This document shows positions 1 through 64,000 of a stretch of 64,000 bases of DNA, piece by piece. The translations under genes were made by a program, and so were the position numbers. The notes beneath the pieces were generated by a model. That model was given only the letters and a program-made list of their open reading frames with translations, was not told the DNA's origin and did not search any database. This DNA comes from Hyphomonas beringensis (GTDB taxonomy: Bacteria > Pseudomonadota > Alphaproteobacteria > Caulobacterales > Hyphomonadaceae): NCBI RefSeq assembly GCF_000682755.1, contig NZ_AWFF01000076.1, positions 1 to 64,000 of the forward strand, in the 5' to 3' direction. Numbering within the stretch: the stretch's first letter is position 1; every line of letters begins with the position of its first letter.

Positions 1-211
1 GAAGGGCCTTGCGGGCCCGCTTGAACCCGGCATCCGATGCGAGGAAGGTTTCCAGCATGACAGGAACCAGGGTTTCGGGTTTCTCTTCGGTGCCATAGGT
101 CTCGGCATAGATCGCCGCATAGTCGGCAAGCGCGGACGCGAGATCGGGTTCAACAGAGAGGGTCAGTTTGACCGGCGTGCGATCCGGCAGTTGGGCAATG
201 CGAAGGCTCAT
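1..211 (-). CDS. DUF2274-family protein (partial, C-terminus outside window)
   Basis: The reverse strand reads an open frame from an ATG at 211 to the window edge, giving about 70 residues that begin MSLRIAQLPDRTPVK. This start, and the position directly after trbI, fit the small DUF2274 proteins that follow trbI in alphaproteobacterial trb operons. The ATG overlaps the trbI stop as ATGA, so translation is probably coupled. The family has no established function; a role in conjugation is inferred from location only. The gene runs off the left edge, so its length cannot be judged. Confidence 0.75.
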   Translation of the reverse strand, partial: MSLRIAQLPDRTPVKLTLSVEPDLASALADYAAIYAETYGTEEKPETLVPVMLETFLASDAGFKRARKAL

Positions 212-1467
212 CAGCGGCCTCCCTGAGAATAAGGCCGCAGGACAAGATCACGCGTCACGATGACCCGCACCGGCCAGCCGGGCCGGATACGAAGGGTCGG
301 CTGGATGCCGAGGTTGCGATCAACGACGCGCTCCCCGGCCTCAGACACGCTGTCGCCGAACCCGCGCCGTATGGCACGTTCGATATCATCCTCGTCTGAT
401 CCTAGTTCCGCGCCGATGCCGAGAACGGTCGCAAGACCAGCGGCGACAAATACCCGGTCCCAGTGATGGTCTGTGCGGTCAGAAAGGCCCGCAAAACCCT
501 GCTTGTCTGCGGCAGGTTCAGATATCTGCACAGAACTGCCATCCGGGAAGATCATTCGGTCCCAGATCAATAGTGCGCGCTGCTGGCCGAATGAGATTTC
601 GGACTGGTAGCGCCCGATCAGCCGGGTACCCTGCGGAATGAGAAGATAAGCTCCGGTGACGGTGTCATAGACCGGCTGGGTGACCTGTCCGATGATCGAA
701 CCCGGCAGATCCGAGTTGAGGCCTGTCACAAGCGAAGCCGGGATAAGCGTGCCCGCCATGACCTGGTAGGGCGAGACCGGTGTCTCGAGATCATGCGGGT
801 TGTAAATCGCCCCATCGCGTGCCTCGTCCGCGAAGGCGATCTTGCGGGCTTGCAAGTTGTCATCCTTACCTGGACCTGTCGGCAAGGCACCGGCGCTTTG
901 GCTAGCGAGCGCCAGCAGCTCAGAGCCGAACGAGGCCGGAACTCCGGCAGACGGCAGGGATGCCGGCCCGATGCTCGGCCCAGCGCCAATGTCAAAGAAT
1001 ACGGAGGATTTGCCCGCTGCGTCGGCAAGCTTAGCCGCGACAAGACGTTCGGCCCGAAGGGCTTCATCTTCAGGCGAGGGCCTGAAATCATCCGAGGCTG
1101 CGACATCCCACTCCGGATCGAGCCCCCATTCGCGTTCCTCCGAAACCACTGTCCCGCCGAGGTCGCCGGCCATGGGTGCGCCAAGCTTTGGCGTTCCGGG
1201 CGACGGCGTCCAGGTCGCATAGGACGAGGGAAGTTCTGCCAGTCCATCCGGCGCGCGCTTCGTGGCCGTGTTGTAAAGTTCCTGGCGATCCGCGGGATCG
1301 ACGGCCTTGGGCGGATCGAGCGCAATGGAGGCGGCAGCAAAGAGCCCCAGCACACCGAGCCCGGCGCCGACCATCAGGACTTTCCGGTTGATCCGTGTGA
1401 CGGGTCGCGGCCGCGCGCGCAGTTTCAGGGCATCGGCCTGCTGCGGGAAAGGGGCTGGCTCGCTCAT
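211..1467 (-). CDS. trbI: TrbI, VirB10-like mating-pair formation protein
   Basis: 418 aa. TrbI/VirB10 spans the inner membrane and reaches the outer-membrane pore of the type IV secretion channel. A short cytoplasmic N-terminus is followed by one membrane segment at about residues 29-48, a Pro-rich periplasmic linker, and a conserved C-terminal half (about 220-415) with VirB10-type motifs such as SPYQVMAGTLIPASL and LIPQGTRLIGRY. Length is normal for the family. It is the penultimate visible gene of the trb operon; its start overlaps the end of trbG by 4 bp. Large opposite-strand frames here are codon-bias shadows. Confidence 0.95.
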   Translation of the reverse strand: MSEPAPFPQQADALKLRARPRPVTRINRKVLMVGAGLGVLGLFAAASIALDPPKAVDPADRQELYNTATKRAPDGLAELPSSYATWTPSPGTPKLGAPMAGDLGGTVVSEEREWGLDPEWDVAASDDFRPSPEDEALRAERLVAAKLADAAGKSSVFFDIGAGPSIGPASLPSAGVPASFGSELLALASQSAGALPTGPGKDDNLQARKIAFADEARDGAIYNPHDLETPVSPYQVMAGTLIPASLVTGLNSDLPGSIIGQVTQPVYDTVTGAYLLIPQGTRLIGRYQSEISFGQQRALLIWDRMIFPDGSSVQISEPAADKQGFAGLSDRTDHHWDRVFVAAGLATVLGIGAELGSDEDDIERAIRRGFGDSVSEAGERVVDRNLGIQPTLRIRPGWPVRVIVTRDLVLRPYSQGGR

Positions 1468-2471
1468 CCCTTGCTCCCGAACAGGCTGACCAAACCCGAC
1501 CGCGGCTTGCGTTTGCGGATGCGCACGACGGTCTGGGGTTTCTCACCGAGCCGAAGTTCGGCGGCACGGAAGAGACGATCGACGATGTAGTAATTGCCCT
1601 TGAGGCGATAATTGACGAGTTCGGCCTCGCCAGAAGCGCCAAGGACAAAGAGGGGCGGGGCCTCCATGGTCGACAACCCTTCCGGCATCTGGATGAAAAC
1701 CTGCCGCCCATCATCGAACACGCGGACGGGTCGCCAGTCTGGACGGTCACCATCGATCAGGTAATCAAAGTCCAGCCGGTCGAGAGCAACACCCGGCATG
1801 ATTGATGTCTCTTCCCGCGCGAGCGCTGCGCTGTTGCGAGAGATGAGTTGCGAGAGCTCGTCGGCCGGATAGCGCCAAGACAACGCCGCCATATAGGTGC
1901 CGTCACCGCTCTCCAGTTCCAGATGATAGGTCCGCCGGTCTGTCGCAATCATGAGATTGGTCGAGAGGCCGGCGCCGATCGGTTTGACCAGAACATGTGC
2001 GCGTGCTGTTCCGCCTGAACCGGAGGATGTATCTCCCACAATCCAGCGCACCGTATCGCCAGCCGAGACAGAGACCAGCGTCTCGCCGGGCTGCAGCGCA
2101 ATGTCGGAGACCTGTCCCGGCGCGGCATACAATCTGTACAGCGCCCCTTCTGTATAGGGATAGACCTGAATGGCATTTACATAGCCGTCCACGGATGGTT
2201 CGATCCGGGCTTCTGATGTGCCCTTGCGGATCGTCTCGGAGGGCGAGGTATAGACACGGGTTACCGTGCGCTTGACCCCGTCGACCGGTTTCATCTGGCC
2301 GGGAAGCGGCAAAGGTGTTGGTGTTTCGACGATCTCGACAGGACGGGGCTCTGCGTCCTCGACCTGCGCGGCGGCGACAAACAGTTCCGGCTGGATCGGC
2401 GCGGCCTCCGGAACGCTGGCGCAGGCGGTGGCAAGGGCCAATGTGGATACCAGTGTGAGAGTGCGGATCAT
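1464..2471 (-). CDS. trbG: TrbG, VirB9-like conjugal transfer lipoprotein
   Basis: 335 aa from the ATG at 2471. A longer frame to 2504 exists, but the 2471 start overlaps the trbF stop as ATGA and gives a clean lipoprotein signal (MIRTLTL, then LATACAS with Cys at the lipobox). TrbG/VirB9 forms the outer-membrane ring of the transfer channel with TrbI. The protein has the proximal region with TRVYTS and the C-terminal beta-rich domain around FDYLIDGDRPDWRPVRVFDD, which is the VirB9 signature. It sits in order F-G-I, the canonical arrangement. Confidence 0.93.
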   Translation of the reverse strand: MIRTLTLVSTLALATACASVPEAAPIQPELFVAAAQVEDAEPRPVEIVETPTPLPLPGQMKPVDGVKRTVTRVYTSPSETIRKGTSEARIEPSVDGYVNAIQVYPYTEGALYRLYAAPGQVSDIALQPGETLVSVSAGDTVRWIVGDTSSGSGGTARAHVLVKPIGAGLSTNLMIATDRRTYHLELESGDGTYMAALSWRYPADELSQLISRNSAALAREETSIMPGVALDRLDFDYLIDGDRPDWRPVRVFDDGRQVFIQMPEGLSTMEAPPLFVLGASGEAELVNYRLKGNYYIVDRLFRAAELRLGEKPQTVVRIRKRKPRSGLVSLFGSKG

Positions 2472-3163
2472 TTGTTGTCTCCTGTGACAAGGTCTTCGCC
2501 CCAATTGAGGCTGTGGATGTAGAGGCCGAGCGGATTGGCGCGCAGCGCCCCGGCATCGCGCGGCGGGGAATGGACAAGCGTGAAGAGGCCGGTGAACCGT
2601 TTGACCCCCGTCAGCGCGCCATTCTCATAGGTCTTCTCGAGCCAGCGGGCCTGGAAGGACTCGTCTGAGACGCGCACCACGCTGACGACATCAACACTGC
2701 GCGAGCGCCGACCGATCTCGGCGAACGGGTCATTGTCGCGCGCATAGTCACTGAGTGTGATGGCCGCCTTGTCAGTCACATAGTCATAGGCGGCAAGCCA
2801 GTTCTGCCGGACGATGACGGGATCAATGGATAGGCTCCGGACATCGGAGATGAAGTTGGCAAGGTGATGCGCGACCTGCGCATCGGTCGGGTCGTAATTG
2901 GAAAGCGCGGGACCAACGGCTTTCACAGAGCCTGTGTCGTCCACTTCGACCACATATGGCGTCACCGTGGATTGCAGGCTGCGCCAAACAAGGGCGGCTG
3001 AAGAGGCCGTCAGAAGGACCAGCAACCCGAGTGCCATCAGCCGCCAGTTCCTGGCCTGTACGCGGGCAGATCCGATCCGGTCATCCCAGATCTGGCCGGC
3101 TTTCTGGTAGGGCGTTTCGGGATGCGGGCTTTGCCCGTAATGGGTGGAAGTTCGCCTGAACAT
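2468..3163 (-). CDS. trbF: TrbF, VirB8-like inner-membrane assembly protein
   Basis: 231 aa. TrbF/VirB8 is a bitopic inner-membrane scaffold of the type IV secretion system. A cytoplasmic N-terminus of about 40 residues (ending NWRLMALG) is followed by one transmembrane helix (about 42-60) and a periplasmic NTF2-like domain with the TrbF signature SLNWGEDLV near the C-terminus. The start is the ATG at 3163. The annotated trbL frame overlaps it by 127 bp, very unlike the 4-8 bp overlaps elsewhere in the operon; the likely cause is a frameshift in trbL. Confidence 0.93.
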   Translation of the reverse strand: MFRRTSTHYGQSPHPETPYQKAGQIWDDRIGSARVQARNWRLMALGLLVLLTASSAALVWRSLQSTVTPYVVEVDDTGSVKAVGPALSNYDPTDAQVAHHLANFISDVRSLSIDPVIVRQNWLAAYDYVTDKAAITLSDYARDNDPFAEIGRRSRSVDVVSVVRVSDESFQARWLEKTYENGALTGVKRFTGLFTLVHSPPRDAGALRANPLGLYIHSLNWGEDLVTGDNK

Positions 3164-4437
3164 GGGATCAGTCCTCGTCTCTCTGGAGTTTCGGGTTGTC
3201 GCCTGCCATGCTGCAGGCGTTGTTCTGTTCGCAGGCGCTGCGCCCAGGCCGGACTGGAACCGGACGCGCCGGACTCATTGGAAGATGCGCCTGTGGTGCC
3301 GCCCGTCGCGGCGAAAGCCGCTTCACTGCCACGGCGATAGGCGTTGCCAACAGATCTGAAGGGCCGGCCCGCCATACGGCGGACGGCGTCACCTCCGGCC
3401 TGGGCCATGCCGGCCACGCCTGCGGCCCGCCCGCGCCAGCCATCCGCGCCCGAACCGAGCCGTCCAAGGTCATAGGAGGTGCGGGCCGCGCCCGACATGG
3501 AAGCCCCGGCCTTGACCGCTGCCGAGGCCCCACCGATAGCGGCACGCCCGGCTGCAACTGTGCCTGTGCCCGCGAGGATCGCGCCTGCGCCAACTGCCGC
3601 CGTCGTGCCGACGACCGAACCGGCGCCAAGCTGCGGCGCCCCGGTGACAAGGCCCGACGCAATGCCCGGCGCGAACACACCCATCCAGAGAAAGACGATG
3701 GCGGCAAGCACGGTGCCCATCACTTGCGCCAGAGTCGTATCGCCCGGCCCGGTGAAAGCATCGGTGATCGAAGCAAAGAGCGTTGAGCCGATGCCAATGA
3801 CGACAGCGAGCACCATCAGCTTGATGCCGGAGGTGACGACATTGCCGAGCACGCGTTCAGCGAGGAAGCTGGTCCTGTTCCAGAGCGCGAACGGGATCAG
3901 TACGAACCCGGCCAGCGTCGTCAGCTTGAATTCCAGGATCGCCACGAAGAGCTGAACCGCGAGCACGAAGAAGGCGACGAGGATGATCGCCCAGGCCAGG
4001 AACATGACAGCGATCAGGATAAAATTGTGAAAGAAGCTGATCGGGCCGAGCATGTCGCCGATTTCGGCCAGCAAGGGTTCTGCCGCCTCGAACCCGACGC
4101 CGGCAATATAGCCTGGTCGCATGAGATCACCTGCGGTCAGCGTGCTGGAGCCCGCTTTCACACCGAGGCTCGCAAAGCTCTCGAACACGATATTGGCGAG
4201 CAGGGTGAAGTTGCCAATGATGAAGGCGAAGAAGCCGACATAGAGCACCTTCTTCAGCAGCCCTGACATCACATCGGCATTCTGCGACAGAGCCCAGAAG
4301 AGACCGGCCAGCGTGATGTCGATCACGATCAGCGTTGTTGTCAGGTAAGCGACATCGCCCGCGAGCAGGCCGAAGCCTGAATCGATATAGGCAATGAAGG
4401 TTTCGAGGAACCGGTCGATGACGCCCATCTCTTCCAT
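3037..4437 (-). CDS. trbL: TrbL, VirB6-like polytopic channel protein (3' end probably frameshifted)
   Basis: 466 aa as the continuous frame. TrbL is the polytopic inner-membrane component of the transfer channel. About six hydrophobic segments occupy residues 20-260, followed by a Gly/Ala/Ser-rich low-complexity C-terminus (GAGAILAGTGTVAAG and similar), as in TrbL homologues. The start MEEMGVIDRF and the following IDSGFGLL motif are typical. After about residue 402 (near 3230) the reading becomes basic and Pro-rich and runs 127 bp into trbF. An alternative frame there ends in NPKLQRDED with a stop at 3168, five bases before trbF. A one-base indel or sequencing error near 3225-3235 is therefore likely. 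Confidence 0.85.
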   Translation of the reverse strand: MEEMGVIDRFLETFIAYIDSGFGLLAGDVAYLTTTLIVIDITLAGLFWALSQNADVMSGLLKKVLYVGFFAFIIGNFTLLANIVFESFASLGVKAGSSTLTAGDLMRPGYIAGVGFEAAEPLLAEIGDMLGPISFFHNFILIAVMFLAWAIILVAFFVLAVQLFVAILEFKLTTLAGFVLIPFALWNRTSFLAERVLGNVVTSGIKLMVLAVVIGIGSTLFASITDAFTGPGDTTLAQVMGTVLAAIVFLWMGVFAPGIASGLVTGAPQLGAGSVVGTTAAVGAGAILAGTGTVAAGRAAIGGASAAVKAGASMSGAARTSYDLGRLGSGADGWRGRAAGVAGMAQAGGDAVRRMAGRPFRSVGNAYRRGSEAAFAATGGTTGASSNESGASGSSPAWAQRLRTEQRLQHGRRQPETPERRGLIPCSGELPPITGKARIPKRPTRKPARSGMTGSDLPAYRPGTGG

Positions 4438-4443
4438 GGCGGG

Positions 4444-5145
4444 TCAGTCTCCGAGGAAGGATTTAAGACGGGCCCGGCCGCGTTCGGCCTCTTCAAGCTC
4501 GCGCGCGCGGTCGAAAGCGATGGCGCGGTAATGGGCGGCCATCAGCGCTTCCATCTGGATCAGCTGTTCGGCCGAGAGTGCACCGATCTGGTTGCCGGCC
4601 TGCAGGGCCTGGAGATTGCCGATGGCTGTCTGGCTCTCATCCACCAAGCCGGTCAGTGCCTCGGAATCCTCGGCATTGTTGCGCACGGTCTCAGCGACCA
4701 TGAGGAGCGTGTGCTTGTGGGCACTACGCGACTGGCGCCAGCGGGTGCGGGCATCCTCGACGAGTACGTCTGATTCAGGCGGCGTGTCACCATAGGTTTC
4801 AGGATAGAGGTCCTCATACTCCTCCTCGACCTCCTCGACGCCGTATCCGATGCCTTCGGCGTCGCGCATGAGTTCTCCGATGCGGCGGATGCGGTCGGCG
4901 ATGATGGCGCTGGCGACTTCGACAGGCAGGGTTTCGAGATCGCGCGCCATTTTCTCGATCATATCGATCTCATGGGTAAGCTGGCGGACCTGGTTGTCGA
5001 TTTCCTGAAGTGCCCGTACGGCCTGCAAGATGTTCTGGGCATGATTGGCCGGGTCGTAGACAGCAAGCTGCGCCGAGGCGGGCGGGGCCATCAGGCCAGA
5101 CAGAGGAATGGCAACAAGCGCGACGGAAGACAGAAGGGCTTTCAT
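4444..5145 (-). CDS. trbJ: TrbJ, VirB5-like pilus-associated protein
   Basis: 233 aa from the ATG at 5145, chosen over the upstream ATG at 5223 because it gives a signal peptide (MKALLSSVALVAIPLSG...ASA) and has a GGAG-type ribosome site just upstream. TrbJ/VirB5 is exported and acts at the pilus or in mating-pair contact. The mature protein begins LAVYDPANHAQNILQAVRALQEIDNQ, the classic TrbJ opening, and is mostly alpha-helical. The usual small entry-exclusion gene trbK between trbJ and trbL is absent: only six bases separate the trbJ stop from the trbL start. Confidence 0.93.
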   Translation of the reverse strand: MKALLSSVALVAIPLSGLMAPPASAQLAVYDPANHAQNILQAVRALQEIDNQVRQLTHEIDMIEKMARDLETLPVEVASAIIADRIRRIGELMRDAEGIGYGVEEVEEEYEDLYPETYGDTPPESDVLVEDARTRWRQSRSAHKHTLLMVAETVRNNAEDSEALTGLVDESQTAIGNLQALQAGNQIGALSAEQLIQMEALMAAHYRAIAFDRARELEEAERGRARLKSFLGD

Positions 5146-5155
5146 TTGGGGGCTC

Positions 5156-7594
5156 CTATTCAGCGGCGATTTGTGGGAGGGGTGCGCTCGGCTGCTCGGC
5201 CAGCAGGTCGGCGGCCCAGCCAAGCTGTTTCAGCTCCAGCCAGCTCCGGGCGAAGCCCGCTTCCGCGCCGGCTTCAAGAAGCCCATCCATCTGCTTCTGG
5301 TCGGTCGGTGAGGCAGCGCCGCAAAAAGCGAGCGCGACTTCGCCAAGGCCAAGCTCGAACAAGCGGCAGCCAAGCGGCGAGGTATAGTAATAGTCGCGCT
5401 TCGGTACGGACTTCGCGATGATGTCGATCTGACGATCATTGAGGCCGAAGCGGCGATAGACAGATTGTGATGTCGGCTCGAGCGCGCGCTCATTCGGCAG
5501 GAAAATACGCGTCGGGCAGGATTCGATCAGGGCCGGCGCAATCGAGGCCCCCTCAATGTCGGCAAGCGACTGGGTCGCGAACACAACCGCCACATTCTTC
5601 TTGCGCAGCGTCTTCAGCCAGTCGCGTAGGCGCGCGGCGAACACCGGATGGTCGAGGAACAGCCAGGCCTCATCGAGGATGAGCAGGGTTGGTCGGCCAT
5701 CGAACCGGTCTTCCAGACGGTGGAAGAGATAGGTGATGACCGGCGCCACCGCAGATGGGGTCTGCATCAGCTCGTCCATCTCGAAACAGGCAACCGATGA
5801 CAGGTCGAGGTCTTCGGCATCGCTGTCGAGCAGATGCCCGTAGGCGCCCTCCAGCGTATAGGGATGCAGCGCGGCCTTCAGCGTATCCGATTGCAGGATC
5901 AGGCTGAGTCCCGTCAGCGTGCGTTCGGCCTCGGGCGCCGAAGCCAGTGACCGCACGGCGTCCCACAAGACGGACTTCAGGTCCGGCGTAACGGTCACGC
6001 CTTCGGCCTCGATCAGACCGAGCAGCCAGTCTGCGGCAAAGCTCGCACCGCGCTCGGTGTCGATGTCACGAAGCGGCTGCAGCGCCGGACGCTCATCTCC
6101 GGCCAGCGGCAACCAGGTGCCGTCCGTGGCCAAGGTGACCGCCCGCGCGGATCGTCCCTTGTCGAACAGGAATATCTGGGCGTCCTCATAGCGCTGCCAT
6201 TGTGCGGCGAGCAGTGACAGGAGCACGGACTTTCCGGAGCCTGTCGGACCAATGATCAGCGTATGGCCGACATCGCCGACATGCAGGTTGAGCCGGAACG
6301 GTGTCGTGACTTCGGTTTGCGCTTCGATCAGGGCGCGATCTGCTAGATGCGCATTCCACGCATCGCCGGCCCAGACCGACGAGATCGGCACAAGGTGAGC
6401 GAGGTTCAGCGTATGCAGGATCGGCTGGCGGACATTGGCATAGACATGCCCCGGCAGAGACCCAAGCCAGGCTTCGACGGCGTTCAGCGTCTCGCGGATC
6501 GTCGTGAACCCGCGCCCATTGATCACGCGCTCCACGGCGCGTGTGCGCTCTTCGACTTCTTCACGCGAGGACCCCATCAAGGTCAGCGTGGTCGTGACAT
6601 AGCCATAGGAGACAAGATCCGAGCCGAGTTCCTGCAGCGCTGCATCGGCATCGGCGGCCTTGTTGTCGGCATCATTGTCGAGAAGTGCGGCCTGTTCGTT
6701 GAACAGTGTCTCCCGCAGGACCGCGCCTACGGATTTCCGCTTCGCAAACCAGTGTCGCCGCTTCTTGGCGAGGAGCTTTTCGGCCTCGGCCTTGTCCATC
6801 GCGATGTATCGCGTTGTCCAGCGATAGGCGAAGCCAAGCCGGTTGAGTTCATCCAGCATGCCGGGCAGTGTCGAGGCCGGAAAGCCCAGCAAGGTCAGCG
6901 TCGCGAGGTGCGCCTCGCCAATCCGCGGCTCCAGCCCGCCTGCAAAGCTTTCATCGGCGAGTACCGCATCGAGAAATACCGGCAGCTCCGGCACAGACAC
7001 GCGGTGCCGCTTCGACGAGATGCAGGCATGGAGATAGGTAAGCGTCTCTTCATCCGAGAGCGGATGGATCTCATCCAGGGCCGTCGCAAGAAGATCGAGC
7101 GTCTGCGCGGCGCGTGTCTGGAAATGTTCGAGCCGCTGGCGCCAGTCCTCACCATCCCGCTTCTCGGGCCGCTCGATCAGCGCCTTCTCGGCCCGGCCCG
7201 TCGCATCGGCCGGCGGGAGCCAGAGCAGAGTGAGATAATAGGCGCTCTCGAACCGGGCGCCGGTCTCTTCGGCGGCTGCGCGTCGTTCCTGCTCAATCAG
7301 CCAGGCTGCCGAGCATTCAAAAGAGCTTTCCTCTAGCGATACGGCTTCCTCCCGCACCGCTTCGAAGACGAGCGCCCAGCCGGACCCGAACCGGCGGAGA
7401 ACATTGTTGACCCGTGCAGTGACTGCAACGAGTTCGGCTTCTGTCGAGCTTTCAAGGTCGGGGCCCCGATAGCGGAAGCTTGCCTGGAAGGCGCCGTCCT
7501 TGTTGAGGACGACGCCCGGCGCGACGAGGCACGCCCAGGGGAGGTAGTCTGAGAGGTGTGCCGGTTTCGCCGCGTATTCGGAAAGGTTCAGCAT
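5156..7594 (-). CDS. trbE: TrbE, VirB4-like conjugation ATPase
   Basis: 812 aa, normal length. TrbE/VirB4 is the cytoplasmic ATPase that powers pilus assembly and substrate transfer. The N-terminal CagE/TrbE/VirB domain starts MLNLSEYAAKPAHLSDYLPW. Walker A is GPTGSGKS at about residues 447-454 and Walker B is LLILDEAW at about 634-641, followed by FATQSLADIEGASIAPALIE, typical of VirB4. The start overlaps the end of trbD by 7 bp (ATGCTGA), and trbJ follows after 10 bp. Confidence 0.96.
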   Translation of the reverse strand: MLNLSEYAAKPAHLSDYLPWACLVAPGVVLNKDGAFQASFRYRGPDLESSTEAELVAVTARVNNVLRRFGSGWALVFEAVREEAVSLEESSFECSAAWLIEQERRAAAEETGARFESAYYLTLLWLPPADATGRAEKALIERPEKRDGEDWRQRLEHFQTRAAQTLDLLATALDEIHPLSDEETLTYLHACISSKRHRVSVPELPVFLDAVLADESFAGGLEPRIGEAHLATLTLLGFPASTLPGMLDELNRLGFAYRWTTRYIAMDKAEAEKLLAKKRRHWFAKRKSVGAVLRETLFNEQAALLDNDADNKAADADAALQELGSDLVSYGYVTTTLTLMGSSREEVEERTRAVERVINGRGFTTIRETLNAVEAWLGSLPGHVYANVRQPILHTLNLAHLVPISSVWAGDAWNAHLADRALIEAQTEVTTPFRLNLHVGDVGHTLIIGPTGSGKSVLLSLLAAQWQRYEDAQIFLFDKGRSARAVTLATDGTWLPLAGDERPALQPLRDIDTERGASFAADWLLGLIEAEGVTVTPDLKSVLWDAVRSLASAPEAERTLTGLSLILQSDTLKAALHPYTLEGAYGHLLDSDAEDLDLSSVACFEMDELMQTPSAVAPVITYLFHRLEDRFDGRPTLLILDEAWLFLDHPVFAARLRDWLKTLRKKNVAVVFATQSLADIEGASIAPALIESCPTRIFLPNERALEPTSQSVYRRFGLNDRQIDIIAKSVPKRDYYYTSPLGCRLFELGLGEVALAFCGAASPTDQKQMDGLLEAGAEAGFARSWLELKQLGWAADLLAEQPSAPLPQIAAE

Positions 7595-7842
7595 GAAAGA
7601 TGTTCCTTGTGACGGGCAGACCGGATTGCGACGGCGAGAAAATCCGGATCGGACCGGGCCATGAGGACGGCTAGCGAGTGTCCCGCCACCCAGACCACAA
7701 GCCCCGGTATCCAGAGCCGGAGGCCGAGGGCCAAAGCGGCTGACAGCGTCCCGATGGCGATGGCGGCCGAACGTGGCGCGCCGGCCATCAGGATGGGTTC
7801 GGCGAGCGAGCGGTGGAGGGGGATCTCGTAGCCGTCGAGCAT
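7588..7842 (-). CDS. trbD: TrbD, VirB3-like membrane protein
   Basis: 84 aa from an ATG at 7842 that overlaps the trbC stop as ATGA; a longer frame reaching 8289 is a shadow over trbC. TrbD/VirB3 is a small inner-membrane protein that works with TrbE. The sequence MLDGYEIPLHRSLAEPIL followed by two hydrophobic segments (about 25-40 and 44-60) and DPDFLAVAIRSARH is the standard TrbD pattern. Its position between trbC and trbE is conserved. Confidence 0.93.
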   Translation of the reverse strand: MLDGYEIPLHRSLAEPILMAGAPRSAAIAIGTLSAALALGLRLWIPGLVVWVAGHSLAVLMARSDPDFLAVAIRSARHKEHLSC

Positions 7843-8174
7843 CAGAGCACCGCGCCGCCGCCGAAGCTGAAGAAGGTCAGGAAGAACGATGTGGCCGCAA
7901 AGGCGATCGACAGGCCGAACACGATCTGGATCAGTTTGCGGAATCCGCCAGAGGTCTCGCCGAATGCGAGCGTCAGCCCGGTCAGCGTGATGATGATCAC
8001 CGCGACAATCCGGGCGACAGGGCCTTCGATCGATTGCAGGATCTGGTCGAGCGGGCCTTCCCAGGGCATGCCGGTGCCTGCGGCATGCGCCGGCAAGGCG
8101 AGCAGGCCGACCGATGCAATTAGCGCTGCTGCCTGAACGCTGCGATTGAGCGCCTTGATCTGGTGATAGTGCAT
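7842..8174 (-). CDS. trbC: TrbC, VirB2-like pilin precursor
   Basis: 110 aa from the ATG at 8174, preceded by AGGAGAG; a further in-frame ATG at 8189 overlaps the trbB end but leaves a poorer signal sequence. TrbC is the conjugative pilin precursor. It has a long signal segment (ALIASVGLLALPAHAAG), the conserved GTGMPWEGPLDQILQSIEGP region after the cleavage site, and two hydrophobic helices. In related systems TrbC is cyclised by TraF, and a TraF-like peptidase lies at 25040-25735. Confidence 0.93.
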   Translation of the reverse strand: MHYHQIKALNRSVQAAALIASVGLLALPAHAAGTGMPWEGPLDQILQSIEGPVARIVAVIIITLTGLTLAFGETSGGFRKLIQIVFGLSIAFAATSFFLTFFSFGGGAVL

Positions 8175-8185
8175 GGAATCTCTCC

Positions 8186-9166
8186 TCAATTGACGATGCT
8201 GATGAAGGGGGCGGCGAGCGGCTCGGTGCGATAATCCGCGCCGTCAAAGCCTGTAATGCGTAGGGCCTGCTCGACGCGCCGCGACCCACTGGCGCGGGAC
8301 ATGAACACGATTACATCAACCGCCTCGCCGATCAGGGCGTAGGGCAGGGCGCTGGTTGCTTCTTCGACCAGCTGTTCAAGCCGGGTGATCCCGCCTAGCG
8401 CCGAGTTCGCATGAAGCGTGGTGATCCCGCCCGGATGGCCGGTATTCCAGGCCTTGAGAAGGTCGAGCGCTTCGCCGCCGCGCACTTCGCCGACGATGAT
8501 CCGGTCGGGCCGGAGCCGCATGGTCGAGCGGACAAGGTCGCGCAAGGTGATGCCTGAGCGATGCGTGCGAAGCTGTGTGACATCATCGGCTGTGCAACGG
8601 AGTTCGCGGGTGTCCTCCAGGATGACAATCCGGTCGTCTGCCAGAGCGGGCTCAGACAGGAGCGCATTGGTGAAGGTCGTCTTGCCCGACGAGGTTCCGC
8701 CCGCGACAACAATGTTAAGCCGGTCTTCCAGCGCCTGGCGCAGTCCGGCGCAGAGAGCGGGTGTCAGCGCGCCGGTCTCGACATATGTATCAAGAGCAAT
8801 CGGACAACCGGCAGGTTTGCGGATCGCAAAGCAGGGCGCTTCGGCAATTGGCGGCAGGATGCCTTCGAACCGTTCGCCTGAGCCCGGCAATTCGGCTGAC
8901 ACAATCGGCGAGGACCGGTCGCAGGCTTCTCCGACGGAGGAGGCGACAAGCCGGATGATCCGCTCGCGTTCAGCGCGGCCGAGCGTCTCGGATGCACGGC
9001 GCAAACCAAAACCCGCCTTTTCGACCCAGACTGAACCATCGGGATTGGCGAGGATCTCGATTGTATCGGGCGCTGCGAGTGCTGCCCCAACCGGCCCATC
9101 AAAGGCGGTGCGGAGCATCGCCGTGCGGCGGGTCTCGGTCTCGCTGGGCTGGGGCATGGCAGACAT
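8186..9166 (-). CDS. trbB: TrbB, VirB11-like secretion ATPase
   Basis: 326 aa. TrbB/VirB11 is a hexameric cytoplasmic ATPase of the secretion system. Walker A is GGTSSGKTTF at about residues 155-164; the Asp box and His box (RPDRIIVGEVRGGEALDLL, then NTGHPGGITTLHANSA) are intact. It is the first gene of the trb block. In related elements a CopG-like gene directly precedes trbB; here that gene is 5.5 kb away, separated by the inverted helicase/PLD pair, so trbB probably needs its own promoter in 9167-9370. Confidence 0.96.
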   Translation of the reverse strand: MSAMPQPSETETRRTAMLRTAFDGPVGAALAAPDTIEILANPDGSVWVEKAGFGLRRASETLGRAERERIIRLVASSVGEACDRSSPIVSAELPGSGERFEGILPPIAEAPCFAIRKPAGCPIALDTYVETGALTPALCAGLRQALEDRLNIVVAGGTSSGKTTFTNALLSEPALADDRIVILEDTRELRCTADDVTQLRTHRSGITLRDLVRSTMRLRPDRIIVGEVRGGEALDLLKAWNTGHPGGITTLHANSALGGITRLEQLVEEATSALPYALIGEAVDVIVFMSRASGSRRVEQALRITGFDGADYRTEPLAAPFISIVN

Positions 9167-9370
9167 GGCAGGGTGTGGTCCTCATCGCTGATGAGACCAA
9201 GATCACGTCGTTGCCGGTCGCTGCACAGATGGGCTAGAAGGGGACCGAAGGATGGGGAAGGATAGGGAAGGAGCCCAAACGGGCCAGTATCTACGCCGAA
9301 GTTTTGCCAACGCTGTGGCGTTGTGGAAAATGAGTTGAAGAATACCCGGGAGAATCTTGTTACCTAGGGG
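9167..9370. promoter_or_regulatory. Divergent intergenic region between trbB and the Mokosh-like pair
   Basis: This 204-bp gap separates trbB (minus) from the helicase gene (plus), so it should hold promoters for both. It is purine-rich in the middle (a decamer tandem repeat lies at 9251-9270) and AT-richer towards the helicase start. I could not pick out a convincing -35/-10 pair in either direction. Assignment as regulatory is by position. Confidence 0.4.
9251..9270 (+). repeat. Two-copy decamer direct repeat
   Basis: Two adjacent near-identical decamers, GATGGGGAAG and GATAGGGAAG, differ by one base. They lie about 85 bp upstream of trbB and 100 bp upstream of the helicase start. They could be a regulator site or simple low-complexity sequence. 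Confidence 0.4.
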
Positions 9371-12300
9371 TTGAAACAACAAAGGCGACTTTCATTGGCT
9401 AAAGCGGCGTCAAAGCGAAGGAAAAAAATTGAGTTTCTCGACGGGTACCAGCTTGGCGAGACATACCTCGTCCCGCCCGACGCAAGAAGTGGCCGAGCGG
9501 GAATACTGGAAGGGTTTTCACCGGCTGGAGATGAAGTCATTGTTCGCGAGTGGCGACGAAAAGCCGGTGACGAAGATCTCGTGGAGATTTGGAAACACGA
9601 GCTCCGGCAGCTCTATCGGCTCGCCGGCTATCCGGGGGCTAGCGAACTGATTTGCCAGGTTGCTGCAGCCGGATTTGACAAGGACTCTTATTATATTGTT
9701 CTTAGCCCGTCCCAACGCCGCCCACTGAAAGTGTTCCTTGAAAGTACAAGTTCACGCGCCGCGTGGTTGCGCGGGCTCTCCCAACCCCAAAACCGCATCC
9801 GCATTTGGAAAAATGTTCTTTGTATCGTGGATGGGATCGGGATCCTCCACAAAGAGGGAATAGTTCATCGCAACCTAGACGAATGGGCTATCTTGACGTC
9901 CGCAGGGGATGAACCCGACTTCCAGCTGACTGGTTTCGAATGGTCCCTCAGGCTGAGCAGCACTACTGACAAGAAGCTTGACGATTTATTGGGTGATAGT
10001 GGCGTAATTTCCTTTGCTAGGGATTGGCATGACTTGGCGCTCTTGATTGCCCGCCTGTTCAACATTGAAGAGCAGCGACTCGGTGACCCCAAGATCGCCG
10101 ACCATCGTGTCCATGAGCACATAACAGCCGCCGAAGTGCGCCTGCTGAGGGACATGCGAGCCCCCGGCCTGTTCGACAATTTCAATAGCTCCCAAGTCCG
10201 GCAACGCATCAAGGAAATAATTACTAACCTTCAAGCCTTCTCGGTCACGAATGAAGCGTCCTGGCTCCTTGTCTTCAACTTGTCGCAAACAAGCCCTCTC
10301 TCAAGGACAGTGAGGGAAGCGTCGTCGCAGGAAGTGGAAATGGACGACAAGGATGGACAGCTGAGATGGATCAGCGACGATCTGTCCCCGAGTGCAATGC
10401 TTGTTTCCACGGAGCATGATGGTCGTAAGCGCTTCTGGCTCAAGGGCAGGGAGCTTGCCTTTGAATTGCGCCAATTCGATTCGAGGAAGCGAACCCCGAG
10501 CTGGCGCATGGCGTTTGTGTCAAAAGGCATTCCGAAAGGAGAACTCATAAAGCCGTCCGAAGTCGAAGTGCCAATTCGCGTAGATGCGTTGAGGCTGTTT
10601 GATATCGGGAAAGCACATGAAGCGTTTGACAGGGTGATCGACAAGGCACCGGATTGGGAGACGCTGTTTTCGACCCTCAACAGCTCGGACAAGGACTTCT
10701 CGAGTCCATCCGACCGCCTGGTAACCGGATTCCATTTATTGCACGCGATCGATGTGGCGCTTGCCGCCACTCTCGCATTTCCAGTCGAAATTGTATCCCA
10801 CCAATCCCAAGAGCGAACTATCAGCCTAAAATACAGGCGCGATTCGTCGCTTGAGCGGCTCTCAAGCGCCCTGGGTATGGAACATCCTGCTGAACGCCTC
10901 GCGCAAGCGCTTGCCGAAGAGGAATTGGACAGCAGTGATGGTTGGATTCTCAGTGAGTCGCTCAATATTGGGCGTACCAGCCAATCAAACATTGAACTCG
11001 AATTTGCGCATCTCTCTGAAGAGCCGGCTGATGATCCGCTATATACATTTACGGAACAGTTGGGGGTCAATATTCCAGGCCGGAAAGGGTACCTGCAACC
11101 CTTGGACCTGGTCGGGACCTTTACGCAGTTGCAAAGGCGCTCCAAGGCGCTGCAACTCTTAAGCGAGCACACCGAGCTAGTTGGAACCCTGGTTGATCCC
11201 AGGAGCCGTATCTCGGATACGCATGAGCGGGTGAAAAAGGACAGTTCATTCCAAGAACTGGATCTACCCAAACAAAGGGCTCTCGAGGATATCCTCTCGG
11301 TATTGCCCTTGTTCACGCTCCAGGGGCCGCCGGGGGTTGGGAAGACTTTCCTGCTGAGAGATCTCTTGGAACGCCGCTTCAGGGGCGACCAGACTTCGAG
11401 GCTATTGGTGAGCTCCCAAGGCAATCACGCGCTAGATCATTTGCTGCATGAGTTCCATTCGGGTTGGCAGGAATCTGGTGAAGAACAGCCGCTTACTGTC
11501 AGGTGCAAGTCTCGTTTCAACCGGAGTCCTCCCTCCGACTACGATATTGACAGTGTGCGAAAAAAATTGGCGACTGGTATTACGTCTTCCAGCTTGATCA
11601 GTGTTGCTTCCGGTCAAGTCGAGCAGCGCCTGCAGGACTGTGCGTCGGGATCGGGGAGCGGCGAGCGGGAAGGACGTGCGCTTGAGGCGCTTATTCTCAG
11701 GTCTGCGAACATCGTCTTGGCAACCACCAACTCTGAAAGCTTGGCGACGCTGTTGGATGAGCATGCCCAGTTCGATTGGGCAATCATTGAGGAAGCTGCA
11801 AAGGCCACCGGAAGTGAGCTTCTTTCACCAATGATGTTGTCCCACCGGCGCTTGCTAATTGGTGACCACAAGCAACTCCCGCCATTCGGCACGCGCGAAG
11901 TGGACAGGTTGCTGGGCGACCCCTCCAGGCTGAAAGAAATAGTTGTATCCCTGCCTTCGCTCTTGGACCGCAGCGTGGCCCACCTCCTTGACGACGAGAT
12001 TGAAGTACGCCTTGGGAATTCAGTCGAAGAAATGGAGAAAACCTGCGGACAGGCCGCTCAAGCCTTTTCGCTGTTCAAGTCTATCCTGTTGGACGAGATC
12101 GACCGGCAATCAACAGGGAGGCCGGGCCGGAAGACCGGAGGGGCGCTGACGGAACAGCACAGGATGCACCCTGCGATCTGTGAAGTCGTGTCGAAGTGTT
12201 TCTATGATAACAAGCTCGTGACGTCTGGGCGAAGGGAGGTCTCAGCGAAGCGAAATGAGTCTTGGATCGGAACCAAGGACCCGTCGAAGTTACCATCTGC

Positions 12301-12901
12301 ACCTATTGTCTCACTCAATATGCCATATGAAAGGACGGAAATCGGTGCGGGCCGGTTTGAACATGAGCCGAGATTTACAAACCCCTCGGAATGTCAAGTC
12401 GTCCTTGAAGCTATCGCAAACCTTTCGGTCCAGGAGCACCGGCTGGGATTACCCTCGCTTGTGGTGCTGACCCCTTACTTGGAGCAGGTCCGTTTAATTC
12501 GTCGCGAAATCAACGACTCGGAAAATGCCAAGCAATCCCTCAAGCAATTCCGGTCAGTCTTGCCAGATGGTGGTTGGGTGGCAACTGTCGATAGTTTTCA
12601 AGGGAACGAAGCAGACGTGGTCGTATTCTCACTTGTGAGGAACAACCGGGCAGCAACAATCCGCCGTGCGTTGGGATTCATAGCTGATGAGCGCCGGTTC
12701 AATGTCCTACTCAGCCGAGCCCGGGAGCGCCTAGTTTTTGTGGGAAGCCGTGAGTTCCTGAAGACAATCTCAGAACCTTTGGGATTGGAATCCAGGCAGG
12801 ACGCTGCCTTCCTGAGAACCTACCTGGAAGTGACCGGCAAGTTGGGCAAAAGCGGACAGCACAGGGTGAGGGACGTCCGGATCGAGGATATCAAGGCATG
12901 A
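9371..12901 (+). CDS. mkoA: MkoA-like protein: pseudokinase-SF1 helicase fusion (type I Mokosh)
   Basis: 1176 aa from a TTG at 9371; an in-frame stop at 9365 and the lack of an early ATG force a non-ATG start (a TTG at 9395 is an alternative). Residues about 26-270 have a protein-kinase fold pattern (catalytic loop HRNLDEWAIL at 166-175, GFE at 188-190). About 640-1150 form an SF1 UPF1/COG1112-like helicase: Walker A GPPGVGKT at 652-659, EEAA at 807-810, GDHKQLPPF, LTEQHRMHP, VDSFQGNEADVVVFS and RFNVLLSRAR. A kinase-helicase fused protein next to a PLD nuclease is the published layout of type I Mokosh anti-phage systems. The stop overlaps the PLD gene as ATGA. The assignment rests on remembered architecture. 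Confidence 0.85.
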   Translation: MKQQRRLSLAKAASKRRKKIEFLDGYQLGETYLVPPDARSGRAGILEGFSPAGDEVIVREWRRKAGDEDLVEIWKHELRQLYRLAGYPGASELICQVAAAGFDKDSYYIVLSPSQRRPLKVFLESTSSRAAWLRGLSQPQNRIRIWKNVLCIVDGIGILHKEGIVHRNLDEWAILTSAGDEPDFQLTGFEWSLRLSSTTDKKLDDLLGDSGVISFARDWHDLALLIARLFNIEEQRLGDPKIADHRVHEHITAAEVRLLRDMRAPGLFDNFNSSQVRQRIKEIITNLQAFSVTNEASWLLVFNLSQTSPLSRTVREASSQEVEMDDKDGQLRWISDDLSPSAMLVSTEHDGRKRFWLKGRELAFELRQFDSRKRTPSWRMAFVSKGIPKGELIKPSEVEVPIRVDALRLFDIGKAHEAFDRVIDKAPDWETLFSTLNSSDKDFSSPSDRLVTGFHLLHAIDVALAATLAFPVEIVSHQSQERTISLKYRRDSSLERLSSALGMEHPAERLAQALAEEELDSSDGWILSESLNIGRTSQSNIELEFAHLSEEPADDPLYTFTEQLGVNIPGRKGYLQPLDLVGTFTQLQRRSKALQLLSEHTELVGTLVDPRSRISDTHERVKKDSSFQELDLPKQRALEDILSVLPLFTLQGPPGVGKTFLLRDLLERRFRGDQTSRLLVSSQGNHALDHLLHEFHSGWQESGEEQPLTVRCKSRFNRSPPSDYDIDSVRKKLATGITSSSLISVASGQVEQRLQDCASGSGSGEREGRALEALILRSANIVLATTNSESLATLLDEHAQFDWAIIEEAAKATGSELLSPMMLSHRRLLIGDHKQLPPFGTREVDRLLGDPSRLKEIVVSLPSLLDRSVAHLLDDEIEVRLGNSVEEMEKTCGQAAQAFSLFKSILLDEIDRQSTGRPGRKTGGALTEQHRMHPAICEVVSKCFYDNKLVTSGRREVSAKRNESWIGTKDPSKLPSAPIVSLNMPYERTEIGAGRFEHEPRFTNPSECQVVLEAIANLSVQEHRLGLPSLVVLTPYLEQVRLIRREINDSENAKQSLKQFRSVLPDGGWVATVDSFQGNEADVVVFSLVRNNRAATIRRALGFIADERRFNVLLSRARERLVFVGSREFLKTISEPLGLESRQDAAFLRTYLEVTGKLGKSGQHRVRDVRIEDIKA

Positions 12902-14655
12902 AACGGCCCGTCTATGTTGCGATGCCCATGTTGCAGCAGTCATACGAGTTTGAACTTGAGAGCGGTCGGCGCTGGAATGCAGTCGAGCACCTAATCCTCC
13001 AAGCGATTTGCCAGAAGGCCCAGTCCGCCGGCGATATTTCACGGGCGGGCAACATGCCTCGGCGGGTCGCACTCGAAGCACTCATCCGGCTAATGAGGGC
13101 CGGATGGGTCGAGTTGAGCCAAGCTGCAAGCGAAGTCCACTTTTCCGCGACGGACCGCGGACGGACTGTAGCACTGTATGAAGATCTGCCATTCACGACA
13201 GAAACGAAAACCAGGCGGCTGAGCTTTGCAGTGGATCTAGTGTCGGGCAAAGTCCTCAACAAGCGCGAACTCAAGCTCATGCGACCCGATGAATGGCGCG
13301 AATTTGCAGAAGGGAAAGTTGCAGTTGAAGTCTCCAAGCCAGATATCAGCAATACTGATTTTGGCCATACAGCGCCACTGATCCGGGCGTTGGTTCGGGA
13401 AGATGAAGATGTCGTTCGAATAAAGCCATCAGTCCATCCTCCTTTGGATAGGCTGGCAGTATTCCTCGTGCGGGGGGATAATGTTGAAGGCTTGCCCAGA
13501 GATGCAGCCGGACTGAATGGTTCGATACTTGAAGCAGCCAGTAGAGTGCCAAGCGAGGCAAAAGCAGATGGGGCGGCCAAACAGGTCAAGATAATTGCAC
13601 CGGACAAGGAACAAGTCCGGCCGGTCCGTCATACGGCGGTGAGGCATGCGGATTATGTCCTAGGCGGAGCTGATCACCGTAGCCTAATACAACGGACGCT
13701 GCGCAAGGCTCGGAAACTAGTGGTTATTCACACCACGTTCCTGCGCGAGGGGGCTTTCCTCGCCCTCCAAGAGGATTTCAGGGCAGCAGTGAATCGCGGT
13801 GCAAAGATCCATGTGTTCTGGGGGCAGGGTGACAGCGCTACGGAGGCCGCCAGTTCGAGGGCCGAAGCGGAAAGGTTACGCATACAGTTAGGGAACTGGG
13901 GGTTAAATTCCAACATAACAATTCACAACGCTTCGACCAATTCTCACGCCAAGATACTCTTAGCCGATGACGGCAGCGGTGATTTTACCGCTACGATCGG
14001 ATCGTGCAACTGGCTGTATTCCGGTTTCGACAGCTTTGAAGCGTCCGTTATCTTGCGCGACCCGCGACTGGTCTCGGATGTGTTATTCGAGCTGGCTGAA
14101 ATGGTGCGAACGTCAAATCGGGACTTTACCGATATTGGCGTCAATTTTCTACAACTCGCCCGAACGCTCGCGATCCGCTCACCTAGGAATGGGACCTCCG
14201 AGGTAAAGATCTTGATTGGGGAAGAGCACGATGATTGCGTGCTTGATGCTAGGGACAATGCGCAGCGGCAAGTCGACGTCATTAGTCACAGGCTTGGCGT
14301 CACAGCCGTGCCAGCAATTATCCTGCCCATGGTGTCAGCGACACGGGCAAGGGGTATACAGACAAACCTGTTCTATTCAAAAGCAAGCGGGCCTGTAAGC
14401 AGCGAAGACTCACAAGAGGTGCGGAATGGCTACCAGGGCGAGGGCGTCAGTATCACCCCCGTTTACTCTCCAAGAGTACATGCGAAGATGCTCCTGCGCG
14501 ATGACGATCATGGGATCATAACCAGCCTCAATTGGCTATCCGCCGATACCTCCAATGCGCGGCCACACCAAGAAATGGGCGTCATGATCCGTTCCCCTGG
14601 CTCGGCGCGGCACTTACGGGAACAGTTCCAGGTTAAGCGCGAGTATGCAAGCTAG
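12898..14655 (+). CDS. mkoB: MkoB-like PLD-family nuclease (type I Mokosh)
   Basis: 585 aa, with an ATG overlapping the helicase stop by 4 bp, so the two are co-translated. The N-terminus (about 1-90) looks like a winged helix. The C-terminal half has two phospholipase-D type motifs, HAKILLADD with H350/K352 and HAKMLLRDDD with H528/K530, each followed by a G/T-S-x-N-W segment (IGSCNW, ITSLNW). This is the two-HKD arrangement of PLD nucleases. In Mokosh the partner helicase and PLD protein act together against phage, possibly through RNA. It ends 15 bp before the convergent CopG-like gene. Confidence 0.85.
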   Translation: MKRPVYVAMPMLQQSYEFELESGRRWNAVEHLILQAICQKAQSAGDISRAGNMPRRVALEALIRLMRAGWVELSQAASEVHFSATDRGRTVALYEDLPFTTETKTRRLSFAVDLVSGKVLNKRELKLMRPDEWREFAEGKVAVEVSKPDISNTDFGHTAPLIRALVREDEDVVRIKPSVHPPLDRLAVFLVRGDNVEGLPRDAAGLNGSILEAASRVPSEAKADGAAKQVKIIAPDKEQVRPVRHTAVRHADYVLGGADHRSLIQRTLRKARKLVVIHTTFLREGAFLALQEDFRAAVNRGAKIHVFWGQGDSATEAASSRAEAERLRIQLGNWGLNSNITIHNASTNSHAKILLADDGSGDFTATIGSCNWLYSGFDSFEASVILRDPRLVSDVLFELAEMVRTSNRDFTDIGVNFLQLARTLAIRSPRNGTSEVKILIGEEHDDCVLDARDNAQRQVDVISHRLGVTAVPAIILPMVSATRARGIQTNLFYSKASGPVSSEDSQEVRNGYQGEGVSITPVYSPRVHAKMLLRDDDHGIITSLNWLSADTSNARPHQEMGVMIRSPGSARHLREQFQVKREYAS

Positions 14656-14670
14656 CCGGTCCTGCAACGA

Positions 14671-15048
14671 TTAGTTCCAGATATGCGGGTTGGAGCGGTC
14701 GACGACGCGTTTGGTCAGCGCTTCGAGCTCGCTTCGCGCACGAGCTGCATCCGCCGGCGTTTCGAACGGGTTATTGCCCGGCCGCTGCTTCAGCCATTCG
14801 AAGATGAATTCGACCAAGAGGTCCGTCTGGAACGCTGTTCCGGTCTCCAGCTTCTCGATCTGGTCTTCAACGCGCTCCAGCCGCTGGATGATCGCCGCAT
14901 CGGGCCGATCTTCAGGCGGCGTGAACAGCAGGGTCAGCGCCTCATCTATCAAGGTGCCGACGTGGACGCCATGCTCTGCAGAGAACTGCTTCACCTTGCG
15001 ATGGTTCGTCTCGGAGACGCGGATATGAAGCCTGGGATTGCGCGCCAT
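14671..15048 (-). CDS. CopG-like ribbon-helix-helix protein linked to TraG
   Basis: 125 aa. The N-terminal about 45 residues (MARNPRLHIRVSETNHRKVK...LIDEALTLL) match a ribbon-helix-helix DNA-binding domain; the middle (IIQRLERVEDQIEKLETG) is a probable coiled coil, which would support dimers. Such genes normally sit between traG and trbB and may control transfer genes or help the relaxosome. It starts 3 bp after the traG stop. Its normal downstream neighbour trbB is displaced by the inverted helicase/PLD cassette. Confidence 0.8.
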   Translation of the reverse strand: MARNPRLHIRVSETNHRKVKQFSAEHGVHVGTLIDEALTLLFTPPEDRPDAAIIQRLERVEDQIEKLETGTAFQTDLLVEFIFEWLKQRPGNNPFETPADAARARSELEALTKRVVDRSNPHIWN

Positions 15049-15051
15049 GTC

Positions 15052-16974
15052 CTAGATCTCCCGTCCGCCATTTTCCTGGGCATGCAGGTAGTAGCGCGCA
15101 ATCTGGTCTTGGATGCTACCACGCTGCTGCGGTGCGCGTTCTTCCTCCGCCGCAATATCCTGCGTGGCCTCATCCTCATCGCCGATGTCAGGGCCTACGG
15201 ACCGCGCCAGCCCACCTGCATCGTCGTTAGAGGGCGACGGACCAGACTGATGATATCCGCCAAACCACGATGTATTGGCACTGGCAGCCACACTCGGCAG
15301 AGCACCGACCCGCTCGGTGAAATTTCGGTCTTCATAGTAGCGGAGTTTCTTCGCGCGGATCGGTGGATGGCTCGCCAGAAAGATCAGCGCGTCATCGGTC
15401 GGCATCTGCATCACTTCGCCGGGTGTCAGGAGCGGACGCTGTGTTTCCTGCTGCGAGACCATGACATGACTGAGCCAGGGCGCGAGCCGGTGACCAGTAT
15501 AATTCTTCTGGTTTCGCTGCTCCGTCGTGGTTCCGAGCATGTCGGAAATACGCTTGGCGGTGCGCTCGTCATTCGTCGCGAACGCGATCCGGACATGGCA
15601 ATTATCGAGGATCGAATTGTTCTGCCCGTATGCCTTCTCGACCTGGTTCAGAGACTGAGCAATCAGGAAGGCGCGGATCCCATACCCAGCCATGAAGGCC
15701 AGCGAACTCTCGAAGAAGTCCAGCCGTCCGAGCGCCGGGAATTCATCCAGCAACAACAGGGTCTGCCGACGGTCCTGCCCATGTGGCAACTCTTCACAAA
15801 GCCGGCGCGCAATCTGGTTGAGGATCAACCGCATCAACGGCTTGGTCCGTGAGAGATCAGACGGCGGAACGACTAGGTAGAGCGATGCTGGAATCTCTCC
15901 CCGGAACAGGTCCTCGATCCGCCAATCCGAGCCGGATGTCGCCCGCTGCACGACCGGGTCGCGGTAAAGCCCCAGGAACGAGATCGCCGTCGACACGACC
16001 GACGACTTTTCATTCTCAGACTTATTCAGGAGTTCTCGCGCTGCTTCCGCCACAACCGGATGCGTCAATGGCCGGTCACGGCTTCCCAGATGGTTCGCCT
16101 CAAGCATTCGCTCCAGCGTGTCATCGATCGGCCGGGCCGGATCGGACAGCAGGGTCGCCACGCCCGCGAGCGACTTATCATCTTCAGCGTAGATAACATG
16201 CAGGATTGCACCAACCAGCAGTGAATGCGCCGTCTTGTCCCAATGACTTCGCCGCTCGAGGGATCCATCCGGATCGACCAGAATGTCTGCCACATTCTGC
16301 GCATCCCGAACCTCGTGCGCGCCGAGCCGCACTTCCAGCAGTGGATTGAACCGCGAACTCGACAAATCCGTCGGATCGAAACGGACACAGCGAGAGAAGC
16401 TCGATCGCCACTTTGAGGTCAGCGCCCAGTTCTCTCCCTTGATGTCATGAATGATCGCATTGCCGGTCCAGGAAAGAAGGGTAGGGATCACCAAGCCCAC
16501 ACCCTTGCCCGACCGGGTTGGCGCAAAGGCCATTACGTGCTCGGCGCCAGCGTGCCGGAGATAGCGTCCGTTGAACTGTCCCAGCACCACACCTGACGAG
16601 CCAAGCAGGCCGGATAGTCGGACATCCCGAACCGATGACCAGCGCGCGGAGCCATAAGTCGTCGCGTTCTTCTCGCGTCTTGCCCGCCAGAGCGACGCGA
16701 TGATCGCCATCACAATCCCGGCGATGCCCCCCAGCGAGGCAATCAAACCCGCACGCGCAAATACATTCGGCGCATAAGCGTCATAGGCATACCACCACTG
16801 GAACAGCCGCCAGGGTTTGTAGACCGGCTGACCCGCCACTTCGAACCAGGCTCCGCCCAAACGAGGTTGATGGTCTAGAACCCCAGCCACCCACTGCGTC
16901 GCAATCCACACCGAACAGGTGATCAGGAAAAGCGTCAGAAGAAATTGGCCAAAGAGGAATTTGGTAGGGGTCAT
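15052..16974 (-). CDS. traG: TraG, VirD4-type coupling ATPase
   Basis: 640 aa from the ATG at 16974 (MTPTKFLFGQ), preferred to the further in-frame ATG at 17019 because homologues begin this way. TraG brings the relaxase-DNA complex to the secretion channel. Two N-terminal membrane helices are followed by the ATPase: Walker A APTRSGKGVG, the motif HDIKGENW, Walker B LLLLDEFPALGRL, and AQSLNQVEKAYG. The acidic C-terminal tail is family-typical. The relaxase gene, usually adjacent, is 6 kb upstream because of inserted genes. Confidence 0.95.
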   Translation of the reverse strand: MTPTKFLFGQFLLTLFLITCSVWIATQWVAGVLDHQPRLGGAWFEVAGQPVYKPWRLFQWWYAYDAYAPNVFARAGLIASLGGIAGIVMAIIASLWRARREKNATTYGSARWSSVRDVRLSGLLGSSGVVLGQFNGRYLRHAGAEHVMAFAPTRSGKGVGLVIPTLLSWTGNAIIHDIKGENWALTSKWRSSFSRCVRFDPTDLSSSRFNPLLEVRLGAHEVRDAQNVADILVDPDGSLERRSHWDKTAHSLLVGAILHVIYAEDDKSLAGVATLLSDPARPIDDTLERMLEANHLGSRDRPLTHPVVAEAARELLNKSENEKSSVVSTAISFLGLYRDPVVQRATSGSDWRIEDLFRGEIPASLYLVVPPSDLSRTKPLMRLILNQIARRLCEELPHGQDRRQTLLLLDEFPALGRLDFFESSLAFMAGYGIRAFLIAQSLNQVEKAYGQNNSILDNCHVRIAFATNDERTAKRISDMLGTTTEQRNQKNYTGHRLAPWLSHVMVSQQETQRPLLTPGEVMQMPTDDALIFLASHPPIRAKKLRYYEDRNFTERVGALPSVAASANTSWFGGYHQSGPSPSNDDAGGLARSVGPDIGDEDEATQDIAAEEERAPQQRGSIQDQIARYYLHAQENGGREI

Positions 16975-17164
16975 GATCCGCCCGTCCGATTGAGAACCGG
17001 TAGGAGAATTGCCCGCCAAGCTACATCAAGCGACATGGAGCTTGAGGAGTTCCAGGGAACCAGAGGTCTCGGGGACGCGGGGCAAGGACTGGCTAGGTTC
17101 AGAGCGATTGCTTAATGTCCAACGCAATTTGTTGTTCCTCAATTGTTCTGGCCTGGGTATAAGT

Positions 17165-18004
17165 ATGGCCATGGATCAAGCAAAAGAGAGCGAAAGCAGA
17201 ACACTGCCCCAATCCCAACTTGAGGCGATTGCGCAAGCTCTGGGGGATACAGAAGACGGCTTAACGAACAGCGAGATTGATCGGCTGATCGTCGAGTGCC
17301 GAATGGTTGATCCTGGACCGGGCACCAAATGGAAGCGGATATATAACGCTTTCGCTGAAGTGCAGAACCGCAAGCAAAATCGCACTAACGTACTTGAGTT
17401 CATCCGTAGAGCGATGGCGCCGGTCAAATACATGAAATCGCCGGAACGGTTTGAGACCCTCCGCAGAAACCTCAATGGCGTTTTGCTGTTCTCGGGGATG
17501 CTGGTGGATGATCGGGGTAAATTGGTTCCAACAACAACGGCAAGCACTATCTCAGATGCCCGGCGGCGCGCAAATGATCTACGCGCTGATCTGAAAGATC
17601 GCGGTGTTCATCCTGATGTGTTGGCTTTCTGCAAGGAAGAGCTTCTCGCGGACAATTACTTTCACGCGGTCCTAGAGGCGACGAAAAGCATCGGTGACAA
17701 GCTTCGTACCAGAACGGGCTTGCAAGACGATGGAGGCGTTCTCGTTGACCGGGCACTATGCGGTAACCCGCCAATGCTCGCGATAAATCCGCTTAAAAAA
17801 GAAAGCGAAAGGTCTGAGCAAAAGGGTTTTGCCAACCTCGTCAAAGGAACATTCGGGATGTTTCGGAATCCCACCGCGCACGAAGCTCGCAAGAATTGGA
17901 ACATGAGCAAGGATGATGCGACGGATTTGTTGTCATTGGTCTCGTTGATTCATCGCCGGGTTGATGCGTCGCATATGCCTGACAGGACAACAGCTAAGAA
18001 CTAA
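17165..18004 (+). CDS. TIGR02391-like protein with HEPN-type motif
   Basis: 279 aa from the ATG at 17165; a non-ATG start at 17009 would overlap traG, and an ATG at 17171 is also possible. Residues about 15-85 look like a small helical, winged-helix-like domain (LTNSEIDRLIVEC, KWKRIYNAFAE). The C-terminal part resembles the TIGR02391 (Ymh) family: DRALCGNPPMLAINPL, then GTFGMFRNPTAHE. R234-N-P-T-A-H239 fits the HEPN ribonuclease signature R-x4-6-H. The family occurs in defence islands and is thought to act in abortive infection, without a settled function. It forms an operon with the next gene (4-bp gap). Confidence 0.75.
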   Translation: MAMDQAKESESRTLPQSQLEAIAQALGDTEDGLTNSEIDRLIVECRMVDPGPGTKWKRIYNAFAEVQNRKQNRTNVLEFIRRAMAPVKYMKSPERFETLRRNLNGVLLFSGMLVDDRGKLVPTTTASTISDARRRANDLRADLKDRGVHPDVLAFCKEELLADNYFHAVLEATKSIGDKLRTRTGLQDDGGVLVDRALCGNPPMLAINPLKKESERSEQKGFANLVKGTFGMFRNPTAHEARKNWNMSKDDATDLLSLVSLIHRRVDASHMPDRTTAKN

Positions 18005-18008
18005 GAAG

Positions 18009-18902
18009 ATGAAGAGGTATTTGGTTTATCCGTTTGACTTTGACACGCGCGCCGAGTTGTTGCGCACGGAAATTCAAGATTCATGGGAAGAGAAGATAAA
18101 GGCGCAATGGCGCACAAATAGGGAGAGTCTTGAGGCGAGCCTTCGCAAGGAACTTGGTGACCACAACTTCGATATGAAGTTGAAGAATTTTAGAGACTGC
18201 GGATCAGCACCATTTTCCATCGTTTCGTATCACAACCCATTGTACCATCAGGCACGGTACGCGTTTTATCATGGGTACTACTATCCCGCGCTTCTGGCCG
18301 CCTGTGCTTTGGGAGAGCGTATGCTCAATCATATGATATTGGACCTGAGGGACGAGTTCAGTGGCACAGAGCAATACCGAAAGGTTGCTAGGAAAAACTC
18401 GTTCGATAATTGGGACGTTGCGATCAGCACTCTTGAGGCTTGGGATATCTTTCAAGCCGATTGCGTTACCGCCGATTTCCGCGCCTTAAAACGACTTCGG
18501 CACCGTTCTGTTCACTTTTCTCCTGAGACGTATCGAACGTTGCGTGAAGACGCCCTCAGCGCTTTGCAGCATTTGGCGTCGATAATCCGCGTACAGTTTG
18601 GATTTGACGGGGCGGCCAGATGGATGCTGCCTGGCACGAAAGGAAACCGTTTCATTAAGAAGGACAGTGAAGCCGACCCCTTCCTGGTGAAGTATTATCT
18701 TCCCCAATGCCCGCTTGTCAGCCCGATGTTTTCGATCAACTTCCAGCCTCAGGGCATCGGCTTCTTCGACTTTAAAGACACCGAGGATCGAGAGGTTTCC
18801 GATGCCGAGTTCGCTCGTCTCTACAACGAACGTGATCCGACCTTGATTGCACCGTCAAAAGTGCCGCCGGAAGACAACATAGTGTGGTATCTGCGCCAAT
18901 AA
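18009..18902 (+). CDS. Uncharacterised protein with HEPN-like motif
   Basis: 297 aa from the ATG at 18009, preceded by AAGAAG and 4 bp after the upstream stop; the extra N-terminal frame to 17961 overlaps that gene and is rejected. I do not recognise a named family. Residues about 75-195 are helical with YHQARYAFYHGYYYPALLAACALGERML and then KRLRHRSVHF, in which R164-x4-H169 fits a HEPN active site. The C-terminal third (about 200-297) has a separate, probably beta-containing domain with no known motif. Coupling to a second R-x4-H protein suggests a two-subunit HEPN ribonuclease or toxin-antitoxin pair; this is inference. Confidence 0.7.
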   Translation: MKRYLVYPFDFDTRAELLRTEIQDSWEEKIKAQWRTNRESLEASLRKELGDHNFDMKLKNFRDCGSAPFSIVSYHNPLYHQARYAFYHGYYYPALLAACALGERMLNHMILDLRDEFSGTEQYRKVARKNSFDNWDVAISTLEAWDIFQADCVTADFRALKRLRHRSVHFSPETYRTLREDALSALQHLASIIRVQFGFDGAARWMLPGTKGNRFIKKDSEADPFLVKYYLPQCPLVSPMFSINFQPQGIGFFDFKDTEDREVSDAEFARLYNERDPTLIAPSKVPPEDNIVWYLRQ

Positions 18903-18979
18903 TGAACCTGCGCTGTCTTCTTGTTGTTTCTCTCGGATGCAGAAGAGCGGCCTGGCCACGTTTGCCTATCTCAGAGCGT

Positions 18980-21900
18980 CTACAATCGTTGACTAAGTTC
19001 GATAAGGCGAGAATCGGATCGCAACGAGGGATCGGCTTCTGCAAGAACTGACAAAGCAGTTTCAGCCCCATAAGGCCATCGTGACTTGTCATCGGGAAGG
19101 ACCGCATACAACAGGGTCAACATGGCGGTTGGGTGTTGTCCGGCAATCGTTTCATCGCTTTTACGGAGTTCGGGGATGAAAAGCCGATCATCGCCGACTT
19201 TTGTGACCAGGGTTGCTACAATCTCTGCAATTTCCGGAAATTTGTCTTTCTGAGCTAGAGCCAACTCTACAAGGCGTGCTGACATCTTACTGGTGCGCAA
19301 TGATTTTTGCTTCGGCCACACGTTGCGAAGGAATTCGACCAAATCCTCCGACCATTCTTCTTGTTTACGTGAGAAACGGTCTATTCTCCATAGAATGTTG
19401 CTCTGGAACCGATCACTCCCCTCGATGATCAGAGAACGTAGTTCTTCGTTGGAAACCACACGTTTTCCGTCGATTGTTGTTTTCCACCCCGACAAAAAGA
19501 AAACAGCCAGGAATTCGGAATTCCTATTCTCATCGTCCTCCTGTGTTCGCACAACAGCTTCAAGGTGGGGGCGGAGCGTAGTGTAGAGAGGTATTTGTGG
19601 AATGGAGCCGCTACTGAACACGCCAGCCCAGAATGCTTCAACATCGCGGCAGTCATCATAGCCATCTTGCAGGACGGAAAGGAGGCTGTCTTGCGTCCAT
19701 GATGGGTCAACATAGTTGAACCAACGAATGCGCAGGCAGAACACACAAATGCAAAATGCTCTTGTGTCTTGAGGCAGGGCAAGAAGTTGTTCGGCGCTTC
19801 GTTTCCAGGATGCAGGAAGTTTTTCGCCTTTTTCAAACTCCTTATCGCCTATAGCGCTCACCAGCATTTCGGCCAGCCTTCCGGGGGAAGAATTTATCGC
19901 CGCACTCACCCAGTCACGCTTACGTTCTGTGTCGACTATTGCACTCTGTCCAGCAGTGTTGCACTGCTTCAGAGTTTCAACAAATAGCGCCCAAAGTTTC
20001 TGGTAGCTCTCTGGGGCATCGCTCAGGAGAGCGGGAGCCACTGATTCAAACCAGAATGAAGCGGAGTGAGACAGGCTTGAAAACTGTTCATCTGAGAGCT
20101 TGCATAGAGCGGCAATAATCTCTTTGCGAAAGGCAGTTGTGTCACCTTTCCGATTTTCCACCCGAAGGAACTTGTCCCAAAACTCCTCTTCAAAATGGCC
20201 GCTTGAAAGACGTGCACACAGCGCATCCAGTGCTCTCCGGGGTTCAGCAGCGCTTAAGCCGCTAAAAGGTTGGTACTCGACCAACTTACCCACAGGCCTT
20301 CGATTCATATCCAGAAGCATTGGAATGATATCTGCGCTTTCGACGCCTTTTAAAATACCAAAATCCGTATCGATGCGGACCATTCCACCACCTCCGTCGT
20401 GAGCACTTGCGGCGCTTTGCGCATATGTGTCACTCCAGTCGGGGGCATCCTTTCTTAGAAGTTCGAGTTCTTTGTCGAGGTCAAATGTGAACGAGCACCC
20501 TTGGGTGTTGAGCCATATCAGTCGTCGCAGAACAGAATGAGCGACGTAGGCTTTCTGATCATCTCTTGTCCCGCGCTTGGTCTTCGCGCGACCTGCACGA
20601 ATACGCTTTTCGATTTGCGTTCGCTTCTCGATGCTAATCTCGTTCCAGCGCCTTGACAGTCCGAGAAGCAAATCTCGCTCACCTTTGAACGGCCAGAATG
20701 CATCACGGCTCAACGCCAACATAACGTCAGCAAATTCGTCTGCAGGTGCAATATCCAAATTCCCGAATGCCCAAACGCGCAAGCGTTCCCACATTCTTCC
20801 ACCAGTCGGCCAACTTCTGAGCAAGGCGAGCGCCTGCGCGGGTGAGATAGCCGCCATACGTTTGAAGAGGTCCGTAAAGAGGATCACGTGCCCGGAGAGC
20901 TTGTAGCTTCGATGAAAGCTGGAATCTCCCTCATCTTCGTTCGGCTCGTCAGGCTCGATAGAGCAAATGTCCACCCACGATGAGCGGCGACTTTCAAGGT
21001 CCCAGGCAAACTCCAGTGAAGATTTCAACTTGGGCAGTAGCGCTGGAAGATACTCATCCGGAACTGCGACCTGACGAATCCCTTCTGAATAGTCCACCTC
21101 AACTTGCACAAGGTCGGAGGTCTTAAGTTTTTTGGATAGTTTGGGCGGAACGGGGCGACGGCGGTAATTTGTTAGTTTTAGGCATGGACTGAATATGTCC
21201 GCATATTCCCGTGCAAGCGATTCGTACCATCCTGTATTTCCCGTGTGTAGCGTGAGCGCATAGGCCTTATCCTTGTCGGCTTTTAAAGAATGAAATTCCC
21301 TTATCGCGCGCCAGGCGTCGAGAACCGCCTGACTGGTTCCCTCCTCCTGTTTGCGAAACAGTGAGAAATCGACGCCATCCATTACACGACGATGGATATT
21401 GCCCTGCTGGCCCGCCCACCAAGCGCATGCAGGTTCATATGCAACCCGACCTATCCAATCAGCTAAGTAGTCTATGCGTGGCGGGAGGCGTGGCACTTCA
21501 TCCGCATAGTATCCACGCAGGTGAGTTACATTGTCATGCGATATACTGCGGAGATCCTTGGGCGTAGGGGAGAATGCATCCCATGTTTCCGGCGGAATAC
21601 GGCCTACCCGCATCCCACCTTGTTCTTCTTTTCGTGGCGGGTGATCGCTATCCAGCTTGTAAAGGTCGAAAGGGTTTATGTTTTTCGTTTTATCATAGGA
21701 GCCGTCTTCTGGTGCAGGCTCCCCATATCGAATAACGGGGTCGAACACGCAGAGCCACTCAGATGGGAGCGGCGGGCTATACTGAGCGAATGCTTTTGCT
21801 CCCGCCGTCGAACGAACGATATGGGCAACTGCGCCTCGCTCCGCAGGGGTCAATCTTCGTGGTCCTCGTGCCGCAGATTTTAGTGTTTTGGATCGCCACT

Positions 21901-22795
21901 TCGATGGGTTGACTGAGCGCTTTGCCCAAACTTCAAGACTGTCCCATAGAGTACGATGCCCGCATCCGCTGTGTGTGTCGTAGAGGATGGGATCAACGCC
22001 TTTCTCGTCCCACTCGGCGATTGCTTTAGGATCACTCGCGTCCTGAAATGCATAAGCCCGTCCTTGTGAGGCATCGGATTGCCTTAGTCCTTCCAGCAAG
22101 TAACGGATCGGGGGGTCGTCAGCAGAATAGCCGACAAACACGGCGACATGCCTATCAAGTACATTTTTAACGAACTCCCGTGCCCAACCCGCCGCGAGAT
22201 AGGCATCGCCAAATGAAGCACTTGAAAGGACGAACCCATCCTGTGTTGCTCCGCGATAGTCTTTGTCAACGACACCATGAAGATGTACGATCCCCCAGTC
22301 CGCCTCATTGAAAGCTATGTGAGGAAGATTTGACCGAGTCGATGTGATCAGGTTCTTCCCGGCCGTCTCAAACAACCGATCAAAGTTCGTCGTTACAATA
22401 CGAATCTGTCCGGTTAGCAGGGTGCTCAGTTTGAGCAAGGTTCGATGAGCACCGAGGTCAACTTCGCCGACGCTCGATAGCGCTTCTGCGACTGCGGCTT
22501 CAATCTGAGTTCGTGTGAACTCTCGCTCCAGCAGGCCAAAAACCCTATCTGATGTAACGACACCAGATAGTTTATGCTGATCTTCGACGGACTGACCGAC
22601 CTCGTATAGGCGTCTAGCTGGACTGTCATGCTTTGCCCCCAACCTGTGCAGAACGTCGGTTGTAAGGCGTTTGAAGTCGGGCAGGTCTGCGCGTGCTCTG
22701 GACACTCCCGCTCCACAGAAGAAAACAACTCGGCCTTCGTCCTGCGCCCAAAGCAGATCATCGGGTATGTCTGGTCCATCGGCAATGAAGCGCAT
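18980..22795 (-). CDS. Large SIR2-domain protein, DSR-like predicted NADase
   Basis: 1271 aa. The N-terminal domain has the SIR2 Rossmann elements: FFCGAGVS (G28-S32), TTNFD at 135-139, HLHG at 171-174 and FVGYSADDPP at 220-229. N137 and H173 correspond to the catalytic pair of bacterial defence sirtuins that degrade NAD+. The remaining about 1000 residues are helical and repeat-like; the C-terminal section resembles DUF4020, seen in SIR2 proteins. This architecture matches DSR-type abortive infection proteins, in which the large C-terminus senses phage proteins. The gene points away from the relaxase, converges on the HEPN pair (77-bp gap) and is AT-richer than the tra genes, a sign of separate transfer. 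Confidence 0.82.
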   Translation of the reverse strand: MRFIADGPDIPDDLLWAQDEGRVVFFCGAGVSRARADLPDFKRLTTDVLHRLGAKHDSPARRLYEVGQSVEDQHKLSGVVTSDRVFGLLEREFTRTQIEAAVAEALSSVGEVDLGAHRTLLKLSTLLTGQIRIVTTNFDRLFETAGKNLITSTRSNLPHIAFNEADWGIVHLHGVVDKDYRGATQDGFVLSSASFGDAYLAAGWAREFVKNVLDRHVAVFVGYSADDPPIRYLLEGLRQSDASQGRAYAFQDASDPKAIAEWDEKGVDPILYDTHSGCGHRTLWDSLEVWAKRSVNPSKWRSKTLKSAARGPRRLTPAERGAVAHIVRSTAGAKAFAQYSPPLPSEWLCVFDPVIRYGEPAPEDGSYDKTKNINPFDLYKLDSDHPPRKEEQGGMRVGRIPPETWDAFSPTPKDLRSISHDNVTHLRGYYADEVPRLPPRIDYLADWIGRVAYEPACAWWAGQQGNIHRRVMDGVDFSLFRKQEEGTSQAVLDAWRAIREFHSLKADKDKAYALTLHTGNTGWYESLAREYADIFSPCLKLTNYRRRPVPPKLSKKLKTSDLVQVEVDYSEGIRQVAVPDEYLPALLPKLKSSLEFAWDLESRRSSWVDICSIEPDEPNEDEGDSSFHRSYKLSGHVILFTDLFKRMAAISPAQALALLRSWPTGGRMWERLRVWAFGNLDIAPADEFADVMLALSRDAFWPFKGERDLLLGLSRRWNEISIEKRTQIEKRIRAGRAKTKRGTRDDQKAYVAHSVLRRLIWLNTQGCSFTFDLDKELELLRKDAPDWSDTYAQSAASAHDGGGGMVRIDTDFGILKGVESADIIPMLLDMNRRPVGKLVEYQPFSGLSAAEPRRALDALCARLSSGHFEEEFWDKFLRVENRKGDTTAFRKEIIAALCKLSDEQFSSLSHSASFWFESVAPALLSDAPESYQKLWALFVETLKQCNTAGQSAIVDTERKRDWVSAAINSSPGRLAEMLVSAIGDKEFEKGEKLPASWKRSAEQLLALPQDTRAFCICVFCLRIRWFNYVDPSWTQDSLLSVLQDGYDDCRDVEAFWAGVFSSGSIPQIPLYTTLRPHLEAVVRTQEDDENRNSEFLAVFFLSGWKTTIDGKRVVSNEELRSLIIEGSDRFQSNILWRIDRFSRKQEEWSEDLVEFLRNVWPKQKSLRTSKMSARLVELALAQKDKFPEIAEIVATLVTKVGDDRLFIPELRKSDETIAGQHPTAMLTLLYAVLPDDKSRWPYGAETALSVLAEADPSLRSDSRLIELSQRL

Positions 22796-23105
22796 TTGCT
22801 ATCGTCGGATCTTTTACTGAGAGTTCAACGTTTCTCTGACCGTGCTATCACGGTTTGTGCTCGAGGTGATGGATAGCTTTTTCAATTAGCTGCCTTCTAT
22901 GCTAATCGTCCGTGGCAACTCCTCTCAGTCGTGCTGATAGTTGTCCGTCTCGACTATTGCAATCACCTTCGATAATCCAACGGATCAGGCGTCAATGCAC
23001 TTAATTGGTTGGTTCGTGAGGTTTGTTGTTCGCGAATTGCTGGAGCTTGTTTCTTTGTACCCATCTCCGGTTCGGTCAGGCTCAAAATGTTGTGCACGAA
23101 GAAAC
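22796..23105. promoter_or_regulatory. 310-bp intergenic leader of the SIR2 gene
   Basis: No credible gene is present; the short frames here lack ribosome sites and family motifs. The region follows the relaxase stop and should hold the SIR2 promoter. It is AT-richer than the tra genes. A perfect 6-bp inverted repeat with a 4-base loop (ACCGTG-CTAT-CACGGT) lies at 22839-22854, 44 bp before the SIR2 start, and could be an operator or leader hairpin. I see no clear -35/-10 pair. Confidence 0.4.
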
Positions 23106-25043
23106 TCAGAGAATGATTGTACGTCCTTTCGCCAGCCGCCACTGAACCGAGCTTCCAGACCGCTCCAAAACCAATTCCTTGCCACGCCACAACGCATTTC
23201 GCTTAGACCATGCCGCTAGCGCAAATCCATCAGTGCCTTCAACGACCGCAAATCGTCCCTGAGCCAAGTCGACATTCCGAGTGTAGACCCCCTGAAAGCC
23301 TCGCTGAGAACCAAGCGGCACAAATGCCTTACCCTGACGCGTTTCCTCAGCCGCGATCATCTTCTCCATTTCCACTCTGCGAAGTCGAACGATAGCGTCA
23401 CCCGAAAGCCGCCCATCGGGTCCAAATTCATGGCCTTCCCGGCCTAGCCAGGCAGATCGTGCCTGAACAGCAGACCTCACCTCCCGTGCAAAATCCCCGC
23501 GCCACGCTTCGATATCCTGACTGTCGATCCCGTCCAACCAGGTCTCGGCTTCGCGTTCAACCAGGGCTTCGACCTGCAACCACGACCGGACGTTGATGGA
23601 AAAGCTCCGCTGTCTCGCATCAGCATCCAGCGCGCGCCTCCTTAAGTCCGCAGGAATGCTCCAGCTGCCATCACTCCTTCGCTCAACAATACTGAGGCGC
23701 CGCAACGCCTCCAGCCGACGCTTGTGAGCAAGCCGAAACGCCGACGAACTCGTCGGGTCTGCGGCCTGGTGCAGTTCCTCAGAATACTCCCCACCATTCT
23801 GCTTTGCGATTGCCGCAATTGTGCGATCTGCAGGCTTTGGTTCGACCGTCTTCCGTCCGACTGAAACAATCCCGCCCGGCTTCGGCAGCTGAACCGCTTC
23901 CTGTTCGGTCATCTCGACTGACCAAACCCGACCATCGAGGCCTTCGATCAGTGCCGTCGTTCCATTCCGCAATTCGTCACCCGGCAAGGTGGCGGCCAGC
24001 CGTCCCAGGATTTCGCCAGCGGAGCTCAAATCACGGGGCAGGGCATGGACACGCGACGCATCGATTTTCCGGCCCTCAAGATTGGCAAGCGACCGAACCA
24101 TGTCTCCGCGCCTGCCGAGGGCCCGCAGCGTATCCTGCCAACCGTCTTGCATAGCCCAGCTGCCATTCTCGTGTCGTGCCGCAAGGTCGAGCGTCCGAAG
24201 AAACCGCAGACGCCGCTTAACGACCGCACCATCGAACCTCGATAATCCGCCGCGTTCACTCTCTGGTGTGTAACGACCATCGGTCAGCGACCGCGCAATG
24301 TCATGATCGATCGCCGTAAGCGCCTCACGTTCGGCATCGTTCGACCTCGCCGCAGCCATTTCCCGCAGCCGCCGCTGGCCAAGCTCGAGCGATACGAGCT
24401 CCTGCGCCCGCGCCCGAAATCCGTGCGTGATGTATTTGCGGTCAATCAGCAGCTCGCCATTCCGGGTATTGCCGCCGCGGATCACGATATGAACATGCGG
24501 CTGCGCTGTGTCGTGATGGTTGGCAGCCACCCAGTCGAGCCGGCGGCCGAGATCCTTCTCGACCTGGCTCATGAACTCCCGCGTGAACCGCGTCAGATCC
24601 TTCATCCGCTCGGCATCCTCCGGAGAGACGATCAGTCTGAACTGCCGCCTGTCTTCAGAAGCGCGTTCGTTAAACGATTTAGCATCGGCCTCATCGACGC
24701 TCCGGTCATAGAGCTTTCCGCGCTCGCCCTCGCGCCCGGCACCTTCGCGGCGGATGTAGGCGACGTGCTTTGTAAAACTCGCCGCGCCGGTCGGGCCTGC
24801 CCGCGCAATATGGACTTTCACAATGACACGCTTGGCCCGCTGGTTGGACCAGTGCCGGGCAAGGGCGGCCTGCACCTTGCCTCGTCCTGCATGACGCACC
24901 GCTCCCGGTGCCAGAGAATTGCGGCCACGCGATCCAAGCCGCCCCTTCGCGACCACGCGTTTCAACCGCTTCAGCTGGGTCTTTGCCTTGCCCTGCGACC
25001 TGATCTTCCCGAGTCGCGGAACGAAGTCGAAATCGTTGCTCAC
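23106..25043 (-). CDS. DUF3363 relaxase (TraI/VirD2-type mobilisation nuclease)
   Basis: 645 aa from a GTG at 25043, giving MSNDFDFVPRLGKIRSQG, the usual opening of this family; the GTGA overlaps the traF-like stop by 4 bp, while an ATG at 25079 would extend 36 bp into it. The relaxase nicks oriT and pilots the strand. The nuclease domain lies at about 70-260 with the metal-binding motif HHDTAQPHVHIVIRG and the upstream RFTREFMSQVEKDLG. The C-terminal DUF3363 part extends to the end. Tra genes further along the strand (traG, trb) would normally follow directly; here SIR2 and the HEPN pair intervene. Confidence 0.92.
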   Translation of the reverse strand: MSNDFDFVPRLGKIRSQGKAKTQLKRLKRVVAKGRLGSRGRNSLAPGAVRHAGRGKVQAALARHWSNQRAKRVIVKVHIARAGPTGAASFTKHVAYIRREGAGREGERGKLYDRSVDEADAKSFNERASEDRRQFRLIVSPEDAERMKDLTRFTREFMSQVEKDLGRRLDWVAANHHDTAQPHVHIVIRGGNTRNGELLIDRKYITHGFRARAQELVSLELGQRRLREMAAARSNDAEREALTAIDHDIARSLTDGRYTPESERGGLSRFDGAVVKRRLRFLRTLDLAARHENGSWAMQDGWQDTLRALGRRGDMVRSLANLEGRKIDASRVHALPRDLSSAGEILGRLAATLPGDELRNGTTALIEGLDGRVWSVEMTEQEAVQLPKPGGIVSVGRKTVEPKPADRTIAAIAKQNGGEYSEELHQAADPTSSSAFRLAHKRRLEALRRLSIVERRSDGSWSIPADLRRRALDADARQRSFSINVRSWLQVEALVEREAETWLDGIDSQDIEAWRGDFAREVRSAVQARSAWLGREGHEFGPDGRLSGDAIVRLRRVEMEKMIAAEETRQGKAFVPLGSQRGFQGVYTRNVDLAQGRFAVVEGTDGFALAAWSKRNALWRGKELVLERSGSSVQWRLAKGRTIIL

Positions 25044-25735
25044 GGCTCTAAGCGCGCTGCGGATTGCAAATCCGTGCACCCGTCTTCCGGCGCCGGGTCA
25101 CACAAAAAAGGATGTGCAGACAATGGGTTAAGTGTCGCCGGGTGACACTCCCTTAATCTTGCCCTCCGGGACACAGAAGCCATTCCCGTCCCGCTATCTA
25201 TCGCTTTGACGGTCGCCTGATCCTCAGCCGACCGGTTGCCATAAGTCCATATGGACCTGGCGACGCCAATGATGCGCGCGCCGTCCTGAACGCCGAAGTA
25301 TCGTCCATCGACTGACAGGGGATGAGAGTTGAGCAGGAAAACTTCGCCGGCTTTGAGGGTCTGACAGCCCTGCCAGACGGGAAGGGCGCTGCCGGACTCG
25401 GTTACTTTGAGCGCATCAACAGATGTGATCCCGTTGATGGAGACCTGCGTATCGCATCTGCAAATCTCGTCACCGGATAGGCCCGCAACATGCTTCAACA
25501 AGGGCCAGTCAGAGCCAACAATTCCCTCATCGTTCAGCCAATGTCGAACCTCATCCGAGGGCGCAAACGCTACCAGATCGCCTGTCGAAATTCGCGCCGA
25601 CCGGTCAACAAAGTAAAGGCCCTTGGGCACGCTTTCCGTCCGGTTCCAGATGAAGTCGGACCGGTTGATAATGCTGGCGGAGACCATGAGGCTTAGCCCG
25701 CATCCCATGCCTAACAACGCGGTTCTACGACTCAT
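25040..25735 (-). CDS. traF: TraF-like S26 signal peptidase with unusual C-terminal tail
   Basis: 231 aa from the ATG at 25735, which overlaps the upstream stop by 11 bp. TraF is a periplasm-facing serine peptidase that matures and cyclises the TrbC pilin. A hydrophobic anchor (about 5-22) precedes the S26 motifs: SVPKGLYFVD (Ser box), LLKHVAGLSGDEI (Lys box) and LNSHPLSVDGRYFG. The recognisable domain ends about IIGVARSIWTYG; roughly the last 65 residues are atypical and read through a hairpin and a tRNA-Cys-like segment, so an original stop may have been lost. The end overlaps the relaxase GTG. Confidence 0.85.
   Translation of the reverse strand: MSRRTALLGMGCGLSLMVSASIINRSDFIWNRTESVPKGLYFVDRSARISTGDLVAFAPSDEVRHWLNDEGIVGSDWPLLKHVAGLSGDEICRCDTQVSINGITSVDALKVTESGSALPVWQGCQTLKAGEVFLLNSHPLSVDGRYFGVQDGARIIGVARSIWTYGNRSAEDQATVKAIDSGTGMASVSRRARLRECHPATLNPLSAHPFLCDPAPEDGCTDLQSAARLEP
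25059..25098 (+). other. tRNA-Cys-like anticodon/T-arm fragment
   Basis: Bases 25059-25075 form an exact tRNA anticodon arm: stem GCGGA / TCCGT around the 7-base loop TTGCAAA, with a GCA (Cys) anticodon at 25066-25068. A 5-bp stem ACCCG...CGGGT (25078-25082 with 25094-25098) follows where a T arm would lie, but its loop is 11 rather than 7 bases. No D arm or acceptor stem is visible, so this is not a functional tRNA. It overlaps the atypical traF tail on the other strand. It may be a remnant of a tRNA attachment site. Confidence 0.4.
25128..25156. repeat. Inverted repeat within the traF tail, candidate oriT or regulatory hairpin
   Basis: AGTGTC (25131-25136) pairs with GACACT (25144-25149) around a 7-base loop, and the flanks TTAAG and CTTAA extend the symmetry. 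It lies about 90 bp upstream of the relaxase start. The segment TAAGTGTCGCC weakly resembles nick regions of MOBQ plasmids (core TAAGTGCGCCC). No T-run follows closely, so an intrinsic terminator is less likely. Confidence 0.35.
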
Positions 25736-25979
25736 CGCGAAGGCCTGTCCCCATGAACCTACGTCCATTAGTGTAAGCGATGATGTCCTTGCCGCGATAC
25801 CAGACCTTGGCGCCGATCTTGTGATAAACCGGGCCTGTTCCCAGCGAACGCATATTGACCAGGGTCTTCGGTTTGAGGCCGAGATGGTCAGCGGTTTCAT
25901 CCGTGTTCATCCATTCGGTCGGGGTTGGGAGGTTTGATTTGGGTCGAAGCTCCTCTCCACTTCTATTTGTCTCTGTCAT
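25725..25979 (-). CDS. AlpA/HTH_17-like DNA-binding protein
   Basis: 84 aa from the ATG at 25979, which has a strong AGGAGA ribosome site; the longer frame to 26162 runs through the leader and is unlikely. The core WMNTDETADHLGLKPKTLVNMR...GPVYHKIGAKVWYRGKDIIAYTNGRR is a MerR-like winged helix of the HTH_17/AlpA type, used by excisionases and small regulators. Such genes commonly precede traF in this kind of element. A role in excision or tra control is inference. Confidence 0.85.
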   Translation of the reverse strand: MTETNRSGEELRPKSNLPTPTEWMNTDETADHLGLKPKTLVNMRSLGTGPVYHKIGAKVWYRGKDIIAYTNGRRFMGTGLRDES

Positions 25980-26171
25980 AGCGTTGCTTCTCCTTTCCTC
26001 TACGCAACTCGAAGCCCTGACAGACTGCCAACTCATCCTCAGATTAAGAGTGTCGAACTTGCACCACACGCTCGCGACACCCTTGAGTTCCCAAAGAAAC
26101 CTCACGTTAGAATGCAGCGCTGATAGGCGTATCAGCACCTTCGTCTCAGACCCTTTCGGCATGAAAGAAGA

Positions 26172-26197
26172 CCGCTCCGGAGATGTCTCCGGAGCGG
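26172..26197 (-). terminator. Perfect 12-bp hairpin after the DUF736 gene
   Basis: CCGCTCCGGAGA and its exact complement are separated by two bases at 26172-26197, 22 bp beyond the DUF736 stop. On the minus strand the stem is followed by TCTTCTTTCAT, a loose U-rich tract. This fits an intrinsic terminator for DUF736, although the tract is weak. It separates the DUF736 unit from the AlpA-traF-relaxase unit. Confidence 0.65.
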
Positions 26198-26219
26198 CTT
26201 GGCAAGGCTGTGATCTACC

Positions 26220-26543
26220 CTAGTCGCGCGCGTTCCAGAGGATGACGTGCCGGCCTTTCTTGCCCTTGACCGGGGCAAGGTTCGCAAAGATCCGGCGCGG
26301 TCCGATCTGCGGGTCTGCCAGCGTCAGCGAGACATAATCGCGTCCCGATGCCTTCGACTTGCGCATCCAGCCGCCGCCGATTTCGGTCGAGGTTTCACCG
26401 GCATAGATGCGGTAGTCCGGATGACCGTCTTCGGTCTTTTCCGCATTCTTCTCTATGCGGATTGCAGCTGAGAGGTTCATCATTGCGAGGGTGCCTTCAA
26501 AGCCGGACTTGGTCTCGCTGACATATCCGAGTGCGTTTGCCAT
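26220..26543 (-). CDS. DUF736-family protein
   Basis: 107 aa, complete. MANALGYVSETKSGFEGTL..., then YRIYAG and GGGWMRKSKASGRDYVSLTLADP, are hallmark segments of DUF736, a small protein found next to transfer genes in alphaproteobacterial plasmids and ICEs. Function is unknown; an OB-like or single-strand DNA role has been supposed only from context. The leader AAAAGGAGACCCCCATGGC is nearly the same as that of the ParB-like gene at 28767, suggesting matched translation control. It ends at a strong hairpin. Confidence 0.92.
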   Translation of the reverse strand: MANALGYVSETKSGFEGTLAMMNLSAAIRIEKNAEKTEDGHPDYRIYAGETSTEIGGGWMRKSKASGRDYVSLTLADPQIGPRRIFANLAPVKGKKGRHVILWNARD

Positions 26544-26997
26544 GGGGGTCTCCTTTTCTTTCCTTGGCTAAGTCTCCGGGGACCCCTTGTCCCCGTCGAC
26601 GCCGGACCGCCCGGACGGGCTGAGCTGGGCCTGAACCGCATGCGGGCGTAGCGAAGCGGAGCACCGGACGGGCGGGGAATTTTGTTGCGCGAGGAAGGCG
26701 CGACAGCGCCGGGGAAAATTCTTCGTCTGTCCGGTTTCAGGGCCGGGTCAGCGCGCCCAGGTCATAAAGGCAAAGACGGGAGCAAGGGGGCCGAGGCATG
26801 CCTCCCGGAAAAGAAATCAGAACTCCCCGAAAACGTCCCGATAATGTCATTCGAGACCTCAAGACGCGCGATTTTTCTGAAGGCATTTTACAATCGCCCA
26901 GGCCTTACAGCCGCCAACCGCACGCCCGAGAATGCGCGGAGCCGCCCGGTGGTAGACACCGGACGGCTCCATATGCTGCTGAACAGGAGACGAATGC
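26544..26997. promoter_or_regulatory. 454-bp non-coding gap between the ParB-like and DUF736 genes
   Basis: No convincing gene is present; the frames on the plus strand are low-quality and lack known motifs. The gap is GC-rich and structured: a 7-bp hairpin CGGGGAC/GTCCCCG at 26577-26595 lies in the DUF736 leader, a purine-rich tract with GCGTAGCGAAGCGGAGC follows, and a hairpin at 26939-26969 lies just after the ParB stop. It should contain the DUF736 promoter; an origin of transfer here cannot be excluded. Confidence 0.4.
26939..26969 (-). terminator. Hairpin downstream of the ParB-like gene
   Basis: GAGCCG...CGGCTC encloses CCGGTG-GTAGA-CACCGG with one mismatch between the two stems, a 12-bp arm in total. 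It starts 29 bp after the ParB stop. No U-tract follows on the minus strand, so it may be an mRNA-stabilising or Rho-assisted end, not a classical terminator. Confidence 0.45.
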
Positions 26998-28767
26998 TCA
27001 GGCAGCGTCCTGTTGCGTCTCACGCGTCTCATCGGGCGTGGCTTCTGCCTCCGCTTCGAACAGTCCTGCGACCCGTGTCCACGCATCGGCGGGTGGTGAC
27101 CCGGCCCCTTCGACAAGGCGTGTCGGTGGCACCTGCATCCAGCCCGGCCGCCAGTCAGGATTGGCCTCACACCCCTCACCCGCAATCCGGTTGGCCAGCA
27201 CCTGCTTCTGCGCCTTGCCCGTCTCGGTCCGGCAGGAATCCGCGAGCGATGCGGTGGCAATATCCGCGATCATCGCATTGATAGCGCGCTTGTCCTTGGT
27301 GAGATCGAAGAAGGTCTCGTCCGGTTTCCAAGCCGCCGAAAGGTCGGTGCCGCAGACATGCAAGACGGCTTCGACAATGCTATTCCCGGCCTCGAGCGTG
27401 CGGGCCATGACACTTGCCAGAACCGTCAGGACTTCCTCATCCGACATGGCGAGCAGCGCAGAGAAAAGCTCGCACAAGCGGTAGTCATCGCCGTTCCGGC
27501 GAAGCGCTGGACTGACGTTGAGCGCCTTGAACAGAGCGTCGGTCTGCGCCGTCGCTTGAGCGACCGCCGCCACAGATGCCCCACCTTCCACACTCGCCTG
27601 CGTCTCATCTTTCCGGGCGCGAAGCTCGTGAGGACGCACGTCCCAAAGCGCGCTCCCCGCCATGGCATGCGCCACCATCAAGCGGAGGGCAATCGCGGGG
27701 GATGTGGCCAAACTCGCCTGAGCAGCCGCGTGGCGATGAAGCAGGATGTATTCCGCGAGCGGGCCGGACATTTCTGGCCGAACGGCTGCCGGAACGGCAT
27801 CGCCTTCACCCTTCGAACCCTGTTGCCGCTTGCGGGCCTCGGCCGAGGTTACTTGTCCCTCGTGGAACTGGACCGTCCCGTCATGGCGGATTTCGATGAA
27901 GACCTTGCCGCCGTCTTCCTTGGCGCACTGGACATACTCCCATCGGTGGAAGTAGGCCCCGCGCTCAAGGCAGATAACATCGCTCCAGCCGTCGGCCCTG
28001 TGGGCCTCGACCCGCTCGGCAATCGCGGCGGATTGTGCCTTCCAGAACTGATCCGCATCCGCAAAGACGCCATGCTCGCCAAAGAGGTCGGCAGTGACCT
28101 GTCCCTCATAGGCATCAAGATCGAACAAGGCCTTGTCGGTCGTGATCGTCGTTCCGCCCGTGATCCAAGCCTTGCACGACCGCCCCATCGGGGCGCGTTC
28201 GGTTTCGCTCTGGAAGAGGCGGAACCATTCGGCCTGCTGTTCTGGCGTCGCAAGCGTAAGCGCGCGGATCGTTTCGCGGTCCAGTTCGTCTTCGGCGTAG
28301 AGTTTCCGTATCGGTTCGTCGAGCGAAGCAAGCGCGAGCACACGGCGCACCAGAAGCTCAGTCACTCCGAAGAAGCTGGCGATATCCTCCAGCGCCTTGC
28401 CTTCATCGTTGAGGCGCTTGAACGCCTCATATTGCTCCATTTCTGTCGCAGGCAGGCGTCCGACATTTTCGATGACAGATGCCGCAATCGCGGAGGCCGC
28501 ATCCTTTTCAGTCATGATCGCGCATGGAACGAACGGCACCTCGCCTGTCTCCTTCGCGATTTCTTTGAGCGCAAAAAAACGGCGGCGTCCGGCGATGACG
28601 CCATAATATTTGCCTTCGCGGCGAACGAGCAAAGTCTGACGCAATCCGCTCTCCCGGATGGACGGCAGAATGTCGGATACGTCCGGCTTCTTGCGCCCAT
28701 GCCGCATATTGAGTTTGGAAATCCGAAGCTCGTCGAGCGGGATGTGTTTGAGGTCGGGCTGTGCCAT
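26998..28767 (-). CDS. ParB/Srx-fold nuclease-like protein of the element
   Basis: 589 aa from the ATG at 28767, which has the ribosome site AAAAGGAGACCTCC. Residues about 5-90 are the ParB N-terminal domain (IPLDELRISKLNMRHG, IRESGLRQTLLVRREG, GVIAGRRRFFALKEI), followed by a KorB/HTH-like region (LPATEMEQYEAFKRL...FFGVTELLVRRVLALASL). The rest is unlike short partition ParB proteins. Such large ParB-like proteins are typical of alphaproteobacterial ICEs, often without ParA, as here. The frame continues in phase with no stop to an upstream ATG at 29022, giving an 85-residue extension (see the upstream entry). Confidence 0.9.
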   Translation of the reverse strand: MAQPDLKHIPLDELRISKLNMRHGRKKPDVSDILPSIRESGLRQTLLVRREGKYYGVIAGRRRFFALKEIAKETGEVPFVPCAIMTEKDAASAIAASVIENVGRLPATEMEQYEAFKRLNDEGKALEDIASFFGVTELLVRRVLALASLDEPIRKLYAEDELDRETIRALTLATPEQQAEWFRLFQSETERAPMGRSCKAWITGGTTITTDKALFDLDAYEGQVTADLFGEHGVFADADQFWKAQSAAIAERVEAHRADGWSDVICLERGAYFHRWEYVQCAKEDGGKVFIEIRHDGTVQFHEGQVTSAEARKRQQGSKGEGDAVPAAVRPEMSGPLAEYILLHRHAAAQASLATSPAIALRLMVAHAMAGSALWDVRPHELRARKDETQASVEGGASVAAVAQATAQTDALFKALNVSPALRRNGDDYRLCELFSALLAMSDEEVLTVLASVMARTLEAGNSIVEAVLHVCGTDLSAAWKPDETFFDLTKDKRAINAMIADIATASLADSCRTETGKAQKQVLANRIAGEGCEANPDWRPGWMQVPPTRLVEGAGSPPADAWTRVAGLFEAEAEATPDETRETQQDAA

Positions 28768-29022
28768 GGAGGTCTCCTTTTCTGGCGGGTAAAGCGAGAG
28801 ACCCAGCGCCCACGCGGGGCCTCTCCAGTTGATCTTGGTGAAGGGAAAGCCGTCCGCGTCCCGGCTTGGTTGGGGGTCGGTCTCGCCCCAGTCATAATCG
28901 CGGATCGTGATCAGCGGCGCGCGGCCCTCGACCCAGATTTCGGCGACCTGGGCCTCGGCAACGACAAGCGTCATACGGGGCCGTGGGCCGAGCAATTCAG
29001 TGAGGGTGCGGGCCGCGCTCAT
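28768..29022 (-). CDS. Small upstream reading frame fused in phase to the ParB-like gene
   Basis: The frame from the ATG at 29022 (MSAARTLTELLGPRPRMTLVVAEAQVAE) encodes about 85 residues before the ParB ATG and has no stop between them. Its content (VAEIWVEGRAPLITIRDYDWGETDPQP) looks like a real small conserved protein, and the start overlaps the preceding gene as ATGA. Either it is an independent small gene that lost its stop, or a longer ParB isoform is made. The internal ribosome site favours two products. Confidence 0.45.
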
Positions 29023-29492
29023 GTCGCGGCCCAGCCTGTCACGGTCGCCGCAAGCCGCGAGGCTGCGGCACGCCCTGCGTCCAGCGCCTCCGGCAGCAGC
29101 TCGCTCGCAAACGTGGTGAGATAGCTGTTATCCGTGCCGGGATAGTTGCATTCGACGCCCCAGAGGCTGGCGGCATGACGGTCCAGTTCAATGCCGTCGC
29201 GCTCGACCGAAAGCACGATCCCGCAATAGAACCACTCGCTCTTGCGCCATGCTTCCATGACGGCTTCCGCCTTGGCCTGCGCCTCGGCGAAGCGCTGGCG
29301 GAAGCTGTTGCCCGGCCCGATGAAGCCGGGCGCATCCTTGTAGAGCGACGGCCAGAACCCATCCTGCCGCTGGTCCGGCGCATCGAGGCAGTCATCGGCA
29401 ACAATCCGGGCCGTGACAATGAAGCCCTTTGCCTCGCAGCTGATCGCATCGCCTTCGCAGGCGTAGGCATCGAAGTGCTCGGTAAAGCTCAT
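29019..29492 (-). CDS. Uncharacterised ICE-associated protein
   Basis: 157 aa. I do not recognise a named domain. The protein is acidic with several Cys and Trp, begins MSFTEHFDAYACEGDAISCEAKGF and includes RDGIELDRHAASLWGVECNYPG. It overlaps its neighbours by 4 bp on each side (ATGA at 29489 and at 29019), so it belongs to the ardA-parB transcription unit. Homologues occur next to ardA and parB in related elements, from memory. No function can be assigned. Confidence 0.75.
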   Translation of the reverse strand: MSFTEHFDAYACEGDAISCEAKGFIVTARIVADDCLDAPDQRQDGFWPSLYKDAPGFIGPGNSFRQRFAEAQAKAEAVMEAWRKSEWFYCGIVLSVERDGIELDRHAASLWGVECNYPGTDNSYLTTFASELLPEALDAGRAAASRLAATVTGWAAT

Positions 29493-29692
29493 GACGCCCT
29501 CCGAAGCTCGAATCCCATCCGGTCGCAGAGTGCGCGCAGCTCGCGCGCCTCTGCCTCGTCGAACCCGTCACCGGACTGGTGATAGATCGTGCCCTGCGCG
29601 AACCCTTGCGGGGTCTTCACGACATGCGCCCAGCGATAGGGGCCAAGGCCATCTTCGCGCGGTCTTGCCTGAAATCTCGCCATGGCGCTCAT
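29489..29692 (-). CDS. Small conserved protein between ardA and a hypothetical gene
   Basis: 67 aa, with ATGA overlap at both ends. The sequence MSAMARFQARPREDGLGPYRWAHVVK...FDEAEARELRALCDRMGFELRR has no known motif but is compositionally normal for a real protein. An internal ATG at 29683 is an alternative start. Tight coupling suggests it is translated with ardA. Function unknown. Confidence 0.65.
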   Translation of the reverse strand: MSAMARFQARPREDGLGPYRWAHVVKTPQGFAQGTIYHQSGDGFDEAEARELRALCDRMGFELRRAS

Positions 29693-30252
29693 CGCGTCCA
29701 GAAGACGTGAACGTCTTCGAACCCTGTCTCGAACACCATGATGTCGCCACCCAGCTCCATGTCGCGGGCGAGCGCCGACCAGTCGATATAGTATTCGAGG
29801 GCTGCGGGAATTTCGGTGCCGGTGTCGCGGTGCAGGTCCTCGGCGAAGTCTGCCCGGCTCGCATAGGTGCCTGCATAATCGTCGAAGGACGCTTCGGCCT
29901 GCTCAAGGTCGTCGCCAAAATGGCGATGGACCAGCGCGCCGAGCCTGCCATGTTCGGCAATGAAGTCGGCCAGATTGCAGACCGTCTCGAAGCTCTCATA
30001 TTCCGACAGGTGCGCGCCTTCGAAGCCTTCATAGTCATGGATTGCCCATTCTTCGGCATCGGGCAGCGGCGAGTCCGCCAGCATGGCGCGAACCTCGGAC
30101 ATAACCTCATCTGGCGTCGTCGCCTCGATCCAGCGCCCGTGCAGGCAGCCATTATTGTAGGCGGCAAGACAGGCCACATAGATACGGGGGCGGATTTCAG
30201 GTGTGGGTGCAGCGTCTGCCGCAAGGGGGGCTGAAGGTTGCGGTGTGGTCAT
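29689..30252 (-). CDS. ardA: ArdA-type antirestriction protein
   Basis: 187 aa from the ATG at 30252; the frame to 30351 is extended without a start-like context. ArdA is an acidic DNA mimic that blocks type I restriction enzymes in the new host during conjugation. The N-terminal motif RIYVACLAAYNNGCLHGRWI and the central EEWAIHDYEGF...LSEYESFETVCNLADFI are typical; net charge is strongly negative. It leads a run of coupled genes down to parB. Its presence beside defence cargo means the element both evades and supplies host immunity. Confidence 0.93.
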   Translation of the reverse strand: MTTPQPSAPLAADAAPTPEIRPRIYVACLAAYNNGCLHGRWIEATTPDEVMSEVRAMLADSPLPDAEEWAIHDYEGFEGAHLSEYESFETVCNLADFIAEHGRLGALVHRHFGDDLEQAEASFDDYAGTYASRADFAEDLHRDTGTEIPAALEYYIDWSALARDMELGGDIMVFETGFEDVHVFWTR

Positions 30253-30779
30253 GGCGTCAGTCTCGTCTCCCCGCCCAAATGTCCCTCCCGCATCAGGCGG
30301 GGGTGGGCGGCGAGAAGGCCGGCAGGCCGGACCCATTAGCCGGTTGGGCAAGGCGGAAAGGTAGGACGCTGCGACCGCTTCCAGACACCTTCAGTCCCGG
30401 CGCCTTGCGCAAGCGGCGGGTCCGGGCAGACCGGTCGTTCGCCCACCTCCGTCTGAGAGGGAGATTGTCATGGACGCCAGGAAGACCGATGCGGACCAGG
30501 CTGCAATGCGCTTCAGCTTTCACCGTCAGACGATCATCGAAAACGTCATAGGTCCGCTTTCAAAGGCCACGCAGCCTGTGACCCCTCTGCATTGCAGTGG
30601 GAAGCGCAGGCTGGCGCGATCACCGGCGAGACACCCGCATGCCGCTGGGCTGCCCGGAAGGGCAGGCCAGAGGTCCGGAGACGAGCCGGGCCGCTGGCGG
30701 CGTGCCGCCCGCGAAACAGCCCCCTCGCGTCAGCGAGGGGTGATCGCCGGATCAAGGTCTGATGCCAAATTGGATCTGC
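30253..30779. other. 527-bp gap upstream of ardA without a supported gene
   Basis: The gap lies between ardA and the 3' end of a DUF2285-like gene. A plus-strand frame from 30470 has a plausible ribosome site but loses protein-like content and runs into the antisense of the next gene, so I reject it. A perfect 8-bp hairpin with a 4-base loop lies at 30721-30740. The ardA promoter must lie here; ardA leaders in conjugative elements are sometimes single-strand promoters, which could explain the structure. Confidence 0.4.
30721..30740. terminator. GC hairpin downstream of a DUF2285-like gene
   Basis: CCCCTCGC and GCGAGGGG are perfect complements around a 4-base loop, 39 bp beyond the 30780 stop of the minus-strand gene. 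There is no T-tract on either strand, so it may be a Rho-independent end of weak type or a structured element of the ardA leader. Confidence 0.35.
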
Positions 30780-31604
30780 TCAGGTCTGTGCAGTCAGGAG
30801 GTCCCTGTATCCGCCATCCCGGAGTTCACGTCCTCGCACGAGGGCGCGGCGCATTTCGTCTTTCATGGCCCGGCTGGGGCTCTGCCAGGCTTCGGTGGCG
30901 CGATCCTCGCCATAGATGATGGCAGCGGTTTCAAAATAAGTTAGACCGGTCTCATACGCATCGAGCGCAATGAGCGCATTGCGAAACGCAAGCGATGAGC
31001 GTGTCCAGGTGTCGTTGAAACTCGAATCGTCCTTGCCAAGAATACGCTGAGCCTTGCCGATGACTTTAAGTGTTTCGTCCATGCTCGACACATTATCGAT
31101 GATCAGTTTCATGCGGACGGGTTCGACGCTGAGTAGTGACAGACCAGAACAAGCGACCTGGATGCTGTGGCCGTGCCCACGGATCATCAGGTATTCCCGG
31201 CCGACGCGATCTGTGAGGTGAGTGACTTCACACACATTGATCGTCTGATCGAAAATATCGTCGCGCTCGCTCGGATGACGCGGTACGACCTGCATGGTCA
31301 GGGCGCGAGCATAGAGGGCAGGGATCCAGAAGACGTCGGCCTCATAGCCATTCGCGTCTATGTCGGGAAAGAAAACCAAGCCGAATTTCTCAGCGTCGAT
31401 CTGGTCGCATAGCGGCCGGAGCAGCCGGATGCCATGACAGGCTGGCTTTTCAGATATCTGTGAGTCGCCAGCCCGCAGGGCGGCTTGCCTGAATTCGCTA
31501 TTTCGCCGAAGAAATTCCCAAGCCCAGCGACTTCTGGAGAGTCGGCAAGTATAGGCGTAGTCATCCAGATCAATACGGACCGAGGGTGTGTCGGCGGGAC
31601 TCAT
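30780..31604 (-). CDS. DUF6499/DUF2285-like protein, paralogue A
   Basis: 274 aa with GGAGG before the ATG. The N-terminal RWAWEFLRRNSEFR (about 27-40) is the DUF6499 signature. The C-terminal part, WTRSSLAFRNALIALDAYETGLTYFETAAIIYGEDR then SRAMKDEMRRALVRGRELRDGGYRDLL, matches DUF2285. Proteins with both are common near the ends of alphaproteobacterial ICEs and may be DNA-binding, but no function is established. It is about 40% similar by eye to the gene directly upstream (31657-32484), which ends 52 bp before. Confidence 0.78.
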   Translation of the reverse strand: MSPADTPSVRIDLDDYAYTCRLSRSRWAWEFLRRNSEFRQAALRAGDSQISEKPACHGIRLLRPLCDQIDAEKFGLVFFPDIDANGYEADVFWIPALYARALTMQVVPRHPSERDDIFDQTINVCEVTHLTDRVGREYLMIRGHGHSIQVACSGLSLLSVEPVRMKLIIDNVSSMDETLKVIGKAQRILGKDDSSFNDTWTRSSLAFRNALIALDAYETGLTYFETAAIIYGEDRATEAWQSPSRAMKDEMRRALVRGRELRDGGYRDLLTAQT

Positions 31605-31656
31605 CAGGTGCCTCCTTCACAAGCGGGTGCTGCAAAAGAGGTGCCAAAATTCTACT

Positions 31657-32484
31657 TCAGGCTAAAAGAAGCGCGTTTTCGACGGGTCCGAGAAGCGTTG
31701 CATAACCGCCGTCCCGCAGGTCCCGGCCGCGGGCAAGGGCACGTCTCATCTCGTCTTTCATCGCTCGGCTTGGGCTGTCCCAGGCTTCGCGGGCCCGTTC
31801 TTCGCCATATATGAACCCCGCCGTCTCAAAATATGAGAGTTTGGCATCATGACAATCGAGTGCGACCAGTGCATTGCGAAGGGCCAAGGAATGGCGAGTC
31901 CATTCCGGGATATCCGCCTCTGCTTGCGGGTCATAGACACGCTGGGCGCGCTGGAGCGTTTTCAGCTTGGCCTGGAATTCGTCGAGACTGTCGATGATGA
32001 AGCTGAGCTTGACAGGTTCGCGGGCCAGAAGTGACATGCCCGTGCAGAATACCTGAATGACGCAGCCATTTCCCTTGAGAAGAAATTGTTCGCGGCCGGC
32101 GAGGTCGGTGAAGTGCGTTATCCTGCAGATGCCAACAGTGCGATCATAGAATTCACAGGATTCATTAGGACCACTCGGAGAAACTTGCATGTGAACCCGC
32201 CTCGGATAGAGACCTCCCGACCAGAACGCGTCGGCTTCAAGGCCGCTTTCCTCTGGATCCGGGAAGAAGGCGAGCCCCCATCGCTCAGCAAGCGCCTGAG
32301 AGGCTCTAGGGCGCACGAGGGTGATCTGATGGCAGGCGGGAGCGAAACTAAGCTCACTCGCGGAAGGAAGCGACGAGTCCTCAAGAAACCGGCGGTTTCG
32401 GCGCAGGAACTCCCAGGCCCATCTGCTGTCTGACAACAACCATGTGTAGTCATAAGCACTTATATGATCTGCCAGCCGGGACAT
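31657..32484 (-). CDS. DUF6499/DUF2285-like protein, paralogue B
   Basis: 275 aa. It shares with its neighbour the motif SRWAWEFLRRN near the start, CHQITLVRP, HFTDLAGRE, a hydrophobic VQVFC/VQVAC segment, LALRNALVALDCHDAKLSYFETAGFIYGEER, and the basic C-terminal KDEMRRALARGRDLRDGGY. The two are therefore a tandem duplication, now well diverged. It is the last gene of the transfer-associated block before the metal island; the 185-bp gap to the CDF gene has no clear feature. Confidence 0.78.
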   Translation of the reverse strand: MSRLADHISAYDYTWLLSDSRWAWEFLRRNRRFLEDSSLPSASELSFAPACHQITLVRPRASQALAERWGLAFFPDPEESGLEADAFWSGGLYPRRVHMQVSPSGPNESCEFYDRTVGICRITHFTDLAGREQFLLKGNGCVIQVFCTGMSLLAREPVKLSFIIDSLDEFQAKLKTLQRAQRVYDPQAEADIPEWTRHSLALRNALVALDCHDAKLSYFETAGFIYGEERAREAWDSPSRAMKDEMRRALARGRDLRDGGYATLLGPVENALLLA

Positions 32485-32669
32485 TTGTCCTCGTTTCCCA
32501 AGAGAGATTCAACTCAACAGGGAAAGCAAATTCAATGCCGGAATAGAAAGTTGATCGAGTAAATATTTGTTACGGTAACGCTTGGGAACCCATCATGCGA
32601 GGCCCAGTGACGCTGCGCGCGCACCATTTTGAGAATTTTACGCACTTGTTTCATTCCGGGTTTGGGGCA

Positions 32670-33269
32670 TCATCCTGACTGATGCTTATCAGCATGCGCA
32701 TCGCGCAGAATATCGATTCCACCATATACCGCAATCGCCGCGACTCCCAATCCGACAAGCAGATCTGGCCAGTTGGACCCAGTCCACAGTACGATTACGC
32801 CCGCGAGAATGATCCCCCCATTCGAGATGAAGTCATTGAAACTAAATGTTGTAGCGGCTCGCAGGTTTACATCCTTCTTTTCTATTTTTTTCAAAAGCCA
32901 GAGACAGATCAGATTTACAACACCTGCAATCGCGGCCATTGCCAGCATGATGAGACCGAGGGGTTCAGATCCTTCAAAGTATCGACGGATTGCGTCGCCG
33001 GCGACGCCGACGGCAAATACAAGAAGCATTCCACCTGACAGTCGAGCGGCGTTGCGTTTCCAGATCTGCGAACGTGTAAGTGCAAGCAGGCTCAAGCCAT
33101 ACACAATCGCGTCCGAGGAATTATCCAGCCCGTTCGCCAGGAGGGCATTGGAGTCGCCGAACCAGCCTGTGACAAAAAAGCCAATGGCTATGAGTATGTT
33201 TAGCCATAGTACGATTTGAAGAGTTCGGCGCTCGTCTGACGTCTCGATTTTCAAGTCTTCGCTACCCAT
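32670..33269 (-). CDS. Short cation diffusion facilitator (CDF) metal exporter
   Basis: 199 aa. The protein is almost entirely the CDF membrane domain, with about six hydrophobic segments and two metal-site motifs: NGLDNSSDAIVYG (about 46-58) and FSFNDFISNGG (about 142-152). In CDF exporters these carry the acidic/His residues that bind Zn, Co or Cd; here the usual HxxxD is NxxxD/NDFIS, so the substrate is uncertain. The cytoplasmic C-terminal domain of standard CDFs is missing, as in some short members. It lies 1 bp after a truncated gene at 33271-33732. Confidence 0.8.
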   Translation of the reverse strand: MGSEDLKIETSDERRTLQIVLWLNILIAIGFFVTGWFGDSNALLANGLDNSSDAIVYGLSLLALTRSQIWKRNAARLSGGMLLVFAVGVAGDAIRRYFEGSEPLGLIMLAMAAIAGVVNLICLWLLKKIEKKDVNLRAATTFSFNDFISNGGIILAGVIVLWTGSNWPDLLVGLGVAAIAVYGGIDILRDAHADKHQSG

Positions 33270-33270
33270 C

Positions 33271-33732
33271 CTATGATTTTACCAACCGTTGTCTGTGAGG
33301 GGAGATGCACCGTAAGAATTTTATCGAAGCGTCTCCGTTAGAAAGCTTGGTATTGCGAGCGTATTGAGGATAGCTGGAGTAGCGGTAGGGCCCTGAGGTG
33401 GCAAGTGTGCCCTTGGCTCTTGGTGTCTCGTCGAAACCGAACCGGAAATCTGCGCGCCAAACCACCATATTCGCGATGATGAGAGGGGCAAACCCGAGGC
33501 CGAATATCGCCCAGCAGGGTACGGGAGCGGTTCCCCTACCTGAAGCCCCAATCGACAGCGCCGCTCCGAAACTCGTGATCGTACCCATCCAGATGATTGG
33601 TGCCACAAAACGCGAATAACGCTGCGGGAGCCAAATTCTCTGCGCGGGGAAGGCTGCAGACCAAATAGGAATCACAGCAACTGCGCCACCTGTGGCAATG
33701 CCGAGTATCTGGATTGTCGTATCGCCACTCAT
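33271..33732 (-). pseudogene. Truncated membrane methyltransferase-like (isoprenylcysteine type) gene
   Basis: The frame encodes 153 aa. The first about 125 residues have three hydrophobic segments and the motif TSGPYRYSSYPQYARN, typical of isoprenylcysteine carboxyl methyltransferase-like membrane proteins. In intact members this motif (GPYRxxRNPxY) is followed by two more membrane helices; here the frame changes into a short basic tail (KFLRCISPHRQRL) that looks unrelated. It is probably a gene cut by recombination near 33350, and not functional. The cognate upstream region is shared with the divergent MerR gene. Confidence 0.6.
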
Positions 33733-33774
33733 GTTGCCTCCTGCGCTTGTGTTTTCAGCCGTCAGGGTTATTTC

Positions 33775-33793
33775 CTGCAGTCTACAGTAACTA
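33775..33793 (+). promoter_or_regulatory. Possible MerR-type operator for its own gene
   Basis: An imperfect palindrome, CTGCAG-T-CTACAG, lies at 33775-33787, 27 bp upstream of the MerR-family ATG at 33814, and is followed by TAACTA at 33788-33793, which could be a -10 box. Members of this family usually control their own promoter through such dyads. The -35 element is unclear. Confidence 0.35.
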
Positions 33794-33813
33794 GAGGGGC
33801 AAGGGGCGCTATC

Positions 33814-34278
33814 ATGGCCTTGATGACGATCGGAAAACTGTCAGGGGCGACGGCCGTAAAAGTCACGACAATCCGCTATTATGAATCCATTGGCCTGCTC
33901 GACGAGCCGCAACGCAGCGCAAGCGGACAGCGGTTGTACGCAGGGGACTCTGTAGAGCGTCTCCGTTTTATACGTCATGCAAGGGATCTGGGGTTTCCCG
34001 TCTCAGCGGTAAGGGAACTGATTTCGCTGCAGGTAGAGCCAGGCAGGGAGTGCGTCCTGGTTGACCAGATTGCACGTCGCCAGCTTGACGAGGTTCGCCG
34101 CAGGCTGACCCAATTGGAGGCGCTCGAGGCCGAGCTCAAGCGCATGATCCGCGCTTGCGAAGGCGGCAAGATCGGATCCTGCTCTGTACTCGCTGCCCTT
34201 GGCCAGCACGAGAATTGCTTGCACGAACAGCATGATGGCGCCGAGGTGCTTGCAGGGCTTCCGTCAAGAGGCGCTTGA
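33814..34278 (+). CDS. MerR-family metal-responsive regulator (ZntR/CadR-like)
   Basis: 154 aa. The N-terminal winged helix has MTIGKLSGATAVKVTTIRYYESIGLL, followed by the dimer helix and a Cys/His-rich C-terminus: C80 in the RECVLVDQI segment and a terminal CEGGKIGSCSVLAALG...NCLHEQH. This pattern is that of the Zn/Cd/Pb/Co branch, not of Cu- or Hg-type MerR proteins. It activates the promoter at 34275-34305 by DNA twisting. Its gene precedes a czcCBA-type operon on the same strand, so it is the likely regulator of that operon. Confidence 0.85.
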   Translation: MALMTIGKLSGATAVKVTTIRYYESIGLLDEPQRSASGQRLYAGDSVERLRFIRHARDLGFPVSAVRELISLQVEPGRECVLVDQIARRQLDEVRRRLTQLEALEAELKRMIRACEGGKIGSCSVLAALGQHENCLHEQHDGAEVLAGLPSRGA

Positions 34279-34305
34279 CCCTCCAGTGACTGGAGGTGCT
34301 AAAAA
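34275..34305 (+). promoter_or_regulatory. MerR-type promoter with 19-bp spacer before the czc-like operon
   Basis: TTGACC (34275-34280) and TAAAAA (34300-34305) are separated by exactly 19 bp, the overlong spacing used by MerR-family activators. The spacer contains a palindrome, CCTCCAG-TGA-CTGGAGG (34280-34296). It overlaps the end of the regulator gene and lies 53 bp before the next start, so it probably drives 34358 onward in response to metal. Confidence 0.8.
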
Positions 34306-34357
34306 GAGAGTGAGCCTGTTTACCCGATCGTAAAAGAAAGTAGCTAGCCCAGCAATC

Positions 34358-34711
34358 ATGTTTTCGTTCCAAGTCATAACGTGTTTACGAAGGTTGCTCG
34401 TCATGGTGATGGCGATAGCTTTTGTTATTGCGCCGATGACGGCTGCGGCGGATATCATGCATCCGGGCAATCAGGCCGCAGAGGAATGTTCTACGAGTGA
34501 GCTGGCCCAAGATGCCCCTGATAAGGAGCCATCGCATGAAGGTCATGACCATACCGCGCATCAGTGCGGAAGCTGTCATTTCCATCTGATAGGCGGCGGC
34601 GATCTAAGCGGCGCTCCGAAGTCTGTCGTGCAGACAAAACATTTGTTGCCTGGCGGTTCTTTTCTCGAGAACCTCCGCCCAGACGGTCTTTACCGTCCTC
34701 CTCGCGCCTAG
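34358..34711 (+). CDS. Small exported His/Cys-rich protein, first gene of the efflux operon
   Basis: 117 aa. A signal peptide of about 30 residues (LLVMVMAIAFVIAPMTAAA) precedes a His- and Asp-rich stretch with EGHDHTAHQCGSCHFHL. The HxxHxCGxCHxH cluster (about 64-75) is a likely metal-binding site in the periplasm. The C-terminus ends GLYRPPRA. It resembles the small leader proteins (DUF2946-like) found at the head of metal efflux operons; the function is unknown, possibly metal buffering. A 73-bp gap follows to the outer membrane protein gene. Confidence 0.7.
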   Translation: MFSFQVITCLRRLLVMVMAIAFVIAPMTAAADIMHPGNQAAEECSTSELAQDAPDKEPSHEGHDHTAHQCGSCHFHLIGGGDLSGAPKSVVQTKHLLPGGSFLENLRPDGLYRPPRA

Positions 34712-34784
34712 ACCAACGACACAGGAATATTTTGCGTGGCTACGGCCTCGCTGTCGTTGAATCTGGACGAGGAAACCAGCAAAA

Positions 34785-36080
34785 ATGAAAATTCTTATAT
34801 GCAGCGCGATCACCGCGCTCGCCCTGCCGGTCATGGCCGGTACGGCCTATGCGCAAGGGTGTAGTTCTGTCTATGTCGGCGCGACTGACTATGATCAATC
34901 CCGACCACTGACGCTCGACGCGGCTATTGCTCGCGCCGCCAATGCTTCGCCTGAAGTTCTGACGGCGGCTCTCGAGGCGAAAGCTTCATCGGCCGACGCC
35001 GATCAGGCGAGCCGTTGGCTTAATCCATCTCTGTCTGTCGAAACCGAGAACTTTGCCGGCAGCGGATCGCTTGAAGGCTTCAATGCCTACGAGACGACCC
35101 TGGTAGTGGCGCAGACCTTACAGCTTGGCGATAAACGAAGACTTTCCGAGCGGGCCGCCAGAGCTGAAGCCGCATTGGCGAGTGCCGAATGTTCTGTACG
35201 AAGCCTGGAAGCTCAGAAACTCGCAGGGGAACTCTATCTGGAACTTCGTGCCGCTTACGACATGGCCGAGGTCGCTCAGGCCTCAGCCGATCTCGCATCC
35301 GAGTTCTCTGGCGTCGTCCAGCGCCGCGTGGACGCTGGAGCGTCGGCTCCGCCTGAGTTGCTGCGCGCGCGGGCTGAAGCAGCAGCGCTTCAGGCGGTTG
35401 CGGATGGTGCGCGGGGCCAGGTCGAAGCCAAAGGGCTAGCGCTTGCGTCCGTTTGGGGTAGTCCAGAGATCGACTTTGTCTTGTCTGGCACTGCGGAAAT
35501 CGTAACAGATCCGGCGGGTGGGTCGGCTCAACCAGATTCTGGCGTTCATCCGTCACTTGCGGCGGCTAAGGCCGGAGCGACGGCTCGTAGCGCGGCGACG
35601 GACCGGGCCCGCGCCGGCGCATGGCCTGATATAACCGTATCGGCTGGTGTCCGAAGATTTGAGGACACGGGCGATAGCGCGTTTCTGGCGGGTGTCAGTG
35701 TTCCTTTGCCGGTCTTTGACCGCAATCAGGACGCAACGCGGGCGGCGGGATTACGTACCCAGAGTGCCGAGCTATCAGCACAGACTGTTGAGGCAAGGTT
35801 GCGGGCCGAGCAAGCGAGCCTCGCCGCGCAGGTGCGGGCTGCGAAGTCTCGCTTGCAGCGTCTCGAGGGCGAAGCGCTGCCGCTCGCAGAAGAAGCCTAT
35901 ACAGCTGCGGCAGAGGGCTACCGGGTTGGCAAGTTCGACCTCACAGCCACGCTCGATGCGCGGCGCAGTCTGATTGAAACCCGCGCCGCCGTAATCGATG
36001 CCCGGCTGGCGCTCCAGACATACACGCTGCGGTTGCGTGCGCTGATTGGCGCCGCGCCGTTCGAAGGAGAGATCCAATGA
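34785..36080 (+). CDS. czcC: CzcC-like outer-membrane efflux protein (TolC family)
   Basis: 431 aa with a signal peptide (ITALALPVMAGTAYAQ). The protein is a TolC-type outer-membrane factor: long helical repeats (LEAKASSADADQASRWLNPSL; LFDRNQDATR near 300) and a C-terminal repeat with FDLTATLDARRSLIETRAAVIDARLALQTY, typical of CzcC/CusC. It forms the outer channel for the efflux complex encoded by the next two genes. Its stop overlaps the following gene by 4 bp (ATGA). Confidence 0.9.
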   Translation: MKILICSAITALALPVMAGTAYAQGCSSVYVGATDYDQSRPLTLDAAIARAANASPEVLTAALEAKASSADADQASRWLNPSLSVETENFAGSGSLEGFNAYETTLVVAQTLQLGDKRRLSERAARAEAALASAECSVRSLEAQKLAGELYLELRAAYDMAEVAQASADLASEFSGVVQRRVDAGASAPPELLRARAEAAALQAVADGARGQVEAKGLALASVWGSPEIDFVLSGTAEIVTDPAGGSAQPDSGVHPSLAAAKAGATARSAATDRARAGAWPDITVSAGVRRFEDTGDSAFLAGVSVPLPVFDRNQDATRAAGLRTQSAELSAQTVEARLRAEQASLAAQVRAAKSRLQRLEGEALPLAEEAYTAAAEGYRVGKFDLTATLDARRSLIETRAAVIDARLALQTYTLRLRALIGAAPFEGEIQ

Positions 36081-37381
36081 AACTGAATTTATTCTATGCG
36101 GCGCTGCTTTCGCCAGCGCTTTTGTATCTTAGTGCTTGCGGCAGTGACGCCTCCGATTCGTCTGGTGCAAACCGGACGCCCCCACAAGCCGAAGATGGCC
36201 ATGACGACCACGAAGACGGTAGTGATGAGGAGCATGAAAGCCATGATGAGGCCGATGGCGACGATCATGAGGGACATGAAGAAGGAGGCGGTCATACCGA
36301 ACACGAAGGTGAAGGCGGCGATCATGTCGAGCTGACCGCCGAGGAGGCGGAAGCTGCCGGTATCCGGACCGGGCGAGCCCAAACCGGAGCGGTTTCGGGC
36401 CAGCTGGAACTGCCGGCCGAGATCCGTTTCGATGCGGACCGTGTCGCAAGGGTCTCGCCACAGGTCGAGGGCACCGTTGCTCAGCTCTATGCAGGCGAAG
36501 GCGATATCGTGAAAGCCGGCGCCACGCTTGCCCGGCTGACCAGTCGTGAACTCGCCGGCCTAAAGGCCGATTATCTGAATGCCCTGAGCGCCGAGCGCCT
36601 CGCGCAAGCCGAGCTTGAGCGTGAGGAAAACCTCTGGGAGCAGAAAATCACCGCCGAGGCCGATCTGCAATCGGCGCGTGCGGCATTCGCCGCAGCCAAT
36701 GCCGGCCGGGAAGCTGCTGAAAACAGGCTTCATGCGATCGGCATTGGTCATGGCACACTGGACAAGCTTAATGAAGCTGCGGATGGGTCACTTGCACAAG
36801 CCTATGTGACGGCTCCCCTTGCCGGAGAGGTGATTCAGCGGAGCGTTTCTCTTGGAGAAACCGTATCGGCTGGCGGCGCGCCCATCTTTGTCATCATCGA
36901 TGATAGCGTCGTCTGGGCCGACATCGCCGTCTACAAGGAAGATCTCGGCAAGGTCAGCGAAGGCCAGACCGTGACATTCCAGCAGGAGGGTGGCCGCGTC
37001 CTGGCCGAGGGGACAATTTCAAATGTCCTGCCTGTCATCAATGAGGCATCCCGCACTGCGACCGCGCGGGTCATTGTCGACAATGCCGAACACAGGCTGA
37101 AGCCCGGTCAGTTCGTAACGGCGCGGATCGACACGGGAGAGGGGCGCCCCGTCGTGCGCGTTCCCTCCGATGCGATCGTCAGCGTCGAGGACAGGATTTC
37201 GGTCTTCGTCCCGACCGATGACGGGTTCGAACCGCGCGAGGTCCGCACAGGGGACAGCGCGAGGGGCTATACCGAGATCATTTCCGGGCTCGAGGCCGAC
37301 GAAGCATTCGTTGCCGAAGGCGCCTTCACCCTGAAAGCGCAGCTTGAAAAAGACGCTTTCGGCGACGGCCACGCACACTAG
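36077..37381 (+). CDS. czcB: CzcB-like membrane fusion lipoprotein with His/Asp/Glu-rich N-terminus
   Basis: 434 aa. The signal ends in the lipobox LSAC, so it is lipid-anchored. Residues about 35-90 form a highly charged segment with HDDHED, EEHESHDE and DHEGHEE runs, a likely metal-collecting arm. The rest is a standard membrane fusion protein: barrel-sandwich LYAGEGDIVKAGATLARL, hairpin helices, and VTAPLAGEVIQRSVSLGETV. It links the RND pump to the outer-membrane factor and carries a metal-binding arm as in CzcB/CnrB. Confidence 0.9.
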   Translation: MKLNLFYAALLSPALLYLSACGSDASDSSGANRTPPQAEDGHDDHEDGSDEEHESHDEADGDDHEGHEEGGGHTEHEGEGGDHVELTAEEAEAAGIRTGRAQTGAVSGQLELPAEIRFDADRVARVSPQVEGTVAQLYAGEGDIVKAGATLARLTSRELAGLKADYLNALSAERLAQAELEREENLWEQKITAEADLQSARAAFAAANAGREAAENRLHAIGIGHGTLDKLNEAADGSLAQAYVTAPLAGEVIQRSVSLGETVSAGGAPIFVIIDDSVVWADIAVYKEDLGKVSEGQTVTFQQEGGRVLAEGTISNVLPVINEASRTATARVIVDNAEHRLKPGQFVTARIDTGEGRPVVRVPSDAIVSVEDRISVFVPTDDGFEPREVRTGDSARGYTEIISGLEADEAFVAEGAFTLKAQLEKDAFGDGHAH

Positions 37382-37393
37382 GAGACCCGCAAA

Positions 37394-40300
37394 ATGATCA
37401 ATTTGATGCACCGCCTTGCGGGTGGCCGGCTGCTTGCCGCCATTGCCGCACTCGCCCTGTCGATCGGGGGGCTGTTTGCCTTTCGCAGCCTGCCTGTCGA
37501 CGCTTTTCCCGATCCCTCACCTTCTCTGGTCCAAGTCTTCACCGAAACTGAAGGCCTGTCGCCCGAAGAGGTCGAACGCTATGTCACCTATCCGATCGAG
37601 ACGGCCATGTCCGGCCTGCCCAAGGTCGACGAGATCCGCTCGACATCCAATTTTGGCCTGTCTGTCATCAATATCTATTTCGAGGACGGCACGGACGTCT
37701 ATTTTGCCCGCCAGGTCGTCGGCGAGCGCCTCGGCGAGGCCGCCGACGCCATTCCCGACGGTTTCGGCACACCCAAGATGGGGCCGATTTCGACCGGCCT
37801 TGGTATCATCATGTACTACCGGCTCGTCGATGAGACCGGCGAGCGGTCGCTGGTTGAGCTGCGCGAGATTGCCGACTGGATGATCAAGTATCCGCTTCAG
37901 TCGGTTGAAGGGGTGACGGAGGTTCTGTCACTAGGGGGGTTCGAGAAGCAGTACCAGGTCCGCCTCGATCCCGATCAGCTGACATCCTATGACCTCAGCG
38001 TCGGCGAGGTGATTGCCGCCCTGGAGAGCGCCAATCGGACGGCCGGCGCGCAATTCATCGAAATTGGCGCCGAACAGTACACAGTGCGCGGGGTCGGGCT
38101 CGCTCGCTCCCTCGATGATCTGCGTGAAACGCCGGTCAAGACCGTGGATGGACGAACCGTCCGCGTCAGCGACCTCGGTGAAGTCGCGATAGGTGGCGGC
38201 GTCCGGCAGGGGCTCGCAACTGCCAATGGCGAAGGGGAGACCGTCGCCGGTCTCGTCCTGAAACTTTATGGCACAAACACGTCTGAGGTGATCGAGAACG
38301 CGCAAGCGCGCTTCGACGAGATCAACCTGTCGCTTCCCGACGGTGTCAAAGCCGTTCCGTATTATGATCAGGGCGCGCTGGTGAATAAGGCAGCCGCGAC
38401 CGTGACGACCGCCCTCTGGCAGGGCGCGCTCCTGGTCGCGGTCATCGTCTTCCTGTTCCTCGGCGGCTGGCGTCCAAGCCTCGTGGTTGTCATGGCCATA
38501 CCCTTCTCGGTCGGCTTTGCCTTCATCGCGATGAAATTCCTCGGCATCGGGGCCAATCTGATGACGCTGGGCGGGGTGGCGATCGCCATCGGGATGATGG
38601 TCGACGGCGCCATCGTCATCGCCGAGAACGTGGATCGCGGCTTGCGCGAACGACGCGAGGGTGAAGATAGCCGCACGACGGTCGCGCGAGCGAGCGCCGA
38701 AGTGATCGCGCCGCTGATTGCTGCCGTCCTCGTGGTGATCATTGTCTTCCTGCCGCTCTTTTCGCTACAGGGCACTGAAGGCAAGACGTTTCGGCCGCTC
38801 GCCGCTTCTGCCGCGCTCGCCATGACAGGGTCGCTGATCTATGCCGCGCTCATCGCTCCGGCGATGGCGCTCGGCCTCATGCGTCCGCCCAAGAGCAATA
38901 GCCAGGAGAGCGACAGCCGGCTTGTTTCGCTGATCAAGCCGCTTGCGGCCTTCTTCGTCCGGCGACGTCTCGCGGCGGTCGGGCTAGCAGGCGTCCTGCT
39001 TCTGGTTGGGGGCCTCTCAGCGACACGCCTTGGCTCGGAGTTCACGCCTGCGCTGGAGGAAGGCGATGTCCTGTTGCGTGTGACGATGGCGCCGTCCATC
39101 TCGCTAACCGAAGCAAAGGAAACGTCGACCCGCATCGAGGCAAGACTGCTTGAAGCCTTCCCCGAGATCAGTTCCATTGTCAGCCGGATCGGTCGTGGGG
39201 AAGTCGGCGCGCATGCCGACCCGGTCAACAGTATCGAGGCCTTCGTGGCGCTCAAACCCCGAAGCGAATGGCGCACTGGCATCAGCCCGGATGAACTCCG
39301 GGCGTCGATCTCCGAGAATCTCGGCGGCTTTCCAGGCGTCAGGGTCAATGTTGGCCAGCCAATCGCCATGTCGGTTGATGAGCTCCTGACCGGCACAAAG
39401 GCGCAACTGGCGGTCAAGATCTTCGGTCCGGATACGGCGGTCCTGCTCGAAGGCTCGCAGGACTTGCAGTCCATTCTTCAGGAGGTTCCAGGGGCGACCG
39501 ACGTCCAGGCCGATCAGATCACCGGCGCGCCGCAGCTTGTGGTCTCGCTCAACCGTCCTGCGCTCGGCCGGTATGGACTGAGCGTGGAGGAGGCGCTCGA
39601 TGCCTTGCGTTCCGGCGTCGGCGGGGCAGAGGCTGGTGCCGTTTTCGAGGGGGTACGTCAGTTCCCTGTCATCGTGCGCTATGCCGAAGAGGACCGCAAC
39701 ACGCCCGCGGCCATCGGACGGATTATTCTGGAATCGTCCAGCGGCGCACGGGTTCCACTCGAAAGCGTGGCAAACATCAGGGAGATTGTCGGTCCACGTC
39801 AGATCACGCGCGAGAATGGTGAGCGATTCATCACCGTTCAGCTCAATGTGAGAGGACGCGATATTGGCAGCTATGTCGCTGATGCGCAGCAATCGGTCGC
39901 CAGCCAGCTCGACCTGCCGGCTGGTTATCGCGTCGAATGGGGCGGACAGTTCGAACTCCAGCAGGAAGCGAATGCGCGGTTCGCGGTCGTGATCCCGATC
40001 ACGCTCGGTATCGTATTCCTGATCCTGCTATTGACGTTCGGGCGCATGAAATCGGCCATCCTGATCCTGCTCAACATTCCGCTGGCGCTGACCGGCGGGG
40101 CGATGGCGCTCTGGATTGCAGGCCTGCCGATCTCGGTGCCTGCGACGGTCGGCTTTATTGCCCTGTTCGGTATCGCGCTCGGCAATGGCATGGTGCTGGT
40201 CAGTTTCATGGATGATTTTGCCAGGGAGGGCCGTGGTCGCGATGAACTTGCCGTCGAGGCGGCAGGCTTGCGGGCACGTCCTGTGCTGATGACCGCCCTT

Positions 40301-40507
40301 ACGACGGCGCTCGGCCTTGCGCCGCTGCTCTTCGCAAGTGGTGTCGGTGCTGAAGTGCAGCGGCCACTGGCCACGGTGGTCATGGGCGGGCTGGTCTCCT
40401 CGACCGTGCTAACTTTGCTGGTGCTACCCGCCCTTCACCGCTGGTTCGCACCAAAGCCCGACGCGCACCATTCCTTGTTGGAGGCCGAGCATGTTCATCC
40501 ATCGTGA
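37394..40507 (+). CDS. czcA: CzcA-like heavy-metal RND efflux pump
   Basis: 1037 aa, normal length for an HME-RND pump. Twelve membrane helices and two large periplasmic loops are visible; TM4 has AIAIGMMVDGAIVIAENVDR, whose acidic residues conduct protons. The N-terminal motif VDAFPDPSPSLVQVFTETEGLSPEEVE and GGFEKQYQVRLDPDQL are family-typical. The GMMVDG motif differs from the copper type (GAMVDA, as in the second pump at 46143), which favours a divalent ion such as Zn, Co or Cd. The metal cannot be fixed from sequence alone. Confidence 0.92.
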   Translation: MINLMHRLAGGRLLAAIAALALSIGGLFAFRSLPVDAFPDPSPSLVQVFTETEGLSPEEVERYVTYPIETAMSGLPKVDEIRSTSNFGLSVINIYFEDGTDVYFARQVVGERLGEAADAIPDGFGTPKMGPISTGLGIIMYYRLVDETGERSLVELREIADWMIKYPLQSVEGVTEVLSLGGFEKQYQVRLDPDQLTSYDLSVGEVIAALESANRTAGAQFIEIGAEQYTVRGVGLARSLDDLRETPVKTVDGRTVRVSDLGEVAIGGGVRQGLATANGEGETVAGLVLKLYGTNTSEVIENAQARFDEINLSLPDGVKAVPYYDQGALVNKAAATVTTALWQGALLVAVIVFLFLGGWRPSLVVVMAIPFSVGFAFIAMKFLGIGANLMTLGGVAIAIGMMVDGAIVIAENVDRGLRERREGEDSRTTVARASAEVIAPLIAAVLVVIIVFLPLFSLQGTEGKTFRPLAASAALAMTGSLIYAALIAPAMALGLMRPPKSNSQESDSRLVSLIKPLAAFFVRRRLAAVGLAGVLLLVGGLSATRLGSEFTPALEEGDVLLRVTMAPSISLTEAKETSTRIEARLLEAFPEISSIVSRIGRGEVGAHADPVNSIEAFVALKPRSEWRTGISPDELRASISENLGGFPGVRVNVGQPIAMSVDELLTGTKAQLAVKIFGPDTAVLLEGSQDLQSILQEVPGATDVQADQITGAPQLVVSLNRPALGRYGLSVEEALDALRSGVGGAEAGAVFEGVRQFPVIVRYAEEDRNTPAAIGRIILESSSGARVPLESVANIREIVGPRQITRENGERFITVQLNVRGRDIGSYVADAQQSVASQLDLPAGYRVEWGGQFELQQEANARFAVVIPITLGIVFLILLLTFGRMKSAILILLNIPLALTGGAMALWIAGLPISVPATVGFIALFGIALGNGMVLVSFMDDFAREGRGRDELAVEAAGLRARPVLMTALTTALGLAPLLFASGVGAEVQRPLATVVMGGLVSSTVLTLLVLPALHRWFAPKPDAHHSLLEAEHVHPS

Positions 40508-40739
40508 ACTTCGCTTCGCGGTCATGTCCGTTTCTCTCGCAGCCCTGGCCGGCTGCGAGAGTCTCGACAACGTGATGGGGGCCCTTTCAAGTGAGCAGGC
40601 GGCCAAGGTGCAGGAGGAATGCGGCCTGATACCACCAAAGAGCCGTGTAAAAAACGCGGTACACGCGCGGCGACGCGCGTATCTCGATTGCAAGCGCAAG
40701 GTGCTGGAAGAGGAGGCCGATCCTGAGCCACGCACATGA
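40491..40739 (+). CDS. Small putative lipoprotein at the end of the czc-like operon
   Basis: 82 aa; it starts inside the last 17 bp of czcA, so translation is coupled. The signal ends LAALAGC, a lipobox. The mature part is charged and helical (SSEQAAKVQEECGLIPPKSRVKNAVHARRRAYLDCKRKVLEEE) with two further Cys. No domain is recognised. It may be an accessory of the efflux complex. The frame overlaps the start of a decayed CDF gene. Confidence 0.6.
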   Translation: MFIHRELRFAVMSVSLAALAGCESLDNVMGALSSEQAAKVQEECGLIPPKSRVKNAVHARRRAYLDCKRKVLEEEADPEPRT

Positions 40740-41226
40740 TCATGACGATCTTGATCCCGCGAGCGATGATCGTCGGGTCTCCATTGCCATCTGGTCAATA
40801 AGAGTGTCATACGAATCACTGATCCGCCCGCCGTTGGTGGCTGGATGATCGTTATTCTTGGCGGTGTTGCGCTGGTCATTGCAGAGCTTACAGCCCTCCT
40901 GATCTATTCGGTGCAGAATGGGAGCGTGAATATCCGGGCGCTCCTCCTTCACAATCTGTCCGACGCACTCGCATCTGTAGCCGTGGTTGCGGGCGACGCG
41001 CTCATCCTCATCTATGACTGAAAACTGTTCGATCCGTTCGTGACGATTGGTATCGCGGTAACATTCTCTGCCTGTCGTTCCGCGAAATCGGCGGGCGATC
41101 CACATGTTGTGGCTAGGTAGTCCGCCGGACATTGACAACGGTGCCGTCATTGAGGCGATGCGGAGCGGTGATGGTGTCGTGGATGTCCATCAATTGCATC
41201 TCCGGCAGATGCAGGAGCCCCTTTTG
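40723..41226 (+). pseudogene. Decayed CDF (czcD-type) exporter gene
   Basis: Reading from a CTG at 40723 the product begins LSHAHDHDDLDPASDDRRVSI, then continues with GGVALVIAELTALLIYSVQN and the CDF motif HNLSDALASVAVVAG. The frame stops at a TGA (41020-41022) where homologues have Trp. After the stop, the sequence still encodes SPPDIDNGAV...VVDVHQLHL, the CDF C-terminal domain, in another frame. Membrane helices 1-3 are also partly deleted. It is a clear remnant of a czcD-like gene, linked to the functional efflux genes upstream. Confidence 0.75.
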
Positions 41227-41643
41227 TCAGCTATCTTCGAACAGTTTGTCGGTGAGTGCGCAATCGGGTGTTTCAGCGCCGGTGCAACCAGCCATGATCT
41301 CGCCGAGCCGTCGATCCATCTGCTTCAGATCGGCGATGCGTTTACGGATATCGCCCCGATGTGCTTCTGCCAGCGCCCTGACCTCCGCGCAGCTCGGCCT
41401 GCCATCATTGATGCCAAGTAGCGAGCGTACATCTTCCACGGAGAAGCCGAGGCTGCGGGCTCGCAATATGAAACGCAGTCGTACCTGATCTTCATTCGAA
41501 TACAGCCGGTGGCCACTTGCCGTGCGGGCTGGTTCGGGCAGCAATTCGATCTTTTCATAATAGCGGATCGTTTCAAGATTGCAGCCGAGCCGCCCGGCCA
41601 GTTCAGCCCGTTTGAGTGCTGCTCGCGGCGATGTGATGGCCAT
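41227..41643 (-). CDS. merR: MerR, mercury-responsive regulator
   Basis: 138 aa from the ATG at 41643; the longer frame to 41700 would run through the operator, so the shorter start is preferred. The N-terminal helix-turn-helix reads RAELAGRLGCNLETIRYYEKI. Three conserved Cys, C85, C120 and C128 (in PSCAEVR and GCTGAETPDC), correspond to the Hg(II) site of MerR. It is divergent from merT and controls the promoter between them, repressing without Hg and activating with Hg. Confidence 0.9.
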   Translation of the reverse strand: MAITSPRAALKRAELAGRLGCNLETIRYYEKIELLPEPARTASGHRLYSNEDQVRLRFILRARSLGFSVEDVRSLLGINDGRPSCAEVRALAEAHRGDIRKRIADLKQMDRRLGEIMAGCTGAETPDCALTDKLFEDS

Positions 41644-41657
41644 GATGAAATACCCAC

Positions 41658-41688
41658 TTGTGTCTGTACCAACTACAGAGCGTAACGT
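41658..41688 (+). promoter_or_regulatory. mer operator/promoter
   Basis: A TTGTGT -35 (41658-41663) and a TAACGT -10 (41683-41688) are spaced by 19 bp, with a palindrome TCTGTA-CCAAC-TACAGA at 41663-41679 in the spacer. This is the MerR layout: the overlong spacer makes the promoter dependent on MerR and Hg. It reads toward merT, whose ATG is at 41724. The -35 and -10 are weaker than in Tn501. Confidence 0.75.
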
Positions 41689-41723
41689 GATCATGATCAA
41701 TAAAGCAATGGGAACAGCTGGTC

Positions 41724-42098
41724 ATGGCAGGTACGGAAAACAGCCCAGCAAATGAGCGTCGCTCAAGGTGGCTTGTTGCCGGTGGCACGCTGGGGGCATT
41801 CCTTGCATCATCCTGCTGCATCGTGCCGCTTGTGCTGATCAGTCTCGGTGTTTCCGGAGCGTGGATTGGCCAGTTGACGGCGCTGGAACCCTACAAGCCC
41901 CTTTTTCTTCTGGTCGCGATCGGATTTCTCGCGGCTGGGTTCTGGGATGTCTATTTTCGAAAAACCAGTGTCTGCGAGGATGGTAGCTATTGCGCCCGTT
42001 TGCAGTCGTCAGTCGTCAAGCAGGTCGCCCTGTGGAGCGGCGCGCTTGTCGTGCTGGCGGCCTTGACCATCGATGTATGGGCACCGTTATTTTACTAG
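41724..42098 (+). CDS. merT: MerT mercury transporter
   Basis: 124 aa with three hydrophobic segments. The first helix has the Hg-binding Cys pair SSCCIVP (C31-C32), and the cytoplasmic loop has SVCEDGSYC, as in MerT. It takes up Hg(II) from MerP at the inner membrane for reduction by MerA. It is the first gene of the mer operon. Confidence 0.95.
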   Translation: MAGTENSPANERRSRWLVAGGTLGAFLASSCCIVPLVLISLGVSGAWIGQLTALEPYKPLFLLVAIGFLAAGFWDVYFRKTSVCEDGSYCARLQSSVVKQVALWSGALVVLAALTIDVWAPLFY

Positions 42099-42112
42099 CC
42101 AGGGAGACAAGT

Positions 42113-42436
42113 ATGAAACGCACATGGATGATCGCCGGACTGGCAGGTCTGGCACTCGCGGGGGGGCTCGCAGTCGCCGGCGCGCAGAATGCTCCGGATG
42201 CCTCGGTGGAGGTCGAACAGGCGACAGCCCGTTTTACGATCGGAAACATGACCTGCGCGACATGTCCGATTGCTGTCAGGAAAGCGATGATGCGTGTCGA
42301 GGGCGTTAAATCTGTCGATATCGATTATGCGGCCAGGACCGCAGAGGTGGTTTACGATACGGCGGCGACAACGCCTGAGCTGATCGCTGCGGCTTCAACC
42401 GATGTAGGATACCCGGCAAGCGTTACGGACGGTTGA
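42113..42436 (+). CDS. merP: MerP periplasmic mercury-binding protein
   Basis: 107 aa from the ATG at 42113 (GGGAGA just upstream). A signal peptide (MIAGLAGLALAGGLAVAGAQ) is followed by one HMA domain with the motif IGNMTCATCPIAVRKAM, whose two Cys bind Hg(II). It hands Hg to MerT. The gap from merT is 14 bp. Confidence 0.95.
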   Translation: MKRTWMIAGLAGLALAGGLAVAGAQNAPDASVEVEQATARFTIGNMTCATCPIAVRKAMMRVEGVKSVDIDYAARTAEVVYDTAATTPELIAAASTDVGYPASVTDG

Positions 42437-42524
42437 ACACGCAGCATCTGGAATATCCTGATGAGGCACCTGCCAGTCGATGTTCGCATACATCGTCAGA
42501 TTTTCACACAAGGCTTTCACTTTG

Positions 42525-42845
42525 ATGTCAAAATGGACTGACCGAAAACTGCTGATAACGGGTCTGGCCGGTACCGTCATTGCGACACCTTCTTGTTTTG
42601 CATCAATGAGCATGTGCCTCAGCCCCGGCCGGGTACCAAAAATGGACAGGCTGAACCTTGAAGCTGCCTGCGCCGAGTGCACTCGGCGGGGCATCCAGGT
42701 GAACACATCGATGCGTACGAGCGATCCCGCGGTCTTCGCCGCAGGCGAATGCGGCGACAGCGGCCCCAACCTGATCCCGGCCACGCCTCCGACATCGGGT
42801 CGATGGTGTGATTTTGAATACTTGATCGAGGCCGCGTCGCCATGC
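42525..42845 (+). pseudogene. Fused remnants of merF and a flavoprotein disulfide reductase
   Basis: The frame from 42525 encodes MSKWTDRKLLITGLAGTV followed by IATPSCF, matching the start of MerF up to its first Cys region. It then joins, in the same frame, a piece of a pyridine-nucleotide disulfide oxidoreductase: GRVPKMDRLNLEAACAEC, TRRGIQVN and TSDPAVFAAGECGD. Both homologies are truncated. The chimera sits where merF or part of merA would lie, so the mer operon was assembled from at least two donor cassettes. It is unlikely to be functional. Confidence 0.65.
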
Positions 42846-42870
42846 CTGGTCACAAGCCAAGGAAGAAATA

Positions 42871-44322
42871 ATGAATCAAACCGTAAAGACAGGCGATTGC
42901 TGCTCCGTCAATAAAAACGGCGACGACAGCTATGACCTCATCGTCATAGGTGCTGGCTCGGCCGGGTTTTCGGCTTCGATTAGCGCGGCCGAGGCCGGCA
43001 GGCGCGTGGCCATGGTTGGACATGGCACCATCGGCGGCACCTGCGTCAATGTCGGCTGCGTGCCGTCCAAGGCGATGATACGGGCCGGTGAAGCGGTGCA
43101 TGCTGGTACAGCGGCGGCACGGTTTCCGGGCATTGAGCCCTGTGCGCAGAGCGTGGACTGGTCAGCGGTCGTCAAGGGGACGGCCGAACTGGTCGACGAG
43201 ATGCGCCAGAAAAAATATATCGATTTGCTGCCTTCCTATGAGAATATCACCTATATTGAGAAAGGTGCCGCACGCCTGATCGAAGGCGGGATTGAGGTCG
43301 GCGGGCGGATCATCGCTGCACCGAAGGTTCTAATCGCCACCGGCTCGCGCCCTTTCTTGCCGGAAATTGACGGGATCGAGACCGTGGAGGCGCTCGATTC
43401 CTGGGACCTTCTCAGCCTGCCCGATCAGCCCGAAAGCATCCTGGTACTGGGCGGCGGCTATATTGGCTGTGAACTGGCGCAGATGGCGTCGCGGCTGGGC
43501 GTCAAGGTTACACTGGTCACGCGTTCGCGCCTTCTGCCCGGCGTGGAACCGGAAGTGGCCAAGGCGTTGACCGACGCGTTGAAGGCTGAGGGTGTCGCGG
43601 TCGAGACCAGCCTGTCCTACCGATCGGTGAGACGGAGTGACGGCGGCGTCACGCTGACAATCGAACGGGGTGGAAAGCCTGTGACCCTCTCCGCGCAGCG
43701 GCTTGTGGCCACCACAGGCCGGGTGGCCAATTCCGAAGACCTCGGCTTGCGCGAGTTCGGCATCGAGACCGATGCGCGTGGATCGATCAAGGTCGGAGCC
43801 GACATGGCCACAACGCGGCCTGGCGTCTGGGCAGCGGGTGATGTCACCGATCGCGACCAGTTCGTCTACATGGCCGCTTATGGGGCCAAGGTGGCGGCCA
43901 ACAATGCGCTCGGGCTTCAGGATTTGCGCTATGACAATGGGGCCATGCCCTGGGTCGTGTTCACCGATCCGCAGGTCGCCGGCGTCGGCCTTTCCGAGGT
44001 GCAGGCGAAGGCAGCCGGTCATGACGTCAAGGCCAGCGTGCTGACGCTGGACCACGTGGCACGCGCCGCCGCCGCCCGCGATACCCGCGGCGTCATCAAG
44101 CTGGTCGCGGATGCGAAGACCGACCGCCTCCTGGGCGGACAGATCGCGGCGCCCGAAGGGTCTGATGCGATTCAGACGCTGGCTATGGCGTTGAAGTTCG
44201 GCATGACGAGCAAGGCGCTTGGCGAGACAATTTTTCCATACCTGACAACTGTTGAAGGGTTGAAATTGGCGGCACAGACGTTCGACAAGGACGTGGCGAA
44301 GCTTTCATGCTGCGCAGGCTGA
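42871..44322 (+). CDS. merA: MerA mercuric reductase without N-terminal HMA domain
   Basis: 483 aa, with AAGGAAG before the ATG. It has the FAD-binding start DLIVIGAGSAGFSASI (about 22-37), the redox pair GGTCVNVGCVPSK with C58 and C63, the NADPH segment LVLGGGYIGCELAQM, and the C-terminal vicinal Cys pair SCCAG at 480-481, all diagnostic of MerA. It reduces Hg(II) to Hg(0). The NmerA domain of longer forms is absent, so MerT must deliver directly. An extra N-terminal CC pair (10-11) may help. Confidence 0.95.
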   Translation: MNQTVKTGDCCSVNKNGDDSYDLIVIGAGSAGFSASISAAEAGRRVAMVGHGTIGGTCVNVGCVPSKAMIRAGEAVHAGTAAARFPGIEPCAQSVDWSAVVKGTAELVDEMRQKKYIDLLPSYENITYIEKGAARLIEGGIEVGGRIIAAPKVLIATGSRPFLPEIDGIETVEALDSWDLLSLPDQPESILVLGGGYIGCELAQMASRLGVKVTLVTRSRLLPGVEPEVAKALTDALKAEGVAVETSLSYRSVRRSDGGVTLTIERGGKPVTLSAQRLVATTGRVANSEDLGLREFGIETDARGSIKVGADMATTRPGVWAAGDVTDRDQFVYMAAYGAKVAANNALGLQDLRYDNGAMPWVVFTDPQVAGVGLSEVQAKAAGHDVKASVLTLDHVARAAAARDTRGVIKLVADAKTDRLLGGQIAAPEGSDAIQTLAMALKFGMTSKALGETIFPYLTTVEGLKLAAQTFDKDVAKLSCCAG

Positions 44323-44382
44323 AACCAATTTTAACCGCAACGGGGCCTCGCCAGTCCAGCCAGATCAGGAAACGTCCCAGCC

Positions 44383-44721
44383 ATGGATATTCGCGCGACG
44401 TTGTTGATCTATGCTGGCGCGGCAACCGCCGAAATTGCCGGTTGTTTTGCATTCTGGGCCTGGCTGCGGCTTGGAAAGTCCGCTTTCTGGCTGGTTCCGG
44501 GGATGATATCCCTTGTTGTATTCGCTTGGCTGCTGACACTGGTGGAAGCGTCTGCAGCCGGGCGCGCCTATGCCGCCTATGGTGGGGTTTACATAACTTC
44601 CTCGCTCATCTGGCTATGGACCATTGAGGGGATTCGTCCCGACCGCTGGGATCTGATAGGGGTTGTAACCTGTCTGATCGGGGCTGCGGTTATTCTTTTT
44701 GGTCCGCGCATGCCAGTTTGA
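44383..44721 (+). CDS. YnfA/UPF0060-family membrane protein
   Basis: 112 aa with four hydrophobic helices: [23 protein letters not shown] and [24 protein letters not shown] are UPF0060/YnfA signatures. YnfA relates to small multidrug efflux proteins; some members are linked to export of toxic cations. It follows merA by 60 bp on the same strand, so it is probably the last gene of the mer transcript; an Hg link is inference. It converges on the copper operon. Confidence 0.88.
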
Positions 44722-44791
44722 CGCTATGGCGAAACGGGTCTTTATCGTCTTCCCTTTAGCTCGATCGGGGACAGTGCCGGAGTATGCCGCC

Positions 44792-45235
44792 TTACTGATC
44801 TGGAGGGTTGTCCGGATAAATCGTTTCTTGGTCCGGGCAGTCGCGGCCATTCGCGGGAATGCTGCAAATTTCCATGATGCGATGAGAACCGTCCCGGCCC
44901 CGTTTGACCTGGAAGATCACGTCATCGCCTTCAGAGAGGTCAGTCAGCTCAACATCGCCCATTAAAGCGAAACTCATGGTCATCGCGCCCATGGCGATGC
45001 CTTCGAAAGGGCCATGGTCGATGGTGACCCGGCCGTCGTCGCGATCAAGGGATGTGATCCTGCCCGTGGCCCGTCCAGTATCGCCGGGCATAGCTTCATC
45101 TGCCTGTTCGAACGGTTCAGGCCTGGTCTGGTCCGCAGGGCCGGATGCTGGCGGCGTTCGGCTTTCGGGGTCACTGCAGGCTGTCAGGGAAACGGAACCT
45201 AACAAGAAGGCGGTAATCAGAATTCTTTGAGTCAT
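44792..45235 (-). CDS. CusF-like lipoprotein (Trp replaced by Met)
   Basis: 147 aa from the ATG at 45235; the longer frame to 45355 overlaps the upstream gene. A lipobox (SVSLTAC) makes it membrane-tethered. The C-terminal domain is CusF-like: TGRITSLDRDDGRVTIDHGPF then MGAMTMSFAL. The His and the MTM pair of the Cu(I)/Ag(I) site are kept, but the usual Trp is Met (IAMGAMTM), which may change affinity or oxygen protection. Last gene of the cus operon. Confidence 0.82.
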   Translation of the reverse strand: MTQRILITAFLLGSVSLTACSDPESRTPPASGPADQTRPEPFEQADEAMPGDTGRATGRITSLDRDDGRVTIDHGPFEGIAMGAMTMSFALMGDVELTDLSEGDDVIFQVKRGRDGSHRIMEICSIPANGRDCPDQETIYPDNPPDQ

Positions 45236-45335
45236 TGGGATTTCCTGGTGAACTAATCGGGAGACGCAGGCATTCCGGCCGCGGAACGCGGCCGGAACCT
45301 GATTTACGAATTTTTTGCTTGAAACAGAGGACCGG

Positions 45336-45836
45336 CTAGTGATCGGTGTCGTCATGATCCTTGCCTGACATGCCGGACATGGATCCGTGTCCGCCCATGT
45401 TGCAGTCCATCATGCCTTTGCCTTTCATCATCGACATCATGGATAGTTTGAAAGCATCCGGATCGCCGCCGATCGGCATCATCATGGCGATATCATAATT
45501 GTCGCTGTCGTCCTGCTTGAGCATGAAATGGACGTTGTCGCCATTCTCGAATTTGTCGAGCGCAACCATTCCGCCGACCTCGAAGTCCATTGTCATTTCA
45601 CCCCAGCCGATCTTCTTGATCGGATCGTGTGAAATATTGACGGTTCGGGCATCCAGATCGACGCCGTTAATGACGCCAAAGCCGGGCGCCATGTCGCCGC
45701 AGCAGCTCATGCCGGACATGTCCATGTCTTTCATGCTGTCCATTTTCATGCCGGCCTCCTGGGCGAGCGCCGGACCAATCAGGGCCAGTCCGAGGATTGC
45801 GCCTGTGACTGCTGTCTTTCTGACGAGGGTTTTCAT
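45336..45836 (-). CDS. CusF-like periplasmic copper-binding protein
   Basis: 166 aa with a signal peptide ending ALAQ. Met-rich N-terminus (MKMDSMKDMDMSGMSCC), then a CusF domain with ISHDPIKKIGWGEMTMDF: the His, Trp and MTM ligands of CusF are all present. The C-terminus is again Met/His-rich. It carries Cu(I)/Ag(I) to the CusABC pump; two CusF-type proteins in one operon is unusual. It is 94 bp downstream of the small membrane protein. Confidence 0.88.
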   Translation of the reverse strand: MKTLVRKTAVTGAILGLALIGPALAQEAGMKMDSMKDMDMSGMSCCGDMAPGFGVINGVDLDARTVNISHDPIKKIGWGEMTMDFEVGGMVALDKFENGDNVHFMLKQDDSDNYDIAMMMPIGGDPDAFKLSMMSMMKGKGMMDCNMGGHGSMSGMSGKDHDDTDH

Positions 45837-45930
45837 CGTTTTCTTCCTTTTTGATTGTCAGGCGCGGCTTTCAACAGAGGCCCCCGATGCGCGCCGGGAC
45901 GGGGGAATAGGGTGGATGGACACGGGACTA

Positions 45931-46146
45931 TTATTTCGACCTCAGATATTTGATGAGGGCAGCGATCCCGAGCAGGAGGAGGAGCACAGCAAGCAGCATG
46001 AACACCGTGCCGAACAGGCCGCCACCCATCATGCCGCCGTCGATCATCATTCTGCCTGATGAGCGATCCTGCGCGGCCGCCGGCAGCATGGCGCCACTCA
46101 GAAGCAGTGGAAACAAAAGCTGAATTTTCAACAGGTGTCTCGTCAT
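45931..46146 (-). CDS. Small Met-rich membrane protein
   Basis: 71 aa. A signal or membrane segment (LLFPLLLSGAMLPAAAQ), a Met/Gly stretch (MMIDGGMMGGGLF) and a second hydrophobic helix with a basic end (IALIKYLRSK-like). It overlaps cusA as ATGA, so it is co-translated. Such small proteins occur after cusA in copper operons; the function is unknown, perhaps modulating the pump. Confidence 0.65.
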   Translation of the reverse strand: MTRHLLKIQLLFPLLLSGAMLPAAAQDRSSGRMMIDGGMMGGGLFGTVFMLLAVLLLLLGIAALIKYLRSK

Positions 46147-49100
46147 GGTTTTTCTCCTTCGGGGGTGAATGAGCCGGCCCGGTTATCCGGTTCGGCCCGG
46201 GGTAAATCTGATGGAATCTGCAGCCCGACCCGGATGTAGTAGATGGCCGGGATCACGATCAGGGAGAGGATGAGGGTTGAGGCCATGCCGCCAAGCATGG
46301 GCAGGGCAATCCGGCGCATGACGTCCGATCCGAGGCCGTCGGTCAGGAAGATCGGGGCAAGACCTGCAAAAATGGTCGTGACCGTCATCAACTTCGGCCT
46401 GACGCGCATGGCCGCGCCCTTGCTGACAGCTGCGAAAAGCTGGCTCCTGTCAGACGGGTTCGCCTTTCGGACTTCCGCGTCGATATAGAGCAGCATCACG
46501 ACGGCCGTCTCGACAGCGATGCCGCCCAGGGCGATGAAACCGACCGCGACGGCAACTGACAGATTGTAGCCTGCCAGCCAGACGGCCCACATTCCGCCGA
46601 CCAGGCCGAATGGCAGGCTGGCCATGATGATCAGGGTCCGGTCGAGCCGGCCGAAATGTAGCATCAGCAGCAGGAAGATCAGTGCAATCGCAGCTGGAAT
46701 GGCGATTTTCAGCCGCGCATTCGCTTCCTGCATCTGTTCATACTGTCCGGAGAACTCCACCGCATATCCCGCAGGCAGGTCGACGGCGTTGGCAATCACC
46801 TGTCTGGCGTCTGCAACATAGCTGCCCATGTCCCGGTCCGCGATGTCGACGAAAACCCAGCCAGTCAGCCTGGCATTTTCCGATCGGATCATTGGCGGGC
46901 CTTCCGCATAGGAAATGTCCGCCAGTTCGCTGAGAGGGATATGGGCGCCGGACGGGGCGGGCACGAGTATCTCTTCCAGGTCTGTGGCACTCTCACGAAA
47001 TGGCCGATCATAGCGCAGGATGATGTCATAGCGTTCCCGGCCCTCGACAGACTGGGAGAGCGTCATGCCGCCCAGGGCGGTTTGGATCACGGACTGGAAG
47101 GCTGCCATGTCGATATTCCGCCGGGCGAGTTCGCCCCTATCCGGCGTGATCTCGAGATATTTTCCGCCCATGACCCTGTCGGCGAAGGCCGAGCGCGTTC
47201 CGGGTACGTCCGAAATGGCCGCTTCTATGTCCCGGGCAATGGTCTCAATCTCTGTCAGATCATCGCCGGTAACCTTGATGCCAATGGGCGTGCGCACACC
47301 TGTTGAAACCATGTCCATGCGAATCTTGATCGGATAGCCCCATGAATTCACGAGGCCGGGCATTTGCAGCTTGGCATCGAGCTCATCGGTGATGTCCTCG
47401 ACCGTCACACCTGGCCGCCAATCCTCCTTCGGTTTCAGCTTGATCCATGTTTCGATCATGGTGAGTGGCGCTGGATCGGTTGCGGTATCGGCGCGCCCGG
47501 CCTTGCCGAAGACACGATCGACTTCTGGCACGGTCTTGATGACGCGGTTTGTCTGGCCAAGAATCTCCCGCATCTTGGTGGATGACACGCCGGGCAGGGT
47601 GGTCGGCATGTAGAGGAGCTCGCCTTCATAAAGGGCCGGCATGAATTCCGAGCCGATCCTCTGGACCGGCACGATGACACTGGCCGTCAGCGCGAGCGCA
47701 AGGGCGACCGTGATCCATTTGAACCTCAGGGCTAGATGGAGCAGCGGTTTGTAGGCCCAGACGAAGAAGGCGTTCAGGGGATTGGCTTCCTCGCGCCGGA
47801 ACCGACCCCGCATCAGGTACAGCATCAGAACCGGGACAAGTGTCACCGACAGAATGGCCGCGAAGGCCATCGCATAGGTCTTGGTATAGGCGAGAGGACT
47901 GAAGAGCCTGAAGCTCTGACCGGTCAGGGCAAAGACCGGCAGGAAGGAGACCGTGATGATGAGGAGTGAAAAGAATATGCCGGGGCCGACTTCCTGAGCC
48001 GACTCGACCAGCGCCTGGCGGCGCACGCTCGGATCGGGTTTCGGTCCCAGATCCGCCAGTTTCCGGCTGGCATTCTCGACAAGCACAATCGAGGCGTCGA
48101 CCATGGCGCCGATCGCGATGGCGATCCCGCCAAGTGACATGATGTTCGCTGTGACACCTTGCCAGGACATGATCAGGAACGCGCCGAGCACTCCGAGCGG
48201 CAAGGTGATGATGGCAACCAGAGATGACCTTACATGGAGGAGGAAGATCAGGATGACGAGCGCAACCGCGATGCCTTCCTCGATCAGCTTGTCTTTCAGA
48301 TAATCGACCGAACCCTCGATGAGTGGCGCGCGGTCATACACAGTGACAATCTCGACACCTTCCGGCAGGCCGCGCTGGAGACTATCAAGTTTCTCCTTCA
48401 CACGTTCGATCACCGACAGCGCATTCTCGCCATCGCGCATCACCACGATGCCGGACACCGTTTCGCCTTCGCCATTGAGTTCGACAATGCCGCGCCGGAG
48501 GGCCGGGCCTTCGACAATCCGGGCGACATGGCTCAGCTGGACGGGGGTGCCATCCTCTGCCTTGACCACGACCTGTTCGAGATCAAGCTTCTCATCGACA
48601 TAGCCTGATGAGCGGATGACATATTCCGTTTCGCCCTGTTCGAGCACGCGGCCACCGACTTCGCTTGAGGCTGCGCGGACCGCGTCACGGATACGGGTGA
48701 TCGACAGGTCGTAACTTCTCAGGCGATTGGGATCGAGGAGAACCTGGTATTCCCTGACAAAACCGCCGACCGAGGCGACTTCAGAGACCCCCTCCACACC
48801 GGCCAGTTCGAGTTTCAGGAACCAGTCCTGGAGTGAACGCAGCTCGGCGAGATCGGTCTTGCCGGTCTTGTCGACCAAGGCATACTGATAGACCCAGCCA
48901 ACGCCGGTCGCATCCGGTCCTATCTGCGGTACGGCGCCTTCCGGGAGTTCAGACCCCAGCCGGGACAAGGCTTCGAGCACGCGCGAGCGGGCCCAGTAGA
49001 GGTCAACATCATCGTCAAATATGACATAGACAAAACTGGTGCCGAACATTGAGGAGCCGCGCACATCCTTGGTCTTCGGCAGACCGAGAAGGTTCGTCGA

Positions 49101-49358
49101 TAGTGGATAGGTGACGAGGTCCTCGACAATCTGCGGGCTCTGGCCCGGAAAATCGGTACGAATAATGACCTGGGTATCTGTCAGGTCCGGCACTGCATCG
49201 AGCGGCGTGCGCTGGATCGCCATCCACCCGGTCACAGCCAGTGCAGCGGCGAGCATGAGGACGATGAGCTGGTTGGAAACCGACCAGGAGATCAGCTTTG
49301 CCACCCATGATCTGGAGGGGTCTTGCCCCGCGAGGTCTCTGTCGTTTCGTTCAGTCAT
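46143..49358 (-). CDS. cusA: CusA-type Cu/Ag RND efflux pump
   Basis: 1071 aa from the ATG at 49358, which overlaps the cusB stop by 8 bp; the 49409 alternative extends into cusB. It is an HME-RND pump with twelve helices. TM4 reads AIAIGAMVDASIVLVENASR, which matches the copper/silver group. Cleft residues YMPTTLPG (Met) and DMVSTGVRTPIGIKV are as in CusA. It exports Cu(I)/Ag(I) from the periplasm and, in part, cytoplasm. Middle of the operon cusC-cusB-cusA-small-cusF. Confidence 0.93.
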   Translation of the reverse strand: MTERNDRDLAGQDPSRSWVAKLISWSVSNQLIVLMLAAALAVTGWMAIQRTPLDAVPDLTDTQVIIRTDFPGQSPQIVEDLVTYPLSTNLLGLPKTKDVRGSSMFGTSFVYVIFDDDVDLYWARSRVLEALSRLGSELPEGAVPQIGPDATGVGWVYQYALVDKTGKTDLAELRSLQDWFLKLELAGVEGVSEVASVGGFVREYQVLLDPNRLRSYDLSITRIRDAVRAASSEVGGRVLEQGETEYVIRSSGYVDEKLDLEQVVVKAEDGTPVQLSHVARIVEGPALRRGIVELNGEGETVSGIVVMRDGENALSVIERVKEKLDSLQRGLPEGVEIVTVYDRAPLIEGSVDYLKDKLIEEGIAVALVILIFLLHVRSSLVAIITLPLGVLGAFLIMSWQGVTANIMSLGGIAIAIGAMVDASIVLVENASRKLADLGPKPDPSVRRQALVESAQEVGPGIFFSLLIITVSFLPVFALTGQSFRLFSPLAYTKTYAMAFAAILSVTLVPVLMLYLMRGRFRREEANPLNAFFVWAYKPLLHLALRFKWITVALALALTASVIVPVQRIGSEFMPALYEGELLYMPTTLPGVSSTKMREILGQTNRVIKTVPEVDRVFGKAGRADTATDPAPLTMIETWIKLKPKEDWRPGVTVEDITDELDAKLQMPGLVNSWGYPIKIRMDMVSTGVRTPIGIKVTGDDLTEIETIARDIEAAISDVPGTRSAFADRVMGGKYLEITPDRGELARRNIDMAAFQSVIQTALGGMTLSQSVEGRERYDIILRYDRPFRESATDLEEILVPAPSGAHIPLSELADISYAEGPPMIRSENARLTGWVFVDIADRDMGSYVADARQVIANAVDLPAGYAVEFSGQYEQMQEANARLKIAIPAAIALIFLLLMLHFGRLDRTLIIMASLPFGLVGGMWAVWLAGYNLSVAVAVGFIALGGIAVETAVVMLLYIDAEVRKANPSDRSQLFAAVSKGAAMRVRPKLMTVTTIFAGLAPIFLTDGLGSDVMRRIALPMLGGMASTLILSLIVIPAIYYIRVGLQIPSDLPRAEPDNRAGSFTPEGEKP

Positions 49359-51213
49359 GACCGTCCCCCGAATGCCCAGGGGCCTGGTCAGCGCCAGTCT
49401 CGCCGTCATTGGTCGTCATCGACATGCCGGCCATCGGGTTGGGCCAGTCAATCCGTTCAGCTCCATCTGCGCTGTACGGATTGGCCGGTTTGGCTTCTTC
49501 CTGCAGCCAGTACCGGCCCGTTGCGGTGTCCCGGTAGAGCACCAGACCAGCCTCGCTGTAATGCTGAGGTGCGCCTTCCAGCAGCCAGGGTTTCAAGGCC
49601 TCGACCAGGTCTGAGAGTTGTGTGGCAAGGTCTTCGCGGTCCGTGGCGTCCTGCGCGGCGGCGAGAGCGGTTTGCGTAGCATCCATGACCGGTGCCAGTT
49701 TCGTGTTCGCGTAACGGTCCCGCAGCACAGGCACCAGGGCGAGGGCGGGGTCCACGAATAGCGGATCGATGTCATACCCGTCTGTCAGGGCCTCGTGGAA
49801 GTAGAGCGCCATGTCAGTGAAGTGATCGATTTCGGCGAGGGCTTTACTGTCCACCGGTATATCGGAGAGCGGTGTTTCCGGACTGGCCGCACTCGCATCT
49901 GGAGCTTCCAGCTTGGCAAGGCCTTCTTTCAGGTTGGCTTCGCTATCGAGCAGGAACTGCCCGCTGGCGACGACCATGTCGCCGCTTTCCAGACCCGACA
50001 GGATTTCGGTCCGGCCATTGGCCGAAATGCCGGTTTGCACGGCGCGTCCGGAGAAGCGGCCATTGCCCTCGGCGATGACGACACGGGCGCCCTCGCTACC
50101 AAGTAGAATGGCTTCACTCGGAACCGAAAGACGCGGTCGGCCGCCGATATTCAGCCTTATGTCCGCATAGGCGCCCGGGCGAAGATAGCCCGACACATTG
50201 TCCACTTCGATCCGGACGTCGGCTGTACGGGTTTTCGGGTCGATTGTCGGATAGATATAGTCGACCTGGCCTTTGCCGGGGGCATCGGGCGCGCTCGGAA
50301 AATCGAGTTCGGCCGGCATGCCTGCCTGCACCAGCGGCAGGTCGCTCTCCGGCACAGAGGCAATGACCCAGACATCGGCATAGGATTGCAGGCGCAGTAT
50401 GGGTGTACCGGGTTTGACATAGTCGCCATTGCGGATCTGAAGCTCGGCAACCGTGCCGCCGGCTTCTGCGTAAACCGGAACACGTTCAATGACCTGGCGG
50501 GTTTCGGTCAGCCGGTCGATGGCCGCATTCTGCATGCCAAGGGAGCGCAGGCGTTGGCGAACCGACGCGATGCGCGCTTCGTTGCCGATCTTGAACGAGT
50601 TCAGATAATCTTTCTGCGCGGCGATCAGGTCCGGACTGTAGATCCGGTAGAGGAGACTGCCGGGGCGGACGGTGTCGCCCTCGGCATTGACCGCCAGATT
50701 CTCAATCCAGCCTTCTAGCCGCGAGACGGTAACATTTTCGAGCCGTTCATTGGTCTCGACCGTGCCGAAGGCTCTCAGTACACGGCTGAAATCCCCGGTC
50801 TCGGCAGGTGCTGTCCGGATCCCCATGGTCTGGATCATTTCCGGCGAGACGGCCACGCCCGATCCGGTGCCATCGGCATAAACCGGGATGTAATCCATGC
50901 CCATGGAATCCTTTTTCGGAACGGGCGAGGTGTCCGGCTTGCCCATGGGATGCTTGTAGTAAAGGATTTCGCCTGCTGAGCTCGTTGGTTCCTGGGCCTT
51001 GTCGGCAGGCACCAGGTCCATGCCGCAGATCGGGCAGGTGCCGTCCGGATCGGTCGAAATATAGTGAGGGTGCATGGGGCAGGTGTATCGTTGCGTCTCG
51101 CTCGAGGCGTTCGGTTTTTCACCCTGGCCGCCCGGTGATCCGCCCGGTGCGCCGCATGCGGCGAGCAAGAGGGCGGCAGATGCGGTGCCCATTATCAGGA
51201 ATGTCTTTTTCAT
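49351..51213 (-). CDS. cusB: CusB-type membrane fusion protein with heavy-metal-binding domain
   Basis: 620 aa, lipobox LLLAAC. Near the N-terminus is a heavy-metal-binding domain (YTCPMHPHYISTDPDG...CPICGMDLVP, about 43-68), followed by YKHPMGKPDTSP and SMGMDYIPVY, both typical of CusB. The adaptor core is at about 130-430. An unusually long C-terminal extension of about 190 residues is helical (HFTDMALYFHEALTDGYDIDPL, VLRDRYANTKLAPVMDAT) and resembles DUF3347. It joins CusA to CusC and passes metal from CusF. Confidence 0.92.
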   Translation of the reverse strand: MKKTFLIMGTASAALLLAACGAPGGSPGGQGEKPNASSETQRYTCPMHPHYISTDPDGTCPICGMDLVPADKAQEPTSSAGEILYYKHPMGKPDTSPVPKKDSMGMDYIPVYADGTGSGVAVSPEMIQTMGIRTAPAETGDFSRVLRAFGTVETNERLENVTVSRLEGWIENLAVNAEGDTVRPGSLLYRIYSPDLIAAQKDYLNSFKIGNEARIASVRQRLRSLGMQNAAIDRLTETRQVIERVPVYAEAGGTVAELQIRNGDYVKPGTPILRLQSYADVWVIASVPESDLPLVQAGMPAELDFPSAPDAPGKGQVDYIYPTIDPKTRTADVRIEVDNVSGYLRPGAYADIRLNIGGRPRLSVPSEAILLGSEGARVVIAEGNGRFSGRAVQTGISANGRTEILSGLESGDMVVASGQFLLDSEANLKEGLAKLEAPDASAASPETPLSDIPVDSKALAEIDHFTDMALYFHEALTDGYDIDPLFVDPALALVPVLRDRYANTKLAPVMDATQTALAAAQDATDREDLATQLSDLVEALKPWLLEGAPQHYSEAGLVLYRDTATGRYWLQEEAKPANPYSADGAERIDWPNPMAGMSMTTNDGETGADQAPGHSGDGHD

Positions 51214-52424
51214 TGTGTCACCAGGAGGGCATTCAGGCGTGCGATCGCAGCGGCCTTGCGGGCCGTTTCAGCTTCGATTTCCGCCCGGAGTTTGAGAATG
51301 GCGATCTCGCCGTCAATGATCGGCGCATAGCCGCCAACACCGGATTCATAGGTAATCAACTGGGCCTCGACTTCGTCTTCGACGGCAGCGATCTTGACCT
51401 GCAGGACGTCGATACTGGCATCGGTCGCGCGGATAATGGCGTCCCGGGACGCATACTGGGCCGCCGCATTCCGTGCGGCAGCCTGGTAGCGTTGCTCGGC
51501 GCCGGCCCGCTCAGCCTTTGCGGCGCGCAAGTTCGGTGCCTGCTTCCTTTCGGCCCAGAGCGGAACCGTAAAAGTCACCATACCGGAGACCCAGTCATCC
51601 CCCGCGAACATCGCGCCTTCATCGCGCTGTTGATAAGTGAGCTGAGCCCCCCATTCTGGCTTCCAGGCCGCGCGGGCCTCGTCGATACCGTAATCGGTAA
51701 CGCGGACGGCCGCGTCGGCAATGCGTACGGTATGGAACTCAAGCGCTGCGCCGGACCAGTCTCTTTCAGTCAGGGGAGGGAGGCCAGTTGAAGGGACCAG
51801 TCCGACGAGTTCGATCAGGCGCGCATCGGTCTCGGCTTCCTGCCGATCAAGATCAACAAGCGTCCGGGAAACTTCTGCCCGTTCGCTTTCAATTTCGGCA
51901 AGGCGATAGACGGCCGGGCGGCCCGCGTCGATCTCGGCCTCGACAATGTCGACAAGCTCGTCATATTTGGCGTTTCGCGCTTCGGCGAGGGATCTCTGCC
52001 TGGTCAGTCTAGTCTTGTCAGCGAGAAAAGCGATGAGTTCGGCGCGCAAGGCCGCATAACGGGCATCGCGAACCGCCTCGGTCTGTGCTGACATCGCCCG
52101 GGCTTCACCGGCGCGGGCTTCACGGCCCGCGAAGCTCGGAAATTGTTGCCGGATACCAACGGCTTTATTGGTCGGCAAGTAACTGTCGAATGAGGGATCG
52201 AAAATCGGAATGTTGTTGATCCCGAGGGATACGACGGGGTCCGGGAGTGCGGTTGAGGCGACAGCACGCTCCCGGTCGGCTTCGGCATCGTAACCGAGAG
52301 CGGAGAGGCTTGGATGGGCCTCGAGACGGGCTTCAAGCTCGGCAAAGCTCTGAGCGCTGGCAACCGCCGCCAGGGGCACAGCGGCAAACGCTGCGACCAG
52401 CAGCATTCTCGAAATGTGGGGCAT
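51210..52424 (-). CDS. cusC: CusC-like outer-membrane efflux protein
   Basis: 404 aa with a signal peptide (LLVAAFAAVPLAAVASAQS). TolC-type repeats are visible (FAELEARLEAHPSLSALGYDAEADRERAVAS; FTVPLWAERKQAP near 275), and the C-terminal helix has GGYAPIIDGEIAILKLRAEIE, as in CusC/CzcC proteins. It overlaps cusB by 4 bp. The gene forms the outer duct for Cu/Ag efflux. Confidence 0.9.
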   Translation of the reverse strand: MPHISRMLLVAAFAAVPLAAVASAQSFAELEARLEAHPSLSALGYDAEADRERAVASTALPDPVVSLGINNIPIFDPSFDSYLPTNKAVGIRQQFPSFAGREARAGEARAMSAQTEAVRDARYAALRAELIAFLADKTRLTRQRSLAEARNAKYDELVDIVEAEIDAGRPAVYRLAEIESERAEVSRTLVDLDRQEAETDARLIELVGLVPSTGLPPLTERDWSGAALEFHTVRIADAAVRVTDYGIDEARAAWKPEWGAQLTYQQRDEGAMFAGDDWVSGMVTFTVPLWAERKQAPNLRAAKAERAGAEQRYQAAARNAAAQYASRDAIIRATDASIDVLQVKIAAVEDEVEAQLITYESGVGGYAPIIDGEIAILKLRAEIEAETARKAAAIARLNALLVTQ

Positions 52425-52496
52425 GATAAAACAGGCTCTTCTGAATTGTGTGAGACGATGACGACGGGCTGCTGTGGCAGCCGCAGGTCATCGCTC

Positions 52497-52916
52497 TCAA
52501 TTCAGGAAGCGCTGCTTTAGCGATATTGGCGTGTGCTGGACGATATCCAGCCGAGGTGGAGGCCCGGTCTTTAGTGTTTCGCGCTCTGGCAGGAATGCCT
52601 TTGGTGGGTTAGCGAGAACCGCAGCAAATTCTGCGTCTACATTCGCAACAGGTGCAACTGGATTGGCGTCACTGTGCGCCTGGATAAGCATGGGTGCACA
52701 GTCGTATCCCGCGGGGCAATCAGACGATGACGCCTGATCTGTATGCCCGGTGTCGGCCATGGCTTCCATCGCCATGTCATGACAGGGATGATTGCTGCTC
52801 ATTTCAGTCGGCGCGGTTTCGGAGGCCCCGACCATCAATGGACACGCCATGACCGGATGAGCCGCCATGAAGGCAGCGGCAAACAGTGTCAGGAGGCGGG
52901 TCACAAACTGCATCAT
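52497..52916 (-). CDS. Small exported Cys/His/Met-rich protein before cusC
   Basis: 139 aa with a signal peptide (LLTLFAAAFMAAHPVMAC). The mature part has MACPLMVG, HPCHDMAMEAMADTGHTD and DCPAGYDCAPML, likely metal ligands. It ends RLDIVQHTPISLKQRFLN. The C-terminal pattern, hydrophobic-Q-x-T-P-x-x-L-K-x-R-x-L, is shared with the protein at 63390-63785, so the two form a paralogous family at the head of each copper unit. Function unknown; periplasmic metal buffering is the simplest guess. It lies 72 bp upstream of cusC. Confidence 0.7.
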   Translation of the reverse strand: MMQFVTRLLTLFAAAFMAAHPVMACPLMVGASETAPTEMSSNHPCHDMAMEAMADTGHTDQASSSDCPAGYDCAPMLIQAHSDANPVAPVANVDAEFAAVLANPPKAFLPERETLKTGPPPRLDIVQHTPISLKQRFLN

Positions 52917-52969
52917 TGTTCAAATACGTGAAAAGATTAAAACTTTCATTTCAACAAACTGTGAGGCCG

Positions 52970-53245
52970 CTACTTCTTGCGGCCACCAAGCACAGCAACA
53001 AGTTCCTCGACCTTTTCACGCCGGTCATCGACATTGCTTCCGGTCAGGGCATGATCCACACACGTTGCGATATGGTCATCCAGGATAACGGCCTCGAGGC
53101 CGACAAGCGCGGCCTTCACAGCCTGCACCTGACGAATGACATCAATACAATACCGATCGTCGGACACCATCTTCGTGATGCCGCGCACTTGTCCCTCGAT
53201 GCGGGCAAGCCTCCGGGTCGCGGCCTCTTTGGTTTCAGTCTTCAT
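52970..53245 (-). CDS. csoR: CsoR-family copper-sensing repressor
   Basis: 91 aa from the ATG at 53245; a longer frame to 53272 would read through the operator and is rejected. The helical DUF156 fold has RRLARIEGQVRGITKMV, then C33, H58 and C62 (YCIDVIRQ; DDHIATC), the Cu(I) ligands of CsoR. Apo-protein binds GC-rich dyads and copper releases it. It precedes the cus operon and, with four similar operator sites, probably controls the whole copper island. Confidence 0.9.
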   Translation of the reverse strand: MKTETKEAATRRLARIEGQVRGITKMVSDDRYCIDVIRQVQAVKAALVGLEAVILDDHIATCVDHALTGSNVDDRREKVEELVAVLGGRKK

Positions 53246-53250
53246 GGCAA

Positions 53251-53268
53251 ATACCCCATACAGGGTAT
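53251..53268. promoter_or_regulatory. CsoR-type operator before csoR
   Basis: ATACCCCATACAGGGTAT is a palindromic site with ATACCC and GGGTAT arms, 5 bp before the csoR start. On the csoR strand the GGGG arm sits where a ribosome site would be, so repression and translation initiation may overlap. Similar sites lie at 54557, 59500 and 63789. Confidence 0.75.
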
Positions 53269-53351
53269 CCATATGGGGACCTCGTGAAGCAATTTCCAGT
53301 CTCTTTATGCGTCAGAAACGAAAGGTTCAGCCCAAGATGGACTGACAGTCA

Positions 53352-53925
53352 TCACTCAATGGCATTTCCAGCTGCGCTCCACGCCTTCATCGAGCCGATA
53401 TAGACATCGACGTTCGAGAACCTCTTCCGCAGAAGCTGCGAGGCGGCAATCGTGGCACGTGCACCGCTCCCGCACATGGTCGTGACCGGTTTGTCCGGGT
53501 CGAGGTCACTGGCCGCATCAGGCAGCTTGCCGACATAAGCGTGCTTGCTGTCCTTGATATGGCCGCTCTCATATTCGTCGATGGCCCGGACATCGAGCAG
53601 GGTCCAGCCAGCCGGCGGGTTGTCTACGCGCGCGGCGACGGTTTCGGTATCGACGAAGTCGAGTGTGTCGAGCGGGCCGTTCTGGACCGCCACGGGCATG
53701 GCGCCGCTGACAAATCCGCTCACATTGTCGAAGCCGATCCGCTGAAGCGTGGTGGCCGCATCGACCGCCTGGTCGTCATCGCGTGCTACCAGCAGCACCG
53801 GTTTGTCGCCTGGCAGCAACCAGCCCGCGAAGGCGCCGCGGATCGATGACCGCAGCTTCACCATCGGCACTAAGGAAATAGGAAAGGTGGGCAAGGCCCT
53901 GTGCCTTGATCTTTTGGAGTCTCAT
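53352..53925 (-). pseudogene. MBL-fold/rhodanese fusion gene with internal deletion and frameshift
   Basis: From an ATG at 53925 the strand reads MRLQKIKAQGLAHLSYFLSA and then DGEAAVIDPRR, the N-terminus of metallo-beta-lactamase-rhodanese proteins. The frame then jumps; a second frame (from 53894) holds the C-terminal part: GAFAGWLLPGDKPVLLVAR, a first rhodanese-like lobe and an active-site rhodanese with TMCGSGARATIAAS. Almost the entire hydrolase domain (about 200 residues) is missing. The two remaining parts are out of phase. A 180-aa rhodanese could still be expressed from the ATG at 53894, but the original gene is broken. Confidence 0.7.
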
Positions 53926-53979
53926 TCTGTTTCGCTCCTTTTCGGGATCGAATGGGTCTGACTGGACGTGGAAGGCGCG

Positions 53980-54534
53980 TCAGTCCTCGGCGATGGCTGC
54001 CCCGGCAGCGTCGTCTGGGTTGAGCGTGCCTTCAAAGGGAGGAACGGGGCGGCTCGCCGCCTCGCTTTCCGTCGATGCCGGGCCATTCTCCGCGATGTCC
54101 GAAATCAGCCATTCCATTTCCTTGATCTCGCGGCGCTGTGCCGTGATGATCTCGTCGGCAAGCTCGCGCACGCGGACATCCTCGATGCCGGCGCGTTCAC
54201 TTGTCATGATGGCAATGGAGTGGTGGGGGATCATCGCTTTCATGTAGGACCGGTCGTCGACAGTGCTCTGGCTGCGCACCAGCCAGAGGGCCAGGACGAA
54301 CACGACCGCAGCGCCAATGAAAATGCCGAAATTGATCCGGCTGTCCTTGTACATGTTGAGCATGAAGCTCAGCATCACGACGGCCATCGCGGCGCCCATG
54401 ATGAAGGCCATGTAGAAGCGCGTTTCGCTCCAGCGAACATGCTCCCACGCATAGGTGTTGAGGTACATCAGTCCAAACATCACGATCACCGATGTGATGA
54501 TCATTGCTCCAAACCGCCAATAACTGTTCTTCAT
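53980..54534 (-). CDS. DUF305-family membrane protein
   Basis: 184 aa from the ATG at 54534 (MKNSYWRFG, the conserved opening). A GTG at 54540, nine bases after AAGGAGG, is an alternative start; an ATG at 54579 would read through the operator. Three hydrophobic helices are followed by a C-terminal DUF305 domain with MIPHHSIAIMTSERA. DUF305 proteins are ferritin-like helical bundles common in metal islands; the His pair may bind copper. Unknown exact function. Confidence 0.85.
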   Translation of the reverse strand: MKNSYWRFGAMIITSVIVMFGLMYLNTYAWEHVRWSETRFYMAFIMGAAMAVVMLSFMLNMYKDSRINFGIFIGAAVVFVLALWLVRSQSTVDDRSYMKAMIPHHSIAIMTSERAGIEDVRVRELADEIITAQRREIKEMEWLISDIAENGPASTESEAASRPVPPFEGTLNPDDAAGAAIAED

Positions 54535-54556
54535 ATCCACTTTCAACATCCTCCTT

Positions 54557-54573
54557 ATACAGTGGTGGGGTAT
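54557..54573. promoter_or_regulatory. Degenerate CsoR-type operator before DUF305
   Basis: ATACAGTGGTGGGGTAT keeps the outer ATAC and GGGGTAT arms and the 17-bp length of the site at 59500 but not the inner symmetry. It lies 22 bp before the likely DUF305 start. It is probably a weaker member of the same operator family. Confidence 0.5.
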
Positions 54574-54612
54574 TTCCACGACTAACGGAGAAGTGTGTGA
54601 ACAGGTTCCGAG

Positions 54613-55062
54613 TTAATCCGATTTTTGAATTCCGCCCGAAGTTGGACCATCCATTTGGTTTCGCATCAGGAGGAAAATGAAGGATGCCGAGCACGAAATC
54701 AGCAGGAAACCATTGAGTGATTCCAGTCCCGCCAGGAACCGCGAATGTCCGGTTGGATAGATATCGCCCAGCCCAAGCGATGTGTAGTTGACGAGGGAGA
54801 AATAGAATATGTCCATGAACCCGTCCGCTTCGCCGCCCTTGAAACCACCCAAGTCAAAGGCATCCAGTAGCGTAAAGCTGGTTGCATAGAGCGCTGCCTC
54901 AGCGAGGTGCGCCAGGCCTGCACCAATGATACCCGAAACAACGATCGGGAGACCTGAACGCGCTTCATGGTTCAGGCGTCGGTGCAGATGCGCCAGTGCG
55001 AGATAATGCACTGTGCTTGCCAGCACAAAAGTGAGCAGTCCGATCAAGGTTGCGATGATCAT
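54613..55062 (-). CDS. Two-helix K+-channel-like membrane protein
   Basis: 149 aa from the ATG at 55062, which overlaps the permease stop as ATGA. Hydrophobic segments lie at about 5-22, 40-65 and 110-135; between the last two is the pore motif NYTSLGLGDIYPTGHSR, where TSLGLGD replaces the canonical TxGYGD of the selectivity filter. It resembles bacterial Ion_trans_2 channels. It is co-transcribed with the permease in a copper island, so a role in ion balance under metal stress is possible (inference). Confidence 0.75.
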   Translation of the reverse strand: MIIATLIGLLTFVLASTVHYLALAHLHRRLNHEARSGLPIVVSGIIGAGLAHLAEAALYATSFTLLDAFDLGGFKGGEADGFMDIFYFSLVNYTSLGLGDIYPTGHSRFLAGLESLNGFLLISCSASFIFLLMRNQMDGPTSGGIQKSD

Positions 55063-56402
55063 GAATGGGCTTTGTGCTGGTCGTTTCCGGACTCCTCTGC
55101 GGGAGGATTGTCGCGAAGACGTTTCAGGAAGAAATGCTCGAATAAAAAGACTGCAGCCATGCCGAAAGCCGCGATCATGATGATGACTGGATCGGCTTGC
55201 CACTTCAGGGCGATGAAGGCGATCAGGACGACGGCATCGAGTGCCATCGCACAGATAAGGATTGCGGGTGCGGCGCCGACATCCCGTCTCAAATGCCGGA
55301 AGACGCCCCAATGGATGATGATATCCATGACCAGATAGAAGATTGCGCCAAGCGAAGCGATGCGACTGAGATCGAAGAAAGCCGCGAGCAATCCGGCAGC
55401 CACAACCGTATAGACGAGCGTATGACGCTGTACCGTTCCGGGCATGCCGAAATGTCTATGCGGAATCAGGTTCATGTCGGTCAGCATGGCGAGCATGCGA
55501 GAGACGGCAAACAAGCTGGCAAGCAGGCCTGAAGCTGTCGCGATGATCGCAATCGTTACTGTGAACCACAATCCATAGTTTCCAAGTGCTGGCCGGGCCG
55601 CTTCGGCGAGAGCATAGTCCTTCGCCGCAACAATCTCCGAGACAGTGAGGGTTGATCCGACAGCGAAACAGACAAGGAGATAGATGAAAGTGCAGATCGC
55701 AAGCGAGATCATGATGGCCCGCCCGACATTGCGGGTCGGTTCCTTCACCTCGTCGCCACTGTTCGTGATGGTGGTGAATCCCTTATAGGCCAGGATGGCG
55801 AGCGCGACGCCGGCCAGGAACCCACCGGCAGATGTGCTGTCAGCGAAACCGTCTGCTGCTGGCTGGAAGCTGAATCCGGCAGCCCAGATCGCAATAAGCG
55901 CGAAAATCAGTATGCCACCAATCTTGAGAATAGCCGTGACCTTCGATACGCCGCCGATCACCTGATTACCGGCAATATTTATCACGAAAGCCAGGATAAT
56001 CAGTCCGATTGCCAGCAAGGGGACGAATATGCCGCCCTCGACGCCAAACAGCTGCAGCGTGTACGCACCGAACGTGCGGGCGACCAGGCTTTCATTGATG
56101 ATCATCGAGAACGCCATCAGCAGGGCTGCGCTTCCAGTCACGGTAGACGGGCCGTAAGCGCGTTGGAGTATCATCGCGATGCCGCCGGCGCTCGGATACT
56201 TGTTGGAGACCTTGATATAGGAATAGGCGCTGAAGCCGCTGATGATGGCTGCCGTGAGGAAGGCGAGCGGAAACAGGTCGCCTGCAAATTCAGCGACCTG
56301 ACCGGTCAGGGCAAAGATGCCGGCACCGATCATCACGCCCGTCCCCATGGCGACGGTGCCCGCCAGCGTCAGTGACCCTTGCTTGTAGTCATCCTCACTC
56401 AT
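55059..56402 (-). CDS. APC-family amino-acid permease
   Basis: 447 aa, about twelve membrane helices. The first helix has TVAMGTGVMIGAGIFALTGQVAEFAG, the substrate-binding signature of APC transporters, followed by LAFLTAAIISGFSAYSY. It is 4 bp overlapping with the upstream DUF411 gene and overlaps the channel gene downstream. The substrate is not visible; in metal islands such permeases could import amino acids or peptides that chelate copper. That link is conjecture. Confidence 0.85.
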   Translation of the reverse strand: MSEDDYKQGSLTLAGTVAMGTGVMIGAGIFALTGQVAEFAGDLFPLAFLTAAIISGFSAYSYIKVSNKYPSAGGIAMILQRAYGPSTVTGSAALLMAFSMIINESLVARTFGAYTLQLFGVEGGIFVPLLAIGLIILAFVINIAGNQVIGGVSKVTAILKIGGILIFALIAIWAAGFSFQPAADGFADSTSAGGFLAGVALAILAYKGFTTITNSGDEVKEPTRNVGRAIMISLAICTFIYLLVCFAVGSTLTVSEIVAAKDYALAEAARPALGNYGLWFTVTIAIIATASGLLASLFAVSRMLAMLTDMNLIPHRHFGMPGTVQRHTLVYTVVAAGLLAAFFDLSRIASLGAIFYLVMDIIIHWGVFRHLRRDVGAAPAILICAMALDAVVLIAFIALKWQADPVIIMIAAFGMAAVFLFEHFFLKRLRDNPPAEESGNDQHKAHS

Positions 56403-56899
56403 GGTCTTGCCGGTTCGGAGACCAATTGCGTTCCCCGATAGGAGGCATATGTCCTGGCATCCTCTCCAGAGAAGATGATGACATCATACCGATCTGGCGC
56501 GTTCGGTGTTTCCATGCCGGGAGAGCCTTGCGGCATGCCGGGCACCGAGACGCCGTTGACGTCAGGCTTTTCTTCGAGCAAGCGTCGTATTTCCCGAGCG
56601 GGAACGTGACCTTCAACGACATATCCGGCGACTTCTGCGGTATGGCAACTCATCAGTTCATCCCGAACACCAAGCCGTGACCGAATGGGTGTCAGGTCCT
56701 CTTCCTCTTTCACGATGACGTCGAAACCCTCGTCATGCAGGTGGTCCACCCAGGCGGCGCAGCAACCGCACCATGGCGTCTTGTGTACAGTGACTGTTTG
56801 CGCGTTGGCTGTGGGTGACGCGGAGAAGAGCATCATACCCGCTATCAGGGCTGCAATCATCAGCGCACCGAGCGCGCTCATAGCAAGTGGTCTGGACAT
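56399..56899 (-). CDS. DUF411 metal-binding protein
   Basis: 166 aa with a signal segment (MIAALIAGMMLFSASPTANAQ). TVTVHKTPWCGCCAAWVDHL is the thioredoxin-like CGCC motif of DUF411, and DELMSCHTAEVAGYVVEGHVP is the second conserved block. The C-terminus ends about 45 residues after the domain. DUF411 proteins are periplasmic, found in Cu/Ag islands, and likely bind Cu. It is 17 bp after the P-type ATPase gene. Confidence 0.9.
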   Translation of the reverse strand: MSRPLAMSALGALMIAALIAGMMLFSASPTANAQTVTVHKTPWCGCCAAWVDHLHDEGFDVIVKEEEDLTPIRSRLGVRDELMSCHTAEVAGYVVEGHVPAREIRRLLEEKPDVNGVSVPGMPQGSPGMETPNAPDRYDVIIFSGEDARTYASYRGTQLVSEPARP

Positions 56900-56916
56900 G
56901 TCTGTGCTCCGGAAAA

Positions 56917-59142
56917 TTAGAGTTTAAGGGTTCTCAGCCGCAAGGCGTTGCCGATAACAGATACGGAGCTGAAACTCATGGCGGCCGCCGCGATCATCGG
57001 GCTCAGTAACAAGCCGAAGAAGGGATACAGAATGCCAGCGGCAACCGGCACGCCAAGCGTATTGTAGAAGAACGCGAAGAACAGGTTCTGGCGGATGTTG
57101 CGCATCGTGGCGTGGCTGAGCTCCCGGGCCTTTGCGACCCCGATCAGATCGCCTTTCACAAGCGTTACACCGGCACTCTCCATGGCCACATCGGTTCCGG
57201 TTCCCATGGCGATTCCGACATCCGCCTGAGCGAGCGCGGGCGCATCATTTATGCCGTCACCGCACATGGCCACGCGGGCACCGTTCTTCTGGAGTTCGGA
57301 CACGATCCGATGCTTGTCTTCAGGCGAGACGTCGGCGTGAACCTCATCGATGCCGACCTTGTCGGCGACCGCGCGTGCTGTCGTCTCATTGTCACCTGTC
57401 AACATCACAATCTTCAACCCTTCGGCATGAAGACGTCTGATGGCTTCCGGTGTCGTCTCCTTGATCGGGTCCGCCACAGAGACAAGGCCTGCCGGTTTTC
57501 CGTCGACGGCGGCGAACATAACCGTCTGGCCTTCGGTGCGGTACTGGTCAGCGCGTGTCCCGAGGTCGTCAGACCAGCCCCCGATCCGCTGCATCATCTT
57601 TCTGTTGCCGATGGCGACGGTTTGGCCGTCGACGCTTGCCTGCGCACCTTCGCCAGTGACGGATTCAAATCCGTGCGCATCCTTGTGAGGCGCGCCCTTG
57701 CCTTTTGCGCCACGCACGATCGCGTCGGCAAGTGGGTGCTCGCTCAAACGTTCCACCGCGGCTACGAGACTAAGCAACGAGGCTTCGTCGAAGCCTTCGC
57801 CTGGCTGGACGCGTACCAGTTCGGGACGTCCGAGCGTCAACGTCCCGGTCTTATCGACCACGATCGTATCGACCTTCTCAAGCGTCTCCAACGCTTCAGC
57901 ATTCTTGATCAGGATGCCGTTGGACGCGCCCTTGCCCGTGCCGACCATGATCGACATTGGGGTTGCCAGACCTAACGCACAGGGACATGCGATGATCAGG
58001 ACGGCAACGGCATTCACGATCGCAAAAGCCATCGCCGGGTCGGGTCCGAACACGGCCCACACGACAAAGGTCAGGATCGCAATTCCAATAACAGCCGGAA
58101 CGAACCAGGCAGCGACGAGATCAGCGAGCCGCTGGATTGGAGCTCGGGACCGCTGAGCGGCGGCAACCATTCGGACAATCTGGGACAAGAGCGTGTCTTC
58201 GCCCACATGTGTCGCCTTCATAACGAGCGACCCGGTTCCGTTGACCGTGCCGCCGGTCACACGGGCGCCAGTGGCTTTTTCGACGGGCAGGGGTTCGCCG
58301 GTGACCATGGACTCGTCAACCGACCCATGGCCGTCGACGACCTCGCCATCGACCGGGATCTTCTCACCTGGCCGGACCCGCAGCTTGTCGCCAGACTTTA
58401 CATCCGCGAGATCGACATCCTGTTCGCTGCCATCGTCAGCAATCCTGCGCGCAGTAGCAGGGGCAAGCTCCAGCAGTGCACGAATGGCTCCTGAGGTGGC
58501 GTTGCGCGCGCGCAGTTCGAGCACCTGGCCAAGTAAAACCAGCGTAACGATGACGGCGGCCGCCTCGTAGTAGACTGCTACCGCGCCGCCATGCCCACGG
58601 AATGAATCGGGAAATATGCCGGGCGCGAATGTTGCGACCAGGGAATAAATATAGGCCACGCCGACGCCCATCGCGATCAGGGTGAACATGTTGAGGTTGC
58701 GTCGCTTCACGGATTGCCAGCCGCGCTCGAAGAAAGGCCAGCCGGCCCAAACGACAACGGGAGTCGCGATCAGGGCCTGAAGCCAGACACTCCATGTCGG
58801 ATCAATCCAGTGCCTGAGCGGGCTGCCGGGAATCATTTCGCCCATGACAAAGGCGAGCAGTGGCGCCGAGAAGACAAGGGCGACCCAGAAGCGCCGCGTC
58901 ATGTCATCCAGTTCGCTGGTATCCTGCTCGGCCGTCACCGTTTCCGGTTCGAGCGCCATGCCGCAGATCGGGCAGCCTGTATTGGCAGTTTCGCGTACCT
59001 GCGGATGCATGGGACAGGTCCAGACGGTGCCGGCATAGCCGATCGGAACCTTGTCATAGGCATCATCGGGCTTCTCTGGAGCGGCCTGATCGTTGTGATG
59101 GCACGCATGTCCGGAATGGGCGTGAGAAGTGTCGTTGGTCAT
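56917..59142 (-). CDS. copA: Copper-type P1B ATPase with N-terminal heavy-metal-binding domain
   Basis: 741 aa. Instead of HMA domains, the N-terminus is His-rich ([13 protein letters not shown]) and has a metal-binding domain [24 protein letters not shown] (about 41-64). Eight helices are visible; the CPC motif is [11 protein letters not shown] (about 387), phosphorylation DKTGTLT (about 428) and hinge [10 protein letters not shown] (about 627). CPC with these TM7/8 residues fits the Cu(I) class. It pumps Cu(I) to the periplasm, where CusF/CusABC and CopA/CopB act. Confidence 0.93.
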
Positions 59143-59195
59143 GGCTCTGACTCTTTCAGCAGGAGTGCTTCACAGGATGAGGGTATGCATCACTT

Positions 59196-59450
59196 TTATG
59201 CGCTGCTGTTTCGGTTGAAGAAGTTGAACAAGGGAACGAACAGAAGGGCGATGTACCAGCCATAGAGATAGCTCTCGACAAGGCCGATCAGGAAACCAGT
59301 CAGCGTTCCAAACTCAAATCCGGGCAGTAGATCCTGCCATGCTGGATGCATGTGAAGGCTGGACGGCGTCACACTCCCCCAGCCGACGCACAGCAAATAA
59401 CTGACGAGCAGGAACAGAGACAGCGAGTGTCCGACGGGGATAATTTTCAT
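59196..59450 (-). CDS. DUF5676-like small membrane protein
   Basis: 84 aa from the ATG at 59450 with GGAGG nearby; the 59480 frame is an upstream extension. It has two to three hydrophobic segments: SLSLFLLVSYLLCVGWG and GFLIGLVESYLYGWYIALLFVPLFNFF, typical of DUF5676 membrane proteins found next to copper ATPases. Function unknown; perhaps a regulator or subunit of the ATPase. A CsoR-like operator lies 50 bp upstream. Confidence 0.75.
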   Translation of the reverse strand: MKIIPVGHSLSLFLLVSYLLCVGWGSVTPSSLHMHPAWQDLLPGFEFGTLTGFLIGLVESYLYGWYIALLFVPLFNFFNRNSSA

Positions 59451-59499
59451 TCTGACCTCCAGCGGTCCAGGCAAGAGCAAGTAGGACAGTCATAGTATA

Positions 59500-59516
59500 A
59501 TACCCCTAGGGGGTAT
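59500..59516. promoter_or_regulatory. CsoR-type operator before the ATPase unit
   Basis: ATACCCCTAGGGGGTAT is an almost perfect palindrome with a CTAG core, the best match of the four sites in the island. It lies 50 bp upstream of the DUF5676-like start and 70 bp after the end of the DUF2231 gene, so it starts a new transcription unit that continues through the ATPase, DUF411, permease and channel genes. Confidence 0.8.
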
Positions 59517-59585
59517 ATTCAATATCATCGCCGCTTGCCGGTTGCTTTTCAACTTGGCCGGCAAGCGGCAGTTTGGATTTCCTCC

Positions 59586-60680
59586 TTATCGCGGCGCACG
59601 GGAGGACGAGTGCGTGTGAATGACCTGCCAGGTGCCGGCGACCTTGCGGAACAGCACCGTTTGTTTCCCGATACGCTCCAGGCGTTCGCCATTGGAGCTG
59701 AACGTTCCACTGATCGCTGTGTCCGCGACAGCCCATGCAAAGTCACTTCCCTCGAATTGCACGTCTATATTCGAGAAGTCGAGTTCGAGATCCGGAATGG
59801 TATCTTTTTCGGGCTCGACATGATTTTCGACAAGGTCGAGCAGGCCAGTATTCTCGCCGCCTGACTCAAAGTACCGGGCGCCTGACCAGTCGAGAAAGTT
59901 CTGTCGGAACAGTTCGCCATCGCCGGTCTCCCAACCGGTTTCGATCGCGGCCATGATATCCAGGATCGCCTGTTCATCAGTCGAGACCGGTTTGGTGTCG
60001 TGATGGCCGTCGGAGTTGTCGTGTCCGGCGGGGACCGTGCCTGACATTTCTCGATCAGCTGCACCGTCGGTATGGTCGTGATCATGTCCATCGCCGCTCG
60101 CCGATGATCCATCCATCGTGTCGGATGGAGGCGCTCCGTGAGCGTCTTGATGATCGTCTGTTGAATTTACGGTGCCTTGGTCGCCATGACCGGCTCCGCC
60201 GCCATGATCATGATCGTGGCCTGGCCCGCTGGCTTCAGGAAGGGTCTGCACGCCAAGTCCGTACTTGTAGACAATTGTGCCTCCCCACCACGCTGTAACC
60301 GTCAAAAGACCTGCCACCACCAGGGCACTGATCGCAAATACCGGGCCGGGCGACGAGGCCCTTCTCAGCCAGCGCCAACCGGCGAGGGCCAGTAAGGCGA
60401 GGCCCGTGGGAACAGCCCAGTTGCGATGGGTTGTCATCGCTTCATGGGACGGCGCATCGTGAGCAACGCTGTAATAGGCCTGAAACCCGGCCGCGATGGT
60501 GGCCAGAACCGCCAAGGCAGCCAATGCCAGCATCCAGTCGGCGGCCGGTCGAAGGCTGTCGCGCCAGCGGCCTGCAGGTACGAGGAGGCCAGCCACATAT
60601 GCCAGGGCTGCAGATGTGCCGAGGGCATAGGTAAAATGCACCAGCACGGGGTGAATATTGGGTTCTATGAAACCGCCCAT
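59586..60680 (-). CDS. DUF2231-His-rich linker-NTF2-like fusion protein
   Basis: 364 aa. Residues 1-150 have four membrane helices of DUF2231 type, starting MGGFIEPNIHPVLVHFTYALG. Then comes a His/Asp/Gly-rich linker (GHDHDHGGGAGHGDQG, HDHDHTDG), about 150-235. The C-terminus (about 236-364) is an NTF2-like/DUF4440 domain: AILDIMAAIETGWETGDGELFRQNFLDW...FRKVAGTWQVIHTHSSS. I know the parts separately; this combination is not one I recall. It follows copB by 9 bp. A metal-sensing or buffering membrane role is inferred. Confidence 0.75.
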   Translation of the reverse strand: MGGFIEPNIHPVLVHFTYALGTSAALAYVAGLLVPAGRWRDSLRPAADWMLALAALAVLATIAAGFQAYYSVAHDAPSHEAMTTHRNWAVPTGLALLALAGWRWLRRASSPGPVFAISALVVAGLLTVTAWWGGTIVYKYGLGVQTLPEASGPGHDHDHGGGAGHGDQGTVNSTDDHQDAHGAPPSDTMDGSSASGDGHDHDHTDGAADREMSGTVPAGHDNSDGHHDTKPVSTDEQAILDIMAAIETGWETGDGELFRQNFLDWSGARYFESGGENTGLLDLVENHVEPEKDTIPDLELDFSNIDVQFEGSDFAWAVADTAISGTFSSNGERLERIGKQTVLFRKVAGTWQVIHTHSSSRAPR

Positions 60681-60689
60681 CTTGTTCTC

Positions 60690-61493
60690 CTAATACCAGG
60701 TCCGCAGGCCCACGAGAAAGACGATATCGTCGCCTTCACCGCCTGCGGCTTTGATCATGTCGCGTGTCTCACCGAAGGCGCTTTGCCATTCGACGCCGAC
60801 ATAAGGCGCAAACTCCCTCCTGATTTCATAACGAAGCCGCAAGCCGGCATCGAGTGTGCTAAGTCCCGCGCCCGTTTCCCTTTCCGGTATGTCCTGCGCG
60901 GAAAGATTTGCTTCGATCCGAGGCTGCAAGATCAACCGCTGGGTCAGGAGCAACTCATATTCAGCCTCGATGCGGGCCGTTACATCGCCTTTTTCACTGA
61001 GAAAGGCGGAAGCGTCGACTTCGAACCAGTAGGGCGCCAGACCATTCAGTGCGACGACCCCATGCGCGAGACTATCCGGTTCGATGTCGTAGCGAACGCC
61101 CGCCTGAACATTCCAGAAAGGCGCAACCGCACGGGAATAGAGCGCCTGGATCTCGGCGTCATCCACGCCCTCTCCATTCAGAGAGGCGCGGCCCTCGCTC
61201 TTGAACCAGAGCTTGTTGATATCGCCTCCATACCAAGCCTGTCCGTTCCAGTACAAACTGTCGCCCTCGTCAGACATCTGAGCCTCGAGCTGGTTGAAGA
61301 GGATGTAGAAGCTCTTCTGGTCTCCGCCTTCGGCAAGAACGTCCCGGCGAGCCTCCGCCATTGCATCCTCGCCGTAGATGGCGTCGGCCTGATCCCAGGG
61401 CGGGGTTTGATTTGTGTCTTCCGCGAACGCGCTGCCGGTCGCGTAGAGCGCGAAGCCGAGGAGGAGAGGGGCTGCCAAATTCTGTTTCATCAT
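60690..61493 (-). CDS. copB: CopB copper-resistance outer-membrane protein
   Basis: 267 aa with a signal peptide (LLLGFALYATGSAFA). CopB domain features: FNQLEAQ, LYWNGQAWYGGDINKLWFKSEG, then AVAPFWNVQAGVRYD and RLRYEIRREFAPYVGVEWQ, the beta-strands of this outer-membrane barrel. The Met-rich N-terminus of some CopB proteins is missing. Together with CopA it protects against copper at the cell surface. The ATG overlaps the copA oxidase stop by 4 bp. Confidence 0.92.
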   Translation of the reverse strand: MMKQNLAAPLLLGFALYATGSAFAEDTNQTPPWDQADAIYGEDAMAEARRDVLAEGGDQKSFYILFNQLEAQMSDEGDSLYWNGQAWYGGDINKLWFKSEGRASLNGEGVDDAEIQALYSRAVAPFWNVQAGVRYDIEPDSLAHGVVALNGLAPYWFEVDASAFLSEKGDVTARIEAEYELLLTQRLILQPRIEANLSAQDIPERETGAGLSTLDAGLRLRYEIRREFAPYVGVEWQSAFGETRDMIKAAGGEGDDIVFLVGLRTWY

Positions 61494-63331
61494 GATTTTC
61501 CCTCCCCATGGTTCATGCCGTGATGGTCCATGGGCATATTCATCTGACCTGCCGGCATTTTTTCAGCTGGTGTCGTATCGTCTGCTGGCGGAATGACGCT
61601 GACGACCTGCATCATGCCAGCGTGCATGTGGTAAAGCAGATGGCAGTGGAACGCCCAGTCACCGACATGTTCTGCGGTGATGTCGACGCTGACCCTGTCT
61701 GCAGGCTTGACCGTTACTGTGTGCTTTCGAGGCATGTGATGACCACCGCCATTCACGAGATCGAAAAACATGCCGTGCAAATGGATCGGGTGTGGCATCA
61801 TTGTATCGTTTACGAGCGTCAGGCGAACACGTTCACCCTCGTAGAACTTGATTGACTCGGTTACCTCGGAGAATTTTACACCGTCGAACGACCACATGTA
61901 GCGTTCCATGTTCGACGTCAGATGAATGACAATTTCGCGGCCAGGCGGGCGATGGTCCTCATTCATGTCGAGCGCGCGAAGCTGGTTATAGGTGAGCGTG
62001 CGGTGGGGGACATCATCAAGCCCGAGACCGGGTTCGCCCAAGCGGCTCATCGTCATGCCTGATACTTTTGCGACACCGGGGCCGCGCTCTATATCTGCTT
62101 CGATCTTGACGGGCTGGACCGCCGGACCATGAGGATCGGGCATCATCGACATGGCACCCATGTCGTGGCCTTTCATGTCGTCCCCGGCCGTCGCGGTGTC
62201 CGGACCATGATCCATGCTCCCCATGCCTGACATGCCCGCCATGTCTCCATGGGCCATTCCCATGTCCCGCATGGTCAGCATGGGCACGGGACGAAGCGCA
62301 GGCGCATCGGCCCGCATACCGGCACGCGGGCCGAGCGTGGCGACGGCCTGGCCGGAGCGGTCGATCGATTCGGCAACAAAGGCGTAGGCGCGCGCTTCGG
62401 TCGGCGCGATGATGACATCATACGTCTCGGCCACGCCCATCTGGAACTCGTCGGTCTCAACCGGCTGGACATTCAGACCGTCGGCCTGGACCACCGTCAT
62501 CGGCAAGCCCGGGAGGCGGACATTGAAGAGGGTCATGGCGGAGGCGTTGATAATGCGCAGGCGAACCCGCTCGCCCGGCTGGAAGACCATATTGAAATTA
62601 TCGGCCGTCGAATGGCCATTGATCAGGTAGGTGTAGGTTTCGCCGGTCACGTCTGCGAGATCGCGCGGGCTCATTCGCATCTGCCCCCACATGCCGCCAA
62701 GCCCGGTTGGGTTCGACAGGGTCGGGCGGTTGAAATTCAGGCTCTCGGCATTCTTCTTGAGCTTGTCGAAGATCCGGTGCGGATGCGTGAAACTCCAGTC
62801 GCTGAGGACGAGCACATATTCCCGGTCATAAGCCACTGGATCTGTACCTGCCGGATCTATGACGATCGGACCGTAATGGCCGAGTTGTTCCTGCAGACCA
62901 GAATGGGAGTGATACCAGTAAGTGCCATTTTGCGGCACCTTGAACTGATATTTGAACGTTTCGCCCGGTTTGATGCCCGGGAAGCTGACGCCCGGCACGC
63001 CGTCCATATGGAAGGGGACAAGCAGTCCGTGCCAATGGATCGAGGTGTCTTCGGCAAGCCGGTTGGTGACGTTCATTGTAACGTCATCGCCCTCGCGCAA
63101 ACGCAAGAGCGGGCCGGGAAGTGTGCCATTGATTCCGGTTGCCATACCGACTTTGCCGTTGAGCCTGACCGGGAACTGCCCGATTTCGAGGTCGAAGCGC
63201 GTGCCCGAAAGTGAGGGCACACCAAGGTTTCCGTTGCTGGAAGATTTTGCCCAAGCGGGCAGGAGGCTGCTTGCCCCCCAGGCTGCGCCGGTGCCGAGCA
63301 CCGTCTGCAGCATATGTCGTCTGTTCAACAT
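61490..63331 (-). CDS. copA: CopA-type multicopper oxidase (PcoA family)
   Basis: 613 aa. A Tat-like signal (NRRHMLQTVLG) exports it folded. Three cupredoxin domains: type-2/3 motifs IHWHGLLVPFHMDG and WYHSHSGLQEQLG near the N-terminus, and HPIHLHGMFFDL plus AFHCHLLYHMHAGMM at the C-terminus (type-1/3 Cu ligands). A Met-rich insert of MAHGDMAGMSGMGSMDHG type (about 365-395) may bind Cu(I). It oxidises Cu(I) to the less toxic Cu(II). It follows the small exported gene by 58 bp. Confidence 0.94.
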   Translation of the reverse strand: MLNRRHMLQTVLGTGAAWGASSLLPAWAKSSSNGNLGVPSLSGTRFDLEIGQFPVRLNGKVGMATGINGTLPGPLLRLREGDDVTMNVTNRLAEDTSIHWHGLLVPFHMDGVPGVSFPGIKPGETFKYQFKVPQNGTYWYHSHSGLQEQLGHYGPIVIDPAGTDPVAYDREYVLVLSDWSFTHPHRIFDKLKKNAESLNFNRPTLSNPTGLGGMWGQMRMSPRDLADVTGETYTYLINGHSTADNFNMVFQPGERVRLRIINASAMTLFNVRLPGLPMTVVQADGLNVQPVETDEFQMGVAETYDVIIAPTEARAYAFVAESIDRSGQAVATLGPRAGMRADAPALRPVPMLTMRDMGMAHGDMAGMSGMGSMDHGPDTATAGDDMKGHDMGAMSMMPDPHGPAVQPVKIEADIERGPGVAKVSGMTMSRLGEPGLGLDDVPHRTLTYNQLRALDMNEDHRPPGREIVIHLTSNMERYMWSFDGVKFSEVTESIKFYEGERVRLTLVNDTMMPHPIHLHGMFFDLVNGGGHHMPRKHTVTVKPADRVSVDITAEHVGDWAFHCHLLYHMHAGMMQVVSVIPPADDTTPAEKMPAGQMNMPMDHHGMNHGEGKS

Positions 63332-63389
63332 AATCGTCTCCGTGAGGTGAATTTATGCAATCGGGCTGCTAATGCAGCGACGCACGAAA

Positions 63390-63785
63390 TCAGCTCAGGG
63401 AACGCACCTTTAATGTGACTGGCGTTTGTTGCAGCAGGTAACTTCGGACCTCAGGCCAGGGCGTGCGGACATTGACGACGCGCTTCCATGCGTGTTGCCA
63501 TGAGGGTGTAGCAAGCCCGATGGGCGTCGTATCGCCTGATACGTGCTGGACCGGGTTCGCCGTCTTGTCGGCTTGGGCGACCGTTGCTGTCTGAAGCTTG
63601 CAGTGATCAGTCTCATCATCGCAGGGCGCCTCAGGCCCATCGGCGGGCGCCTGGTGAGAATGAGCGGTGAACTCGGTTGCCATGCTGTTCGTCGCCGACA
63701 TATCGACGGGACACGCGCAGAGCACCTGCGACAGGCTGAAAAATACAGTCACGAGAGTTGCGACAACAAAGTTCATGACCACCAT
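63390..63785 (-). CDS. Small exported Cys/His-rich protein before the copA oxidase
   Basis: 131 aa; the ATG at 63785 is used, though an ATG at 63776 is equally plausible. A signal segment (ATLVTVFFSLSQVLCAC) precedes a region with CPVDMSAT, HSHQAPADG and CDDETDHCKL. It ends LLQQTPVTLKVRSLS, matching the C-terminal motif of the protein at 52497-52916. The start lies only 3 bp from a CsoR-like operator. It is the first gene of the copA-copB unit. Function unknown. Confidence 0.7.
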   Translation of the reverse strand: MVVMNFVVATLVTVFFSLSQVLCACPVDMSATNSMATEFTAHSHQAPADGPEAPCDDETDHCKLQTATVAQADKTANPVQHVSGDTTPIGLATPSWQHAWKRVVNVRTPWPEVRSYLLQQTPVTLKVRSLS

Positions 63786-63788
63786 TTA

Positions 63789-63804
63789 TACCCCACAGGG
63801 GTTT
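63789..63804. promoter_or_regulatory. CsoR-type operator at the head of the copA-copB unit
   Basis: The sequence TATACCCCACAGGGGTTTA has ACCCC and GGGGT arms with one side matching ATACCCC exactly and the other degenerate (GGGGTTT). On the minus strand the GGGG arm lies a few bases before the first start, as at csoR. It completes the set of four related sites in the copper island. Confidence 0.65.
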
Positions 63805-63904
63805 AAATCAATAAAGAACCTCTGAGCTCTCGAAATAGGCCTGTGCCGGGCAGAGCGAACGCACAACCACCGGATAAACTCTCGGCGAACAAGTATGCGA
63901 CGCG

Positions 63905-64000
63905 TTACACAAAGCGTTTCGCGCACAGACCCGCCCAATTATGATTGATCCAGGCCAGGAATGTTATTGGGGCGAGGTTCAGCAGTAGTGAAGGCGGGCC
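63905..64000 (-). CDS. Possible 3' end of an unidentified gene at the right edge
   Basis: The minus strand is open from the window edge to a TAA at 63905-63907, about 31 residues (LAWINHNWAGLCAKRFV at the end). No domain is recognised. It could be the tail of a transposase or another gene; the fragment is too short to decide, and chance opening is possible. Confidence 0.25.
   Translation of the reverse strand, partial: GPPSLLLNLAPITFLAWINHNWAGLCAKRFV

Follow-up and report, generated by a model that had tools for sequence, protein, structure and literature searches.

A short-form type I Mokosh gene pair carried as exchangeable cargo by a predicted conjugative element integrated in guaA

Results

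The mkoAB gene pair and its surroundings

We analyzed a 64,000-nucleotide stretch of Hyphomonas beringensis DNA (contig NZ_AWFF01000076.1; hereafter the window), in which two adjacent, co-directional genes, mkoA and mkoB, lie among conjugative transfer genes (Table 1). These are separate genes that overlap by an ATGA, and are not fused as in type II Mokosh. The pair is encoded on the plus strand and trbB, the copG-like gene and traG all on the minus strand, so that the pair is inverted relative to these; the ORF pair, its overlap and its inversion were found as given in a preliminary description of this locus. The start of mkoA is a predicted TTG, as listed among the ORFs. A promoter scan found nothing above chance, the one promoter-like match (plus strand, 9304-9331) being at chance level. 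In 1-kb steps, G+C content is 0.538-0.554 between 9501 and 14500, as compared with 0.599-0.665 between 1 and 9000. In the trb operon, trbF and trbJ were named by position (trbJ has a weak match only, and trbF was outside the scan), and the copG-like gene, without a Pfam or NCBIfam family match, keeps the label of the preliminary description.

Table 1. Features of the mkoAB locus and neighboring transfer genes in the window
Feature	Coordinates	Strand	Length	Evidence
Remaining trb operon: trbI, trbG, trbF, trbL, trbJ, trbE, trbC/D-like	211..8289	-		TrbI, CagX, TrbL, TrbE, VirB3 Pfam matches
trbB (conjugation ATPase), slot A flank	8186..9166	-		T2SSE Pfam match
trbB-side edge of slot A	9167..9370	.		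Divergent intergenic stretch, trbB to mkoA
mkoA	9371..12901	+	1176 aa	PADLOC PDLC03920; Pfam AAA_11/AAA_12; PDB profile search
Kinase-like domain of MkoA	9434..10150 (limits by eye)	+		Alignments; Pkinase match in relative
SF1 helicase core of MkoA	11270..12763 (approximate)	+		Walker A GPPGVGKT at residues 652-659
mkoB	12898..14655	+	585 aa	PADLOC PDLC03922; PLDc_2; HKD alignment
First HKD motif of MkoB, from H350	13945..14010	+		Alignments
Second HKD motif of MkoB, from H528	14479..14532	+		Alignments
copG-side edge of slot A	14656..14670	.	15 bp	mkoB stop to copG stop
copG-like gene, slot A flank	14671..15048	-		Beside traG in relatives
traG/virD4 coupling protein, between slots A and B	15052..17019	-		T4SS-DNA_transf 3e-108
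Slot B: PD-Lambda-3_B-like gene (17009-18004) and overlapping neighbor (17961-18902)	17009..18902	+		PD-Lambda-3_B 1.2e-85, first gene only
Slot B: Dsr1-like SIR2 protein	18980..22795	-		Dsr1 2.6e-88 over 1-352; SIR2_2
DUF3363 relaxase, outer slot B flank	23106..25079	-		DUF3363 6.5e-100, Relaxase 5.4e-07 (Pfam)

Assignment to short-form type I Mokosh

The preliminary description had proposed a type I Mokosh system and named PADLOC models as a check. Our PADLOC analysis bears this out: MkoA matches PDLC03920 (5.7e-245, 814 bits; protein residues 24-1140, profile positions 8-1082 of 1112), a match reproduced by a genome-side search, and MkoB matches PDLC03922 (1.3e-91, 307 bits; protein residues 3-576). 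Both are nearly full-length matches and outscore all rivals by a wide margin, the best non-Mokosh PADLOC model reaching 42 bits on MkoA and 40 bits on MkoB, and relatives match the same Mokosh models as the window pair. The window pair is a type I Mokosh of the short form; the system type is already known, and this pair is a further example of it. Pfam analysis found no NERD domain in the window MkoA or in five short-form relatives, and found one in the sole long-form MkoA scanned (L191). Since PADLOC has separate models for the short and long forms, we treat NERD as a feature of the long form and not as a defining one; a table of PMC10952713 lists it under "Mokosh type I".

Domain architecture of MkoA and MkoB

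MkoA is composed of an N-terminal protein-kinase-like domain, predicted to be a pseudokinase, and a C-terminal UPF1-like SF1 helicase with the AAA_11/AAA_12 Pfam pair. Its closest solved helicase relatives in the PDB profile search include UPF1, SEN1, SMUBP2, DNA2, and ZNFX1. With SMUBP2 and DNA2 matched alongside UPF1, the target may be either RNA or DNA.

MkoB has a weak N-terminal winged-helix-like region followed by two HKD (PLD) motifs; in Pfam it matches PLDc_2 (1.2e-17) and, under the cut-off of that model, HTH_27 (0.0046). Residues H350/K352 and H528/K530 are invariant in 11/11 aligned MkoB sequences, an alignment that leaves out a split Acinetobacter protein and an unannotated Sinorhizobium protein. 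The aligned relatives share the helicase motifs and both HKDs, and the earlier reading of an SF1 helicase next to a two-HKD PLD protein holds.

A protein-kinase-like region is a feature of type I MkoA. In the window MkoA the HRD motif reads HRN (residues 166-168), DFG reads GFE (188-190), and the N-lobe lysine is replaced by arginine, so that neither the HRD aspartate nor the DFG of an active kinase is present. No Pfam kinase match was found in this protein at E ≤ 0.01. The region has a weak kinase-type PADLOC match (PD-T4-6, 0.00066, residues 66-195), its counterpart in one relative matches Pkinase (8.2e-08), and a profile built from 12 MkoA sequences hits GCN2-type kinases in the PDB. The term "kinase-like" used in the preliminary description is therefore apt for the fold, with the refinement that the window domain is devoid of catalytic residues.

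We aligned 18 short-form sequences, leaving out L184 and the long forms, trimming L183, and extending two annotated starts upstream. The HRD aspartate and DFG are lost in 17/18; the HRD-site histidine stays invariant, without its aspartate, and D-F-G is replaced by G-F-E in 15/18. The exception, L182, retains HRDIKPQN and DFG, and HRD/HGD stretches are kept in 5/5 long forms, which led us to reject the generalization that every MkoA is a pseudokinase. Of the 17, 14 retain the N-lobe lysine, and the window and one other sequence have arginine instead (L183 is not aligned there). Without the HRD aspartate and DFG, the kinase-like domain of short-form MkoA looks catalytically dead; since the lysine is kept in most relatives, nucleotide binding by the pseudokinase may persist.

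Relatives on plasmids, viral contigs, and other genomes

The window MkoA shares 35.4-37.3% identity with its five best plasmid matches, one of which is unannotated. An HKD-bearing partner follows mkoA in all 10 annotated alphaproteobacterial plasmid relatives fetched. An MkoB match (residues 5-566) also follows mkoA in the unannotated Sinorhizobium relative, and in the Acinetobacter relative an annotated IS3 transposase separates MkoB into two parts. None of the 11 annotated plasmid relatives has its pair at a copG-trbB location within 4 kb. Two of them adjoin conjugation genes, one pair (L167) lying between the trbI/traM side and traH and the other (L171) near a coupling-protein gene, suggesting that some mkoAB pairs may be linked with transfer regions; the remaining plasmid relatives lie in varied gene contexts. 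A DNA-level search of plasmids for near matches returned short ones only, each ≤3% of the query. Among viral contigs, MkoA as a single query retrieved no relative, and the 12-sequence MkoA profile retrieved four matches, with L205 covered over residues 23-1148. A class-wide protein search found the protein in 2/385 genomes, the window's own included, and an order-level PDLC03920 search centered on G363 covered three genomes.

The guaA element and its two cargo slots

The preliminary description regarded the pair as cargo of a conjugative element. Our analysis agrees, and identifies that element as a predicted integrative and conjugative element (ICE) of ~76.9 kb, integrated in guaA and provided with a second defense slot. 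It has an integrase, a relaxase, a coupling protein, a T4SS (Trb set), and direct-repeat ends in the chromosome. The ends at guaA carry repeated GAGTGGGAATGA; both were seen in G030, where the integrase adjoins guaA, and in G087 (read without bases 77501-84599), and the far end only in G000, the contig of which begins inside the element.

Copies of the ICE in genomes that probably represent three genera share 99.99% identity over 66-70 kb. We rejected contamination as the source of these near-identical copies, since their outer flanks differ and the copy of G030 lies within a 3.79-Mb contig. In two further backbones the Mokosh cassette is 99-100% identical and the core genes are in places 75-95% identical, a pattern that points to recombination.

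As the preliminary description had held, copG and trbB are normally adjacent: the traG-to-trbB distance is ≤1000 bp in 62 of the 67 loci that have both genes among the best 80 named TraG loci of a longer list (median 581; the others are one of 1190 and four >1500). Close relatives and the window gave 16 resolvable copG-trbB junctions (slot A), with three incomplete rows set aside: the G037a contig stops within mkoA, that of G043 opens in the copG-trbB interval, and that of G070b stops past copG. Four carry Mokosh, two are near-empty (471-475 bp), and 10 hold other cargo, including an Hhe-like helicase-nuclease. A single ICE accounts for three of these four Mokosh junctions, so that few independent events are represented. 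For the cargo scans PADLOC was given part of the slot ORFs, with one representative per look-alike cargo as judged by length and N-terminus (slot A: the G009 protein for G047, G053 for G052 and G007; slot B: G009 for G047 and G005, G052 for G007).

The comparison with relatives lacking the insert, proposed earlier as a way to find its exact ends, succeeded on the copG side, where the insert starts directly after the copG stop codon. The trbB-side edge is less sharp, because in the 12 Mokosh-free junctions the 100 bp preceding trbB agree with the window at 54-64 positions; these values speak against a stretch of ~100 bp conserved in all junctions, and by eye only a short trbB-proximal core seems common to the 16. 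Since the pair is missing from 12/16 junctions, and thus is not fixed there, and since no annotated plasmid relative has it at copG-trbB, we consider it cargo.

The relaxase-traG gap is the second cargo slot (slot B). The gene at 17961-18902 has no match in the PADLOC or Pfam scans. Only the N-terminal ~350 aa of the Dsr1-like protein match Dsr1, and its score against NCBIfam Dsr1 is 359 bits, under the cut-off of 1400. In a relative, G062, slot B is occupied by a HamAB pair (Hachiman).

Discussion

In our opinion, the best explanation of this locus, with a probability of roughly 0.78, is a complete short-form type I Mokosh anti-phage system that is exchangeable-slot cargo of the guaA ICE and acts through a helicase-guided PLD protein. 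That the pair belongs to Mokosh and is cargo is close to certain; the helicase-guided mechanism is favored by a small margin over its negation. We infer antiviral activity, the substrate, and the split between sensor and effector as follows. MkoA would recognize and remodel phage nucleic acid, which could be RNA or an intermediate containing RNA or ssDNA. MkoB would cut this nucleic acid with its paired HKD active site or, once licensed, attack nucleic acid of the infected cell. We take the pseudokinase of MkoA for a switch that senses a ligand or serves in docking, and predict that short-form MkoA has no enzymatic activity in its kinase-like region. Transcript degradation is stated as the Mokosh mechanism, without an accompanying experiment, in an excerpt of PMC11291487.

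A wider proposal, to which we give slightly less than even odds, is that the kept-but-rewired kinase fold is a sensor licensing both the helicase and MkoB, and that guaA ICEs of this bacterial family are two-slot carriers of defense cassettes, which would be exchanged via recombination in core genes (traG, trb) and moved between genera.

MkoAB could also work by abortive infection: its pseudokinase/helicase would sense infection and free MkoB to act on host nucleic acid, rather than the pair degrading phage nucleic acid specifically. We consider this unlikely, although the layout of helicase sensor and nuclease effector resembles that of Hachiman, in which, according to an excerpt of PMC12278908, the sensor helicase HamB restrains the effector nuclease HamA. 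It is a sub-mode of the same assignment, and its odds overlap those of the best explanation. There is a small chance that mkoAB is recently acquired cargo, silent or decaying, as the TTG start, the lack of a clear promoter, and a G+C content below that of the trb genes might suggest; however, both frames are open and near-identical in four junctions, and relatives share the helicase and HKD motifs that were checked. A role as a maintenance or transfer accessory pair of the ICE would fit the position beside trbB in 5/5 family genomes having the pair, and the two plasmid relatives next to conjugation genes, but slot cargo is variable, the pair is absent from most close-relative junctions and opposite in strand to the transfer genes, and the other plasmid contexts vary, so we rejected it as highly improbable. 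Equally improbable is another helicase/PLD or helicase-nuclease identity (DISARM DrmC-like, Hhe, PLuB, or an IGHMBP2-family housekeeping helicase), since the PADLOC matches (DrmC 7.6e-11, PDC-S37 8.7e-12) are weak and those in NCBIfam (TIGR00376 IGHMBP2 4.1e-43, PLuB_AAA 4.3e-32, DrmC_I 4.8e-11, Hhe 0.00057) all far under cut-offs, as against the 814 and 307 bits of Mokosh.

The case illustrates immune-gene swapping by conjugative elements. Related backbones offer a natural series at one site (near-empty, Mokosh, Hhe-like, other cargo), which lets one ask what a defense cassette gives a conjugative element and how cassettes swap.

Among known systems, the window pair is most similar to short-form type I Mokosh (PDLC03920 and PDLC03922), with near full-length matches and the same gene order, overlap, and helicase and PLD motifs; it shows no difference in kind, sits in a conjugation-gene slot, and shares the HRD/DFG loss with most members. 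Long-form type I Mokosh (PDLC03921 and PDLC03923) has the helicase core and two-gene layout in common with it, but L191 has NERD and Pkinase matches and its MkoB, which has a separate model, lacks a Pfam match, whereas the window MkoA lacks NERD. The MkoC of type II Mokosh is one fused protein. MkoC gives weak matches to the helicase part and the PLD part of the window pair (59 and 58 bits), consistent with such a fusion, but these parts here occupy two genes. Hachiman (HamAB) has a similar two-gene logic of helicase and nuclease, but its nuclease is DUF1837 and its helicase DEAD-box in the PADLOC descriptions. Finally, an excerpt of PMC12629846 describes modular defense hotspots in genomic islands of Pseudomonas, where defense genes likewise occupy fixed positions within mobile islands; they belong to another host family and element, whereas here the slots are the copG-trbB and relaxase-traG junctions of the guaA ICE.

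Identification of a Short-Form Type I Mokosh Pair

Mokosh was reportedly described by Millman et al. in 2022. The preliminary description had recognized a type I Mokosh-like pair in the window, and our analysis showed that this finding was right and supported its interpretation. The two ORFs with their ATGA overlap, and their inverted position between trbB and the copG-like gene, were borne out by ORF positions and strands; traG, next to the copG-like gene, is likewise on the opposite strand. G+C content is 0.538-0.554 at 9501-14500 versus 0.599-0.665 at 1-9000 (1-kb windows).

Coordinates of the Mokosh pair, its flanks and other features observed
Feature	Sequence	Position	Strand	Description
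trbB	window	8186-9166	-	slot A flank
mkoA	window	9371-12901	+	1176 aa, TTG start as listed
mkoB	window	12898-14655	+	585 aa
copG-like gene	window	14671-15048	-	slot A flank
traG	window	15052-17019	-	next to copG-like gene
Second defense block	window	17009-22795		between traG and relaxase
Efflux cargo	window	34785-63331		RND/heavy-metal type, with E1-E2 ATPase, multicopper oxidase and pyridine-nucleotide-disulphide reductase; cargo of the ICE that carries Mokosh, which extends to contig position 73314 (scan to 64000)
Slot A cargo	L154	2728-4284		518 aa, sub-cut-off VWA match, no clear family
Split relaxase match	L154 (G062)	11108-14506		transposase-like ORF between the two parts (by eye)
Slot A cargo	L155	16695-18359		554 aa, weak MBL-fold matches, no clear family
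Resident slot A ORF	L159	17990-18256	-	equivalents in other relatives
Fic-domain protein and HTH gene pair	L195 (G030)	17960-19014		guaA end, beside ICE integrase
RES-family NAD+ phosphorylase and hypothetical partner	L166, plasmid	2430-3730		directly upstream of mkoA
RES-family NAD+ phosphorylase and hypothetical partner	L167, plasmid	2365-3803		directly upstream of mkoA

With PADLOC, MkoA matched PDLC03920 (5.7e-245, 814 bits) and MkoB matched PDLC03922 (1.3e-91, 307 bits). A rival helicase/PLD system does not score better, as the top non-Mokosh model for either protein reached about 40 bits, and NCBIfam matches (IGHMBP2-family helicase, PLuB helicase, ProA, Hhe, and DrmC) were all below cut-off. 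Pfam identified AAA_11/AAA_12 and PLDc_2 domains, and a 12-sequence MkoA profile matched UPF1, SEN1, SMUBP2, DNA2, ZNFX1, and Aquarius in the PDB, its N-terminal part matching GCN2 and other kinases.

PADLOC distinguishes a short form (MkoA and MkoB models of 1112 and 610 positions) from a long form (PDLC03921 and PDLC03923; 1607 and 454 positions). A table in PMC10952713 gives a NERD domain for type I Mokosh, and a Pfam scan of a single long-form MkoA (L191) returned matches to NERD, Pkinase, and helicase domains. Pfam gives no NERD match in the window MkoA, an absence that we read as a mark of the short form, and the PADLOC models that it matches place the pair in that form.

Kinase-Like Domain of MkoA

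The N-terminal region of MkoA is kinase-like in sequence: Pfam detected a Pkinase domain in this region of a Rhodopseudomonas relative (8.2e-08) and no kinase match at 0.01 in the window MkoA. This domain is probably a pseudokinase. Among 13 aligned MkoA, N, R, S, K, or A takes the place of the HRD aspartate, and all carry G-F-E instead of DFG except one, which has G-Y-E. In a wider alignment the HRD aspartate is gone in 17 of 18 short-form sequences, whose DFG site reads G-F-E (15), G-Y-E (1), or F-F-E (1); several of the 18 are closely related, so there were fewer than 17 independent losses. The sole exception (L182) is an MkoA-like sequence with canonical HRDIKPQN and DFG, on a contig that stops just beyond the gene, leaving the partner position outside the sequence. 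The N-lobe lysine is retained in 14 of the 17, suggesting that nucleotide binding may persist in most short-form MkoA; the position is R in the window MkoA and one other, and L183 is unaligned there. HRD and HGD stretches are present in all five long-form MkoA, and the loss is thus confined to most of the short form rather than all Mokosh. A full-text search, with most subscription papers outside its coverage, returned no paper containing both "Mokosh" and "pseudokinase".

MkoB and Proposed Action

H350/K352 and H528/K530 are invariant in 11 aligned MkoB, an alignment without the Sinorhizobium and Acinetobacter relatives. The former has an MkoB match across residues 5-566, and in the latter an annotated IS3 transposase separates the two parts of MkoB. 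A conserved N-terminal stretch has weak winged-helix likeness (Pfam HTH_27, 0.0046, below cut-off; a PDB chain named AspA, 0.0085).

The mode of action that best fits these domains is one in which MkoA would recognize nucleic acid, guided by its helicase, and MkoB would do the cutting. The target could be RNA or DNA, and the action phage-specific or abortive; a statement in PMC11291487 has Mokosh degrading viral transcripts.

The Two Cargo Slots and Their ICE

Relatives were sampled by TrbB (85-100% identical, 18 rows from 105 same-family genomes), plus one via TraG; 18 stretches were fetched and, including the window, 16 junctions had both copG and trbB (slot A). Mokosh is present at four of these (window, G087, G030, and G011) and is therefore not fixed there as a transfer gene; a fifth copy, in G037a, is cut by the contig end. 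The remaining junctions harbor a 1673 aa protein that combines a DUF4011 helicase and an MTES_1575 nuclease domain (PADLOC PDC-S37/Hhe; G009 and G047), a 554-569 aa protein with weak MBL-type matches (G053, G052, and G007), an SMC-like protein that matches LmuB weakly (G070), a protein whose VWA match is below cut-off (G062), a non-defense TonB receptor (G005), short unassigned fill (two G037 copies), or almost nothing (471 and 475 bp in G042 and G046). From this inventory, the only two cargo types with strong defense calls are Mokosh and the Hhe-like protein. The L154 and L155 cargoes are candidates for undescribed defense genes.

That copG and trbB are normally adjacent, as previously proposed, agrees with a traG-to-trbB distance of at most 1000 bp in 62 of 67 measurable cases (1190 in one, >1500 in four) among the best 80 named TraG loci of a longer list, where L002 is G053 again. 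Relatives lacking Mokosh were expected to reveal the exact insert ends. This held on the copG side, where cargo starts directly after the copG stop; the trbB side has a less sharp edge, with what looks like a short common core: of the 100 bp before trbB, 99-100 agree with the window in the remaining junctions that carry Mokosh, versus 54-64 in the 12 that lack it. The near-empty slot has a small resident ORF on the reverse strand that, by eye, is retained beside some cargoes and missing beside others; it has no Pfam or NCBIfam matches.

In G030, the ICE is embedded in a 3.79-Mb contig, with a tyrosine integrase after guaA; about 76.9 kb away, its far end carries a second copy of the guaA 3' end (GAGTGGGAATGA). 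On the window's contig this far-end copy lies at position 73314, past the window. Aligned with the window's contig, the G030 ICE shows 99.994% identity over 70,139 bp, with a further 3,211 bp at 100% beyond a ~45-bp difference, and that of G087 shows 99.994% over 66,212 bp. These three hosts are labeled as three genera of one family (Hyphomonadaceae), and each has a different sequence in the 119 bases compared beyond the far end. The absence of the pair from 12 of the 16 slot A junctions supports Mokosh as conjugative-element cargo.

Slot B, between relaxase and traG, carries in the window a PD-Lambda-3_B-like gene, its neighbor, and a Dsr1-like SIR2 protein (PADLOC), whose Dsr1 match is confined to the first ~350 aa. 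G087, G030, and G011 have the same cargo. Ten other relatives have different cargo, including Hachiman HamAB in G062, a Pycsar-type cyclase and an E2-like gene in G052 and G007, a long pAgo partnered by a helical REase in G070, a short pAgo with a SIR2 partner in G046, and OLD/AriA-like genes with, by eye, SbcCD-like genes in G009, G047, and G005. In G053 and G070b, all PADLOC matches are weak. No empty slot B was found among the relatives examined.

Window and G011 DNA are 98.0-100% identical at 8611-15510, 86-95% within traG (15511-17010), 98.7-100% from there across slot B until the match ends near 22410, and 79-83% at 8011-8610. Against G037a, identity is 99-100% at 9301-11100 (mkoA) and 75-90% at 8101-8700. 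Because the nearest trbB and copG stretches are 95-100% identical, the breakpoints lie within core genes, the kind of mosaic expected if recombination had taken place in core genes that the elements share.

Distribution and Comparison with Known Mokosh

Counting the window's own genome each time, MkoA occurs in 5 of 105 family, 2 of 385 class, and 11 of 398 phylum genomes (PDLC03920, E<=1e-100); the 11 include five long forms and one genome, G595, with the helicase half only. On plasmids, MkoA has matches below 60% identity in 279 records, and in 34 of these the match spans at least 80% of the length. Twelve were fetched, one of them lacking annotation, and the plasmid gene tables as a whole are incomplete. 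All 11 annotated records have a same-strand gene after mkoA, labeled PLD, "phosphatidylserine synthase", or hypothetical; none lies at a copG-trbB junction (4 kb each side), and two adjoin conjugation genes. The RES-family gene and its partner, found on plasmids of two different families, are possibly a toxin-antitoxin pair. An IMG/VR viral contig (L205) encodes an MkoA relative (31% identity over residues 23-1148).

The window pair is an additional example of a known system, in a mobile setting that is unusually well resolved; the probable pseudokinase and the two-slot carrier are the less expected aspects of this Mokosh locus.
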